Source: Chiridota heheva
Taxonomy: Eukaryota; Echinodermata; Holothuroidea; Apodida; Chiridotidae
Direction: 5' to 3'
NCBI GenBank assembly: GCA_020152595.1
Contig: JAIGNY010003040.1
Coordinates: forward strand, 374,294 to 438,293
Length of the DNA: 64,000 bases
Shown here: piece by piece, positions 1 to 64,000 of the stretch
How positions within the stretch are numbered: the first letter of the stretch is position 1
How the letters are laid out: every line of letters begins with the position of its first letter
Notes under the pieces: model-generated
What the model saw: only the letters and a program-made list of their open reading frames with translations
Database searches by the model: none
What the model was told of the DNA's origin: nothing
Made by a program: the position numbers and the translations under genes

Positions 1-1310
1 GAAATGCTTTAATTGTGTCAAATAATTACTAAATGCATGTAATAATTCTATGTACTGTGTAATATTTGTGAGTGGATTTCTATTTGTTTTAAGCTTTAAG
101 AACAACCTAGAATAATTTCATATAAGTTTCAAAATGGCACCTCCAGCCCGGTCCGCCCTACTTACTTTAGGGCAAGGGTACAGTGGTGCCACCACAGTTG
201 TGACATCACTGAAAAGCACCAAAATTCCCATGGGCGCTCAGGACTTTAGTTGCCCCACTGCTTAATGGAGCTTTAATAAGTATCGTTGAATATGTGAAGA
301 CTGTTTTTTAAGTAAGCCTACAAAAACTTCAGCCTCAACAGCAATATTATGCAAATTTTAATAACAATGTTTCCTTTTGAGGGTAATTGAAATCATAAAC
401 AGACATACAAACAGCAAAATACTGTATGTATAACAAATTTCTTATATTGCTAATATATTAGCTATTTTTTAAACAAAAAATTAATTATTGCAATTAATGA
501 ATCACAATTAATAGCATCACACAAATACACTTTCAAGTGGCAGTCAATATACAAAATATTGCTAAAAAGTTTTTATCAGTTTCCTTTCAAGTTCTCTTTC
601 ATATAAGATGGACTTACTTGACCCCTAAAGAAACCCATCACAAAGTGATTTTACGCATCACTTACTAGACTCTCTTTTCTGTACACAAAGGTGTTCTGGT
701 GAAAAGTCAGATAATGTTACTGCAGCGAGCTGATACTTAAAGCTCCCTGGTTATTAACACTGGTTATTTTCAAACTTATAGCCTGAGACCCTAAGCTATT
801 CAATTGCACTATATGGATATAACCCATTATAGCCCATTAAAGCTATCTTAGTTTTAAAGCTTCAGTTTTTAAATGCAAGTTATATCCCAAACGAACTTTC
901 AACTATGAGTGATATACAGTACCCCAATTTGGCTATACATAATCCCACACAGGATATTATAACCCAAGTGGCACATGAAAGCAGCGTTCTTTATCTTTCA
1001 GAAATGTTCATTGGCCCTTCCGAGTTACGTTATTACAAATGCTAAATTCACTTGGATTGGGCAAGCAAAAACCGAATTTTGGAGTCATTTTTGGTGAGAT
1101 TTTGGAATGCAATTTTTTTTTTAAACTATGCACGTATACATAGTATTGTTGCATCCATGAATCGATCGAAGGCAAAGATGAAAACATAGCAAAATGTCGA
1201 ATAAACGCTTTGGAATAGATCAATTCTGCAAAAATCTGAAAGTATTCGAACCAAAATCTGGATTTTGGGCTAGCCTTGCTTAAGCTCAAAAACCCTTAAA
1301 GGGATGTAGA
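1..1310. repeat. Large inverted-repeat family, left copy (cut by window edge)
   Basis: Positions 1-330 match the reverse complement of 16945-17335, and 330-1000 match the reverse complement of 14935-15780. 1000-1310 resembles 16240-16345 and 16840-16940 in direct orientation. No coding sequence is recognised; CAGTGGGGCAACT/AGTTGCCCCACTG and TTTAAATGCAAGTTATA are good marker blocks. Confidence 0.75.
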
Positions 1311-1720
1311 GCTAAAACATCAAATGAAATTTTTGGGTAAATTAACAGAAATCATTACAAAATATGTACATAAATCTTCAAATAAACATCCCAAATGCCT
1401 TTAAAAAAATATCTGTTTACATGATTTCTTTCCATTTTGGTCCTTGTATCCCTCCTGAGCCTTAACACACTGTCTAAGGTCATATCAATAAACTTAATAT
1501 ATCGATATGACCCTTGAACTCAGCATCGGGCATATCGATATGGGTCAATATCAAAATATATACAAATAAGGATTTTTTTAATAATAAGTCCACCAAATAT
1601 CGATATATCACCTAGAAATGATATCACCCTACAAATAAGGGGCTTGGGATTTTTTTAATAAGTCCACCACCATGCATAATAGCTGGAGCATTAGAAATGA
1701 CAACACCCTAGCTGGAGAGA
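1311..1720. other. AT-rich stretch with ATCGATAT motifs and a short direct duplication
   Basis: TATCGATAT occurs repeatedly. A block with AAATAAGG, TTTTTTTAATAA and AGTCCACCA is present twice (about 1563-1600 and 1632-1672). No gene is seen. Confidence 0.4.
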
Positions 1721-1888
1721 TAGAGGGGCTTGCCTTCTAGATAGGGGGCTTGCCTTCTAGATAGGGGGCTTGCCTTCTAGATAGGGGGCTTGCCTTCTAT
1801 AGATAGGGGGCTTGCCTTCTAGATAGGGGGCTTGTCTTCTAGATAGGGGGATTGCCTTCTAGATAGGGGCTTGCCTTCTAGATGGGGG
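1721..1888 (+). repeat. 20-bp G-rich minisatellite, 8 units
   Basis: Units of TAGATAGGGGGCTTGCCTTC, one with a 2-bp insertion. Every unit has a G4-G5 run, so the + strand holds eight evenly spaced G-runs. Confidence 0.9.
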
Positions 1889-2257
1889 CTTAACTAGAAA
1901 GAACTTAACATCCAGAATATTTGTTATTGTTATTTCCAACAAGGTTTGCTAGATTCAAAGACTTTTCCAAGCCCATAACTAAATATTTCCAATGCTTTCC
2001 ATATCCACTAATTCCAGATCAGTCAGTGACCAGATATCCTTATTCTTGTTATTACTAAAAGGGCAAAACTGATCAAGTTAAAACTGTTAATGAATCATGA
2101 CCTGTCTTTCAATTGGGCACTGTACTTTCAGATAGGTTTCATCATGGAGCTAATGTATTATCATTACACCCACAAAACAAATTAATCTGAGAAATACAAA
2201 TACAGTAACTGTAGGGTACCTAAATCCATCAAAATCATGAAAATTGCCTAATAAGAA

Positions 2258-2833
2258 TTTAAAGGAATATTCCCATTATTTTTGTAAAAGTTTATTTGAA
2301 AGAACATACTTTTAGAGCCAATTTGGTTCAAAAATCAGGTTGATATCATATTCCCTTCAGGAGATATGGATTTTTAAAGATTTCCAAATTGCATTTTGAA
2401 TTTGTTGTACAATATGATGAATTCATGTTTGTTGATGTCATAGAGGCAATTCCATTGCAAATGTGTATTCCTTTGAATGTTAATTGGTTGTTTCTGTATG
2501 ATTAGAGACAATTTTCCAAAAGTGATTAAAGTAGGGTATATTTAGCAATGTATATAAATACCTAAGTTATATCAATTTATTTTTCTAGCAGGTTTTACTA
2601 ATAAAAAAGAATGATAGATTTTAATGAAATACATTAACTTAGGTGGGAGAATGTGTTGCTGTGATGTCATACTGAACCTTTTCCTATTCGTTTATTGGCA
2701 TTTTTGTGAACCTTAAACTTTGAATATCTCCTGGTAGGAATAAAAAAACCAACATGATTTTTGTACTAAATTGTTTCTAAAATTGTTCTCTTTTTAAGAA
2801 AGGTTACAAAAAGACATGGAAATATTTCTTTAA
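2258..2833. mobile_element. Foldback MITE family 2, copy A
   Basis: Left TTTAAAGGAATATTCCCAT and right CATGGAAATATTTCTTTAA are inverted. Inner arms TTGATATCATATTCCCTTCAGGAG and CTCCTGGTAGGAATAAAAAA also pair. It is non-coding with TGATGTCATA blocks. The end TTAAAGGA is shared with family 1. Confidence 0.75.
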
Positions 2834-2929
2834 CTCATTGATGACAAATCCCTAGGATTACAACTTACAGCTGCATGTTCCACAAATTCCAGACTCTTTC
2901 AAGAGCTACTCATCAATTAACTTGTTACG

Positions 2930-3160
2930 CTAGTAATTGCATTGTCTGGCAGTCAAGGTTCCCTAAGAATAGGCACAATAGGTGCATGGATTAAGGCCGA
3001 TTCACAAGAGTTCAAATAGGAAGGTTTTAAGACACGAGACATCTATCTGTTACATTTGGCTCTGTGTAGAGTCATTGTTGGGAGGACATGAATAATCAAT
3101 TTAAAGTAATTCAGAGAGCTTCAAACAGTTTAGGTACTGTAATCAGAGCCATAGTGTTAC
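2930..3160 (+). repeat. Dispersed duplicate, copy 1
   Basis: Shares with 4596-4845, in the same order, TTCCCTAAGAATA, GGTGxATGGATTA, TTCAAAT, GTCATTGTTGGxAGGACATG and CAGAGAGCTTCAAACAG. Non-coding. The two copies flank the foldback element at 3277-4318. Confidence 0.7.
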
Positions 3161-3276
3161 TGTATGTAATCAGAGCCATGGTGTAAGTATTGTGTAAGTT
3201 CTAACAAAGATTTGAATATGATAACCGTTGAAGTTAAGGTTTGAACATTATCGCTCCATACACACGTCAAAGCTAA

Positions 3277-4318
3277 TGCACCCTCCGACACCCGGGATAT
3301 GTGCGTCGATGTTCGTGGGTGCATCATACATTAATTCTCAATGACGCACCCCTGTGTAGTATTTTTGACTGACAATTGCCTACTTTTGACACACTTTTAG
3401 ATGATTTTTTGACGGACATATTGGTGAAAGTGACTCACAATGACTGTCCTTGTGACGCACCTGATAGGAATTATATCTATATTGATAACCATAAAATAGT
3501 TTAAATTCCACCAAAACTAGACAATTTAGCAAAGATTCATGAGATACTGTAGGTTCTGACGACGTTTGACCTGAAAATTTAAATATTTTAAATTTTTTGG
3601 TGTATTTCTCCTGATAAAATGCACATAAATATTATTTATGAATTAAAATAATTGGAATGTTAAAATAGTCTTTTAGAAATTCTACCATTTTTAATTTTTG
3701 CAGTATGCAAATTTATTTCTTATTGAATGCCAATTGCCTGAATAGTATCTGATTGTGGTCATGGCCTGTTCATTGCCATAAGTTGCATTTTTATAATACA
3801 TACACCAATACTCAGAGGTATCCCTTACAGAAATATTAGCTTGCAGCAAGCTTTTTGCAAGCTTAGGGCATGCTTGCGACAAGCTAACAATTTTAGCTTG
3901 CACAAGCATGCTGCAAGCTTGCAGCAAGCTAGTATTTGGAACAAATTAGCTTGCGCAAGCTAGCAAAAACTATTAGCAAGCTTGCGCCAGCTAGTAGAAC
4001 TGTTTGCAAGCTTGCGCAAGCTAGCAATTTTTGTATGCTCACTTGCGCAAGCTAATGTTGTCTTGCTCAAGCTAATGTTGGCTTGCGCAAGCTAATGTTG
4101 GCTTGCACAAGCTAAAATTTCTGTAAGGGATTGGGAGCAACACATTGTTGTTTGATATAGGTTTTAACACAACTGAAAGAATGACGCACATTGATGCACC
4201 TATTTCTCTTTGATTGACTGACATCTGATGTACAATGACGTACATGGCATCAAAATTTGATTGTAATTGATGAAACATTGACACATATATCCCGGGGTCA
4301 GAAGGTGCGTCATACAAT
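3277..4318. mobile_element. Foldback-like element hosting the 3832-4129 insertion
   Basis: GCACCCTCCGACACCCGGGATATGTG at the left (from about 3279) is mirrored by CACATATATCCCGGGGTCAGAAGGTGCG at the right. ATGACGCACC motifs recur in both arms. The CCCTTACAG element is nested inside. Confidence 0.55.
3832..4129. mobile_element. CCCTTACAG-ended foldback element with AGCTTGC-GCAAGCT palindromic core
   Basis: The ends CCCTTACAGAAAT and inverse CTGTAAGGG are flanked by AT on both sides. The whole interior is made of variants of the palindrome TAGCTTGCGCAAGCTA, in the right half arranged as a 20-bp tandem repeat of four units. No coding potential. Confidence 0.8.
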
Positions 4319-4595
4319 TGTTAGCTGCATATTTTCTTATTTTTTATTTCCAATTTTCAAAGAGGGGGTGGGCGCTGTGGAAGGGGTACAGTGTGAAGGG
4401 AAATGGTTATCAGTAAGTAATTTCCAATTTGATGCTGATAGTGTACAGTACATGTTCATAATATTCAATAAGTCAGTTATCTTTTATATATATTTCCATA
4501 TATTCTTGTGGTGCGCAAACACTAAGAGGCTGGTATCAGAGCAGGGATATGGTCTAAATACATCTCTGATCCGAGGTAGAACTATTGTATATCTA

Positions 4596-4845
4596 GAGAC
4601 AATTGTATTGTCTGCGAGTCTGGGAGTAAAGCTTCCCTAAGAATAAAATGGGTGATTGGATGCATAATTGGTGAATGGATTAGGGGGTTCAGAAGGATTC
4701 AGAGGGATTCAAATTTACATGACATGAGACAGATTATGTTACACAAGCTTGTAGTCTCCTTGTCCAGTCATTGTTGGAAGGACATGAATAATTAATTTGT
4801 GTGAATTATCAGAGAGCTTCAAACAGATGGGTACCTGGTTTATGT
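4596..4845 (+). repeat. Dispersed duplicate, copy 2
   Basis: Direct-orientation partner of 2930-3160, sharing GTCATTGTTGGAAGGACATG and CAGAGAGCTTCAAACAG. The pair could be the two halves of one long element or an old tandem duplication around 3277-4318. Confidence 0.7.
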
Positions 4846-5345
4846 CTGTAGATTAAAATGAGACCTGAAAAAATGATTTGCTCTGATAACCACTGAACTA
4901 TATTGCTAATTTCTTATTCTTTCCTTTATGTTTTTCACAAGTGGTGGTGAGGGGTTGAAGGGGAATTAGAGGGGGAGGGGGGTTGAAGGGGAATGGGGGT
5001 GAACTTCGAAGTGCCTAAAAAAATAAATCCATGGAGCAAGTCTAATACTTTATTTGATGGATACTGACTTATCAAAATGTGAATATTAAAATATTAAATA
5101 TATCAGATGTACTTTTACTGCAAAATGTAAATAGTTTCAAAGCTTCCTAGTGGGGACAACATATCACTAGGGGCAGGTATACTATGTACTGTAGGTCCAC
5201 ACCAGGTACAAGCATAAGGGGGCACTATATAGGGACCGAGAGTGGACAGTGTTAATTCAATATAAACTATTTATTTTTATTTTTAAAAAAAGGATAAATT
5301 GTATGAGTTATTATGTAAGTCTCCTGAATGTTTCTTGTAGAATTC
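4846..5345. other. No gene seen; G-rich patch
   Basis: AT-rich DNA with a G-rich patch at 4941-5000 (GGGGGAGGGGGGTTGAAGGG and related). No conserved frame, splice-bounded exon or repeat family recognised. Confidence 0.4.
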
Positions 5346-5900
5346 TGGTTTACTCTAGTTACACTTCCAGTCGATGACATTTAATTTTTTCAGTTTAAGA
5401 AAATGAATAATTATGAGCAAAGAGAGGATATCATGTCTCCTAAGGAACACCTCCCCAAAAAAAAAAAAAAAAAGACGGGGAGATATTGAATTTTTTTTTT
5501 TTTTTTTTTAACTAATCTGCTTTTAATAAATCACACTCACAGCATGTTTACTACCACTTCCAGCCCATAACATTTTATCATTCCAGTTTAAGAAAATAAA
5601 TAATTATGACCAAAGAAGAGATATCATGTCTCCTAAGAAATACCTCTTCCCCACCCCACCCCCACCTCATAAAAAGAATAATATTAAAGAAAACAATTGT
5701 CACTAATCTGCTTTTAATGAATCACAGAATGTTTACTTCCATTTCTAGCCCATGACATTTTATTTTTCCAGTTTAAGAAAATGAATAATTATGACCAAAG
5801 AGAAGATAACATTCTCCTAAGAAATACCTCCCACTCCCCACCCACCCAAAAAAAAAGATATTGAAGGAAAAAAAAAAATGTCACTAATCTAAATCACTGC
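5346..5900 (+). repeat. Three tandem units of about 185 bp
   Basis: Each unit runs from CAGTTTAAGAAAATGAATAATTATG through GATATCATGTCTCCTAAG, a C/A-rich stretch and CACTAATCTGCTTTTAAT. Homopolymer A and T tracts differ between units. Confidence 0.8.
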
Positions 5901-8626
5901 ATGCTTACTGAAATACCTCCATTATCACAGCAATTAAGCAAATAGATTCATTTACACTTTCTTTAACTTTCACATTTAACTAAGAATTAAAGTCTCAAAT
6001 TAGCACCAGTCAAACAGAGCCATGAGTTAATCACACACAGACACACCTCACCACAAAGGCGCAAGAAGCTGCAGTTTCCTGACAATGCAAATATCTGCAG
6101 AAGCTGAAACAATGTCTTGAGTGGGTGTCACAGGGGGACAAAAGACGAGTGTTCCTTTGTTTGAGCTGGAAATCAAGGTAAATAAGCCTAATGGTCTCTG
6201 TGTGTGGTAAGCAGGAGTCTCCATAATATGAGTCATAAAGAATACTTGTGGTATAACTCCTTCTGAGGGATGGTATGACAATAATAAATGTTTTGGTAAG
6301 TCACCTTGGGAATCACCTTGGTGACCTCAGATGAAGGGAGGGGAGGGGTGGATTTACTTCTGGCTTTAAAAAAGATGAGTTGTTTACCTAATAAATTTGG
6401 ATTAATCAGTCCAGATAAAACCCTCAATTGGGAAACTTTCAAGGGCCCAATTTAGGGGATGATGTATTCAAGGAACATGCCACTTGCAGTTTCATGTCAT
6501 AATTGCCACTTCTTTGTATGTTGCCTTTTTTCAGTCACTAGCTTAAAGTTTACATATACTGTACTGAAATGTTTCCCAATCTTGATTATAAAATAAAGCC
6601 GAAGCTATTTTAAGAAATCCAGTGACTGTTTTTAAGACTACAGACAGAGGTCAAGTGAGGTCATGTTTTTTTATTTGTAAAGAAGAAAATCTTTGAATTT
6701 TCAAATGTTAGCTGTCGAATCTAATGCATATTCACTGTAAGAGAATTTCCCCCCTAACGACCCATCTTTATTTTCCCGCTCACGAACAATCTTTATCTTT
6801 TTCTCATTATGTCCCTTTAGCCATAGTTATTTGCCAGCTTATATCCTAGCAGCATTATTATTCAGTGATTACTCCTCCTAGTGATATACTGTACTTATTC
6901 ATTCATGCAAATTATCTCCTCCTTCCCTATGTATGGACCATAATGACACCTTTACAATGTACTTACTATTCAAATAACACACTTCACTGACTAGCCAATT
7001 CCTCACTTTCTTCCTTTCTTAATGTTTTCACTTGGTTTTATAATTCTGTTCAGTAAAGTTGCATCTGTTTGTGATTTTGTGTTAAAAACATGATTGAAAG
7101 TTTGAATTTAAATTTGTTGTTTGCTGTTTTTGTTAATAAAGTGTAATATTCCATGTAGCTCCCCACCCTAGCTTCCATCCTGACAATGTGAGTTACGGAG
7201 CCTACATTTACTAACATCCTTTCTAGGTTGTTTATAAGGTTTTCTAGTGTAGTGGTTAAAACTCCCAATTGACTTATTATAGCAGTGTATGACTGTCAGT
7301 GGTATGAATTAATAATCGAGTTCCATTTTGAGTGTCTATTTTACAAGACAAAATGACTCAGGAGAGAAAATGTTAAGGACTTCAAATAAAAGGGATTATA
7401 AAGAAATGAAGTGGTACAGTTGTTGTGGTCGTGAGAACATAAGCCCACAAAGAAGACACAAAGAGACATTATCAAGTGGATTGAGCCTGTTATACAGGTA
7501 CATACATGTAGTATTCATGACTACATTTCCAAACATTCTCATTTCTCAATCATATTTATTAATCTATTCTGCATAAATATCACATATTTTAACAAATATA
7601 TCAAAAGATACTTAAAAATACATTCATACACAAAGCATGAACTGTCTTTTCATTGAAACAAAACCGATTTTTACAATGTTTTGGCAATTTTTTCACAGAG
7701 ATTTAGATTTTGATTTTTCATGAAACATGAGTCAGACCGAAACCGTGGTTTCGCGGAACCGGTTTGATTTACGAAACTGGTAGACTGTGCAGGCTCAGTC
7801 CTATTTTGGGGGTCTAAGGTAGGTTCTCAAAAGTGGTGTTTCTCTTGGACTGTTAATTCAACAGATTGGATCAAATCTTGAATGCAGTATACAGTTGGTT
7901 GGTTTACCAAGGTTTATACGCCCAATACTTCCATTGAAGTATTTATGTCAAGACGCCCATGACCATTTTATCAACCAGTCGTGGAGCACTGGTTGGAGAC
8001 CCACTGGGAATCAAAATAAGAGCTCTCCATGCTTTACAGGTACAGTACATGACAGCCTGGCAAAAAGATAGGTAACTCTTCAAGATAAATGAATATCAAA
8101 TTCTGAGCAGAATAGTCTTTAAATGATCAGAATAGCACTTTTTTTTTTTTTAGTTATGACAAAAATATTGCAGTCAATCCCCAAACTCTGAAGAGTCAGT
8201 CCTTTTCTTCTGTACATATTCACACCTATCCGGATTTATGAATATATAATGAGTTTAAACATGCCATTTGCAGATGATAATTTCATGGTTAAAGAATGGA
8301 TCAATGAAAGTCATTTTTGCAAAACTTTTAGTTAAAGGTTGAATAATTATATTCATTGGCTTTTGAAAGTTACCATTGATTGAAAAAAGGATAAATTTTA
8401 CAGACAAAAAGAACACAACTCAAAAATTTACCCGATTAATTTTTCCCAAAGGATGTAGATAATCATTCTCGCAACAAAATGATTTTTGATTGTGTGATGT
8501 ATAATTTCCTTCTACACATCTTTCAAATGATATTTAATCGCACAACCTGCTAAAACACTCAGGAGCATGGCAAATACAGACATATTCTTAGGCCAGTGTA
8601 AGTACGGCAAATGCGCTACTGCTATT

Positions 8627-8665
<39 letters not shown>

Positions 8666-9441
8666 TGTACCCATATGGAGTCATGATTGCAAGCTTAGCT
8701 AGCCTAATGTATGCTCAGTGAAAAGGATAGGCTAAATGTATGACCATGATGATGTCACAGTCTGAGGTCACCAAATATTGTGCAATTTAAGCTAATTAGG
8801 TCTCAAAACTAGACAATTTTTAACCAATTTTGATGTGACTTTTTGCTGCTTGCAAAGTTTTTAGTACAGTACAGTTTAATTCAAATTTTCAAACCATTTA
8901 AGCTCATGTTTTCAAGCTGGTACCTGTCCATATACTGTACTGTATTGTACCCATATATTGTTCAGAATCTTACACAAAACAATGAAAATAGCAAAAGTTA
9001 ACACACAGCTTTATCTCAAAGAAGCTCTCCATCAAATAGCAAGGGTGTATTTTTTGCTTCTTAGTCAAAGGGAAACACATTGTTTATACTCGATAGTGTC
9101 TACGGGTGTTGAAAAATTACTTAGTAATCATATTGAGTGGTTGAGTCTCATGTCTCATTGGTGTTAATATGAGCAAGACTCTACTTCTAATAACAATTCT
9201 TCTTTGAACTTCCCCCTCCCTCCAATTCACATTTTTGTAATGTCTGGAAGCCTGGAAGGATCTTGATCTGATTATGATTTTGGAAAGTTGTACCACACCC
9301 ACTCAAAATTGTTCTGCAAAAGACAATTTCATCATTTTTAATGACAAAAATTTAGAATAGAAATTAAAAGAATTACTTGAAGGTTTTGAGCAGTTTCCCC
9401 ATTTGTTCATCTAAAGGAACACGATATCAAAGTTTCTTTAC
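5901..9441. other. Long non-coding stretch; TA microsatellite
   Basis: Nothing conserved was found in either strand. It contains a (TA)n tract at 8627-8664. Frames at 6048-6442, 7050-7268 and 8958-9167 are short and resemble no family. If the SAPCD2-like gene has downstream exons they should lie in or beyond this region on the - strand, but none was recognised. Confidence 0.4.
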
Positions 9442-9743
9442 CAGAGGCGGCGGGGCTGTGGGATTCATCCACCGTGGGATTCATCCACCGTGGGATTCAT
9501 CCACCGTGGGATTCATCCACCGTGGGATTCATCCACCGTGGGATTCATCCACCGTGGGATTCATCCACCGTGGGATTCATCCACCGTGAGATTAATCCAC
9601 CGAGATTCATCATTCATTTATCCCCCAATAATCTAGGTGAACATGTGTTATCATATTATCCGACCTGACTATCCCCTTCAAAATTGTTGTCACATGACCT
9701 CATAAGCCCTTCCCCCAATATTTTAAACCCTCCGCCGCCCCTG
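9442..9743. mobile_element. hAT-like MITE carrying a minisatellite
   Basis: CAGAGGCGGCGG at the left is mirrored by CCGCCGCCCCTG at the right, 302 bp in all. CAG-starting ends are typical of hAT elements, but the 8-bp duplication expected of hAT is not convincing (TTCTTTAC against TTTATAGC). Half the element is a 16-bp tandem array. Confidence 0.5.
9457..9600 (+). repeat. 16-bp minisatellite, about 9 units
   Basis: Near-identical units of GTGGGATTCATCCACC repeat head to tail; the last two units are diverged. Each unit is itself partly palindromic (GTGG...CCAC). Confidence 0.95.
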
Positions 9744-10255
9744 TTTATAGCTCTGTTTACATTTCCATCCTCATTGTCTTACCAGTAACTAGGCCTACCA
9801 GTAACCACTAATCCCACCACTAAACTAATCTTTAGTTTAATACTACTGTATAAACATTGCTTGTTTGGTCTTTCCCCTTTTAAATCTTTGCACCACTTTG
9901 GATGGAGCAGCATTTGACACAGGATGAAGTTTGTGTTGTTTCCACAAATTAAATAGGCAATTGGGATTAAGGGAGATTTTATTGAATTTTGACAACCTGA
10001 AAATGAAATGCACCGTTTACACAGCTGCAAGGTACTAACTTTAGCTGCCTCCCCCTCCCTGGAAGAGGAAAATATACAGGATTTGACAGTGATAGTGAAA
10101 TGATGGCCATTTATATATTTCAATTTTTCATTATTATTTTTAATTTCATTTTTCCTATCCAGCAAAATACTGTAGGTTGGGGTATTCTTCCCCAGACCCC
10201 ATCTTCTCAGTGATGGGGTTTGAAGTTGGAAGGTAACTAAATCTCCTAAGAATAC
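9744..10255. other. No gene recognised
   Basis: A 128-codon - strand frame (9779-10165) has no recognisable domain, is not bounded by convincing splice sites and has AT-driven composition. It could be the 3' flank or an intron of the SAPCD2-like gene. Confidence 0.3.
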
Positions 10256-10290
10256 ATATCAATTCAATTCAACAACATTTATTTTAGCTT
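10256..10290 (-). repeat. LINE-type 3' tail (TTGAA repeat) with AATAAA on the - strand
   Basis: Read on the - strand, AATAAA (10278-10283) is followed by GAATTGAATTGA. The same AATAAA plus TTGAA-repeat tail ends LINE fragments near 35225 and 50735. It could be the 3' end of a LINE inserted just beyond the SAPCD2-like exon, or it could supply that gene's polyadenylation signal if the gene has a single coding exon. Confidence 0.45.
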
Positions 10291-10574
10291 AACAAAGGCA
10301 AACTCACAAATAAAAAAAGATTATATTTTAATGATAAACTACATGTACAAAACAGTAAAAACTTGAATTTACAATGAACAGCACCAAAAGAAATAAGATT
10401 GAGTGTGGTTGACAACAAAAATACACTATTTACTTAATATCATATATCATAAATCATATAGTAATGATTTTACACAGTAAAATTTCAAAGAAAATATGTA
10501 ATTTTTACACAAAAATGTGTGGAATATTTAAATTGCTGTTTGCCATTTTAAACAAGCTGTCAAAAAATGATCAA

Positions 10575-11387
10575 TTAAAATGGGAACCAACCTTTTGAAT
10601 TTGGAGATCTGCTTTTTTCTGCTGGATGTTGAGTAACCTGTGAATGATACTGATAAATCCTAGAATCTTCGTAAATAATTTTACTTTTAGGGCTCAAGTC
10701 TTGGGTTCTTGGTGACGTTGGGGTGCGGGTGTTGCTTCTGCTTATTGGACGTGATCCAGGTGATGTTATCCCACGAGCCCGTTGTCCATTTTGCCAGTTT
10801 TTCAATTCAGCTGAAATTTCAGCTTTATCCCCCAAGCTATGGCGACCGCGATGAGGCTCTCTTTTAGTAGGTTCATTTCTTAAAGCATGCATATTTTGTG
10901 GGTTGTTTTTCTCCTTTAACGGAGGGGATTGATTTCTGTCTATTTGAACTTTGATGTAATCGTTTGAACTAGGCGGTCGGTCGCGACTTTTCCAGCCGAT
11001 GCCACCGCGAAGAATATGAGGAGCACTTTGCGACGATCGCATCGGATGAACGTTATTTGGCTTCACCGTAGCCTTGTTAGGTTGTTTTTCCTCCTTCCGT
11101 CCATTCTTATCTTTATTCTTTTGAAGAGTCAACTTTAGCGCCGCGCAAAATAACTCAAATGTAAGAAAGCCATTTTTAGGAGCAACTTGTCCGAGAGAAT
11201 CAAGCACACCAGTCGGCAGACCGTTGATGCCTTCGCCTTGCCAACGAGACTGAATTTCATCAAGCGGTACAAATCCGTCATTATCCTCATCCAAAATATC
11301 AAAGAGTATTTTCAGGGAATTCACAAATACCCGTGGAAGTTCTACTTTTCCGGAGGAAGAAACGAATAATTCGTTTAAGCCTGACAT
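10575..11387 (-). CDS. SAPCD2: Suppressor APC domain-containing protein (SAPCD2-like), first coding exon
   Basis: This - strand ORF encodes 270 residues from the internal ATG at 11387; the frame stays open upstream to 11507, but homology begins only after this methionine. Residues 17-89 closely resemble the N-terminal domain of vertebrate SAPCD2, sharing LP-F-SL--LFDILD, EI-SRWQG, LP-GVL, QVAP and G-LTFE-F. That protein is linked in vertebrates to spindle orientation and cell-cycle control. The loop D33-x-D35-x-D37-G38 with E44 is a textbook EF-hand calcium loop. The rest is a basic, Ser/Pro/Arg-rich tail with RGRHSLGD, similar to the RRRHTIA element of the human protein. The C-terminal coiled coil of vertebrate SAPCD2 is absent. 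The last codons may read through a possible donor (AAAAG then GTTGGT, exon end 10592), so the true C-terminus may lie in unseen exons to the left. Family confident; 3' structure uncertain. Confidence 0.82.
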   Translation of the reverse strand: MSGLNELFVSSSGKVELPRVFVNSLKILFDILDEDNDGFVPLDEIQSRWQGEGINGLPTGVLDSLGQVAPKNGFLTFELFCAALKLTLQKNKDKNGRKEEKQPNKATVKPNNVHPMRSSQSAPHILRGGIGWKSRDRPPSSNDYIKVQIDRNQSPPLKEKNNPQNMHALRNEPTKREPHRGRHSLGDKAEISAELKNWQNGQRARGITSPGSRPISRSNTRTPTSPRTQDLSPKSKIIYEDSRIYQYHSQVTQHPAEKSRSPNSKGWFPF

Positions 11388-11700
11388 GGTGATTCCAGCA
11401 CAAGTATTGTAAGTGCACCGTAAAGATAAGAGCACAATCTTTTTAAAAACTGCGCAGTTTTGTGAGGCCAACAACCGCTCAATAATCCTTTTCGGTGGTG
11501 TGTGCAACTGTGCGGATGTTGTCCTGATTCGTTGTTTACACTCCGCATGATTGCGCCTGTTGTACTAGCGGAAGAGAGAGCGCTAAACAAATTCACTAGA
11601 TCGTGAAAAAGTGAACAAAACTCATTTATGCTTAGGCAACGAGATAACGTGAGAAGTACTAAAAGAAGCACATAGCGTAAAATTTGAGTAGCGCTACACA
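11388..11700 (-). promoter_or_regulatory. Probable 5' leader and promoter region of the SAPCD2-like gene
   Basis: This stretch upstream of the SAPCD2-like start is richer in CpG than the surrounding DNA and is free of recognisable repeats. No TATA box or defined start site could be assigned. The ORF continues open upstream of the chosen ATG as far as 11507, so part of this may be coding if translation starts earlier. Inference from position only. Confidence 0.3.
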
Positions 11701-11729
11701 AACATTTTCAGATTTAAAATAGTCTCAAG

Positions 11730-12805
11730 CAGTGCCGGATTTTATAAGGACAAGTAAACTTCGGGCCTCGCATCAAAAGGGACCTCGCATCAAAAGGGAC
11801 CTTGCATCAAAAGGGACCTCGCATCAAAAGGGACCTCGCATCAAAAGGGACCTCGCATCAAAAGGGACCTCGCATCAAAACGGACCTCGCATCAAAAGGG
11901 ACCTCGCATCAAAAAGGACCTCGCATCAAAACGGACCTCGCATCAAAAGGGACCTCACATCAAAAGGGGCCTCACATCAAAATGGGTCTCACATTAAAAG
12001 GGGCCTCCCATCAAAAGGGACCTCACATCAAAAGGGACCTCACATCAAAAGGGACCTCACATCAAAAGGGGTCTCACATCAAAATGGGTCTCACATTAAA
12101 ATGGGCCTCACATCAAAAGGGGTCTTACATCAAAAGGAACCTTGCATCAAAAAAAACCTTGCATCATAAGGGGTCTTACATCAAAAGGGGTCTTGCATCA
12201 AAAGGGGCCTAGCATCAAAAGGGGCCTTGCAAGGGACCTCGCATCAAAAGGGGCCTGACATCAAAAGAGACCTCACATCAAAAAAGGGCTAGCATAAAAA
12301 GAGAGCTCACATCAAAAGGGTTCTCGCATCAAAAGGGATCTCGCATCAAAAGGGGCTTCGCATCAAAAAAGGCCTCACATAAAATGGGCCTCACATCAAA
12401 AGGGGCCTCACATCAAAAAGGGTCTTGCATCAAAAGAGGTCTATCATCAAATGAGGCCTTGCATCAAAAGGGGCCTGACATTAAAAGGGGCCTCGCATCA
12501 AAAGGGGCCTCGCATCAAAAGGGACCTCTCATCAGAAGGGGCCTTGCATCAAAAGGGGTCTTGCATCAAATGGATTCTCATCTCACAAGAAACCTCACGT
12601 CAAGAAGTCTTGCATCAAAAGATACCTCACATCACAAGGGGCCTCACATCAAAAGCCTCGCATCGAAAGGGGCCTTGCATCAAAAAGGGTCTCGCATCAA
12701 AAGGGGCCTAACATCAAAAGGGGCCTTACATCAAAAGGAGCCGTGCATCAAAAGGATTCCCCTCCCCCTCCTCCCCCCTCCTCCTTATATTAAGGCCCCT
12801 GGCAG
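11730..12805. mobile_element. Possible hAT-like element containing the 17-bp minisatellite
   Basis: CAGTGCCGGATTTTATAAGGA just left of the array and TATATTAAGGCCCCTGGCAG just right of it are weakly inverted; both contain a TATAAGG-like block. The arrangement parallels the 9442-9743 element. The match is imperfect. Confidence 0.3.
11766..12760 (+). repeat. 17-bp minisatellite, roughly 55 units
   Basis: Variants of ATCAAAAGGGACCTCGC. The left third is homogeneous (GGACCTCGC); the rest diverges to GGGCCTCAC and GGTCTTGC forms with a few broken units. Long apparent frames in several phases are a by-product of the repeat. It starts about 380 bp upstream of the SAPCD2-like start. Confidence 0.95.
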
Positions 12806-14499
12806 AATAGAGAAAGGGAAAAGTTATCCATGGAAAGGGATTAACTTGTCTGGTGGTGTGAGTGGCAAAAAACCCATAAATTTTCAGGTTGTAATAAGAA
12901 AAATTGTACTGGTAACTTCAAACCATGCTACTAGGTGCAAAATGTTTACTATTTCCACAGTAAAATTTCGAATTTCATGTGAATTATAGGGAGGTATGAG
13001 ATTCATGTACCTTTGACTTTATGTACTCGTGATTTTAAGGATATCTTACAACAATATATAATATAAGTTCACTTATCTAGCTTTCTCAACTTTCTCAAGC
13101 AGACAAGTCACACTTTGAGTCTTTTGGCAGATGGGAATTTCATATACAGGTATTAGGAGTGGTATCAAATTCCCCCCTCGCCCCCATTCCCACCTCCACC
13201 CCCTCACCCAACACATACACTATGTAAGTTTTACCTCTGTTTTCCTTTGTTTTGAGAAATTCAAGTAGGTCCTATATAGCTGTATAGTTGCCACTTTCAA
13301 ATAGAGATGTATTTCTTCAGGTGCCCCAGCTCTTAGTTCTTATGCAAGTTTCTATACTCCTGCTTTAATCCCTTTAAATGTTGGTTATCCTTAATTCAGC
13401 GCAACATGTTGGGATTTAATTTAAAATTAAATAGCTTTGAAAATTATGAACAAGATATGCTCAAAAGTAGAATGACACTCTGCAAATATAATATAGAATC
13501 AGGCATATTTAGTGGGGTTCCAGGGGGAAACTTTTCCCACTGGCTAAATTCCGTTTGTAACATGTAAGTACCGGGATCAATAAGGTACCACTTTAGACAT
13601 CACTTTAGATACTAGTATACAATATGCTATACATATTAGGGAAATAAACTGTGAAAAAATGAATATAAGGTTAAATATCGGTCAAATGTGCTGATGACTT
13701 TGTTCCTAGCGAAATAATATCTCAGATTTTCAGGAAATTTCTTTAAATTTTTTATTTTTAATTTTCTTCGACCCCCACCCCTCCCAGCTCCCCGACTCCA
13801 GTAGCGTCAGTGGACCCTTTTATTGGGGGTAATTTTACAACCGACGAAAGAGTTCGACGCTACCGACAAAAATATATTCCACATTCAGGGCCCTCATTAC
13901 GTCAGAATTTATGAAGAAGAAAAAAAGGTCATCAGTCCAAAATCGCTGAACGGGTGCCATAATATTATTTTTTTCAATCTGTTTGGTAAAGTTTTTATTG
14001 TCTTTCGTGGCACTTTTACCGACGCGGACCTTGATTTACCGACTGGTCTTCAATTTTACCGACAGCTTTACCGAAAGTGGGTGGTGTAACACTCCCATCC
14101 ACCCCACCCCCACCCCCAGTATTTATGCCTCTGCCTATTACAGCCTGGGTACAGTCCTTTTCCTATAATTACTGTATTCCCCTGGCACCGAAAGCTGAAT
14201 ACGCCATTGTGCGGAAGCGATGGTCCCAGAGTAGTGTGAAACGTGATGCTTTAAAGTTATATATGGACAGGTAGAAATGTTAGATTCACCATTACAAACT
14301 TTAAACTTTAGAGCTGATGAGTCTTTCAATTTCATCAAAAGCCCGGCATTATAGTTTCCGTGTTCTGGCTAATCAAAGTTTGGAGAAAAAAATTAATACA
14401 AAGGAAAACTTGGGAAATTTAGGAATAACTTTTTTCCAGCTTACAGTCTTAATAGAAAAATATTTTTTCAAATGCTCTCTTCCTCATTTTGTTTTTTAT
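12806..14499. other. No gene recognised; TACCGAC-rich patch
   Basis: 13830-14075 contains six or more copies of TACCGAC in an otherwise open + frame of 88 codons that resembles no protein. C-rich, CACCCC-like tracts occur near 13180 and 14095. Possibly an old repeat. Confidence 0.35.
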
Positions 14500-17400
14500 T
14501 GTCTTCAAGTTCATATAAAATGAACTTGCTTAATCAATGAGTTAATGCTTTAACTCCTTCCGTCACCGGATAAATGCTGGCTTTAATTTAATTTCATACG
14601 CTCAAAGTTATCTGTTTCTTTTAGGATAGATATAATTTTACGTGTGAAAACTAATTTTCTAATCTCACGTCTAAAGGAAACAGCCAATCAGAGTATTTTA
14701 GACGTATGCAATGGAATCATTACGACGTAACAAATTATTGTTACGACGTAATAATTGATTTTTCTTGATAAAAACGTCTAAAAATTAGTTTTGACGCGTA
14801 AAATTATGTCTATTCTTACATCTAAAGAAAATAGCCAATTAGCAACCTGTTTTAGACGTATGAAATAAAATTGTTACGACGTAAGAAGTGATTGTTACGA
14901 CGTAGGAAGTGATTTTTCTTCGGCGTAACATTAGGAGACGTTATGAACCGCATGGCCAACCATATCCGAATGCATGATAAAGAACGCTGTTTTTGTATGC
15001 CAATTGGATTATACTATCCCGTTTGGAAGATCTCCTGCACTTATACCCAAATTGAGGTATTGCACTCGTAGTTGATAGCTCGTTTGGGTTATAACTTGCG
15101 TTTACAAACTAAAGCTATAAAACTAGAATAGCCTGGATGCACTATATATCCATATAACGCAATTGAATAACCCAGGCTATACAGTAACAGTACCTTTAAA
15201 TCACCAGAGTGTTAATAACCAGAGAGCCTAAAATAACAACGTTTCAAACTGCAGTAAAAATAACAGCCTCTGCTCCAGTATTACAATTTGTTTTTTTACA
15301 ATAAGTTCTTTTGTTTGCATATAGAAAAGTGAGTCTAATAACTGATGCATGCATAAAGCAGGGAGTTGGAATAGAAAGTCAGGTTTATCTGTGATAGGTT
15401 TCTTAAAGGATTCAGGTGTAAAGTTAGTCCAACAAATAAAAAATTGATTAAATCTGTTTAGTTATATTTCGCATATGATTGCCACTTGGAAGTTAATTTG
15501 CGTGATGCTATTATTGATTACTTATATTGTGATTCATTAATTGCGATAATAAATTATTTGCTAAAAAATGGCTTTATATTTGCAATATGAGGAAAATATG
15601 CCTTATAGTTAAAAGCATGTCTAATGTTGCAACTTGCAAGGATGTAAAACCCGTCTTGATTTTAATACATACAGTATTTTGCTGAGAGTGTCTGTTTATG
15701 ATATCAAGTTCCCTCAAAAGGAAACATTGTTATTCAAATTTGCATCATTGCTGTTGAGGCAGGTTTTTGTTGGCTTACTTAAATTAGAACATCAATGATG
15801 TAGTAGCTCAACATATATTTTGGAGGTGGGTATAAATATGTTTTTGTGAGTGGTTTGTTAATTTGAGTAGACTTAGGTTGTTATGAGTACACATCAGTGC
15901 TATCAGAAGTGTGGGGGAGGGGCAGATGTGGGGTTTCAGCCCACTCAATAATTTGCAGAACTGTAATAAAAATTGATGCCGTATTTTCACTTTTTGTCAT
16001 TGCAAATAAGACAACTTAATCAAACTGCACCCTGGCTTGGTGACCCACCATACAAATGTGCACGCATATTACTAATGACTTTAGACCACTGAGCCTAGTG
16101 CTTTTATTGCTACATACTGTGGGACAGATCCCAAATGGGATATTAAGCCGAATTAGCGCATGTGGTGTCAGGCTATATTTTAGACTCGAACCAATGAAAA
16201 GAGAGTTTTCTTTCCATCAGAGATATTTGGTGGTATTTCCCGAGTCAAATGTTATAATATACGCTAAATTCATTCGGATCGCTCCGAGCGACAACCAAAT
16301 TTTGGAGTCATTTTTGATGAGATTTGGAATGCAAAATTCTGCAAAACTATGCACTAATGCAATTTTAAAGTCCTCTTTCATATAAAACTTACTAACTTAA
16401 TTACTTTCTAAATTAATCCTTTAAGATACCCGTCATAGATAACGGTGATTTTATACATCAGTTTTTTAGAGGAGTTTCATCTCCATGCAGGGAGTTGTTA
16501 TTTGGATGCAAACAAAAGACTCCCTGTGAACAGGAAGTTCTGCCAGGCGATGCTTGTGATTTGAAAGGTGTTTTTCATCAGTGAGGAGTCTATTGAGGCT
16601 ATTTTAGCCATTATTAAGCTTTTATTAGTTTTTAAATGCAAGTTATAGCCCAAATTAGTTATCAAATACAAGAGCTATTCTCAATTTGATTACATATTAG
16701 GAGAAATCCCAAACGGGATATCAAGCTGATTAGCATATGTGTCCAGAAGGTATTTTAATGTTCCAGCCAATGAAAACATAGTTTTATTTCAATCGGAGAT
16801 ATTCGGTGGTATTTTCCAAGCCAATGTTATTGTATATGCTAATTCATTCGGATTGCGCCGAGCGAAATCCGAACGAAAATCGGGATTTTGGGCTAGCCTC
16901 ACATAAGCTCAAAATCCCTTAAAGGGATGTTGAACTAATAACAGTTTTCACATATTCAAACGATATTAAAAGCTTTATTGCGCAGTGGGGCAACTGGAGT
17001 CCTGGGGGCCCGTGAGGATTTTGGCGCTATGCAGCGCTGTTGGAACTGCGGCGGCAAGATGGGGGGCACTGCCCATTGGCCTAAAGTAAGAAGAGCAGGG
17101 GGTGCCCTTTTGAAAAAATTTGGCTGACCGGGCAGAAGGTGCCCTTTTAGTTTTTTTAAAGTTGAGGGCGGACCGAGTTAGATGCCCCCTTTTGAAACTT
17201 ATATGAAATTACTATAGGTCATTCTTGAAGCTTAAAAACAAATAGAAATCCATTTACTCACAAATATTACATAATACATAGAAGTTGTTACTGAAATTAA
17301 GTATTTATTTGACGCAATTAAAGAGTGTAATTTTACCAAGGACACCGACACCGAGGCCGTGGTGGGATGTGCATGGCCCCTAATAATTTTATAAGCAGCA

Positions 17401-17890
17401 ATTTTCAAAATAAGTCTTTTACCTATTCACCCGATGGGTAATTGTCAACATTGGTCCTGGCTTCCCAATATCAAACCTATATAGCGGGATTTGCCTACCG
17501 AAAGTGGGGTGAAGTCAAAAGTGTGTGTGTGTGTGTGTGTTGTGTGTGTGTGTTGTGAGGGGTTAATTACAAAATCACGCTAAAATACAACAAATTACCA
17601 TAAATAAATATCTATTTGGACAAAAAGTGAGGGTGGAAAAAGTGCTCTCTTGCTTTCCTCGAATCCCGCCTATGCTCAAACCATATAAGTAGGAATCATG
17701 GGGCCAGGAGGCAAAATTCCTCCACTTTTTCGAAAACTGACAAAAGTGCTCCTTTTGTTAAATGAAAAGTGGCACTCATTTAATGTCCAAGAAGCGCCCT
17801 AACTTTTAACTACCCACCAACAAAAACAGGCTTATGCCCACCTCAAAATATATGTTGAGCTACTACATCATTGATGTTCTAGTTTTGTTA
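14500..17890. repeat. Large inverted-repeat family, right copy, with internal insertion
   Basis: This is the counterpart of 1-1310 in opposite orientation, but split at about 15785 by an extra 1.15 kb that itself contains inverted family segments (16100-16940). AACATCAATGATGTAGTAGC (15790) and its inverse (17860-17880) bound the right half. The left part, 14560-14950, has two about 180-bp units with TTAGACGTAT and TTACGACGTAA motifs. No gene recognised. Confidence 0.65.
17520..17557 (+). repeat. TG microsatellite
   Basis: (TG)n with two TT-type interruptions. Confidence 0.95.
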
Positions 17891-19035
17891 GTCATCAGTT
17901 CTGATAACCATCGTCGCATTTTTAACCAAAATTGTATCAACAACCATGCAAAGTTACAAAATTAACACCGACAGACACCAACTAAATTTAGACTCTTGTA
18001 TAATGTTGTCAATAACACAAATGATTATATTAGAATATATTCATCATATAACGTGACTAGAAATATTATCTGCATCATTTTGAAGCAGGCTATCATCCAG
18101 TGGCGTACGGTATATTCGGGGTAGTATACCGTTCTGACCATTGTGCCAGTGGCACAAGGGCCCCATGCCCATATTTTTTATTAATAATTTTGATACTTTA
18201 GCATATACCTGAGCCCAGTCATTTGATGAAACCCTAAAGCATCCAGTCCGAATCTCTGTTGCTCTGAAACTTTTTCTGTCGGAGAGATTGGTGAATTGAA
18301 TCAATTTGTTTTATTGATTGAAACCTTATAGTTTTGAACATTTTGAAGTATATTTTAAAGGAAACGTTTAACGTTTTGACATGCTATCTCAGTAATCTAC
18401 GGACGGGTACAATAGTTTTTTTAATCAACCACCTACCGAACAGTTCGGGAACCTCTTCAAAAAGTTGGAAATCTCAAACTTTTTGGAGATGACTGTTTTG
18501 TGTTTCAACTACTTGAACGCATGATTAACGCAATTTTCCTATAATCTTCATGTAAATAAACCTTAAGGCCTAGTAAGTGGTCTCCTTCGTTTTAGCCACG
18601 TGACTGCAAGTAATCGAAGAATTCAGGTCAAGGTCAGGATTTTCCGCGCCGAAATCTAAACAGTGAAATTTCTGGGCGATACATTTGCTGTTTGTATATT
18701 TACTCTTAAAATAACCGAGTACTCATATCCAACGTGGTCCCTAAGCCTCGAACAAATTTCCAAACCGTTTTAAGTTTGACCTACACAATAAGTCAATGAA
18801 AGAGCATAGGGGCATTGTGGGTAATATCGCGTAATGACGGCCTTCATAGCTTTTCTATCTCCAAGTTCTTGGAGATATTTCATCTCCAACTTTTTGGAGA
18901 TTTTCCTGACTGCCGAAAAAAGCATTCATTTATGATTTTAATAGTCTTATATAGCATGTGCAATTTTCAAGATATGAGAAATCAAAGTTTAATTTGTTTA
19001 ATATTGCAAAATGTGAGGTTTACGAATAGGAGAAC
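17891..19035. other. Non-coding with short palindromes
   Basis: AACTTTTTGGAGA and its inverse TCTCCAACTTTTT recur at 18460-18500 and 18858-18910, giving short hairpins such as TCTCCAAGTTCTTGGAGA. 18640-18660 has a small CpG cluster. No gene recognised. Confidence 0.35.
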
Positions 19036-19037
19036 AC

Positions 19038-19467
19038 CTCTTACAAAATGTCCAGATCTGGCTTTAATAAAGTTTATATATGGGTAAATAAAGTTTATAT
19101 CTGGGTAAATAAAGTTTGATCTGGCCAGATAAAGCCAGATAGAAACCTTCTTTAAAGACAATTTGATACATAAATAAAATTTGATATGGCCAGATCAAGC
19201 CTTGGCTAAAGTCAATTTGATACGATACACAAATAAAGTTTGATCTGTCCAGATCAAACCAGATATGGATATTATAGCTGGCCCAGTTCCAACTTGATCT
19301 GGCTCAGATTAAACTTGATTTAAAAACTCCAGATCAAGTTTGATCTGGCCAGATCAAATTTGAATTTATATCTGCCCAATTCTTTATCTGGCCAGATCTG
19401 GATTTGTTTAAATTCCAGATGTGGAATTTATATCTGGCCATGGCCAGATCTTGAATTTTTGTAAGGG
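19038..19467. mobile_element. CCCTTACA-ended foldback element with CTGGCCAG palindromic core
   Basis: The left end CTCTTACAAAA and right inverse TTTTTGTAAGGG are flanked by AC on both sides. The interior repeats GATCTGGCCAGATC and half-sites; one perfect 20-bp palindrome is TTTGATCTGGCCAGATCAAA. Ends match the element at 3832 but the core motif is unrelated. Confidence 0.8.
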
Positions 19468-19650
19468 ACCTCAAATGCTTTTATTTTTCTTTGTATTTCT
19501 TTCTTTGATTTAAGACCTTGAACATAATGAAAATACTTTCTTCAGCTTGAGGTTGGTTGGGAGTATATCAAAGGGGTTCTTCATTAGAATTATCTTCCCC
19601 TTTTCAAAAAGAAATGGCAGAGGGTCAAAACACAATGGATTTACATAAGA

Positions 19651-19976
19651 AAATAGAGCTGTAGAGACTATGTCCCGTTCACATCACAAGAGTTACACAT
19701 AGAGCTGTAGAGACTATGTCCCGTTCACATCACAAGAGTTACACATAGAGCTGTAGAGACTATGTCCCGTTCACATCACAAGAGTTACACATAGAGCTGT
19801 AGAGACTATGTCCCGTTCACATCACAAGAGTTACACATAGAGCTGTAGAGACTATGTCCCGTTCACATCACAAGAGTTACACATAGAGCTGTAGAGACTA
19901 TGTCCCGTTCACATCACACGAGTTACACATAGAGCTGTAGAGACTATGTCCCGTTCACATCACAAGAGTTACACAA
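19651..19976 (+). repeat. 46-bp minisatellite, 7 units
   Basis: Units from AGAGCTGTAGAGACTATGTC to GAGTTACACAT are virtually identical (one A to C change in unit 6), so the array expanded or homogenised recently. Confidence 0.95.
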
Positions 19977-20399
19977 AAATTTGCAACTTTGCACAAAAAC
20001 CTTTAAAAAGCTGTAAAATTGGCACTTTTTAGCCGATTTTGATACAAATGTTTTGCTTTCTTTTAAATTTAAATCTGAATCGGTTAAGTCGGCAAAAATC
20101 CTTTAGAGGGCATGAACGCTAACCGAGCGTAACAAAAGTATAAGAAGAAAAAAATTCAGTTAACAAGAGCAAGTTTAGCTTTGAAACAGCTTAGACTTTG
20201 TGCCTGTACAATGTTTGGTGGTAAAGCATTCCAATCTTTTAGTGTTTGGGGACATCTTGATACGGACCAGGATCCGATTAAAACTGAAAGGAGAAGCGAT
20301 AACAAAGACATGTCGACCCAAGTATGATACCATCAAGTTACAGCAATCAGAGAAGAGTTTTCGGTTGAACTACGAAATAGATATTCATATATTTTATAT

Positions 20400-22500
20400 A
20401 TTTATTTCATATATTTTACAACACTGCTGTGGTGATACTGATGTACTTGATAATATTGAAGAAGTTGAGAGTAAGTGGCAGACATTTGAAGAGGTATACA
20501 ATGGGGCTGCTTAAAAGGTCATTGGGTACAAAAAGAAGGGCCAAAAGCCATGGATCAGCAGAGAAAGTTGAAAATGTGTTGAGGAGAGAAAACAGCAGAA
20601 ACTTAAGATTGAGAATACCAAGTCAATTAGAATTAAAGATATTATGAGAGCTAAGTATGGTGAAAAAGACAAAGATGTGACGAAAAGCTTCAGGAGAGAT
20701 AAAAGAAAGTGGGTTGACGACCTTGCTACATCTGCAGAGGAAGCAGCTAGGAATGGCAGAATGAGAGAGCTTTACAAGATAACCAAAACAATTTGCAATG
20801 AAAGGACCAAGGTTGGGAGTGCTATAAGAGACAAGGATGGGAATCTATTAACGAATGAAAAAGAAAAAAAGGGAGAGGTGAAAAGAGAATTTTGAGGAGA
20901 TACTGAATAGACCAGATCCTGTTTTCCAGTTCCGAACATAACATGTGACCATGTAATAGACGAAATCAGTATCAGTTATTTTAAAAGAGGTGAAATAAAA
21001 GAGACATTGATGAAGCTAAAGAATAACAAAGCTGCAGGCAAGGATAATATAGCTGCCGAGTTGTGAAAAGTTGATATATGCACATCAGTATTATGGCTTG
21101 AAGAACTATTCAGAATTGTATGGGAAAAGGAAGTTATACCAAAATTATGAAAGCAAGGACTGATAACAAAAATACCTAAGAAAAGCAATACTACTATGCT
21201 ATAACTAACGCAGAATAACCTTAACATCCATACCAACCAAAGTATTTGAAAGAGTTTTAATTGACAGAATTAGAAACGGTGTTGACAGTAAGATGAGAGA
21301 TGAACAGGCTGGATTTAGAAGAGGAAGGAGTACCACCGAGCAAATTTTCATCCTGCGCAACATTCTAGAACAGGTGGCTGAATGGCAGTCAATCATATAT
21401 ATCGCCTTTGTTGACTTTGAGAAGGCGTTTGCACAGAGAAAGACTCTGGAATGGCAGCCTATGGTATTCCACAAAAGATAACATGCTTGATTAAGGCGTT
21501 ATATGAAGACAGTGAATGTATTGTTATAGATGGTGGTGTGGAATCTAAATTGTTTTAAGTCAAAAGTGGTGCAAAGCAAGGTAATGTACAGATGTAATAT
21601 CAGGGTTCTTTTTTCTGATGGTGGTAGACTGGGTGATGATGAGGAAAACGACTGATGATAACAGGAATGAAATTAGATGGAAGTTCATGTCAACCCTTGA
21701 GGACTTAGATTTTGCTGATGATATCGCTCTATTTTCATCTACATATCAACACATGCAAACCAAAGTGACCAGGCTCAATCAGTATGCTGCACAAACTGGG
21801 CTAAAAATTAATAAGGATAAGACAGAGCTCATGAAAGTTAACAGCAAATGTGCAAACAAAGTTTATATCGATAACCCACAACTAAATGAAGTAAACAAAG
21901 TTAGATACCTTGGTGCAACAAGGTGGTGGTGAAGAAGATATCCAAAACAGATCTCTCTAAAGCAAGAGTAGCACTTATGAAGTTAAATAGAATATGGAAC
22001 TCAAGCACACTCTCAATATATACAAAAATAAAAGTGTTTAACTCTCTTGTTAATTATGTACTCTTGTATGGTTGCGAGACATGGAGAGTTAATGTAGCAG
22101 ATAATAAAAAAAAACTAGATACATTTATGTTTAAATGTTACAGAAGAATTTTGAAGATCAGATGGCCATATGTAATATCTAACGATGAAATACTGAGAAT
22201 CACTAAACATGACCAAATCAGCACTGAAGTAAAGGAAGAAGTTGTAGGTGGATTGATCATGTGATGCGCATGAGCACTATTAAACACTGTGTGACAGCTA
22301 TGACGTGGAAATTAGTGGGGAGAAGGAAAGTTGGTCGTCCTAGAACGACCTTGAGAAGGGCAGTCGAGAAGGAGAGGAAAGTAATGGGATGGAGGTTGTG
22401 GACAGAAGCCAGACAAATTGCAAAAAACAGAGTCCAGTGGAAAGAGTGCACTGCAGCCTAATGGGCCAGGAGACACGAAGAGAAGAGACTAGGTGAGGTG
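20400..22500 (+). mobile_element. LINE relic with RTE-like reverse transcriptase, frameshifted
   Basis: Broken frames together cover one LINE ORF2. They show a linker with KRKWVDDLA and LYKITKTICNERTK, then RT blocks LKNNKAAGKDNIAAE, DEQAGFRRGRSTTEQI, the domain with FVDFEKAF, the catalytic FADD within DLDFADDIALFS, and GLKINKDKTE. The C-terminus has YVLLYGCETW, CYRRILKIRWP and GRPRTTLRRAVEKERK. This layout resembles RTE-like (CFDP2/BovB-related) elements. Frameshifts and stops at several points, including after KDNIAAEL and near 21480 and 21932, make it inactive. No endonuclease domain or clear target-site duplication was seen. Clade assignment is from memory of family motifs. Confidence 0.85.
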
Positions 22501-23752
22501 AGTGTTTGGGAGGGGAGGGGGAAGGAGTATTTGCATACAATCTTTTTACCATATGGAACATGTAAATTCAGATCATGGTTATTTCTTGTATTAATTCTCA
22601 TTTTTGGGATTAGGTTATCATTATCAATAGATTGTTATTGATTTTATATAGCATTTGTAGTTGGGTGTTCTTGTTTTTAGCAGGGGCCAATCTAATTCAT
22701 GAAACATGTTAGTTACTAGATTTATAAGTTTTTTTTTATCTTTTTTGTGGATTTTGAATCATATTGCCTCTTCCTGTCCATATGCATTTAAACACGCTAA
22801 CCATTTAACGAAAATAGTTGCTATCATCATTGGACCAGTTTGTTTACTGACTGGTTTATTAACCTTGAAATTGTTTCATTTCCTCATGTGACACATGATC
22901 ACATGACCAAATTTCAGACGCGGCGCCTCTAACTTGACCGTAGCACGGAACTAATAAGGTATCACTCCACCATCAAAAAATGAGAACCCTCAGAGAAAAG
23001 GCTAATACAAATATTTTCGAGAGGTCCCATTTCATGGGACAGAAAGCTGAGAAGTTAAAAATTTCAGGAATGGTAGAGAAAGGATAGGACTTGAATATGA
23101 ATATCCAAATTTGACAAGATCTACTTTAGAAACAGTTTTATGGGGAAGTATTTTCCCATAATCCCATACCAAAATTTGAGTGATTTGATGAGGGTATTCA
23201 ATCTCTCTTCACTTAGGCTTTAAAAAAAATGCCCAAAACCTCTGAGGACCTCCTATTTAAATTATCCTCATTTAAGAGATATAAGATAGTCCTTTTTGAA
23301 AAACATTATGAAAAATCCTAACTCGTTCGCGTTCTGGTACAAAAAGGGCCCTGAACTTAACTCTTTCATTATAAGTTTTAATGGGGCAAATAAATAGTTC
23401 CGTGCTTCCTACTAACTCTTGAAAAAAAATATAAAAAAATTATAAGAGTAAAATGATTCATTTTAGTCATATAATTTACAATAATTGAAGTATACAAAAT
23501 ATCTTACCTTAAATATCACTTTACTAAATTTATTTTACTTTTATTACTACTGTAAAATTTTATTACAGAATATTATAAACACAATTTTATCAAGATGTCA
23601 ATATATCTTCGTAATAAGTTCGCAACAACAATTATTGTAGCTTATTTGCAAGCCGGTGTTCAAGTGTCATTTGCACTAAATATTTCAACGCGTACTTCGA
23701 GGAACTTTAAAATGGTTTAATTTTTAACCTAAGAAATAAACGATTGTTTAAA
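22501..23752. other. 5' flank of NEU1 with a small inverted-repeat element
   Basis: AGCACGGAACTA (22942-22953) is exactly inverted as TAGTTCCGTGCT (23395-23406), bounding about 465 bp of non-coding DNA, a possible MITE. The last 350 bp before the NEU1 ATG are AT-rich, with no obvious TATA box or CpG island. Confidence 0.45.
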
Positions 23753-23809
23753 ATGAATCTGTTGACATGTATTTTATTGGTGTTCATCTTTTACGAATGT
23801 AGTGGTCTT
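23753..23809 (+). CDS. NEU1: NEU1 exon 1, signal peptide
   Basis: ATG with A at -3 opens a 19-residue hydrophobic leader (MNLLTCILLVFIFYECSGL). The exon ends in phase 0 at a good donor, GTGAGT. Exon 2 opens in the same phase, which supports this start. Upstream, an ATG at 23712 is followed almost at once by a stop. No clear TATA box is seen; the 5' flank holds a small inverted-repeat element (22942-23406). Confidence 0.8.
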
Positions 23810-26800
23810 GTGAGTATCTATTTTTGTCTTCGTTTTGTCACTTCAAACTTTAGTGTTGTGGTCTGAGTACTGTACTGGTTTCACGAAAACATAAAGTACT
23901 ATATCATCATCGATCAGTCATACTGACTATATCTTCCAATTCTCCCCTGAGTGTAGAATTCAATTTTCACCTCAAAGCCAATGTAGATTGCAAATAGATT
24001 TAGATAAAATACTTAACAGATGTTCCCTCTACTTTTTCGATAAACCAATAATGACAAATTAACAAGAATCCTAAATGAATCTTATGACTGTCCAAAGCTC
24101 GCATGGAGTATCTTTCATTTCTCTCCTCGTCCGTATGCGATTGTACAAAACTTGAGAATTGGAAGATACACTGTTGCGTGGATAGTCTTACAAGATAAAA
24201 GAAGGATTGCGCGGCCATTGATATTAGAGAGGGGAAATCAGGGTAAGTGGAATACATCTGACTAAATAAAGTCGATTTCTTTCATGTGTAGCACAAGGGG
24301 ACCTAATTCTCCCCTTTCCCATATACAGCACAATGCAAAAGGGGAGAATTCTAATTCTCCCCTCTTCCATATATACTGCAACACAAAAGGGAGAATTGTA
24401 ATTCTCCCCTTTCCCATATATGCTGCAACACAAAGTTATATAAACGGAATAAACTGCAATGCTCCCTTTTATTTGGCAGTTTGGCTTTATTCCATATATT
24501 TGTGATGGTTCTTGTAGCCCTATTAAGTATACCACAGAAGACTAACTGATTGTTACTGTAAACAGATAAAGTTATATTAACGGAATTAACTGCAATGATC
24601 CCTTTTATTTGGCCTTATTCCATAAATATTGTATATTTATGATGTTCTTGTAGCCCTTTCAAGTGTAGGGCCTACCACAGGTTATTCAATAACTGAACAA
24701 AAGACAAGCTTATATGCAGTTCAACCATGCGTTTTCATTCACGTATAACTCAACGGGACCTAACTTTCTCCATTCCCATATACAGCGCAACACAAAAGGG
24801 GAGAATTCCAATTCTCCTCTTGAGGGGAGAATTGGAAGATATTGCCGTCATACTCAGCTTTAGTTAAGAAAAGTTGAGCTCCCATTGATCCCATGTACAC
24901 TTCATAGACTAACAGCATAATTTGGTTGTCATAACAGTCATTTAGATAAATAACAAATACCTGATCATTAATACCTTCTTTTATTTTACAGATTGTATAC
25001 CCCCATTTATTTTTACTTGCTTATAAGTTCAATTTTACACTTATAGATGGTGAAGAAAAATAGGGCCACAATTGAAGTGGCAACCATATTGGTTTATTAA
25101 TGTTAGGCTGTATCCCTGACCAAGAAACTTTTAAAAATTGCAAGATAAGTTTCTTAACAATCCTTTCCGTGCAAATAATATTCAAAAACTTTCCTCGTCA
25201 GGTGCCAAGTCAGAGAAAGTTTGAAATCATGTTAGACATAAATGAATAGTCGTTTGTTTACAACCTCTATCAATTTCATTGACACTTATTAATAAATGAT
25301 TAAATAACAGTCAGTATATTGTTGGAAGGATATTTTCATCCCTAATTTTGGATTTGTTCATGATCAAATCTAACTAGTTCGATTTATCTTGATTTCACCA
25401 ATAAAAAAGGACTGGATTTTCATTCTAAAGGCACATGGGATGAGTCCTCAAAAAATGTCTCCAAATTTTCCCCAAATTTTGCACCTAAAATAATTTGTTC
25501 ATGAGCAAATGTAAGTAACTAGATTGAATATGATTTCAGTAAAAAATTACGACTATAATTTTATTTTTACGGCACTTGAAAAAAGTCCTAAAAAAAGTGT
25601 CTCAAATTTCTCTTTTTTTGTTGTTGTTGATGGTGAGGAAATACTGTTGCCTCTTTCTTATTAATGGGTATAGACCCAGAGAATGATGGGGATATATACC
25701 CGGGCCACTCTGGTAAACTCCACTTAAAGTTTTTTCACACAATAAAGTTGGAAGAATGTTCATTTATTCCCCATCTTTTTTAGATGGATTTACGCAGCTA
25801 GTTTTAGGATGTACAGTAGAAGCTTGGAGTGTCGCTTGGAGTGTCATTCATTGCAATTAAATTACAACATCACTATTTGTTTGAATATAGATTACTCCTA
25901 TAAAAGTTGAAGAACAACTTTTGTGGGAAAATGATGAAGCAGAGGTTCGCATGTATCGCTGTCCATTGATCACCTTCACCCCTAATGGCAATTTACTGGT
26001 TGTAACAGAAGGAAGAAAAACATCAGGAGGAGATGCAAGTTCAAAGTTCATTGCAGCTAGAAGATCAGAAGATGGAGGTGCATAATCATGTTTCTTTAAT
26101 GATAAACCAGGTTTTAATTTTCTGAATATTTTTATGGACTTTGCAATATGACATTACTTATTTTGATAGTTTATCTTTTATAAATGAATACTAATCTTTT
26201 TAATAATTTATTGTAGTATATTACCCATTTTTTTTTTTATTGTCTCTACTGTACATAGGAAATTGCTGAGCAAAGGTTAAAGACTTTTAATATCTGCAAA
26301 TTGTGAGTGCCACAACACATAATACTGTTACCAACAGTATCCAAAAAAGTCACCATTTGGCCAAGCTTGACTATGGCAATATTGTCTACTGTGTCGCTCA
26401 CAACTCATACCTCAACCACATCAACACCATCCAAAATGAAGCCCTCAGGCTTTGTCTAGGTGCCTACAGGACCTCCCCAACCACTAGCCTTCATGTTGAA
26501 GCCAACAACCTCCCCCTTCCTTTCTACTTAAATGTAGAAAGCTTAGCCTCTCCTATGCTTTCATAGTTCTCACCAACACCCAGAACCCTGTTTACAACCT
26601 CATTAGGTACCCCAAATTCTCCAGCCTTTTTAATAGGACTAAAACCCTATCCCCTCTTCAGCTTACGCATTAAATCAGACCTCTCCCATCTCGGCATCAA
26701 CCTCGCCACTCTCGGCACCTTCTCCTGGCCCACTTTTCCTCCTTGAGCCACCCCCTCCCTCCTATCCACCTGGGCCACTCCACTCATCACAAAACCCAAA

Positions 26801-29800
26801 CCCATTCTAACCATTTATACTGATGGCTCCAAGGAAGGCAACAAGACAGCTGCTGCTGCTGTCATCCAAGACATCATCATTCTCAAAACGCAGACTTCCC
26901 GACTACTCGTCCATCTTTTCAACCGGGGCAAAGGCCATCCTCCTTGCCCTCAACTTTATTGAGTACTCTCCGCTCAACCACTTTGCCATTTTCTCCGACT
27001 CAAAGGCTGTTCTTCTTTGCTCACTTTTAAATGGGATAACTTCACATCTCGCCTCTTTCTCCGAAAACTCCTTTCGCCCACTATCTGCAGGAAAAGTGTT
27101 TTTTTCTTCTGGATACCCAGCCATGTTGGCATCCTTGGCAATGGCAGGGCTGATGCAGCCGCTAAGCTTGCCCTCAACCTCCCCCTACTTCTTTTCCCAA
27201 AACCCTCTTTGACATCAAACCGCTTACTACTTCCCTTCTCTGTGACTGCTGGCAAACCTCATGAAACTCCCAATTTGATAACAAACTCCACGTCATCCAG
27301 CCCACCATTCCGATCAAACCACCATCAACAACCTCTCTGGTATCGACAACTTTCATATTACCCATCTTACAATTGGTCACACCCACCTCACTCACTCCCA
27401 CCTTCTTATTGGCTCCCCCTAATCCCTCTGCAACAATTGCCATTACACCCTTAGACATGTCACTGGTGACAAATTCTAGTGTATTGAGATCCGTTTTCAT
27501 GTTATGGATCTTGAGTTTTGAGACCCTTTTGTTAAAAGAGCTAACATACATTTAATTTCTTGGAAACATTTTTCTCTTTTGTGACTTCTGAATTTTCTTA
27601 GCACTTGGTCATCTGTCACCTATTACACTAATGGATATCAGTTTTAAATAGGCCTACTTCAAGCTCCAATTCACTTAAAATTTATGTTTCCTTCCTTGTT
27701 TCATTATCTGTGAGTTCAAAATTATTAGAAAAAGGTAATCTTACATATTTCTGGCTGAGATTTTGTTGAGGATTAGTTTGATGCTAAGACTTTTCATGCA
27801 GTGATAGGAACTAGAAGTTACCCTGTGGGAAATACAGTATCACAATTTTAAGGACCACATGCTCATCTAGGGTTAAAGCCGTTCTATGGATGTTACAACC
27901 AGTAATAAACATGCTAATCAACCGGTGTTGGGGAATGGGGAGGGGGAGGGGGATTATTCTACGCCATTGTCCCCTCTGTCTCTGTGTTTCTTGTAAACGC
28001 CTTTTTTTTTCTTTTTTTTTTGCTTGTGTATCATCAATGATATTTCATTTATAACACAAACTTTTTCCTACAGGCTATAACTGGAGTACAGAGAGATTCA
28101 TACATGATGATGGCTTCGTAGTTGATGGCGACAATCTTGGCGTCATACTCGTAGATGAAATCAACAAAGCAGTTTACGTCTTCTTCGTTTTATGTCCTCA
28201 CCATGTGGACTGTGACATATCATCAGTGATGTACATAAAGAGTGTGGACGATGGCATCACTTTCGGAAAACCTGTGAATGTTTCGGCTCAGGCGGGGATG
28301 AGAGATTTTGCTCCAGGTCCAGGCTATGGGATACAGGTAATTTAATGTGATGGGTGACTCACCATCGAGGCTAGGGGAGTAGGGGTGTACTCCCCCCCCC
28401 CCCTACCCTCAAATTCTTTTGGGGATAATCATTGTTTCTAGTGAAATATTGAATTATATGTACTGTATAATTGAAAGGATCTTTGATACCTTTCCTGCAG
28501 GCTTGGAAAAAGAGGTGCTACCTCATATTCCTTAAAATACCCATCTCTGATACCATGTAGGGATGTGAACGTTTACCCATTATTGTGTACACAATAGAAA
28601 ACATTGTTTACCATTTACAAAATTAATGCATCGTTTACATGGAAAAATCACCCTGAAAGTGCTCTTATCAGCTTCCCAACAACACAATCAAGGATCTTAC
28701 AATTCAAACTTAACAAATGATCAACAAAGGATTAATCCTATTTAATGCAGGAATAATGTAGAGGCTTTGGCTTGATTAACAATGCTACATTACTATTGTT
28801 AGGCAGAAATCTGAATTTTTACAAACTATAAAAGTGACCCAGAAATACATGTACAAAACAGCATTGAATGTTATTTTCACCACAAATAAATGCAAAGTTT
28901 ACCTGATAAGTCAAATAAATTGCACTAAAAAAAAGAAAAAAAGATTGTGAAATAAACAAACAAAATGTTTTACAGTTGGTGAGATTTTAGCATGGTCTGC
29001 AAACATTCGGCATGTGATAGTATTTTCAGCATGTGATCGTGTACACGATTACAAATTTAAAAGATGGATGGTTTATCATTTACTGAATTGAAGGATAATG
29101 TACATCCATAATACCATGGACAACAAAACTTGCCTTACCATTCCTTTGCCGTGTTATAATAAAAATCTAAACATCTTTAGTTGAATCTGCTGAGAAGCTA
29201 AATTTTTGTAAAGGAAGCTGTCCATTAACCCTGTTTGAAATAAGCAAGAAGAAAATGCAGAAGTGCTCGCTACGTTACTGGTAATTATGATCTACTTCAA
29301 GGCAGAAGTGCTCGCTACGTTACTGGTAATTATGATCTGGTTCAACGCAGAAGTGTTCGCTACGTTACTGGTAATTATGATCTAGTTCAAGGCAGAAGTG
29401 CTTGCTACGTTACTGGTAATTATGATCTACTTCAAGGCAGAAGTGCTCGCTACGTTACTGGTAATTATGATCTGGTTCAACGCAGAAGTGTTCGCTACGT
29501 TACTGGTAATTATGATCTACTTCAAGGCAGAAGTGCTTGCTATGTTACTGGTAATTATGATCTGGTTCAACGCAGAAGTGCTCGCTACGTTACTGGTAAT
29601 TATGATCTAGTTCAAGGCAGAAGTGCTTGCTACGTTACTGGTAATTATGATCTACTTCAAGGCAGAAGTGCTCGCTACGTTACTGGTAATTACGATCTGG
29701 TATAACGCAGAAGTGCTCGCTACGTACTGGTAATTACGATCTACTTTAACGCAGAAGTGCTCGCTACATTACTGGTAATTATGATCTGCTTCAATGCAGA

Positions 29801-32800
29801 AGTGTTGCTACATTACTGGTAATTATGATCTGGTTCAAAGCAAAAGTGCTCGCTACGTTACTTGTAATTACGATCTAATTCAACGCAGAAGTGCTCGCTA
29901 CGTTACTGGTAATTATGATCTGCTTCAATGCAGAAGTGTTGCTACGTTACTGGTAATTACGATCTGGTTCAAAGCAGAAGTGCTCGCTACGTTACTGGTA
30001 ATTATGATCTAGATCAACGCAGAATTGCTCGCTACATTACTGATAATTATGATCTAGTACAACGCAGAAGTGCTCGCTACATTACTGGTAATTAGATCTG
30101 GTTCAATGCAGCAGTGCTCACTATGTTATTAGTAATTAGGATCACACCAGTGTAAATGCCATACTGAATGACCTTCAGTGACCAACACTTCAAATTAATG
30201 GTGCACTTCAGTGCACCTTTACTTTTGGCCTTACACGCCTACACAGCCGCAGTGCGTTTATCTTCAGTTTTTAAAGCTGCACTTTATTGGAAGAAGAAGA
30301 AGAAACAGGAGATAACATATTATCTTTAGAATATGAATTAGAATTAACACATCTAAATTAAATCATAAAAGTGACTTTATTTTCATTTGTCACAGGGTAA
30401 TGTACAATGCAAATTAGGGGTGTGTTTCCTCTCGCTAATTATATTGCAGAAAACAAAGGTAGATGTGTATGAAAATTGTTCTAAACATATTTCTATATTG
30501 AGAAATCATTTGAAACAGATTTAAACAATGATTAATCAGACAGTGCAGGAGGTGACCATGTAATCGTCCATACTGTAATAGGAAATACAGTTATGCATTC
30601 AAAAGTAAGGATTCTTAATGCTAAATGAAAACTGAAAGCAAAACTGAAGATCAAGTCATTATTTGAAGTGAAACCAATGAGACAAAGCAGGGAATAAGTT
30701 TAATCAGGTGTGTTGTTTAGGGAAATAATCAAAGGGGGATATTAACAAATTTTGAATAAGAAATGAGTATTAGGTCAGTTTTATGTCACTTCAAATACAG
30801 ATAAATTATATTGTATTATAAACTTTTTGCTCTGTATATATGTACACATATGACATATATACACATGTAAGACGGGGGCTTATTTTCATTCACACCGTTA
30901 AATGCAATTTCAATTTCAAAGACACCATTTTTGCAAGTCAGGATAAACAACCCCGCCTCCTCTAGGAACTAAAAATTAATATTTGAACCCAAAAAGGATA
31001 AAACTGTGAGCGAGCATTCAATAAAACACAGAGAACCAATATATGAGGATAGCTCAAAATCTTTTGAGTATTTCTGATAGAATAGCAATAATAATGTGGT
31101 CTGAGAGTTATGTAGCAATATTAATTCAAATTTTAAGTTTAAGATAACTTACAGATTTAGATCCAATAACTACTATAACTGTGAAACCTGTGTGCACACT
31201 TAATAAATCTAGAGTTCATCTCAGAAAGGTTCCGCTAGAACGCACTTCTTGGAAGGTGTCCGTCTTAATCGAAAATCCTACTCTGTCGTCGAGACACTCG
31301 ACATACAGGAATACAGAATATGTTCACGTTGGCACAAAGATTTGTAAGTTGCAAGTAATCAAAATAACAGTTTCAGTCTCTGGAACGATGAGTAATGATC
31401 AGAGTGTTGAAAATAGGGTTATTTCTGATGCTTTTCAATGTCCTGCTTCAGTAAAGTGGTCTACAAAAATCTGACTTCTTACAAGATGGTGATGGATTAT
31501 TTCAAAACAACTATTCAAAGTTTTTGCCCATGTACTGCAGGCAAACCTCATGGAAGTCCCAAATTGATAACAAACTCCATGTCATCCAGCCTACAATTCC
31601 GATCAAATCCACCATCAACAACCTCTCTCGTATCGACAACATTCATATTACCCGTCTTAGAATTGGTCACACCCAGCTCACTCACTCCCACCTCCTTATT
31701 GGTTCCCCCCAACCCCTCTGTAACAATTGCCACTGCATCCTCACTATCCATCACGTTCTCCTCGCTTGCCCCCTGTACAACCTTCCCAGAGCTTCCCTCC
31801 CTCCCCACAACTCAATTGCTGACTTCTTCCAGAAAAATCCTCTGGATAAAATGATCTCCTTCCTTCATCATGCTTCCCTCTACAACCATATTAAATTCTC
31901 CTCTTCCACCTCATCCCTACTTTGTTTTTGTTTCACCCAAGCACCTCCTCTCTCGATCACAGCTTTCTGACTTTTGTTCTTGAATTTCTCTCATTCTCCC
32001 TCTGTTTTCTTTCCTTCCTACCTCTAGAATGATCTGACCTCTCAGGCACAATTTGACCCTCGTTGTCATGGTGCTGTTAAGACCTCATCAAACAAACAAA
32101 CTGCAGAGTAGCAAAATGTTCCAAGTTGAACAAATATTATTTTAAATTCAAGCTGCAAAAATGTTCGGATAAATGTTGTCTGGAACAAAACTTTGGTTAG
32201 ACTTCTCGATAATTTCTTCTGTCAACAGATGTTGTACTCTGTTGGTTGTTTGACTTCTTCTGTCAACAGGTGTTGTACTTGGTTGGTCATTTGACTTCTC
32301 ACGAGCACATCCAAAATCAGTGTATTTAAACATTTTGACAGGCAGTAAAATTATTCTAGAATTAATCAAAGATTAATCAACAAATTCCTGTCTCTAAAAT
32401 ATCATAAAAATTTCAGGGAAATACTTGTTTACTACAGACTACTACTATTGTGACCTCAGAGGAAAACAGATGATGTCAGAGACATCATAGGCCATTCATA
32501 ACATTCCTGACTAAAATACACCAAAACATAACAAACGCCTGTCCATAAGTATCGATGCCATTTATACCTTCCTTGAAACATATTAAATCTCTCACTTTGC
32601 ATAAGATGGCTCAAGGACCTTTACAATAGAGAGGTCACTCAATGACACATATTTAACAGTAATTTGTCTCATACAATTCTAGGTAGAAGGGACTTATTAT
32701 TCTCTTTGGTCATTTTTATTACCAAAAATGGTAGGAAAGCAATCCTTCTTCCAAGTAAAAGAAGTAATTCACAAGATGCTATTCAAGTACTTTTAAAGTA

Positions 32801-35800
32801 GCATGTTCACTATAAGGATACATTTTCAGCTCCTTACACACATATGTACATAAGCAGGATTTGCCTACCAAAAGGGGCAAGAATATAGAATCACCCTAAA
32901 ATACAAAAAACACCATACAAAAGATATAACTATGGGAAAGAAGGATTTGTTTCTGTATAAATGTACACATAGAGCCAACTATGTTGGCTGGATTATTCAA
33001 AATGCTTTTACAACTATAACAAAGGTTAATGGCACATATGCCAAAATATTGTTACTGAAGCTGTCGAGGCCACTGGTAATCACCTATTCAATGTCATGGT
33101 ATGCATATGCAAAATCTAACTTTAAAATATCTTTAAATATGTCTTCCGCCCTCTACATCCTTAATCTTCTGAGGTGGCACCATTAAGTTGTAACCATGAG
33201 CATCCCAATGCCCCCTGAAACAACATTGTGCTTTTTTCACCATTTTTTTTTTTTGAAGTCCTCTTTCATATAAGATGGACTTATTTGACCCCTGAACTAA
33301 TCCCTTAGCAACTATTTACATTTGGAGATGAGATATCATGACTGAAAAGACTTCATATCATATGTTCAAGAACTTTCCTTTGATGGTTAATTTTTCATTA
33401 TTTTACTTTTTCTGAGATTCAAGAGACCCAAACGATCATTTTGAGTAAACAAACATTTGCTGAAATCCATGATGTCATGATCAATCCTGGATGAAAGGCT
33501 TAATAAGCAGAGATTCCAGACCTAGAACTATCACTAATTAGTCTTAGCACTGTTGTGAAAGCAGAAAGCCTGATCAACCTAATGCTATCAAGCCTGTTTT
33601 TCAAATGTATTAAAGTTACTTGCTTCCTCAGCCTCGCTAGGCAAATTATTCCATGAGTCTACAGATCCTTTGCAAAAGAAAAAAGTTGCGACAAATACTG
33701 GAAGATGAATGTGACTGGAAAATTTGGTTGTACTTGGAACTTCTTGTTATAGTAGTATTCTGATGTGTTCGCCTCTGTTTATCCATTTGTCTGTTTATCC
33801 ATTTGTCTGTTTATCCATTTGTCTGTTTATCCATTTGTTTGTTTATCCATTTGTCTGTTTATCCATTTTCTGTTTGTCATCAAAATATCTCAAGAACGGG
33901 TGATTGGAATTTGATTAAATTGGGTGTGTAGTTTTGTCACTGCTTATTAAAAAAAGCAATTTAAATTTGGGTCATATTGGAATGGAAAGGACAGAAATTG
34001 AGGGGTGGGGAAGTTTTCGTGGGAACTGTCTGTCATCAATATATCTTAAGAACTGATGATTGGATGTTGATTAAGTTTGGTCTGTGGATTTGTTATCCCT
34101 TAAGGAAGAAGTGATTAAAATTTGGGACAGATTGAAACAGAGGAGGGGCAGAAATGGAGGAGTAGTCTGTTTTAGGGTGAGATCTGTCAAGACTTGTTTT
34201 GTTGTAACTTTCTAATGGAATGTGCTGAACAATGAATTCATGCCTTGAAAAGAAATCAAAACAATCAATTTTCTGGACTCATAAGAAAATCAGATCAAGT
34301 AGTTTCTGGTACCAAAGAGAATCAAAACAATTGGCTTCTTGCATGAAAGGAAAATGATGGAATGTGAATTTTAGCTCAGTAGAATTCAAACAATGACTGC
34401 TTATCCTGAATAAAACTGAAAACAGTGATCAGAGGGTAGATCATGAAGTGTTTAGAATGCAAATGGCAATGCATATCAGCAGTGAAAAGGAGATTGCTTG
34501 GGACATAACTTGGTGAGCCTAGGATGGGGAATGAACAGGGGGCGGGGGTATGCACTCTACAGAGTACTAACATTCTAGTTATAATTGCAACTTTTGGATC
34601 ATGAATATTTGAAATCATCTTGAGGGCTTTCATCATATCTCCTCTAGCTCTTCTATATGTGAGAGTTAGTTGGCAAGTTTAGCTTTGCAAGATTGCAGCC
34701 TTTCAGGATAAGAGAGCTTATGTAAATACAGCTGGGTATAGCTATATAGCGGTGGGTAAGGGTGTGGGAGGGTATGGATTAGAGGTGGGTTATGTGGGTG
34801 GGTAGCGTTGTTGAAGAGGTTGTAGTGTATATATTTTAGTTGTGAAATTGTAAATCTTGACTTTTATATAGTAGGTTATTATTTTTGCTATTATTGCGCC
34901 GACGACGAGTGAACACACAATTACAATGACGGGGTCGTCACCTGCGTAATCGGTTATGATAGAAACAATGCTATCACGAAACGCTTAATACGACCCGGAC
35001 GAGAACACAGGTACGACGTACGGACAGACATAACATCGACAACCAAGTCAATGTCCACGGCCTTTGATAACCAGTTGTGGGTGCACTTTCTTTATATTGT
35101 GTACAGGTGGTCTCAATGCTTGCTCAAGCTCTTGCTTTATCAGGCTTCCTCCACTTGCTCTGCTATTGTAAATAATTTATATAGTGTTACAGAATGTGGA
35201 AAATAAAGGAATTAAATTGAATTGAATTGAAAGAAAATAAATCAACGTGTATGAAAATAAATGAAATGTGGTGACCCTAGCAGGTGAAGTTAACAACTCA
35301 GATCGTCTGACTAGACATTAATCTTTTATCAACTGTTTGCTTCGAGGCAACTAGTTCCGCTAATTATTCATTGCAAAATTCAGTGTACCTCTTTGTGATC
35401 AATTTTTTTACGGTACTAAACACCTGTAAACGATACACGCTCATCGTTTTTTTAGTTTACACGTTTACTCTAAACGTTAGCAGCTCTAACCATTGTGACT
35501 TAGCCTGCACTTTTCCAAATGAAACTGAAAAATACACTGTCATCATTATCAATGATGACAAAGTACAGTAGAATAGAATTTTGATAAATGAAATTGAAAG
35601 TTTGTATTGCACATTGTTTTCACATGTATAAAGTAATATTTTCATCTGATCAGCAATAACTTAATAGAAATTAAAAATTGCTGGTTTCATAATGTAGAGA
35701 ATGCGCTGCTCAAATTTTAATGCTCATCCTTGATTTTATTCTAGCAAAATGATTTTAAAGGATTGGTTCAGTGGTAAAGCAAGTTTATCTTATATGAAAG

Positions 35801-38800
35801 AGAACTTCAAAAGAAACAAAATGGTTAAGGAATTACTTCATTATCTTTTTCCATTAAGGAGATACTCAACTTTAAAGCTCTGTATTATCTGCATAGAAAT
35901 GACTGTTGCAATACGTCTACTATGGTAGGATGGTGCCCAACATCCTCACATACCAAACAAATGCTGATGTATTTTAAAGAAAATGTATTTAATTTTGAAA
36001 CTATTTGAATTATTTTTCCTCGAAATTTCTCCAGGTGGTAAATTATAATTAACCTTACTAGAATCTGTTTTACTACTCTCCTGATGTATCCAATAGTTTT
36101 TAAGCCTCAAAAGCGCAAGAGAAAATGTGATAGAATACATAAAGACTTTGAGAAATCTGAGGTCGTGATGTCACAACTAAGTCTTATTTCAGTTGTTTTA
36201 ATGTAAATAATAAAGAATTAAATCGTAAATATCCCTTTAATGAAATAAGATTTTTGGATGCCTTCTTTACCATTATGCTTCCTTTGAAGTCCTCTTTCAT
36301 CATCAGATAGACTTGCTTTACTCCGGAACTAATCTTTTAAGTGTCTGTAAACCTGAAAATGGGAACTGTCTTTCCCCTACAAATTTTTATGACTTACAAA
36401 TGAATTCTGTTTTTGAGATCTAAAGATATATCTCACACAAAAGGTACCACTGGAGCCAGTGAAGAGGAAACAGCCATAAGTGCTGAGGTTAAAACAATGG
36501 TTTCTTGTTTTATTTGAAAAAGGAATCAGCTTAAAATTGAAACCTAAGGTATCTTTAAAGGAATATACCCATGGATTTTCATTTTTTTATATCTGATAGG
36601 GAATAATCGTAGAAACAAAGTGGTGAAAAAACTATGTTAGTATCTTATTCCATTTAGAAGTTACAAAAATTTTAAAGTTTTTTTGAATTTGGACAAAAGT
36701 GAGGGATTGATAACATCTGTGATGTCATAGAGACAATTTCAACCAAACTTCTTTTGTATTTCTTTAAAAATGATTTGGATTTTTTTATCATTGTAAATGT
36801 GATGGATGTACACCAAGGAAAAAACAAAATGTTTTCTTGTGAATTATATATTCCACCCTATCTATATAATGAACCGACAATGCTGTTCGATAATGTAAAA
36901 AAAAAGTGTGATTAAATTTATAAGAAATACATAAGAACTGTGCTGGAACTGCCTTGATGACATCACCAAGCTGAAGGACACTTACTGTATGAGGTGTTTT
37001 TAAGAATATTTGTCTACTTTTTAAATTGTTATAACTTCTACATGGAATAAGATATCAACATAGTTTTTTCATCACTTTTGTTTCTACAAATTTTCTCTAT
37101 CATATATATGAAAAAATGAACATCCATGGAAATATTCTTTTAAAACAAAATTTTTGCAGTGATAACAGAAATTAAAGTGTATGTGTATTCAAACAGAAGG
37201 AAATAACATGGACTAGAACATTTCAAAAATTATAAAATTCATGTAAAATTAAAACAATTTCTGTTGAAATCTGTTGAATATTCCCCATTTGAATTTTAAG
37301 GCATTGATTTGCAATTATTATTATTTTAAACTTTGTGATGTATATGAATGGGCAAACCTATCCAAATATTTTAAAGGAGTGATATCGCCGTATACGTATC
37401 GACAATAGATACAGTGCATCATACAAATACTTGTAGGATGTTCATAAAACTGTTTTAAGAAAATAATTTGTTGCTGTTTATTTAGTACCTTTTAAATTCT
37501 TAACAGATCTTTGATTTGATTTAATAATCTTATCTTGGAATATATTGATACTAATTGACATAAGTTTTACTTTTATTCAGGTATTCTATACGGTGAGTAG
37601 AAGCTATTTCCTATCTGGCAATAAATTGATGAAGTCAGCAAGGACTCCTCTTGCAATACATGACATCACTATGTTTTATCTTGAGATGAAATTTCCCCTT
37701 TAATACATTGCTGTGTAATTTGCCATAACTCTCTGAAGAAGATAACTAAATTTGATGAATGGTTTACCATGCCCTCAATCATTTTCTCTTAAGAAAATAC
37801 AGGCTTATTATTTCCAATGACTATGAAAGAATATAAAAGAATTATATAAAGAATTTGAGCAAGTTTACTGTATATCAAAAAAATCCTAAAATTCTGATCA
37901 AACATAAAGTAAGGTTCAAGATTTTATCCTCTTTTCAATATGAAATACAACTTGAGAATCATTGTTGCTGTGCATTGACTTCAGGATTTTTTTTCTTCAA
38001 CCATTTTTTTCTAGTAACAAAAATGATATTACCCAGGAAGCTTAACCCTTACTCTATTACGCGGCGATATTATTGCCGTTTTGGGTGCCCTGTCTTTGGC
38101 CCTGCCTCCCAAGTGCATTTTCAAAAAAGTGCTGGTAGAGTAAGGGTTAATCAACCCGCGACAAATTCGCCAACCCGAAAATACAGGCAGCATGGTCCCG
38201 GTGGGCGGCCCAGCGGGTCCCGGGAGCAGAAGGGGCCTGACTGTGCTGCCTGGAAGACAGAGGACCCTTCGATAATCACACCTTGATTAAACCTTACTCT
38301 ACCACGGGGCGATATTATCGCCGTTTTGGGTGCCCTGTCTTTGGCCCGCCTCCTGAGCGCATTTTTAAAAATGTGCTGGTAGAGTAAGGGTTAAAGGTGC
38401 TCCTCCAACTGTGTACTTTACAAAGTTATTAATAATACAAAAACAATTCTTAAAGGAATGTTCCTATGAAATCTTATTTAATGTATCTGATAGAGAAAAA
38501 AACAAGAAACAGATTGGTGTAAAACCATGTTGATATCTCATTCCTAGAAGAAATGAGTGAGCTTTAAATATTTTTCTTGCCCGCATAAAAATAACTCATT
38601 ACGCCCAATCCTTGCTATGAATTTTTTTTTCAAAAAGTCTTTTTATCCGCAAGAACCTCCATTTTCGCGGGTATGACTTTTTAGATTCTGCTAGAAGCAT
38701 TTAAAAAACCCATCACTGATAGTTCAATGATTTTATGCATCAATGATTACACTCACAATCATCTATATGCACACAATGGACCTTAATGTGAAGAGCCAGG

Positions 38801-41800
38801 TATTGTGGATTTGGTTACTGCAGGGCCAAGTCATGCGTGTAATGTGGAGATGAGGATTCATTTGGACTTTTAAAAGGATGTTTTTATCAGTGAGTTGTAA
38901 ACACTCTGATGAGTTTGGTTTCATTAAAATGAAAATTTATAGCCAGTGTTATTCATCATGTTTTATACTGAGTCAAAGTCATTATGATGTCATCACGTTA
39001 CTTCCTGTACTAATCTTTATGCATTTCTTTAAAAAATTATTAGTCAGTTTAGTAATTCAAACATAAGTTACAAACACAGATTGGAAAACATTGTAAATTT
39101 GATTCTACACTATTCTTAATAATGTTTAAGAAATAAATGTTCCCAATCATTTACTAAGAAAATACAAAATTAATTTTCAAAGAAATACATAAATGATAGT
39201 ACAGAAGTGCTGGGATGACATCACAATGATGACTAATAGACTCAAGACCAACAATCTCTTTAATGCAGACAAGAATTTTTTTTTAAATACAATAACTTCT
39301 TGTAGGGATAAGATATTAACTTGTTTGGTCACCAATCTGTGTCTTTTATTGCCCCTGTATCATATATATTAAAATGAAATTCCATGGGATATTCCTTTAA
39401 TATTATTTTGACAATATCTAATCAAAATTATCAGAATGATTTTTTTTTTTTAACAATGTGAAAGATGAAGCGGCCGCCACTCTAAAGTGGTATCTTCTTG
39501 CTGCAACATCTTGAGTCTTATTCGTACAAAACTGCTGGTGATGAATCTAGTTCCTTAATTTCATATTTTATTTTTTCATCCATGCAGGGACCATATATGC
39601 AATCCACTAGATTTACACACATTTATTTCATCACAATTTTCCCATCCACAAAACCTTCATTCCATAAATGAATTCTCATACTCATAACTGGATAAATGGA
39701 CTTATAGATTTGAACCAGGAAGTTGAACATCATATGAATTGATGATCACAATATAATTGGATCATATGAAACTGCCATCAGAATGTAACTGATACTAGTA
39801 ATTCTCTCTAATTTGTTTGTGTAATTCTTTCAATTTCTTTCCTCATCTTCATTCATTGAAAATAATGTGATTAATCATGTGGTTGAAAAGAGTATGTTGA
39901 TGTTCAGAGTGTCAGCTTACAACAAATATCAAAAAACATGTCCTCACCAGACTGCTGAAGAAGTTTTTATATTAATGGGTTGTATTTGTTGAATTTATTT
40001 ATATGTGGTTGTCTGCTTAAATGTGGTTTGCAATGGTGTTAATGAATCTAGTGTTGTGAATTTAGGGTTGTATTATTTAATATTACTGACCTTTCCAATC
40101 TGTACAGCGTTGAACACTGTATATATAAAGCCACTTTGATGTCTATTATAATTTATATAATTACCCTGTAAAGGATTAGTTCATTGGTCAAGTAAGTTTA
40201 TCTTGTATGAAAGAGAATTTCGAAAGAAACAAACTGGTGAACAAAGAATTCAAATTTCAAAAATCTTATTCCAATAAAGAGATATTCAAGTTTAAACCTC
40301 TGTCTTATCTGTGTAGTAATAGCTGGTGTATTAAGTCTATTAGTTTGTGTCTTCATCCTCACATTCATAACAATTGTTAATGTATTTTAAAGAAAATTTA
40401 TTAACATTTTTACCATTTGAATTATTTTTCTGAAATCATAATTACCCTTACTGTAATCTATTTTACTACTTTCTTCACATATCCAATAAATTTTAGGCCA
40501 TTAAATCTCAGGACAAAATATGATATATTATAGAATACATGAAGGCTTTGAGGGATCTGAGGCTGTGACATCACATCTAGTCTGATTTCAGTCATATTTC
40601 TACAGCAAGTGATATAAAACTTCTTCACAATTTTGTTCCTTTTGAAGGGCTCTTTCATATAAGATGGACTTGCTTGACCCCTGAACTTACCCTTTAAAGC
40701 TAGGTTATTATTCAAATGTTCTTTACCACCCCATGACATTGATAATTATGATTTTGCTGAAAAGAACTTACAAACACGGTATCTCAAGAACGGTATTTAC
40801 CATTCTTGAGATATTGTGTTTACAATCTTCATGTCATATTTGGTACACAGATAGCCCATGGTCTGTAGATGTGCCCTATTATTTTTGGTGGTGATGTCAT
40901 GCATATTAATGAGTAGGTGGGGCCTAATATAAAATTCTTGAAATATTCATATTTTGACAATCACATGTCTGTTTTGTTTCATATATGTTATAATAATGAT
41001 GTTATTAAGTGTGTATGTGTTCATTGTATAAAAACATTGACTTTCATTAATATGCTTAGTGAGTGGGGCTTAATATGTTTTGGTAAACAAAAAGCTTGTA
41101 AAACACAATATATTAAAAGGTATGAACTGAATTCACATCATGTTTGGTACACAGATATAGCTAATGGTCTGCAGATGTGCCCTAATGTTTTTGGTGGTGA
41201 TTTTATGCATAATAATAATGGGCGGGGTTTAAGTGAAAATTTTGAAAAAGTGATGAACAGGAGTATGTCCATTTTGTGTCATATTTGGCATGATAATATT
41301 GTTGTTTATTGTGTACATGCGGTTGTTATCAACAGATATCATTAATATGTATGGTAGGTGTGGCTTGATGTGATACTGAACTGTATCTCATGAATAGTAT
41401 ATTAGATTTATGCCATATGTCGTACACTGATGGGTCATTGTCTGTACATATGTTCTGATGATGTGGTATTGATGTCATGGATATTAATGAGTAGGCCAGG
41501 CTTATTGACAAACTCTTGAAATACAGTAGGATAACTGAGCAACCATTTTTGCATCATACTTGCTGTGATAATGTAGTTAATTATTGTGCACATGCTAATG
41601 TTGTCAACAGGTTCTATTTTATTAATTGATTTTATTGGTTCAATGTGGCTTATGAATAGATATCATGGAACAAATATTTCATGACATGCAATGACATGAC
41701 AGTTAATACAAAACCTACAAATCAATCAGCATATGAAAAAAACATCAGAACCACAAATGGTTTTGGTTCTGGTTCTCTCAGAATTCTTGAGCAATCTTAA

Positions 41801-44800
41801 CTTCAACGTTTTTAAGCCGTGCTGCAATGATATCTTCTAACTGGACCTGTGTCTATCACTGGGCCTCCCACCTATCAATGTCCAATTCAATACTGCTCAA
41901 GTCACCCTTGAACCTCAACCACATACATTATCAGGGTCCCTGACATTGGGGGATCATGCCCCCCCCCCCCCTCCTTATAATTTTCATATTAGGCTTTTAC
42001 CTCTTTGCCCCATAGGCAATTGCCAACATTAGTTCTGCCCCCAATCTCAAACCTGTCAGGGGCAGGGGTGTAGGAAGCTTTCAAAAAGTGGGGGCACAAC
42101 CTCTTAGGGAGCACTTTTCAAGTCATTTGTCCCCCATCCCACTCTGTAGATAGAATAAGTGAGTCCAAAGCAACAAAGTAAAGTAAAAGGGGCACTTAAT
42201 TTTTTTTAGAAAGGAGCACTTTTTCAATAAGGATGCATTCATCCCGTACATGGGACTGACAAAAGTCACCAATTTTCTACTATTGGGTCAGTGATTTGAC
42301 CTTTGTATCAAAATTGGTCGAGCGGGCGGTAGTTGACCAGATTGTTTCTCACTGCTCACAACATGCTCCCCTTCCAGATAGTCAGTCTGCTTACAGAAAA
42401 ATCTACTCCACATAGACAGCCTTGGTGAAAATTCACAGCGATATTATGTTAAATATGGACAAACAACGATGCTTACTCTTGTTATTTTTGGATCTGAGTG
42501 CGGCATTTGATACCGTAAACCACAGCACTCTCCTTAACACACAGCACTCTCCTCAACACACTTCACTCTCAGTTTGGAATTGCTGGTGACATCCAACAAT
42601 GGCTCATATCTTATGAATCGTCTAGAAAGCAACATGTTTTTGCTAAAGGTGCTAAATCCAAAAACTTTCCGTTAGACTGTGGCGTACCTCAAGGCAGCTG
42701 CTTGGGTCCCATATTATTCTGTGTTATGTTTCTCAACTCTTCAGTATTGTGTCAAAGCATATCCCACAAGCCCATAGCTATGCTGATGATACTCAGCTTT
42801 ACTGCTCATTCACTGCTGGTTCTTTTTTAGAGAAAGAGGCAGTCGGGGCAATGCAATCTCTTATATCTGAAATAAGGTCTTGAATGGTCAAGAATAATTT
42901 CAAGATCAATGAATCGAATACTGAATTTCTTCTAATTGGCACTCGTCAGCAATTAGCTTAAAGCTGGAGTCCAATCCATCAAAGTTGGTGATGCTGAAAT
43001 AAAACTATCTGTTAGTATAAAACATTTGGGTGTTTATTTGGACAATCACATGTCTATGAATATTCATATTGGGAAAGTTTGTTCCAAAGCTTATCACGGT
43101 CTTTATAACATTCGTCAGATTGCCAAATATGTTAATGTACATTCCATGAAAACCCTTATTAATGCTTTTGTTAAGTCACATTGGTTATTGTAATTCACTT
43201 CTTGTTGGACTACCTGATTATCAACTTTACAGAATTCAAAGAATACTTAATGGTGCTGCTCGGTCGATTTTCAGACTACCAATATTTTCTCACATTAATG
43301 CTGTTTTGAAGTTCCTTTACTGGTTAACAGTCAAACAAAGAAATGATTATAAAATTATTTTTCAAGTTTTTTAAGTGCATGAAAGGCCTTGCTCCAAAAT
43401 ATTAATGTGAAGTGGTAGTTAAAAAACCATCCTGCTATGACTTTTGTTTCAAGTCCTTATTTGTTCCCCGTATTAAGCATAAAACTCTTGGCGAAAGGGC
43501 CTTTGCTTTTAAAGGTCCTTGGTTGTGGAATTTACTCCCAACTGAACTCAAATGTATTGATAATGTATCCCTGACCTCCAAAACTAAGCTTAAAACTTTT
43601 TTGTTTAAAAAGACATTAATCTAATGTGCAGCTTGATCCATTGTATTTTTATTTATGTTGTCATTTCTGTATACTTATTTTTGTTTTCGTATCTAATTTC
43701 CTTGTATGTAAAGCGCTTTTGAATGTTTGTACAAAATTAGCGCTATATAAATTTATGTATTATTATTATTATAATTGAGGGCACTTTTCATTTTTACAAG
43801 TAGCATTTTTGTCATTTTTCGGAAAAGGGGGAAACCTACACCTATGGTCAGGGGCCCTGATCATTGCATCAGTTTTATTGACATTAGAAGTGAAAAAACA
43901 AAAAGTAAAATAAGATATTGCAGTATTTTTAAATACCTCTCACCCTTTTGATTCATTAACAGAAAAAAGTAGATCCGTACAAAGGGAGACTGATTGTGTG
44001 TGGGCACGGAGGAATGATATCAGTGGATGGTGTGTTTTGTCTTCTTAGTGATGACTTTGGGAAGACGTGGCATTGGGGAGCATCGTTATACCCACTTCCA
44101 CGAAATGGGGCAAAGGTCACAGGGGACTTCATGCCAGATGAATGTCAGGTAAGAGGAATGTTTTTGATATTTCTGTAGAGCTTTGGTAAAACAAGACTTT
44201 CATATAACATCCCCATGTTACATGAGGACCTTTTAACATGAAGATTAGTTTTCTATAGACCTTTTTAAACCAAGTTTAGCGGAACATGATTACTCTAAAA
44301 CTTTGACCAATCAACTACTGGGGGAATTTTCCTTTTGTTGCCCAAACCAATCAGCTGCAGTCGCTGAAGGAAAAATTATAAAAGCGCATGCTTATCACCT
44401 ATAACACACACATGATGAGCATTTGAAAGCATTTGTTCATACCCTTGGTCCCATACCATACGTCAATTGTGCAGAGAGCCAAAATCCCTCAGTATTTGAT
44501 CGGTCGAAAAGATTCCCCCAGTATACGATTGGTCCATTATGGCCATGCAACATTACTGAGATTAGTTTTCTGGAAATTGCCAATTTAGATTTGAAAAGGT
44601 CTATAAAGTGGTTTAAAAATGATGATAATGGAAGCTAACAGCTTTCTATCTTGAATTATTGAGGTACTTTGAGATTTACATAAAGAGGGACAAGAATGAG
44701 AAGATTTGAAATGCTGTCTTTGCAAGGCAAGAATCCCTTAGAAATGGTCAAGGTGGTGTTGTGTGGAAAACATAGCTTTTCATGATGGAGCAAGGTATCC

Positions 44801-47305
44801 TATGCCATTAAGTATAGGGTATTAGGAGCCTTAATTGTGAGGGCCTTTTTATATATGGAGATGAACATCCTGCAACAGGATTATAAGGACGATATAAGAT
44901 GGAGATAGGGAGAGGGAGATAATTATACCTATCGAGGTCTGGTCAAGAATAGAGGGATTTCATCACATGACTCTAACTCAACTGGACTCCATTTTGCAGG
45001 GCAGCATGCAGTTGCGTTTCACGTGTTTTTACACAGCTCAGTCACATCACTCATGCAACAAAGATACTACATGCTAACCTACCAGTACCAGTTCAGCAAA
45101 TTTTACTAAGTGCAATTTTTTGTTCACTTCCGATTTTACTTCATATTTTCCTTAAAGTTGTATATTTTCACCGGGTATATGAAGAGTAACTTAACATTCA
45201 TGCCAGCTGATTGTTCGTTACACTCAGAAAAAGCCCACATACCTGATATAAAGTGCTTGTTGCAAATCCTAGTGTGAACCAAGTTGAAGCCGTCACATCG
45301 TACAGCAGAAACCCACTTTAAATGTCGATCAAGATCAGATGGAAATCGAAAAAATGTCTTTTTATTCCTCCGCACACATCTATTAGTGCAACCAACAGCA
45401 CAGCAAGATTCCGGCATAATTATCTTACAAAAATAATTGTATATAACAACATGCAAATGTATGTAAATCTTATTAAGTGTACAGCAAACTATAGTGGTTT
45501 TTCCCGACAAAAATGATGATGTTAACAAAGTCATGTGACCTTGTGACGTCAGCTGAAACACCCTTATTGAGCATTCAAAGTAAATCCTAAAATACTTCAG
45601 TGTTTATATCTCATGTACTTTTTTTTAAATGGTTTTGTGTTAAGTTTCATCACATAACCACAACTGCTGTTGTATTCACAGGGTCCCCAGCACAGGGGAC
45701 TGGGGGTGAGCAAGGGGTGGGGGGGAGTAGGGGGACACGGCCTAATTTTAAACCTATGTCAGTAGCCCTACATTCATATCTTTACATTCTCTACAGCAAA
45801 TTCAAAACATTTCCTTTTTGTTTCTCTTTCATCCTTAGCCATTAGAATTGAAGAATGGAACAATGATTATTAACATCAGAAATCAGAATCATTATCATTG
45901 CCGTTGTCGTATTATAGCAAGGAGCGATGACGGTCTTGATACTATTCCCCCTATAAATATCACCTTTGATGCTACTCTACTAGATTCTGCAGTATCAGCG
46001 TCAACTTTCATCCACAACGATGTCATGTATTTTTCAAATCCAGCAAATTCAAATAGCAGTAAGTTTTTTTGTTTTTTTGGCCAACCGTGTACCGGCAAGC
46101 CAATTAATTACCGCCGCGAAAGTGACATTAATAGTATGATTAATTCATTGGTGAAGATCAAGCAATTTTTTTGGGATTCCCTCTTAAATACAATCTTTCG
46201 GTTGCGTAATAAAGTCAATTCCCCTGAAGCAGGTGTGTGTTGCTTGTTTGGATTTTGACTGAGTTACTCTTTTCCCCCACCATTTGCACTTTACCTCTAC
46301 CTTTTTACATCCCTAGACTGGTTACCATGCAATTTAGATAGAGCTGATCAGCAACCATGCATATCAAAATGTATCCTTGCTTCAGGCATGTGAGACTTCA
46401 GCTGTTTAGCTGATATCAGCTATTTTCCAAGCTAATTTCTCCTATTTTCTGCATAAATGACAATACTTAGCTATTTTAAAGAGAAAATTGATCAATTTCA
46501 GCATGTGAGACTTCAGCTGTTTAGCTGATTTCAGCTATTTTCCAAGCTAATTTCTCCTATTTTCTGCATAATTGACAATACTTAGCTATTTTGAAGAGAA
46601 AATTGATCAATTTCAGCATGTGAGACTTTAGCTATTTAGCTGATTGCAGCTATTTTCCAAGCTAATTTTTCCTATTTTTTGCATGACTGACAATACTTAG
46701 CTATTTTGATGAGAAAATTGATCAATTTCAGCATGTGAGACTTCAGCTATTTAGCTGATTGCAGCTATTTTCCAAACTAATTTCTTCTATTTTCTGCATA
46801 ACTGACAATACTTAGCTATTTTAATGAGAAAATTGATCAATTTCAGCTACTTTTATAAATCATCACTCACATGTCTGTATAATATATGTAATCATAGGTT
46901 GGATTTGGGGGAAGCAAGAGAGGCATTTGCCCTCACTTTGTCCAAATGTATATTTTTGTGTGGTGATTTTTTGCATCTTAGTGTGATTTCCCCTCCTACG
47001 TTTGGTAGTCAAATCCTGCTCATGTGTTTTATGCTTGATATATCACAAATTTATGCAAAAACTTTCACTTTTTATTTTCAGGAATTAACATGACGTTAAG
47101 ATGGAGCTATGACGAGGGAAACAGTTGGAGCGGATCACTCCCTATTTGGAACCAAGCGTCAGGGTACAGCGTCATGACTGCCATGCCAAGTAGTATCCCA
47201 AACATTAAACAACAAAAATACCTCTATTTGGTCTACGAGAAGGGAAAATTATCTTCGACAGAATCCGTTTCATTCGTCAAAATAAGTTTAGACGGGAAGT
47301 TGTGA
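23753..47305 (+). CDS. NEU1: Lysosomal sialidase (neuraminidase-1) gene, six exons
   Basis: Joining 23753-23809, 25891-26077, 28074-28336, 43963-44148, 45839-46058 and 47082-47305 gives 1137 bp, 378 residues plus stop. Every intron is GT-AG and all phases agree. The product is an exo-alpha-sialidase that removes terminal sialic acid from glycoconjugates; family members act in the lysosome with cathepsin A. Visible are a hydrophobic signal peptide (1-19), an RIP-like motif (Y41-R42-C43-P44), four Asp boxes (S78-W85, S138-F145, S198-W205, S313-W320), the putative arginine triad R42, R255 and R311, an acidic D67, the catalytic tyrosine candidate Y333 in GYS, and E365 in the TES motif. N-glycosylation sequons occur at N150, N237, N271 and N307. 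Human NEU1 is about 415 residues and, as I recall, also has six exons. The difference is mainly a shorter N-terminus. The human C-terminal YGTL sorting motif is DGKL here. Function is well supported; expression and sorting are inferred. Confidence 0.95.
23928..24842. mobile_element. Possible foldback element with GGGGAGAATT palindromes in NEU1 intron 1
   Basis: TATATCTTCCAATTCTCCCC (23928-23947) is mirrored by GGGGAGAATTGGAAGATATT (24824-24843). Inside, palindromes such as GGGGAGAATTCTAATTCTCC recur about every 55 bp (24284-24440 and near 24800). A block of about 130 bp containing GTTATAT-AACGGAAT-AACTGCAATG is tandemly duplicated (24433 and 24567). No coding sequence. Confidence 0.55.
25330..25625 (+). 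repeat. Two diverged tandem units in NEU1 intron 1
   Basis: TTTGTTCATGATCAAATCTAACTAG is followed about 125 bp later by TTTGTTCATGAGCAAATGTAAGTAACTAG, with matching GATTTCA and GTCCTxAAAAAA blocks after each. Two units, heavily diverged. Confidence 0.5.
25891..26077 (+). CDS. NEU1: NEU1 exon 2, RIP-like motif and first Asp box
   Basis: The exon follows an ATATAG acceptor and encodes residues 20-81 plus the first base of G82. It contains EEQLLW, which resembles the start of mature human NEU1, then MYRCPLITFTPNG, TEGRK and the first Asp box SEDGGYNW. The RIP motif isoleucine is cysteine here. The donor is GTGCAT, weaker than the other donors, but the reading frame and protein match require it. 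Confidence 0.93.
26303..27540 (+). mobile_element. I-like LINE copy 1 (RT thumb and RNase H), truncated
   Basis: Lying in NEU1 intron 2, this copy matches 53480-54690 almost block by block. It retains LDYGNIVYCVAHNSYLN, IQNEALRLCLGAYR, the RNase H fragments ILTIYTDGSKEGN and AKAILLALNFIEYSPL, and FFWIPSHVGILGNGRADAA. Frameshifts separate the blocks. The 5' end is truncated and the 3' end stops near the zinc-knuckle region, before the AAAC tail. RNase H after the RT suggests the I superfamily. Confidence 0.85.
27930..27952 (+). promoter_or_regulatory. G-quadruplex motif upstream of NEU1 exon 3
   Basis: GGGG-AAT-GGGG-A-GGGGG-A-GGGGG on the sense strand: four runs of at least four G with loops of 1-3, a very strong intramolecular quadruplex motif. 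It sits about 120 bp before the exon 3 acceptor. Confidence 0.7.
28074..28336 (+). CDS. NEU1: NEU1 exon 3, second Asp box
   Basis: The acceptor is a pyrimidine tract ending CCTACAG and the donor is GTAATT. It encodes residues 82-169, including the second Asp box SVDDGITF and the segment DFAPGPGYGIQ, which matches the FAPGPGSGIQ region of vertebrate NEU1. C122 and C128 line up with cysteines of the human LCAHKAGC segment. A strong G-quadruplex motif lies about 120 bp upstream. Confidence 0.95.
29257..30143 (+). repeat. 45-bp minisatellite, about 20 units
   Basis: Units from GCAGAAGTGCTCGCTACGTT through ACTGGTAATTATGATCT to TTCAA, with a two-state variable tail (CTACTTCAAG or CTGGTTCAAC). Some neighbouring units alternate between the two forms, suggesting higher-order units. 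Lies in NEU1 intron 3. Confidence 0.95.
30144..31533. other. NEU1 intron 3, no gene seen
   Basis: AT-rich DNA with a GAAGAAGAAGAA tract at 30290-30303. A 97-codon frame at 31181 shows no family features. Confidence 0.4.
31541..32099 (+). mobile_element. I-like LINE copy 2, 5'-truncated 3' end with target-site duplication
   Basis: This is the 3' end of the same LINE: KLHVIQPTIPIKSTINNLSRID, the cysteine-histidine knuckle CNNCHCILTIHHVLLACPLY, and an AAAC-repeat tail. ACTGCAG flanks it on both sides (31534-31540 and 32100-32106), a 7-bp target-site duplication expected of 5'-truncated retrotransposition. It lies in NEU1 intron 3. Confidence 0.85.
32107..33559. other. NEU1 intron 3, short repeats only
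   Basis: Two 41-bp units with GTCAACAGATGTTGTACT lie at 32213-32300. A solo family 1 MITE end (CCTCTTTCATATAAGATGGA) is at 33260-33305. No gene recognised. Confidence 0.4.
33560..34730 (-). mobile_element. Non-LTR retrotransposon C-terminal relic, antisense
   Basis: Read on the - strand, LSYPERLQSCKAKL near 34715, RGDMMKALKMISNIHDP near 34640 and FFFCKGSVDSWNNLPSEAEEA near 33650 are the successive C-terminal signatures of CR1/Jockey-like LINE proteins (YPERL, RRLRGDMI, V-NxWNxLP). The frame is broken, and roughly 900 bp between them hold unrelated tandem repeats and diverged DNA. Confidence 0.6.
33777..33868 (+). repeat. 16-bp minisatellite, about 6 units
   Basis: Units of ATCCATTTGTCTGTTT. 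It is followed by two diverged units of about 140 bp, each beginning with TCATCAAxATATCTxAAGAAC (33876 and 34032). Confidence 0.9.
34870..35232 (+). mobile_element. Probable LINE 3' end with TTGAA tail
   Basis: A CpG-bearing block (GCGCCGACGACGAG..., TACGACCCGGACGAG) with no open frame ends in AATAAAGGAATTAAATTGAATTGAATTG, the same tail type as the fragments at 10.26 and 50.73 kb. No coding signature was found. Confidence 0.4.
35755..36340. mobile_element. Foldback MITE family 1, copy A
   Basis: The left end AAAGGATTGGTTCAGTGG continues through CTTATATGAAAGAG; the right end is its inverse, CTCTTTCATCATCAGATAG through CCGGAACTAATCTTTT. Inverted homology extends over 100 bp inward. There is no coding capacity, and GTGATGTCAC lies mid-element. 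It lies in NEU1 intron 3. Confidence 0.8.
36554..37143. mobile_element. Foldback MITE family 2, copy B
   Basis: Left TTTAAAGGAATATACCCATG and right CATGGAAATATTCTTTTAA are inverted, with arms of roughly 110 bp (GTGGTGAAAAAACTATGTTAG mirrored in CAACATAGTTTTTTCATCAC). It lies in NEU1 intron 3, 200 bp from a family 1 copy. Confidence 0.85.
38042..38150. mobile_element. piggyBac-like MITE, copy 1
   Basis: TTAA (38042-38045) is followed by CCCTTACTCTA and the inverse TAGAGTAAGGG is followed by TTAA (38147-38150). TTAA target duplications with CCC-starting TIRs are diagnostic of piggyBac-type elements. The core is GC-rich, with GGCGATATTATTGCCG as a near palindrome. Confidence 0.8.
38287..38394. 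mobile_element. piggyBac-like MITE, copy 2
   Basis: TTAA (38287-38290), ACCTTACTCTA, the same core as copy 1 with few changes, TAGAGTAAGGG and TTAA (38391-38394). Direct orientation relative to copy 1; the two enclose a 136-bp GC-rich spacer. Confidence 0.8.
38450..39400. mobile_element. Foldback MITE family 2, copy C, enlarged
   Basis: Left TTAAAGGAATGTTCCTATG and right CCATGGGATATTCCTTTAA are inverted; arms include AACAGATTGGTGTAAAACC mirrored in GGTCACCAATCTGTG. At 950 bp it is about 370 bp longer than the other copies, so it probably carries an internal insertion. Confidence 0.8.
39401..40168. other. NEU1 intron 3, no gene seen
   Basis: AT-rich; contains a NotI-like GCGGCCGC at about 39471 beside the MITE end, and otherwise no recognised structure. 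Confidence 0.35.
40169..40697. mobile_element. Foldback MITE family 1, copy B
   Basis: Left AAAGGATTAGTTCATTGGTC and right GACCCCTGAACTTACCCTTT are inverted, with long inner TIRs containing CTTGTATGAAAGAG and CTCTTTCATATAAG. Same internal order as copies A and C. It lies in NEU1 intron 3. Confidence 0.8.
40790..41620 (+). repeat. Diverged tandem repeat of about 290 bp, nearly three units
   Basis: TCATATTTGGTACACAGATA (40832), TCATGTTTGGTACACAGATA (41138) and CCATATGTCGTACACTGATG (41413) start equivalent units. Each continues with TGGTCTGxAGATGTGCCCTA-like, TGATGTCATGxATATTAATG and GGGGCxTAAT blocks. Lies in NEU1 intron 3. Confidence 0.75.
42066..43845 (-). mobile_element. GGTGTAGG-end DNA element, copy a, split by a LINE
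   Basis: Outer parts 42066-42310 and 43775-43845 together equal the reverse complement of the uninterrupted copy at 51491-51895. Ends read GGTGTAGGAA and CTACACC. The gap is exactly filled by the CR1/L2-like LINE, so the LINE is the younger insertion. Confidence 0.75.
42318..43770 (+). mobile_element. CR1/L2-like LINE, 5'-truncated and frameshifted
   Basis: Frames show SQSAYRKIYST, LLLFLDLSAAFDTVNHSTL (RT domain with catalytic Asp), CGVPQGSCLGPILF, HIGYCNSLLVGLPDYQLYRIQRILNGAAR, and the terminal KTLGERAFAFKGPWLWNLLP followed by KLKTFLFKKTLI and stop. The 3' UTR ends GCGCTATATAAATTTATGTATT plus ATT repeats. These are hallmarks of the CR1/L2/Rex1 group. It contains a local CACAGCACTCTCC duplication near 42530. 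It is inserted inside another repeat (42066-43845). Confidence 0.85.
43963..44148 (+). CDS. NEU1: NEU1 exon 4, third Asp box
   Basis: The exon is bounded by TTAACAG and GTAAGA and encodes exactly 62 codons (residues 170-231). It holds GRLIVCGHG, DGVFCLLSDDFGKTW (third Asp box) and DFMPDECQ, all hallmarks of the NEU1 subfamily. It lies 15.6 kb downstream of exon 3, across an intron filled with transposons and tandem repeats. Confidence 0.95.
44247..44615. mobile_element. Small foldback element with CCAAT and TATA motifs, NEU1 intron 4
   Basis: TTCTATAGACCTTTTTAAA at the left is mirrored by TTTGAAAAGGTCTATAAA at the right. Between them are two CCAATCA boxes (44307 and 44347) and TATAAAA (44377), all on the + strand with promoter-like spacing. 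No gene follows directly. Confidence 0.5.
45243..45417 (-). CDS. THAP-type zinc-finger exon, antisense in NEU1 intron 4
   Basis: The - strand reads MPESCCAVGCTNR, then FFRFPSD, R-HLKW and TRICNKHFIS, with start at 45417. This is the C2CH THAP DNA-binding finger: paired cysteines near C6 and C10, C52-x2-H55, the conserved FP (F25-P26) and W35. The reading frame ends at a perfect donor, CAG then GTATGT, just after HFIS, where many THAP genes have an intron; the AVPTAP box would lie in the next exon, which I could not find. THAP domains occur in host transcription factors and in P-element-like transposases. No TIRs or transposase core were seen nearby, so either origin is possible. The intact finger and donor argue against a long-dead relic. 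Confidence 0.75.
45695..45734 (+). promoter_or_regulatory. G-quadruplex motif upstream of NEU1 exon 5
   Basis: Five sense-strand G runs (4, 5, 4, 7 and 5) with loops of 1 to 7, about 105 bp before the exon 5 acceptor. Confidence 0.7.
45839..46058 (+). CDS. NEU1: NEU1 exon 5, second active-site arginine
   Basis: The acceptor is CATCCTTAG and the donor a near-consensus GTAAGT. It encodes residues 232-304 plus the first base of R305. It contains INIRNQNHYHCRCR, where R255 aligns with the second arginine of the sialidase triad, and YFSNPAN. E234 is the likely counterpart of the human active-site glutamate in YELPDG. There is a glycosylation sequon at N271. Confidence 0.95.
46386..46845 (+). repeat. 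115-bp tandem repeat, 4 units, NEU1 intron 5
   Basis: Units start GCATGTGAGACTTCAGCT at 46386, 46501, 46616 and 46731, an exact 115-bp register. They include AGCTGATxxCAGCTATTTTC and GAGAAAATTGATCAATTTCA. Confidence 0.95.
47082..47305 (+). CDS. NEU1: NEU1 exon 6, C-terminus and stop
   Basis: After a TTTTCAG acceptor the exon completes R305 and encodes INMTLRWSYDEG, with R311 as third triad arginine and the fourth Asp box. It continues with SGYSVM (Y333), YLVYEKG, TESVSFVKIS and ends DGKL then TGA. No canonical AATAAA was found close downstream; a 49-bp minisatellite begins about 175 bp after the stop. Confidence 0.95.
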
Positions 47306-47481
47306 TGGAAACCAGATAGGGATTATGGCGGAGGATGGGGGAATTAGGATAAAGTTTAAAAGAATGTATTATAAATTAATGGTATAATTTTATATTGTAA
47401 ATTTGGAATATTGTAAATGAGATCATGAAATTATTATTTTTTGTATCCTTAATCAAAACTAAGGATTCAAGTGTTTACTGC

Positions 47482-47725
47482 CTAATAATGATTGTATGAG
47501 TAGATGCTTGCAGGTAGGCAGGTGTAGTGCCTGATAATGATTGTATGAGTAGGTGCTTGCAGGTAGGCAGGTGTAGTGCCTGATAATGATTGTATGAGTA
47601 GGTGCTTGCAGGTAGGCAAGTGTACTGTCTGATAATGATTGTATGAGTAGGTGCTTGCAGGTAGGCAGGTGTACTGTCTGATAATGATTGTTTGAGTACG
47701 TGCTTGCAGATAGGCAGGTGTGGAA
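47482..47725 (+). repeat. 49-bp minisatellite, 5 units
   Basis: Units of CTGATAATGATTGTATGAGT through GCTTGCAGGTAGGCAGGTGT, just downstream of the NEU1 stop. The register is an exact 49 bp in the central units. Confidence 0.95.
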
Positions 47726-47748
47726 AATATAGTGGACCATGGCAGTAA

Positions 47749-48293
47749 TTAAAGGATTAGTTCAGTGGTCAAGAATGTCCATCTTATATGAAAGAGAACT
47801 TTTACAAAATCCAAATGGTGAAGAAAGTGTTCAAAAATCTTATTCCTTGAAGGAGATATTCAAGTTTAAAGCTGTTATCTAATCTGTGTAGAAATGACTG
47901 GTGTTTACTACAGTGTCCACTATGAAAAGTTAGCATTTTCATCCTCACCATATTTCATTTTTTTACTATTTAAATTATTTTTCCTCAAACTTTCTTCAGG
48001 AGATTTATTATAAATACCCTTCCTACATTCACTTTTTTGACATATCCCATGGTTTTTAGGCCACAAAATTGCAGGACAAAATACGATAGAATCCACAAAG
48101 ACTTTTAGGAGTCTGAGGCTATGACATCACAACTAGTCTGATTTCAGTCGTTTTTACAGAAATGATACCAAACTTTAAACTTAGATATCTCCTTAATGGA
48201 ATAAGATTTTTGAATGCATTCTTCACCATTTTATTTCATCTGAAGTCCTCTTTCATATAAGATGAACATGCTTGACCCTGAACTAATCCTTTT
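47749..48293. mobile_element. Foldback MITE family 1, copy C
   Basis: Left TTAAAGGATTAGTTCAGTGG and right GACCCTGAACTAATCCTTTT. The inverted arms extend about 130 bp: GGTGAAGAAAGTGTTCAAAA mirrors TTTTTGAATGCATTCTTCACC. It lies just downstream of the NEU1 stop. Confidence 0.85.
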
Positions 48294-48632
48294 GTGATCC
48301 CATGAAATTTTTTCTGGTGTCTAAAGGAGGAAAAGAAAGGCAAAATAGAGAAAGATATGGAACAATTCTTTAAATGCTACTAAGTTTATATTTCCTGTTG
48401 GAATTAAGCAGTTGGTAAATTGTACTTGTTGTTGAGGTATACTCATGTAAATGTTTTAAAGACTTTCTATTATGGTTCCAGAAAGTAAGATATTTTTTCC
48501 ACCATTGTATATTGGAGTGTGAAGGCAACATTAGTTATATGGCTTTACATTAGCTTAAAAGTCATGAAAGTAGTACAAAGTTAAATCAAAATCTGTAAGA
48601 ATGATTGATCATTTTACAACTCATTGTATGAC

Positions 48633-49400
48633 TTGGTTACCTTTATGTTTTGTGATATAAATCATTCAGACCATGAAAGTGGTCAAAGCTTCATCCATTT
48701 CATTTGTTTAGAAGATTAGCCAATTTACAGCTTTTTTAAATTTTCAGAAATTCTTTTGCAAATGCAAGCATATCCTCTTAACCTGTCCCATATACCTGAA
48801 CGCCAGATCACACCTCTCCCCCTCCATCTCCATTTCCGATCTTTTCAAGAACAATCCTACCTCCAACTTCATCATTTTTCTCCACAACAGCAATTTATTG
48901 CACCTGATCTAAACCTCCCTTTCCCTCCCTTCTCTGCCTTACCTTCCTCATCATCCTTTTATTACCTTAACTTCTTTCCCTTATTCACCTTCTCTCCTCC
49001 CTTTCCTCTATCCCTCCTCTCTTTCCTCTCTGTCCTAACTCAAGCACCTTAAGTTTTGAACACCCTTTTGGCACATTTGACTCTGACTGTTAGGAGCTGT
49101 TAAACATCAACAAGCCAAACCAATATACAAATGTACATGCTTATTTGTGTGTAGGTTTGACAATCATGGTATTTAAAACTTATTTTGATATTCAGGCATC
49201 AGTAAGTAAATTTGTTTAGGTATGATTCGGCTACCTTTTTGTTTTCTGATATAAAACATTCAGACCATGAATGTGGTAAAATCATTTGTTTTAAAATTGG
49301 CTACTTTACAGCTTTTTTAATTTTTAGGTATTAGTATGCAAATTTATATGCTGATTTGTGATGTAGCTCTTGATGACCAGTGTGTTTACTGATGTTAATC
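48633..49400 (+). repeat. Direct duplication of about 170 bp, first unit split by a LINE fragment
   Basis: ACCTTTATGTTTTGTGATAT to TACAGCTTTTTTAA occurs at 48640-48740 and again at 49230-49320. The first unit resumes at 49116 after the LINE insertion. Confidence 0.6.
48763..49115 (+). mobile_element. I-like LINE copy 4, divergent 3' fragment
   Basis: The 3' part (GGCACATTTGACTCTGACTG, then a GCTGTTAA-like block and an AAAC-like tail) matches the 3' UTR of the copies at 31.5 and 53 kb but is much more diverged. It is inserted within one unit of a direct repeat (48633-48762 resumes at 49116; second unit 49229-49400). GCAAATGCA and ACAAATGTA on the two sides may be a decayed target duplication. 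Confidence 0.55.
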
Positions 49401-49484
49401 TTTTTTGTTTTAATTGTCTTTTATCATAATTCTTTTAAGGGGTACTTGCACCAAATTGTGACCAAATCTTTATTGAATTGAGAC

Positions 49485-49945
49485 CATACTCCGAATTCAA
49501 TTTAGACCATACTCCCAATTCAATTGAGACCATACTCCCAATTCAATTGAGACCATACTCCCAATTCAATTAAGACCATACTCCCAATTCAATTGAGACC
49601 ATACTCCCAATTTAATTGAGACCATACTCCCAATTCAATTGAGACCATGCTCCCAATTCAATTGAGACCATACTCCCAATTTAATTGAGACCATACTTCC
49701 AATCTAATTGAGACCATACTCCCAATTCAATTGAGACCATACTCCCAATTCAATTGAGACCATACTCCCAATTCAATTGAGACCTTACTCCCAATTCAAT
49801 TGAGACCATACTCCCAATTCAATTGAGACCATACTCCCAATTCAATTGAGACCATGCTCCCAATTCAATTAAGACCATGCTCCCAATTCAATTGAGACCA
49901 GACTCCCAATTCAATTTAGACCAGACTCCCAATTCAATTCTAACG
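49485..49945 (+). repeat. 23-bp minisatellite, about 20 units
   Basis: Units of GACCATACTCCCAATTCAATTGA. Each unit contains the palindrome CAATTG and the block AATTCAATT. Highly homogeneous. Confidence 0.95.
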
Positions 49946-50039
49946 GGAATAAACTTCCTCATAATTAACAGTGACAGACATTTAAAGATTAAAAAACAAA
50001 TGAAAAAAAGAAAAAGATTTTGAGCTGTCCACCCAGTTG

Positions 50040-50740
50040 TACATCACACATTTTGCATATATTGAAAATTCTTAATTGATTTCATTACTGTATGGTATGT
50101 TACATTATACAGTAAGTTGTTGCATTTACACAGTACTGGATAATAATTTCTATAAAAGAAAATTGATTGCTAGTTTCCGTTGTGGTACATTGAAACTCAT
50201 TGTACACACCGGAAGATATAACAACGTTGACTATATGGATAGGGTTTGTATATGTTGTAATATGAATGTCATAGATGATGAATACCATTTTCTTCTTGTC
50301 TGCCCATTCTTATTGATTAAGAGAATTTTACCACAGTAAAACGGCCATATTTTTTTTTTTTTTTTTTTTTTTTTGGGGGGGGTGGCATTTCCCTGGTTCC
50401 CTCTTTAAATATAGATAAACCAGAACACCCACTCCACCCCAACATAACGCACCTAGACAGGTTGAAGATCAAAAATATTTTGATTACAGATTCGAAGCAT
50501 AACTGTCATGTACTATATATATTTTGATCAAATATGCCATACAAACCCGTGGAAATCATGTTGCTGATTTAACATCATGCAACCATTTATCAGTCTATTG
50601 TTTTTCATATGTTGATTAATTTTTCTATGGATTGCGTTCCCTCAATTGTTACTGTATATCACTTGTTTGTTGTATTACGTTCTGTATATGTGTCAAGGGC
50701 TGATGGCCCAGTTTACCAATAAATTGAATTGAATTGATAT
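50040..50740 (+). mobile_element. LINE 3' fragment with cysteine motif and TTGAA tail
   Basis: The frame FRCGTLKLIVHTGRY, then RVCICCNMNVIDDEYHFLLVCPF, is a common C-terminal motif of invertebrate non-LTR elements (RCG...ETGRY...C-x2-C...DE-HFL--C). A T26/G8 homopolymer tract (50350-50380) interrupts the locus. It ends at CCAATAAATTGAATTGAATTGA. Confidence 0.65.
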
Positions 50741-51490
50741 ACTGTATGGAATTATACGTTAGATGTTGCAATAGAGATAATATATATATATATATCAATT
50801 ACTGGATATGTTTCAGTACAGAAAAAATGCACCCATTATTTGGATATACTGAAGTATACATTAGATGTTGCCATACAGACTGTTACTGGATATGTTGAAT
50901 TGTATATTAGGTGGTTTAATAGAGACAAATTTGGCCGTTATTGGACAAATTTAATTTTAGCGTATGTTGCATTCTGTAGAATGGGGTCATATGGAGGTCG
51001 GGTACCAGAGCTGTCGGAAGTTAGGTTTTGAAAAAGACTGTCCCCCTTCTTTGTGGAGTTCAAGTAGGGCCTCATGTCCCCCTTCCGCTCTATAAAGAAT
51101 AATAACAGCCCTGCAGGGTAGTATGTATGCTATGTTTCTAATTGTTTATATGGAATTTATATGTTTTTTTGTAATTTAAACTTCAAGGTTTTAGTTCAAA
51201 AGTTTCTAAAGTACTTTAGCTTGCCAATTAGTCATCAAAAAAGGTCAAATATAAAAGATTGTGGTAATTATTCTATTCAATTTTTTTTATGCTAATTTTG
51301 TTTTATGTAAGGGTCAGATCGTTAATATTTGTATTCTTATCTTTGTAATTAATAAGATGGAATGAAAACTGATGAAAATTGATCCCCTTCAGTGTTTTTA
51401 TTTACAAATATTGTTCTCATATGTATCATGCTTAACAGTGCACAAAATTCTCAACTACTTTACCGAAATAATGCCCATATAACACAAAAC
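50741..51490. other. No gene seen
   Basis: TA microsatellite at 50782-50796; CATTAGATGTTGC blocks occur twice (50758 and 50855). Nothing coding was recognised. Confidence 0.35.
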
Positions 51491-51895
51491 CATAGGTGTA
51501 GAAATCGGGGAAACCTGGAGGCACGTGCCCTTTCTCCTCACTTTAAAAAAAAATGACATAAGTGTCCCATTTGAAGCTGAAAAGTGACCCTCAATTACTG
51601 TCATAAGGTGCAACAACTGGTAGAATGTGTGCACACTTTAAAAGTAAAACAAATATTACAAAAGTACCCCTTTAAAAATGAAATGTGCCTTAATCACTGA
51701 CCCAATAGTAGGAAACTGGCAACTTTTGTCAGTCCCATGTACGGGGAATGTGTTCCTATTGGAAAATTGTCCTTTATAAAATGAAGTGTCCCTTATTATT
51801 TACAGGCGAGGGGCAGACATATGTATATGACTTGGGAAGTGTCCCCTAAAATATTTCGTCCCCCCCCCCACTTTTTGAAAGTTTCTATGCCCTGC
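51491..51895 (+). mobile_element. GGTGTAGG-end DNA element, copy b
   Basis: Roughly 405 bp of non-coding repeat, beginning ATAGGTGTAGAAATCGGG and ending near TTTCTATGCCCTGC. The interior has reiterated AAGTGxCCC motifs and the block ACTTTTGTCAGTCCCATGTA shared with copies a and c. Short imperfect inverted ends suggest a MITE. Confidence 0.65.
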
Positions 51896-52242
51896 ACAAA
51901 ATTGTTCTCAGTTCCATCCACAGCCTGTTTTAAGAAATTCTAAGTGGAGGGGCAAATATTTAAAAAGGGATGTTTTAAAGGATAACCCCCTCCCCACTAC
52001 CAGCACTGGTGGAGAAATTTGTTAACCATAATTAAATGTAAATTTTGTTTTAGGACATTTTGTGTTTCGTTGTTCCCGCAAAATGTGGAGGATATTAGCT
52101 TTACAAAAATTGTTACGTTTACAATTCGGAGAATGGTAGGTTATTATTCAGAAGGTGGATCACAAATCTGAAAATGTATGGCTTTAGCTATGATGGTTTA
52201 GCTATGACACTGATATTAAAGGAATTTGTTTACAGAGGCAAG

Positions 52243-52435
52243 ACGGGAGTGGAGGAGAGGTGCAAATTTAAGGGATGGGTGGAGGAGAGGTGCAAATTCA
52301 AGGGATGGGTGGAGGAGAGGTGCAAATTCAAGGGATGGGTGGAGGAGAGGTGCAAATTCAAGGGATGGATGGAGGAGAGGTGCAAATTCAAGGAATGGGT
52401 GGAGGAGAGGTGCAAATTCAATGGATGGGTGGATA
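52243..52435 (+). repeat. 30-bp minisatellite, about 6.5 units
   Basis: Units of GGTGGAGGAGAGGTGCAAAT-TCAAGGGAT. Because 30 is divisible by three, it stays open as a 10-residue repeat, which is not evidence of a gene. Confidence 0.95.
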
Positions 52436-52732
52436 ATTTCCCCCGATTAGAATGCTAAAAAGGTTATGGACCTAAGTCTATTGCGTGTACAGTGACCCAC
52501 TCTGTTAATCCTGTTCTCACCAATTTTCCCATATTGATCAAATCCAATCATTCTCTTGATCACAAGATTCCGGGTCTTGCAACTCTGTTTTTTTGCCCTG
52601 TTTTTCTAATCCGTTTGACGTGTAAACGACTGATGACGTAATATACATTTTCGGGGAATCATTGCTTACCCCCAAAACAGATCATTTGGACCGTTAACCC
52701 CAAAAAGTGAAGGAAAAATGTGTTCATGCACG

Positions 52733-53032
52733 CATAGGTGTAGGAATCGGGAGCATGTACCCCTACTTCTCCGAAAAGTTCCCCTTTTAAAAATGAAAAG
52801 TGCCCCTCAATTAATATCCCAGTAGTAGGAAACTGGCAAATTTTGTCAGTCACATGTACGCGAGGAATGTGTCTCCATTGGAAAAGTGCCCCTTTCTAAA
52901 AATGAAGTGCCCTTTTTGATTTACTCTGTTGTTGTGGGCTTACTTATTCTATCTACAAATTGGGATGGGGACATGGTAAGTGTCTCCTAAGTGGTCGTGC
53001 CCCACATGTCAAAAGCTTCCTACACCCCTGCA
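52733..53032 (+). mobile_element. GGTGTAGG-end DNA element, copy c
   Basis: Begins CATAGGTGTAGGAATCGGG and ends CTTCCTACACCCCTG, giving inverted GGTGTAGGAA ends. It shares the GTAGGAAACTGGCAA and TTTTGTCAGTC block with copy b but is shorter. A diverged relative may lie at 17640-17830. Confidence 0.65.
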
Positions 53033-53057
53033 TGAACCGATTTTCGTAATAGTTTAT

Positions 53058-55035
53058 TTACTAAACAAGAGGGCGTCCCCCAAGGCAGCATCCTCTCTCC
53101 CACTCTCTTCAACCTGAGCATTAATGACATCGCGGATAACCTTGAACCCAGCATCAAACGTACCTTCTACGTGGATGACTTCACCATCTTCTACTCCTCC
53201 CCTAGCTTTCCTATTCTTGAAAATAGGCTCCAAATCAGCCTCAACCAGCTGCAAGTCTGGAGCAACAATAACAGTTTTAAATTCTCCAATGACAAGACAG
53301 TCTGCATGCACTTTTGTCATTTCAAGAACCTCCACCCCAACCCAAGTTTTTGTGCTACCTAAAAGCTCACTACAAGCAACACATCACCAATGCTAAAATG
53401 CAAAGCTTCCCCTCCTCTCTGACTCCTCTCCAACACCACTTATGGTGCGAACCGCTATGCTCTCCTCAAAATGTTCAGGCTCACCATCAGTGCCAAGCCT
53501 GACTACGCCAATATTGTCTACTGTGTCGCTCACAACTCATACCTCAACCACATCAACACCATCCAAAATGAAGCCCTCAGGATTTGTCTAGGTGCCTACA
53601 GGATCTCCCCAATCACCAGCCTTTATGTTGAAGCCAACGAACCCCCCTTTCTACTTAGATGTAGAAAGCTTAACCTCTCCTATGCTTTTAGAGTCCTCAC
53701 CAACACCCAGAACCCTGTTTACAACCTCATTAGGTACCCCAATTTCTCCACCCTCTTTGATAGGACTGTAACTCTATCCCCTCCCTTCAGCTTACGCATT
53801 AAATCAGACCTCTTCCATCTCGGCATCAACCCCGCCACTCTCGGCACCTTCTCCTGGCCCACTTTTCTCCTTCGGCCACCCCTCCCTTCTGTCCACCTAG
53901 GCCTCTCCACTCATCACAAAACTCAAACCCACCCTAACCTCTTCATTAATATCCACAACCAAATCAAAGACCAACTCTTAAAGTACACCCTTATCTATAC
54001 TGATGGCTCCAAGGAAGGCAATAAGACAGCTGCTGCTGCCGTCATCCAAGACATCACCCTCAGTAGCAGACTTCCCGACTACTTCACCCTCAGTAGCAGA
54101 CTTCCCGACTACTCATCCATCTTTTTAGCCGAGGCTAAGGCCATTCTCCTCGCCCTCAACTTTATTGAGTACTCTCCGCTCAGCCACTTGCCATTTTCTC
54201 CGACTCAAAGGCTGTTCTTACTTCTTTACTCAATCTTAAACTGTTAAATGGGATAACCTCACATGCCACCTCCTCCTCTAGAAACTCCATTTCCCCACCC
54301 TCTGCAGGAAAAGTATTCTTTTCGTCTGGATACCCAGCCATGTTGGCATCCCTGGAAATGACAGGGCTGATGCAGCCGCTAAGCTTGCCCTCAACATCCT
54401 CCTACACCTTTTCCCAAAACCCTCTCTGACATTAAACCGCTTATCGCTTCCCTTGTTCGTGACCGCTAGCAAACCTCATGGAACTCCCAAATTGTTAACA
54501 AACTCCACGTCATCCAGCCCACAATTCCGATCAAAGCCACCATCAACAACCTCTCTCGTATCGACAACGTTCATATTACCCGTCTTAGAATTGGTCACAC
54601 CCACCTCAGTCACCCCCACCTCCTTATTGGCTCCCCCAACCCCTCTGCGACAATTGCCATTGCACCCTCACAATCCATCACGTTCTCCTTGCTTTCCCCC
54701 TGTACAACCTTCCCAGAGCTTTCCTCGATCCCCGCAACTCAATTGCTAAGTTCTTCCAGAAAAACCCTCCGGATTAAATTATCTCCTTCCTTCATTATGC
54801 CTCCCTCTACGACCATATTTAATTCTTCTCTTCCATCCCCTCTCTCTACTTTGTTTTTGTTTCAACCATGCACCTCCTCTCTCGATCACAGCTATCTGAC
54901 TTTTTGTTCTTGAATTCTCTCATTCTTCCCCTGTTTCCTTTCCTATTTACCTATAGAATGATCTGACCTCTCAGGCACAATTTTACCCTCGTTGTCGTGG
55001 TGCCCTTGAGCCCTCATCAAACAAACAAACAAACT
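53058..55035 (+). mobile_element. I-like LINE copy 3 (RT, RNase H, zinc knuckle, AAAC tail)
   Basis: This is the most complete copy. RT block EGVPQGSILSPTLFNLSIND and the catalytic TFYVDDF start it, followed by a long frame (53471-54247) with the RT C-terminus and RNase H start IYTDGSKEGNKTAAAAVIQD. Then come SHVGIPGNDRADAAAKLAL, a C-x2-C...H-x4-C knuckle, and a 3' UTR ending in four CAAA units. A local duplication of about 33 bp (SSRLPDYFTL) and frameshifts inactivate it. The 5' half, including the endonuclease, is missing. Confidence 0.9.
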
Positions 55036-55474
55036 ATCTAATGGTGTAAACGATGACGTTACTTAATGAAAAGGATTCACATTTTTTAGCATACCTATGA
55101 GAATTTAGTTTTTTGAGTAATTGGGGAATCGAACCTCTACATGAATCAAAAATGTTGAATTAAGAGAATTACCACAAAATCTTTCTTTTTGTAGATGCGA
55201 GTCGTCTTTTCAAAAAGAGGTCCTTTTCTCCCCTCAACCAATTCCTTATTTTAATTGTGTTGTGAGTGTATACTTAAACCTCCATTCGCTTTCCCTACAT
55301 TACCTTCCCTCCTGCCTGCCCGCCCGCCAATGGCGTTTTGGGGAGAGGGTGCTATAATGCTCCCCTCTACCCAGTAAAAGATATTCCACCACGCCGCTGA
55401 CGCCCGCATTTTACTTCCATTTATTATTTCTATTTTTCTCAACACCTGTTCTTATAGACTCATCATGCATTAGG
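55036..55474. other. No gene seen between LINE copy 3 and the 34-bp array
   Basis: Contains GCCTGCCCGCCCGCCAATGG and a small CpG patch at 55310-55410. The short frames are not recognisable. Confidence 0.3.
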
Positions 55475-56255
55475 ACCGCACTGTACTTCCTGAGGACAAG
55501 GGGTGGCTATAGGACTGTAATTCCCAGGGACAAGAGGTGGTTATTATAGAACCGTTCTTATCGTGGACAAGGGGGTAGCTATAGGACCGTAATTTCCAGG
55601 GACAAGGGATGGCTATAGGACCGTAATTCCCGCGGACAAGGTGTGATTATAGAACCGTACTTTCCGGGAACAAGATGTGGCTATAGGACCACAATTTCCG
55701 GGGACAAGAGGTGGTTATAAGACCGTAATTCCTGATGACAAGAAGTGGCTATAAGACCGTAATTCCCGTGGACAAGGGGTGGTTATAGGACCGTAATTCC
55801 CGGGGACAAGAGGTGGTTATAAGACCGTAATTCCCGAGGACAAGAAGTGGCTATAGGACCGTAATTCCCGAGGACGAGGGGGGGGGGGGGGAAATAGAAC
55901 CGTAATTCCCGGGTACAAGGTGTGGTTATAGGACCGTAATTCTCGGCGACAAGGTGTGGTTATTCCAGAGGACAAGAAGAGGCCATAGGACCGTAATTCC
56001 CGAGGACACGGAGTGGCTATATGACCGTACTTCCTGGGTACTAGGTGTGGTTATAGGACCGTAATTCCCGGTGACAAGGCTGCAAGGTGTGGTTGTAGGA
56101 TCGCAATACTCGGGGACAAGAAGTGGTTATAGGACCGTAATTCCCCGGGACAAGAAGTGGTTATAAGACCGTAATTCCCGAGAACAAGAAGTGGCTATAG
56201 GATCGTAATTCCCGGGGACAAGGGGTGGCTATAGGACCGTTATTCCCGGGGACAT
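55475..56255 (+). repeat. 34-bp minisatellite, about 23 units
   Basis: Units of GGACAAGGGGTGGCTATAGG-ACCGTAATTCCCG with strong unit-to-unit variation and one poly-G expansion (55876-55890). The 34-bp register is exact at 55581, 55615 and 55649. Confidence 0.95.
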
Positions 56256-56861
56256 GTAGTCATGGGTTTAGACGGAGGAAATATAAACTCGCTGCGTTTT
56301 GGAAAAAAGTTGTGCTTGGAAGTAGGAAATGTGTTTTGTTAAACGTTAGGGAAGTGGTCAGTGGAGATGGGGTGCACGTCCCATTGACGCAAACTTGTAG
56401 AAAAAATATATAAAGAAAATAAAAAAAGGCATCACTAATCTTACAGATGTGGCGAATTTAGCAATTCTATTCGGTACATCTTAGATTAATACCGCAAATA
56501 GGACATTCAACTTTTTTCAATTTCATTTTTTCGTAAACAACAAATGATACCAAAAATATTCCTTGTCTGAAATGAACTAGGACCAAGTGGTCAAATGGTG
56601 CCTCTTCCATGACAAAATTATGGATCAGCCTCTTAGGTGGTAGGTCTCTGTTTCGTTTTCAGCTACGTGCTTTCTCGATAGCAATAGACATGCGTATATA
56701 TAGACTTAAAGATTCACACCACAGTACATATAATCAAATAATAGGCATTAAAATAATTCTTTTATCATATACTGAAACATTTCCCCCATAACTCAATATT
56801 TAAAAAAAAAGCACTTTTAGTTTTTGAGTTATGGATGATCAAAGTTTGATCAGGTTTGAAT
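56256..56861. other. No gene seen
   Basis: AT-rich; two short + frames of about 60 codons without family features. Confidence 0.35.
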
Positions 56862-58220
56862 TCATGCATGGCATGTCTGATGCATGACATGTCTGATGCA
56901 TGGCATGTCTGATGCATGACATGTCTGATACATGACATGTCTGATGCATGACATGTCTGATACATGACATGTATGATGCATGACATGTCTGATACATGAC
57001 ATGTCTGATACATGACATGTCTGATGCATGACATGTCTGATACATGACATGTCTGATACATGACATGTCTGATGCATGACATGTCTGATACATGACATGT
57101 CTGATGCATGACATGTCTGATGCATGACATGTCTGATACATGACATGTCTGATACATGCCATGTCTGATGCATGACATGTCTGATGCATGACATGTCTGA
57201 TGCATGACATGTCTGATACATGACATGTCTGATGCATGACATGTCTGATGCATGACATGTCTGATGCATGACATGTCTGATACATGACATGTCTGATGCA
57301 CGACATGTCTGATGCATGACATGTCTGATACATGACATGTCTGATGCATGCCATGTCTGATACATGACATGTCTGATACATGACATGTCTGATACATGAC
57401 ATGTCTGATGCATGACATGTCTGATGCATGACATGTCTGATGCATGACATGTCTGATACATGACATGTCTGATGCATGACATGTCTGATACATGACATGT
57501 ATGATGCATGACATGTCTGATACATGACATGTCTGATACATGACATGTCTGATGCACGACATGTCTGATACATGACATGTCTGATGCATGACATGTCTGA
57601 TACATGACATGTCTGATGCATGACATGTCTGATGCATGACATGTCTGATACATGACATGTCTGATACATGCCATGTCTGATGCATGACATGTCTGATGCA
57701 TGACATGTCTGATGCATGACATGTCTGATGCATGACATGTCTGATACATGACATGTCTGATGCATGACATGTCTGATACATGACATGTCTGATGCATGAC
57801 ATGTCTGATACATGACATGTATGATGCATGACATGTCTGATACATGACATGTCTGATACATGACATGTCTGATGCATGCCATGTCTGATGCATGACATGT
57901 CTGATGCATGACATGTCTGATGCATGCCATGTCTGATGCATGACATGTCTGATGCATGACATGTCTGATGCATGGCATGTCTGATGCATGACATGTCTGA
58001 TGCATGACATGTCTGATGCATGACATGTCTGATGCATGACATGTCTGATGCATGACATGTCTGATGCATGACATGTCTGATGCATGACATGTCTGATGCA
58101 TGACATGTCTGATGCATGACATGTCTGATACATGGCATGTCTGATGCATGACATGTCTAATGCAGACATGTCTGATGCATGACATGTCTGATACATGACA
58201 TGTCTGATGTATGACAGGGC
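56862..58220 (+). repeat. 16-bp satellite-like array, about 84 units
   Basis: Units of ACATGTCTGATGCATG or ACATGTCTGATACATG (on the - strand CATGTATC/CATGCATC-type), with rare ACGACATG, GCCATG and GTATGATG variants. Two nested palindromes (ACATGT and ATGCAT) per unit. One strand is open in all three frames for over 1.3 kb purely because of the repeat. One unit near 58160 is one base short. Confidence 0.97.
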
Positions 58221-59479
58221 GAACAGCTCAAAATCTGTATGCAATTCTGCAAAAAAAAATCCTAAATCTTAATCACTGAAAATGATGGGAAAGTCTATTC
58301 CTATAGCAGACAAGAGTTTTATTTGATGCATGGCAAAAACTTACACACTTTTAGTCAGAATTTCTTACATTATTGCAAAAAATTATGATAGACATTAAAA
58401 CACAAAGGATTTACAAAACGCAGTACCAAGGTCGAACTGTAAAACATCAAAAAATTTGCGTAATATATGCAAATTGATGCTTGAAATTTAAAAACGCTGC
58501 AGAATGGTGGATGGTTAACCGATTAGGATATTAGTTCCTACTATGATCATAATTTTTAATATACAGTTAAAGCAATTTAGCAAATAATGCCTCTACACGT
58601 CCATATATCTGAAATGTTATATGAAAAATCATGGCATGGAGATAAACTAACCAAGTATTCAAATGTTTCGTATCCGAGGGCTTGACGAGAATTTGTTTAA
58701 TTCATATTCAGTCAAGTATTGACTGACGCTGTCCATCATAATGCCACGGTCTTTTTTTAGGGTATTGATAAATCAACACAAAACCGTACGTCAGATCAGG
58801 GATGTGGTATGTGGTGTATCTACCCACAATGCTTGAGGAACGGCCAATCTCGTTGATGTGTATATCATCTAAGAGCGATATTTATCATGACATCATACTG
58901 GGTGTCTTGTAAATTTTGCCTCGAGGAAAAGTGATGCATGTACCTGCCAGGGTCATAAATCTCATCCAGAAAGTATAAAGGGGGCATGGCTTCTTATCCA
59001 AAAAGTATACGTGTGGGAGGGGGCAAGAGGTAATTTTACCCCAAATTACCTGAACTTTTTAAATTTTCCTGAAAGGTGGGGAACATGAATTACGGCCCTG
59101 GTATCTGCTGGAAGAGTGACAACATTTGCTTCTTTTTGGTTTATACGAGGTCTGGAGGTAGAAATCTCATTTTTAAAGTTCAGACTGCGTATATTGAAAC
59201 GGAAATTAAAAAGTAATATCAACTTCAAAATAATTTGGTACAATATATGTTTTCAGTTTGTTTTTACAAACTGGGTTTTCTGTCCCTTAAAGGCTTAATG
59301 CATAGTAAGAGCAAAAATAGAAACGAAAGCAAGAGATTGCACATGTTTCTTTTATTGAATATCTGTCATGGCTTCCAAAATGCGCGTTTGTAACTAATTT
59401 CTGAAAACGCAAAAAATATAATTTTCTCTTGTTTTGATACATGAAAATATCATGATATATTTCTCCAAGTTTTCACAAG
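58221..59479. other. No gene recognised
   Basis: AT-rich with no conserved frames. Short overlapping frames at 59046-59298 on both strands share the same DNA and resemble nothing known. Confidence 0.35.
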
Positions 59480-59720
59480 GCGCGTATGATGTCACAGGCA
59501 AAAGCGCCATCCAACATGTCTCGCATATCAGTTCGCCTGCGGCCTTACATGCATTAGCGTTGCGTCATAGTGAATGCGCGGGCCTTTAACTGCGCGCTCA
59601 GAAATTATGACGTAATCTATTCCTTTAGTTTCACTCACCGTATGATAGAATGACTCGCCTTACGTTATTTCGTCACAGGGAAAAAAAGCGCGTAAAACCT
59701 TTTTTGTTTGGTTTTGGTGT
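59480..59720 (+). promoter_or_regulatory. CpG-rich promoter-like region
   Basis: CpG and GCGC are locally frequent here, unlike the AT-rich surroundings. A CRE-like TGACGTAA sits at 59608-59615, with further TGATGTCA-like and TTACGT motifs. Its position just before the candidate exon at 59909 suggests a promoter. No TATA box is evident. Confidence 0.3.
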
Positions 59721-59908
59721 GGCAATGCATCAGTAAGGCATGTCAGATTGTTTCACCAAGCATCAAAGTGAAAAGCGTTTTTCAGCGATGTTACTAGGAC
59801 TTTACATTTGTTATATTTTATGAAAAACTATTACATTTTCTTTGAATTCAAAGAAAATTATTCATTTTGATTAAAGATTAGGTTTTCTGTAAAGTATTTC
59901 TGTTGCAG

Positions 59909-59964
59909 AAGACGAATCAAGGATTGGACAAGTTTACTTGCCATTGGACTTCATCCAATTGTTG
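59909..59964 (+). CDS. Possible small exon of an unidentified gene
   Basis: A 56-bp segment lies between a TTTCTGTTGCAG acceptor and a consensus GTAAGT donor. All three + frames are open, and no family is recognised. It may be coding or part of a 5' UTR. A CpG-bearing, promoter-like region lies about 200-400 bp upstream. No partner exon could be identified in the remaining 4 kb. Confidence 0.3.
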
Positions 59965-62900
59965 GTAAGTTGTTTCATTTATCTTTTCCTAATAGATTAA
60001 ACGATTCCCGTTCAATAAACAAACGCATGACGATGAAAAAAGATAACTTGTAAACTCTTAATGAGTAATTTCAATTTACGATCATACGACCGACTTAATC
60101 TGAATCTGGATGAATACTGCATAACACTCCTGGTGACGTCAAACATGCGTGATAGGTAAGCGCATGCGCAGTACGTTAAGCTTGTTGGCTTAGGCTGTTA
60201 GGTGCTTGATGACGATATCTTTGAATTGCTTTGGATCTTGAATGGTAGTTGTTACATCAAATGGCAGAAAGTTTCAGTCTTTGACTGATTTGTGTATGAA
60301 GCAATCTGTATTTGTCTGCGGTAGTTGGTAAGAATTGGGATGTTGGTACCATGACGGACGCCGGACCGGTTGCAGGAGGTCATCATTACATTACAGGCTA
60401 CCATACAGCCATACAGACATATCTTCCGATGTGATATTTCCAGAGTATATCGATATAATTAATTCCAATAATGTATGTGTGTAATGATTTCCAAAACCCC
60501 AAATGCTTTGGTCCCCTATTTTAGGTACGTGTAGTAACTTTATATTCAATATGAAACACTTTTTGTTGTCCTTTGTGGAACAGAGACAACCTCCGCGCCT
60601 CTGTCCTTAAGGCCAAGCCTCTTTCTCTAATCGGAATTTATGGAAAATGTAATAGTTGTTAATACTAACAGTAGCATTTTGATGTACCGGAATTATCGGT
60701 TTTCAGAAACGACCACCAGATCAGAAAATCGATCGGTAATAGCTTAGGACGATTTCTGACGCATAATGGGCCTAAAACGTTTGAAGTAAAAACAATACGT
60801 TATAAAGAATAAATAACAAAAACTTGATCATCGAAAATCATGCGATTTTGATTGGAATATTATATTTACAAGTAATTTAAAGCAAGTAATGATTTTGAAT
60901 TTTATTTAGCACATATTGAATCACGGTTTTCGCACCATTTTAAGTCAATTTCGATGTGGTTGATTTGGTTTAAACGTGTACATAGCCTGAAGGAGACTTG
61001 GAAGGATACCTCAAAGTCATATGTATTCATTTAGGTTTTGTCCTGCGATTTTTAAGCTTAAAAATCATGGAATGTGTCAGAAAAGTAGTAAAATTAGTGA
61101 ATCTAGTAAGGGTTATTATAATATACCACATGAAGAAAGTGGAGGAAAAATAATGAAAATAGTAAAAAAAATTAAATCAGCTTTCTTTAAAATACATTAA
61201 GATTTGTACAGACAAATTACCTCATGAACAGATAAATCCGTAAGAAAATAATGGCAAAATGGTAAAATTACCCCTTGACAGTCAATTTTCTCTCCAGATC
61301 ATATGGAAATTATTAATGTACCTTCTAAACTTTTCATTTTACTCGGCAGGCAGTCAGATCATCTACTCTTTCCTTCATTTCCCAAAATGAAGGAAAATTT
61401 TCCGAAAATTGAAGGATGTTCCCAAAAATTGGAAATTGGACAATTTGAAAGATTTTTCGATTCGATTTTTAAACAAATTTTAGATTTTCGGTGTGCAAAA
61501 GCATGTGATAAGGAAAAAAGGTCCATACCCCAAGTTTCCCACCAAGTGGAACCCCCTCTACTTTCCTTTACCACTGCCTCACACCCCCAGTCTCCAAAGC
61601 ACTGAGTTCAATTCCCCACACCATGGGTACCAAGTTGTTATCTTTACCTAGAGCTCAAAATTTATCTGTTTATATCAACTTCAGATTTTCACTTTTTCTT
61701 GTACCGAAGAACTGTTTCAAAAGGGGTCCATTAATGAAATTTGTGACCTATTTTGGCGGCACATCCATGTATCCATTTTAATTCCACTTTCCTCACGGAA
61801 ACCGGGAAAAAGCACCGACCCAAATGAACCCATGATGGGTCAGAAATATTAAACTCACCTATCTATAGCTGTAGTAAACATACAGGGTATATATCAAATA
61901 AATGATCTAATTACACAATACCGAATTCAGGGGGCTGGGTACCTCGGCACGTGCCATTTATAAAATGTGACAAAGGTTTTATACAGCTACTACCCCCCCC
62001 CCCCCTCTCCCCTCTCTCCTCCTCACCCATCCTGAAGAAAATGCACACAGATACTTCCGAATGATCCATTTTGGGCACAGAAGGGCAAGTGTATTGCTCA
62101 GCGGCGTATACAAATTGGGGGAGGGAGGGAAGGGGGGGTCAATCCCCTCAATATTTTCTATTGGTAGTCAAGAAGATTCAGATTCCATTAACATCTATTC
62201 GTATTTCAAAGTGTGCATGATTAATAAAGTCGGCACAAAGATAAAGTTTGGATATTCTGGATGCAATTTTAATATTTTATGGGTTTTGATCGTGTCTTGA
62301 TTTAGGCACCCCTGTCTCCTCTCTCGACGGGTCTATATTTAATCATCAAAATAGAATCACCTACAACGTTGTTTATAATTTGCAATAACACTAAAGGGGC
62401 TTTACCATGCAGAGTGTACGAACCAACCCGAATTTCAATATTGACTTCACTATATGATTTGGAGCTCCTTGGCTGAGCCAATAGACGGTGGGCACCCCTT
62501 GTACAAACGATGAAGAGAAATGTTAGCTCCTAACATTGACCAAATTTTAAAGTTTTTTAAGCTAGAAACATTACTATTTCACAGTTGCATGCAGGGGAGG
62601 ATCTAGAAAAATCATAAGGAGGGGTTTCTGTTACTGGTCCCCAAAAAAAAAAAAAAAAAAGGCCAAGGAAACCCGACATTATAAAAAGTAGAGAGGAAGT
62701 GGGGGGTGGTCCTTGGTCCGCTGGCGCCACTGATTTGCAACATACTGACAGTTTTTCATTAATAAATTACAGCACCATGGCATTTGAAATAATGTAACAT
62801 TTTGGAAAGTTTTCGGAGGAGGCGTTCCAACCCTCAGAGCCCTCCTTTCCCTGTAGATACGCCTCTGGACGGTTTTACTGATCTGGATGCGGCTCTCTAT

Positions 62901-64000
62901 TGGGGGGGGGGGGGCAGGATAGCTTTTCCCACCCCACCGTGCCACTTTTTCGTAGCTAGATTATGGGGGCTAAGCCATGGCATTATTTTCTTTTCCAGAA
63001 TTATTGTCCAAAAGTAAATTATATTCTAGATCTTGATTTTTTAGAAATTTTGTCCTAAATATTCCGAAATTCCTATTTTCGTGTCTGCAAATTTAAAATT
63101 GAAAGAAAAGAATAAAGGTCACCATGTGTTTTCATGGGGTTCGGAGGAAATTGCCCTTTCACCTATTCCATAGCTGTCGTATTTCAAAATAAGTGAGAGT
63201 GCCCTAAAATTCTGTGCCCAGTTTCAAACATATTCCGCTGACCTTGGTAGCACCTCACTACCCACCCATCTGAGCTGAAGTTAGAAAATTTCAGAGCCTT
63301 GAAAGGGTTCAAATGCACTGACTTCAGGGGCCTTTGCTCCCTGGCCCTATACCGGGACTTCAAAGAGAAATGTTTTTGCGCTCATTTGAATAAATATCCG
63401 ATTTTGTATCTCTAAAAAAAGATTGGGCCCTATCAACCTTAATTCAGTCTTTTTAAATGCTCATTTGAGAAAGGTTATTTTAGAGGCACACAAAAACTGA
63501 GTACAAGTTTTACACCTGCTAGGAATTTAATGGGCTGATAACCAGGTATACAGTTCAACTAAGATATACAAAATGTAGAATCTTCTGGTTTCAATCCTAA
63601 AATTTGGCCTCTTGTAATCATCGTACTATATTTTTAGTATTATCAATTAACTTAAATCATTTTTCTTTAACCTTAAAAATATATAAAAATTATGTTAACG
63701 CTTTATTTGCTCATACTGAAAGTTACCAAAAAATAATGCCACGGGCGTAGCTTGGAGGTCACCTCTCAGCAGGGCCGTAGCTTGACTTCAAGCTCAGGGA
63801 AATCAAATTCCTGAAAAAATTTGCATTTGCCCAACTTATTAAGAAACGATATATACGTGTCTGTACAATCACACAATATAGAACCGCGGGGAATCCAGAT
63901 CCCACAAACGGTGTCTCCAGAGATTTTGGCTTTCGGCATAGTACTGAAATGGCAAACATGGCACTACATGCAGTACAGTGTGCCCGCTTTTGTGCCCTGG
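59965..64000. other. Right end, no gene recognised
   Basis: This might be an intron of a gene starting near 59.9 kb. Homopolymer C, A and G tracts lie at 61992, 62643 and 62902. The sequence around 63740-63790 carries GGGCGTAGCTTG and GGCCGTAGCTTG in direct repeat, reminiscent of hAT-type ends. The 100-codon frame at 61303 and others are unsupported. Confidence 0.35.

Follow-up and report, generated by a model that had tools for sequence, protein, structure and literature searches.

Two palindrome-rich short elements of Chiridota heheva as probable CACTA-type derivatives with a candidate BEN-domain partner

The window, that is the whole 64,000-nucleotide stretch of Chiridota heheva DNA analysed here, contains two short elements, A and B, which have like ends, 2-bp flanking duplications and unrelated palindrome arrays inside, as the first-pass annotation had recognised. 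What are these elements, what moves them and what could read their arrays? We consider that A and B are best explained, with a probability of about 0.8, as non-autonomous derivatives of animal CACTA transposons (En/Spm, TRC-type), with a BEN-domain protein as putative reader of the dyads.

Ends, arrays and target duplications of the two elements

Element A (CACTA-type, non-autonomous, 308 bp) occupies positions 3822-4129 and gave 159 match rows among the best 40 of 2518 candidates. Its terminal repeats are CCCTTACAGAAAT on the left (3822-3834, + strand) and ATTTCTGTAAGGG on the right (4117-4129, - strand), and they enclose an array of palindromes of the TAGCTTGCGCAAGCTA and GCTTGCAGCAAGC types (3835-4116). 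Element B, of the same assignment, is 430 bp long (19038-19467; 89 match rows among the best 40 of 867 candidates), with CTCTTACAAAAT as left repeat (19038-19049, + strand), ATTTTTGTAAGGG as right repeat (19455-19467, - strand) and an array of the TTTGATCTGGCCAGATCAAA type between them (19050-19454). The target duplications, supported by empty sites, are AT for A (3820-3821 and 4130-4131) and AC for B (19036-19037 and 19468-19469); no strand is assigned to elements, arrays or duplications. Both elements were thus confirmed as short mobile units, but the start of A, first placed at 3832, had been set 10 bp too late.

When A and B were aligned, only the terminal 13-14 nt matched, the remaining matches having E values of 0.19 or worse. 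The ends of A copies and B copies are nearly identical. Element A, like most of the B copies read, carries the terminal repeat CCCTTACA(G/A)AAA; the left end of element B itself reads CTCTTACA. The genome search with element ends that had been suggested was productive: AAATTTCTGTAAGGG, from the right end of A, occurs 580 times against 4 for its reversed control. In addition, GGCCAGATCTGGAATTTTTGTAAGGG, which joins the array of B to its right end, was found 107 times with at most one mismatch, and its control 0 times.

Perfect palindromes of at least 10 bp number 7 in A (shuffle mean 1.43) and 8 in B (mean 0.70), and their coverage was reached by 0 of 1000 shuffles in either element; for palindromes of at least 8 bp, the coverage was reached by 3 of 1000 shuffles in A and by 0 of 1000 in B. 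The interiors are indeed palindrome-rich beyond shuffles. To describe them as built almost entirely of palindromes was too strong, since the share taken up by perfect palindromes of at least 10 bp is 27% in A and 21% in B; imperfect dyads occupy more. The arrays are plausibly candidate protein-binding sites, as initially proposed. A third element (23928-24842), at first set beside A and B, has no excess of perfect palindromes and was dropped as a member of an unrelated family.

To examine target duplications, 39 filtered pairs were drawn from the 71 pairs of ends found. An exact 2-bp flanking repeat was present in 26 of the 39 (shuffled mean 4.66, maximum 12 in 2000), a 3-bp repeat in 1 of 39 and a repeat of 5-9 bp in 0 of 39. 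After removal of two internal look-alikes (L046 and L064) and a duplicate locus (L035), 24 of 36 pairs kept the exact 2-bp repeat and 12 were without it. The duplication has no fixed sequence: twelve dinucleotides occur in the 26 pairs, AT in 3 of them. When the flanks of each element were joined with one 2-bp copy, junction-spanning matches were obtained in 38 of 42 rows for A and in 38 of 40 for B, so that paralogous empty sites support the 2-bp duplication of both. One such site, at 49984-50066 of the window (- strand), is a copy of the dispersed repeat that received B, with 73% identity and a gap-free junction. In a separate empty-site search with 36 copies, 8 of 321 rows span the junction, mostly as self or duplicate matches.

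Transposase-bearing relatives and a BEN-domain gene

The 3' flank was read at 19 transposase loci, and 7 of them (C2971, C2584, C354, C3648, C2676, C1419 and C219) show a CCCTTA(C/T)A end directly behind a palindrome array; at the other 12, the CCCTTACA end is absent within the stretch read. The proteins of C2971, C1044 and C354 score above the Pfam cut-off for Transposase_21 (36.9 bits for C2971, cut-off 28.6). On the window's own contig, C2971:72339-91467 is a 19.1-kb transposase element which carries the TAGCTTGCGCAAGCTA array of A, with the dyads of A at both termini, 9 of 11 of them in the last 512 bp on the 3' side. It is the sole element read at both ends; its 5' end differs by 2 bases and its flanks, TA and AG, do not match. 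We also looked for the 5' ends of C354, C571 and C2584 and found none.

Element A matches the 3' end of C2971 over 31 nt (93.5%) and the 3' region of C2676 over 240 nt (72%, E 8.5e-30), whereas with other array types it shares only 12-23 terminal nt, plus one 27-nt match at E 0.14. The C2971 transposase is 56% identical to that of C2676, which has the same array, and 57% to that of C354, which has a different one. Beside the transposase the array type is constant across copies (C354/C219; C571/C2584/C778/C3648/C1419). The dyad is TAGCTTGCGCAAGCTA in C2971 and CGAGCTCGCGCGAGCTCG in C354.

In the full-length relatives the arrays are terminal, directly behind the ends and beyond the Transposase_21 gene, so they are not the free cargo first imagined, and different arrays accompany different full-length families, which does not fit a single mobilising system. 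An autonomous element, for which a search had been advised, was found for the array type of A (C2971, with its Transposase_21 transposase; end and array are seen at C2676 as well), not for that of B. A motif search of the 3' flanks at 13 transposase loci gave no full-length partner with the array of B, nor did the palindrome lists of the other six; beside GATCTGGCCAGATC arrays, which are of B type, neither a transposase nor a BEN gene appeared among the best 75 candidates per protein search; and, with about 100 of the 107 places listed, none where the array of B adjoins its end coincides with a known transposase or BEN place. For this reason, the assignment of B rests on its ends, duplication and design.

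The full-length relatives have a second gene, upstream of the transposase and on the opposite strand, in which a short N-terminal module is combined with a coiled coil and, at four loci, with a BEN domain. Among the genome matches listed, BEN lies beside a transposase at 4 of 9 places, on the opposite strand in 4 of 4; the other five are without an adjoining transposase match, their flanks being partly hidden by short contigs. The BEN exon of C354 scores 26.2 bits, above the Pfam cut-off of 23.2, and the two of C2971 score 20.0 bits, below it; BEN chains of NACC1 were matched at E 7.3e-7. The exons are 95% and 54% identical within an array type and 38-44% between types, a pairing that comprises four loci and two types, C354 and C219 being close copies. 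At C1044 no BEN exon was found in the stretch read, and its N-terminal module is alike by eye only (tblastn E 6). We regard as new the presence in CACTA-type elements of this opposite-strand coiled-coil gene, with BEN at four loci.

As summarised in PMC7764960, the BEN domains of NAC1, Insv and Elba1 bind palindromes, among them ACATGT and CCAATTGG, and that of NAC2 binds a non-palindromic site. Since several characterised BEN domains bind palindromes, the BEN protein is a candidate reader of the arrays. In the present genome, the end of the C1044 element contains CCAATTGG, and ACATGT occurs inside dyads near the C3513 transposase.

Alternative readings and a proposed mechanism

Inverted repeats and repeated motifs inside the elements could suggest foldback or Helitron-like elements, or plain satellite DNA without terminal mobility. 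A duplication length fixed at 2 bp, together with sharp ends and with empty sites, makes this highly improbable: foldback elements (FB/Galileo) have longer duplications of 7-9 bp, which the pairs lack, and Helitrons or Helentrons, which insert without target duplication, are contradicted by the 2-bp repeats. Just as improbable is ISL2EU or another PHIS element, the first guess, prompted by the AT at A and by a THAP-domain frame at 45136-45603 of the window. The available account of ISL2EU (PMC4482050) gives it a 2-bp duplication too, but one fixed as AT in A|AT|T, ends usually starting with GG, and a THAP transposase with a YqaJ-domain protein; here the duplication sequence varies, the ends start with CCC and the transposases matched Transposase_21, all of which contradicts it.

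Two other readings keep the CACTA assignment, at least in part. The dyads may be bound by the transposase or a host protein, BEN serving in silencing or transcription control. This is possible, if on the unlikely side: we infer the binding of arrays by BEN from sequence, and animal coiled-coil BEN proteins are described as mostly chromatin regulators; yet the BEN exon differs across array types while the C2971 transposase is equidistant from those of C2676 and C354, and the subterminal repeats of plant CACTA elements are reportedly bound by a second protein, not by the transposase (PMC2613891). Alternatively, as first envisaged, elements with shared ends would cross-mobilise and swap arrays freely, B having no family of its own. 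The near-identity of A and B ends and the lack of a transposase or BEN gene at the listed B places agree with this idea, which we find somewhat more doubtful, since every array type readable beside a transposase is constant across copies, and a full-length B-type element could have been missed among the best 75 candidates or in flanks cut by short contigs.

With A and B as CACTA derivatives, they would be deletion derivatives that keep the CCCTTACA(G/A)AAA(T/A) repeat, a putative transposase cut site, together with the adjoining subterminal dyad array. A Transposase_21-type transposase would move them in trans, with 2-bp duplications of any sequence; for A it would come from a C2971-type element, and we infer a mobiliser for B likewise. 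The coiled-coil BEN protein would fill the role of TnpA in maize En/Spm, its oligomer binding the dyads, gathering both ends and perhaps repressing the element. Tentatively, we further suggest that BEN binds the array of its own element and that the two change together as lock and key, which would give rise to new array types behind nearly unchanged ends.

An odd repeat would in this way become a concrete two-component transposon system, with BEN as its presumed reader. Subterminal motifs and binding proteins of plant CACTA elements have been suggested to co-diversify, the proteins sharing little sequence (PMC2613891). A single genome here holds several families whose ends are near-identical and whose BEN domains can be aligned, while their dyads differ sharply, so that a specificity code and its co-evolution are directly testable; solved BEN structures make the question tractable. 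It may also be asked whether some animal BEN regulators derive from transposons, as the two may share an origin.

Comparison with known systems

Although the design was first said to belong to no named family, it is that of CACTA elements as outlined in PMC2613891 and PMC1636069, with short conserved ends, divergent palindrome-capable subterminal repeats and a duplication of 2-3 bp. Plant CACTA elements (En/Spm, Tgmt*) have, as here, conserved ends of ~13 bp and divergent subterminal repeats, palindrome-capable in Tgmt*, and their second DNA-binding protein and non-autonomous deletion derivatives can be likened to those proposed above (PMC2613891). They are described, however, with the CACTA pentamer and a 3-bp duplication, whereas no member here starts with the pentamer, the ends reading CCCTT, and 2 bp are duplicated; the second gene here also differs in its BEN domain and opposite strand. 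The missing pentamer counts against plant-type membership only, because animal TRCs are described without it as well.

CCC ends and a 2-bp duplication are the hallmark given for animal CACTA/TRC elements (SmTRC1, Tribolium, Aedes; Spongebob / EnSpm-4N1_HM), which also have Transposase_21 in common with the present ones (PMC1636069, PMC4298943); we observed CCC-starting repeats, a 2-bp duplication without fixed sequence and, as is usual in the CACTA superfamily, repeated subterminal motifs that differ from family to family. The terminal repeat of SmTRC1 is given as 54 bp, against about 13 bp here, and the available passages on animal TRCs mention neither palindrome arrays nor a BEN gene (PMC1636069, PMC4298943). 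Finally, NACC1, Insensitive and Elba1 share the BEN domain, and those characterised are described as targeting palindromes; they are host regulators, whereas the BEN gene here lies inside a transposon, whose array it would bind.

Elements A and B and their copies in the genome

Elements A (3822-4129, flanked by AT) and B (19038-19467, flanked by AC) had been described in the first-pass annotation as foldback elements sharing ends and 2-bp duplications around unrelated palindromic cores. We found the ends and the flanking repeats as claimed, except that A truly starts 10 bp earlier than was given, and similarity between the two is limited to the terminal 13-14 nt, their interiors being unrelated. 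Perfect palindromes of at least 10 bp make up 27% of A and 21% of B, a coverage that none of 1000 dinucleotide-preserving shuffles reached; with palindromes of at least 8 bp, 3 of 1000 shuffles equalled the coverage of A and none that of B.

We then searched the 1.1-Gb genome (3744 contigs), which we take to be that of an animal, judging by its genes; the window forms the final 64 kb of contig C2971. Copies of A gave at least 159 matches (best 40 of 2518 candidates scored) and copies of B at least 89 (best 40 of 867 scored). The A-type end sequence AAATTTCTGTAAGGG occurs 580 times, against 4 for its reversed control, and the B array joined to the B end 107 times, against 0 for the control. In the copies read, end and array stay together. 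At one locus (L015:1370-1520), a pair of A-type ends is joined head to tail, with CCCTTACC immediately after TGTAAGGG, an arrangement that looks like the insertion of one element at another's end.

The 2-bp duplications were also borne out. In the loci sampled, 71 paired ends were found, 39 of which were kept after an end-quality filter; an exact 2-bp flanking repeat was present in 26 of these 39 and reached 3 bp in only one, while shuffled flanks gave 4.66 such pairs on average and never more than 12 (2000 shuffles). After exclusion of a duplicate locus and of two look-alikes located within full-length elements, 24 of 36 pairs kept the repeat. Twelve kinds of dinucleotide are duplicated, TA being the commonest (8/26). 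Empty sites were detected by joining the flanks of A around a single AT: 38 of the 42 matches to this sequence cross the junction, at 76-90% identity; two of the others are A's own flanks and two end before the junction. With the flanks of B joined around a single AC, 38 of 40 matches do so (76-82% identity), the other two being B's own flanks, and one empty site of B lies inside the window, with no gap at the junction.

Element C (23928-24842) had been regarded as similar in design. We rejected it as a third member: it has no excess of perfect palindromes, carries other ends (20-bp perfect inverted ends, ATATCTTCCAATTCTCCCCT) and belongs to a separate dispersed family (at least 129 matches, best 40 of 125 candidates scored). 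Next in palindrome density within the window is 46385-46850, which consists of four near-tandem copies of ~116 bp each with AGCTGTTTAGCTGAT-type dyads. A frame with a THAP domain (45136-45603, minus strand; Pfam E 4.9e-10) is a transposon or host gene exon, and tandem repeats at 11723-12989, 29244-29705 and 56765-58268 are open in several frames, with peptides such as QTCHASDMSCIRHVMH.

Transposase loci and a full-length relative of A

The CCC ends and 2-bp duplications of A and B point to animal CACTA (TRC) elements, for which both features are described in PMC4298943 and PMC1636069. Three places in the genome matched the Transposase_21 profile, all of them above its cut-off; 14 control genomes gave no match. 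Transposase protein searches gave at least 56 and 61 matches. Among the 19 transposase loci whose 3' flanks were read, seven (C2971, C2584, C354, C3648, C2676, C1419 and C219) carry a palindrome array followed by a CCCTTA(C/T)A end. An array with no end in reach is present at C571 and C778; C1044 and C265 have the 3' end CCCAAGAG with CCAAATGG and CCAATTGG repeats, and C3513 has TAATACATGTATTA three times, with no such end in reach. Neither array nor end was found in the 3' stretch read at C581, C3343, C256, C2670, C494, C1795 and C3693.

A search for an autonomous element with the same ends had been suggested, and for the array type of A we found a full-length, transposase-bearing element on the same contig as the window (C2971:72339-91467, 19,129 bp; transposase frame open, 827 aa). 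It holds 11 AGCTTG-N0-4-CAAGCT dyads, nine of them in the terminal 512 bp on the 3' side, where several are spaced 28-31 bp; the remaining two are on the 5' side, at distances of 50 and 2414 bp from the 5' end. Its 5' end, TTTTTCTGTTTGGG, is 2 bases off the family end, and its outer 2-bp flanks mismatch. Over 31 nt the left end of A is 93.5% identical to the 3' end of this element, and A aligns with the 3' region of C2676 for 240 nt (72%); similarity of A to other array types is restricted to 12-23 terminal nt and a single 27-nt match at E 0.14. We consider that A is a CACTA element, with a probability of about 0.95, and that B is very probably one too; A and B themselves are further members of an already known transposon kind. 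At two loci, another repeat, with TAGCGTGTACACGCTA palindromes, is found within or close to the CACTA elements (C2971:73589-75105 and 81837-82868; C354:63092-64559), perhaps as nested inserts.

A second gene with a BEN domain

On the opposite strand, upstream of the transposase, a short N-terminal module is common to C354, C2971, C571 and C2584. Coiled-coil frames follow it; those of C571 and C2584 are near-copies, that of C354 is 44.6% identical to them over 74 aa, and that of C2971 resembles these frames in kind only. C2971, C354, C219 and C2676 yielded BEN exons, while at C571 and C2584 the stretch was too short or the exon is absent. The C354 exon scored 26.2 bits with the BEN profile, above the cut-off of 23.2, and the two C2971 exons fell short of it at 20.0 bits; the best PDB match is the NACC1 BEN domain (E 7.3e-7). 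A genome search with the C2971 BEN exon gave nine places. At four of these (C2971, C2676, C354, C219) a transposase match is found no more than 9 kb away, in each case on the opposite strand; no transposase match accompanies the remaining five (C2262, C2970, C3511, C3176, C3695). Some of the genes at these loci contain stop codons, so that not all loci are working copies.

Do BEN domain and array go together? Identity of the BEN exon within an array type is 95% (C354/C219, close copies) and 54% (C2971/C2676), against 38-44% between array types, in a comparison of four loci and two types; the C2971 transposase, in contrast, is 56% identical to that of C2676 (same array) and 57% to that of C354 (different array). 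We regard the BEN protein as a candidate reader of the palindrome arrays, a role that we rate somewhat more probable than not. According to PMC7764960, the NAC1, Insv and Elba1 BEN domains recognise palindromic sites, whereas the site reported for NAC2 is non-palindromic. As a separate observation, terminal or nearby repeats at two other CACTA-type loci, C1044:1672884 onward (L042) and the C3513 3' flank (L062), contain CCAATTGG and ACATGT, palindromes reported there for Insv/Elba1 and NAC1; no BEN exon was found in the stretch read at C1044, where frames look similar by eye.

In the titles and abstract openings of the matches listed from mostly open-access literature, we found no description of a BEN-encoding CACTA element, and as far as these searches go the arrangement of array and BEN gene is new. 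It recalls plant CACTA elements, in which, according to PMC2613891, conserved ends are thought to be tied to the transposase and divergent subterminal repeats to a second protein, and both diversify.
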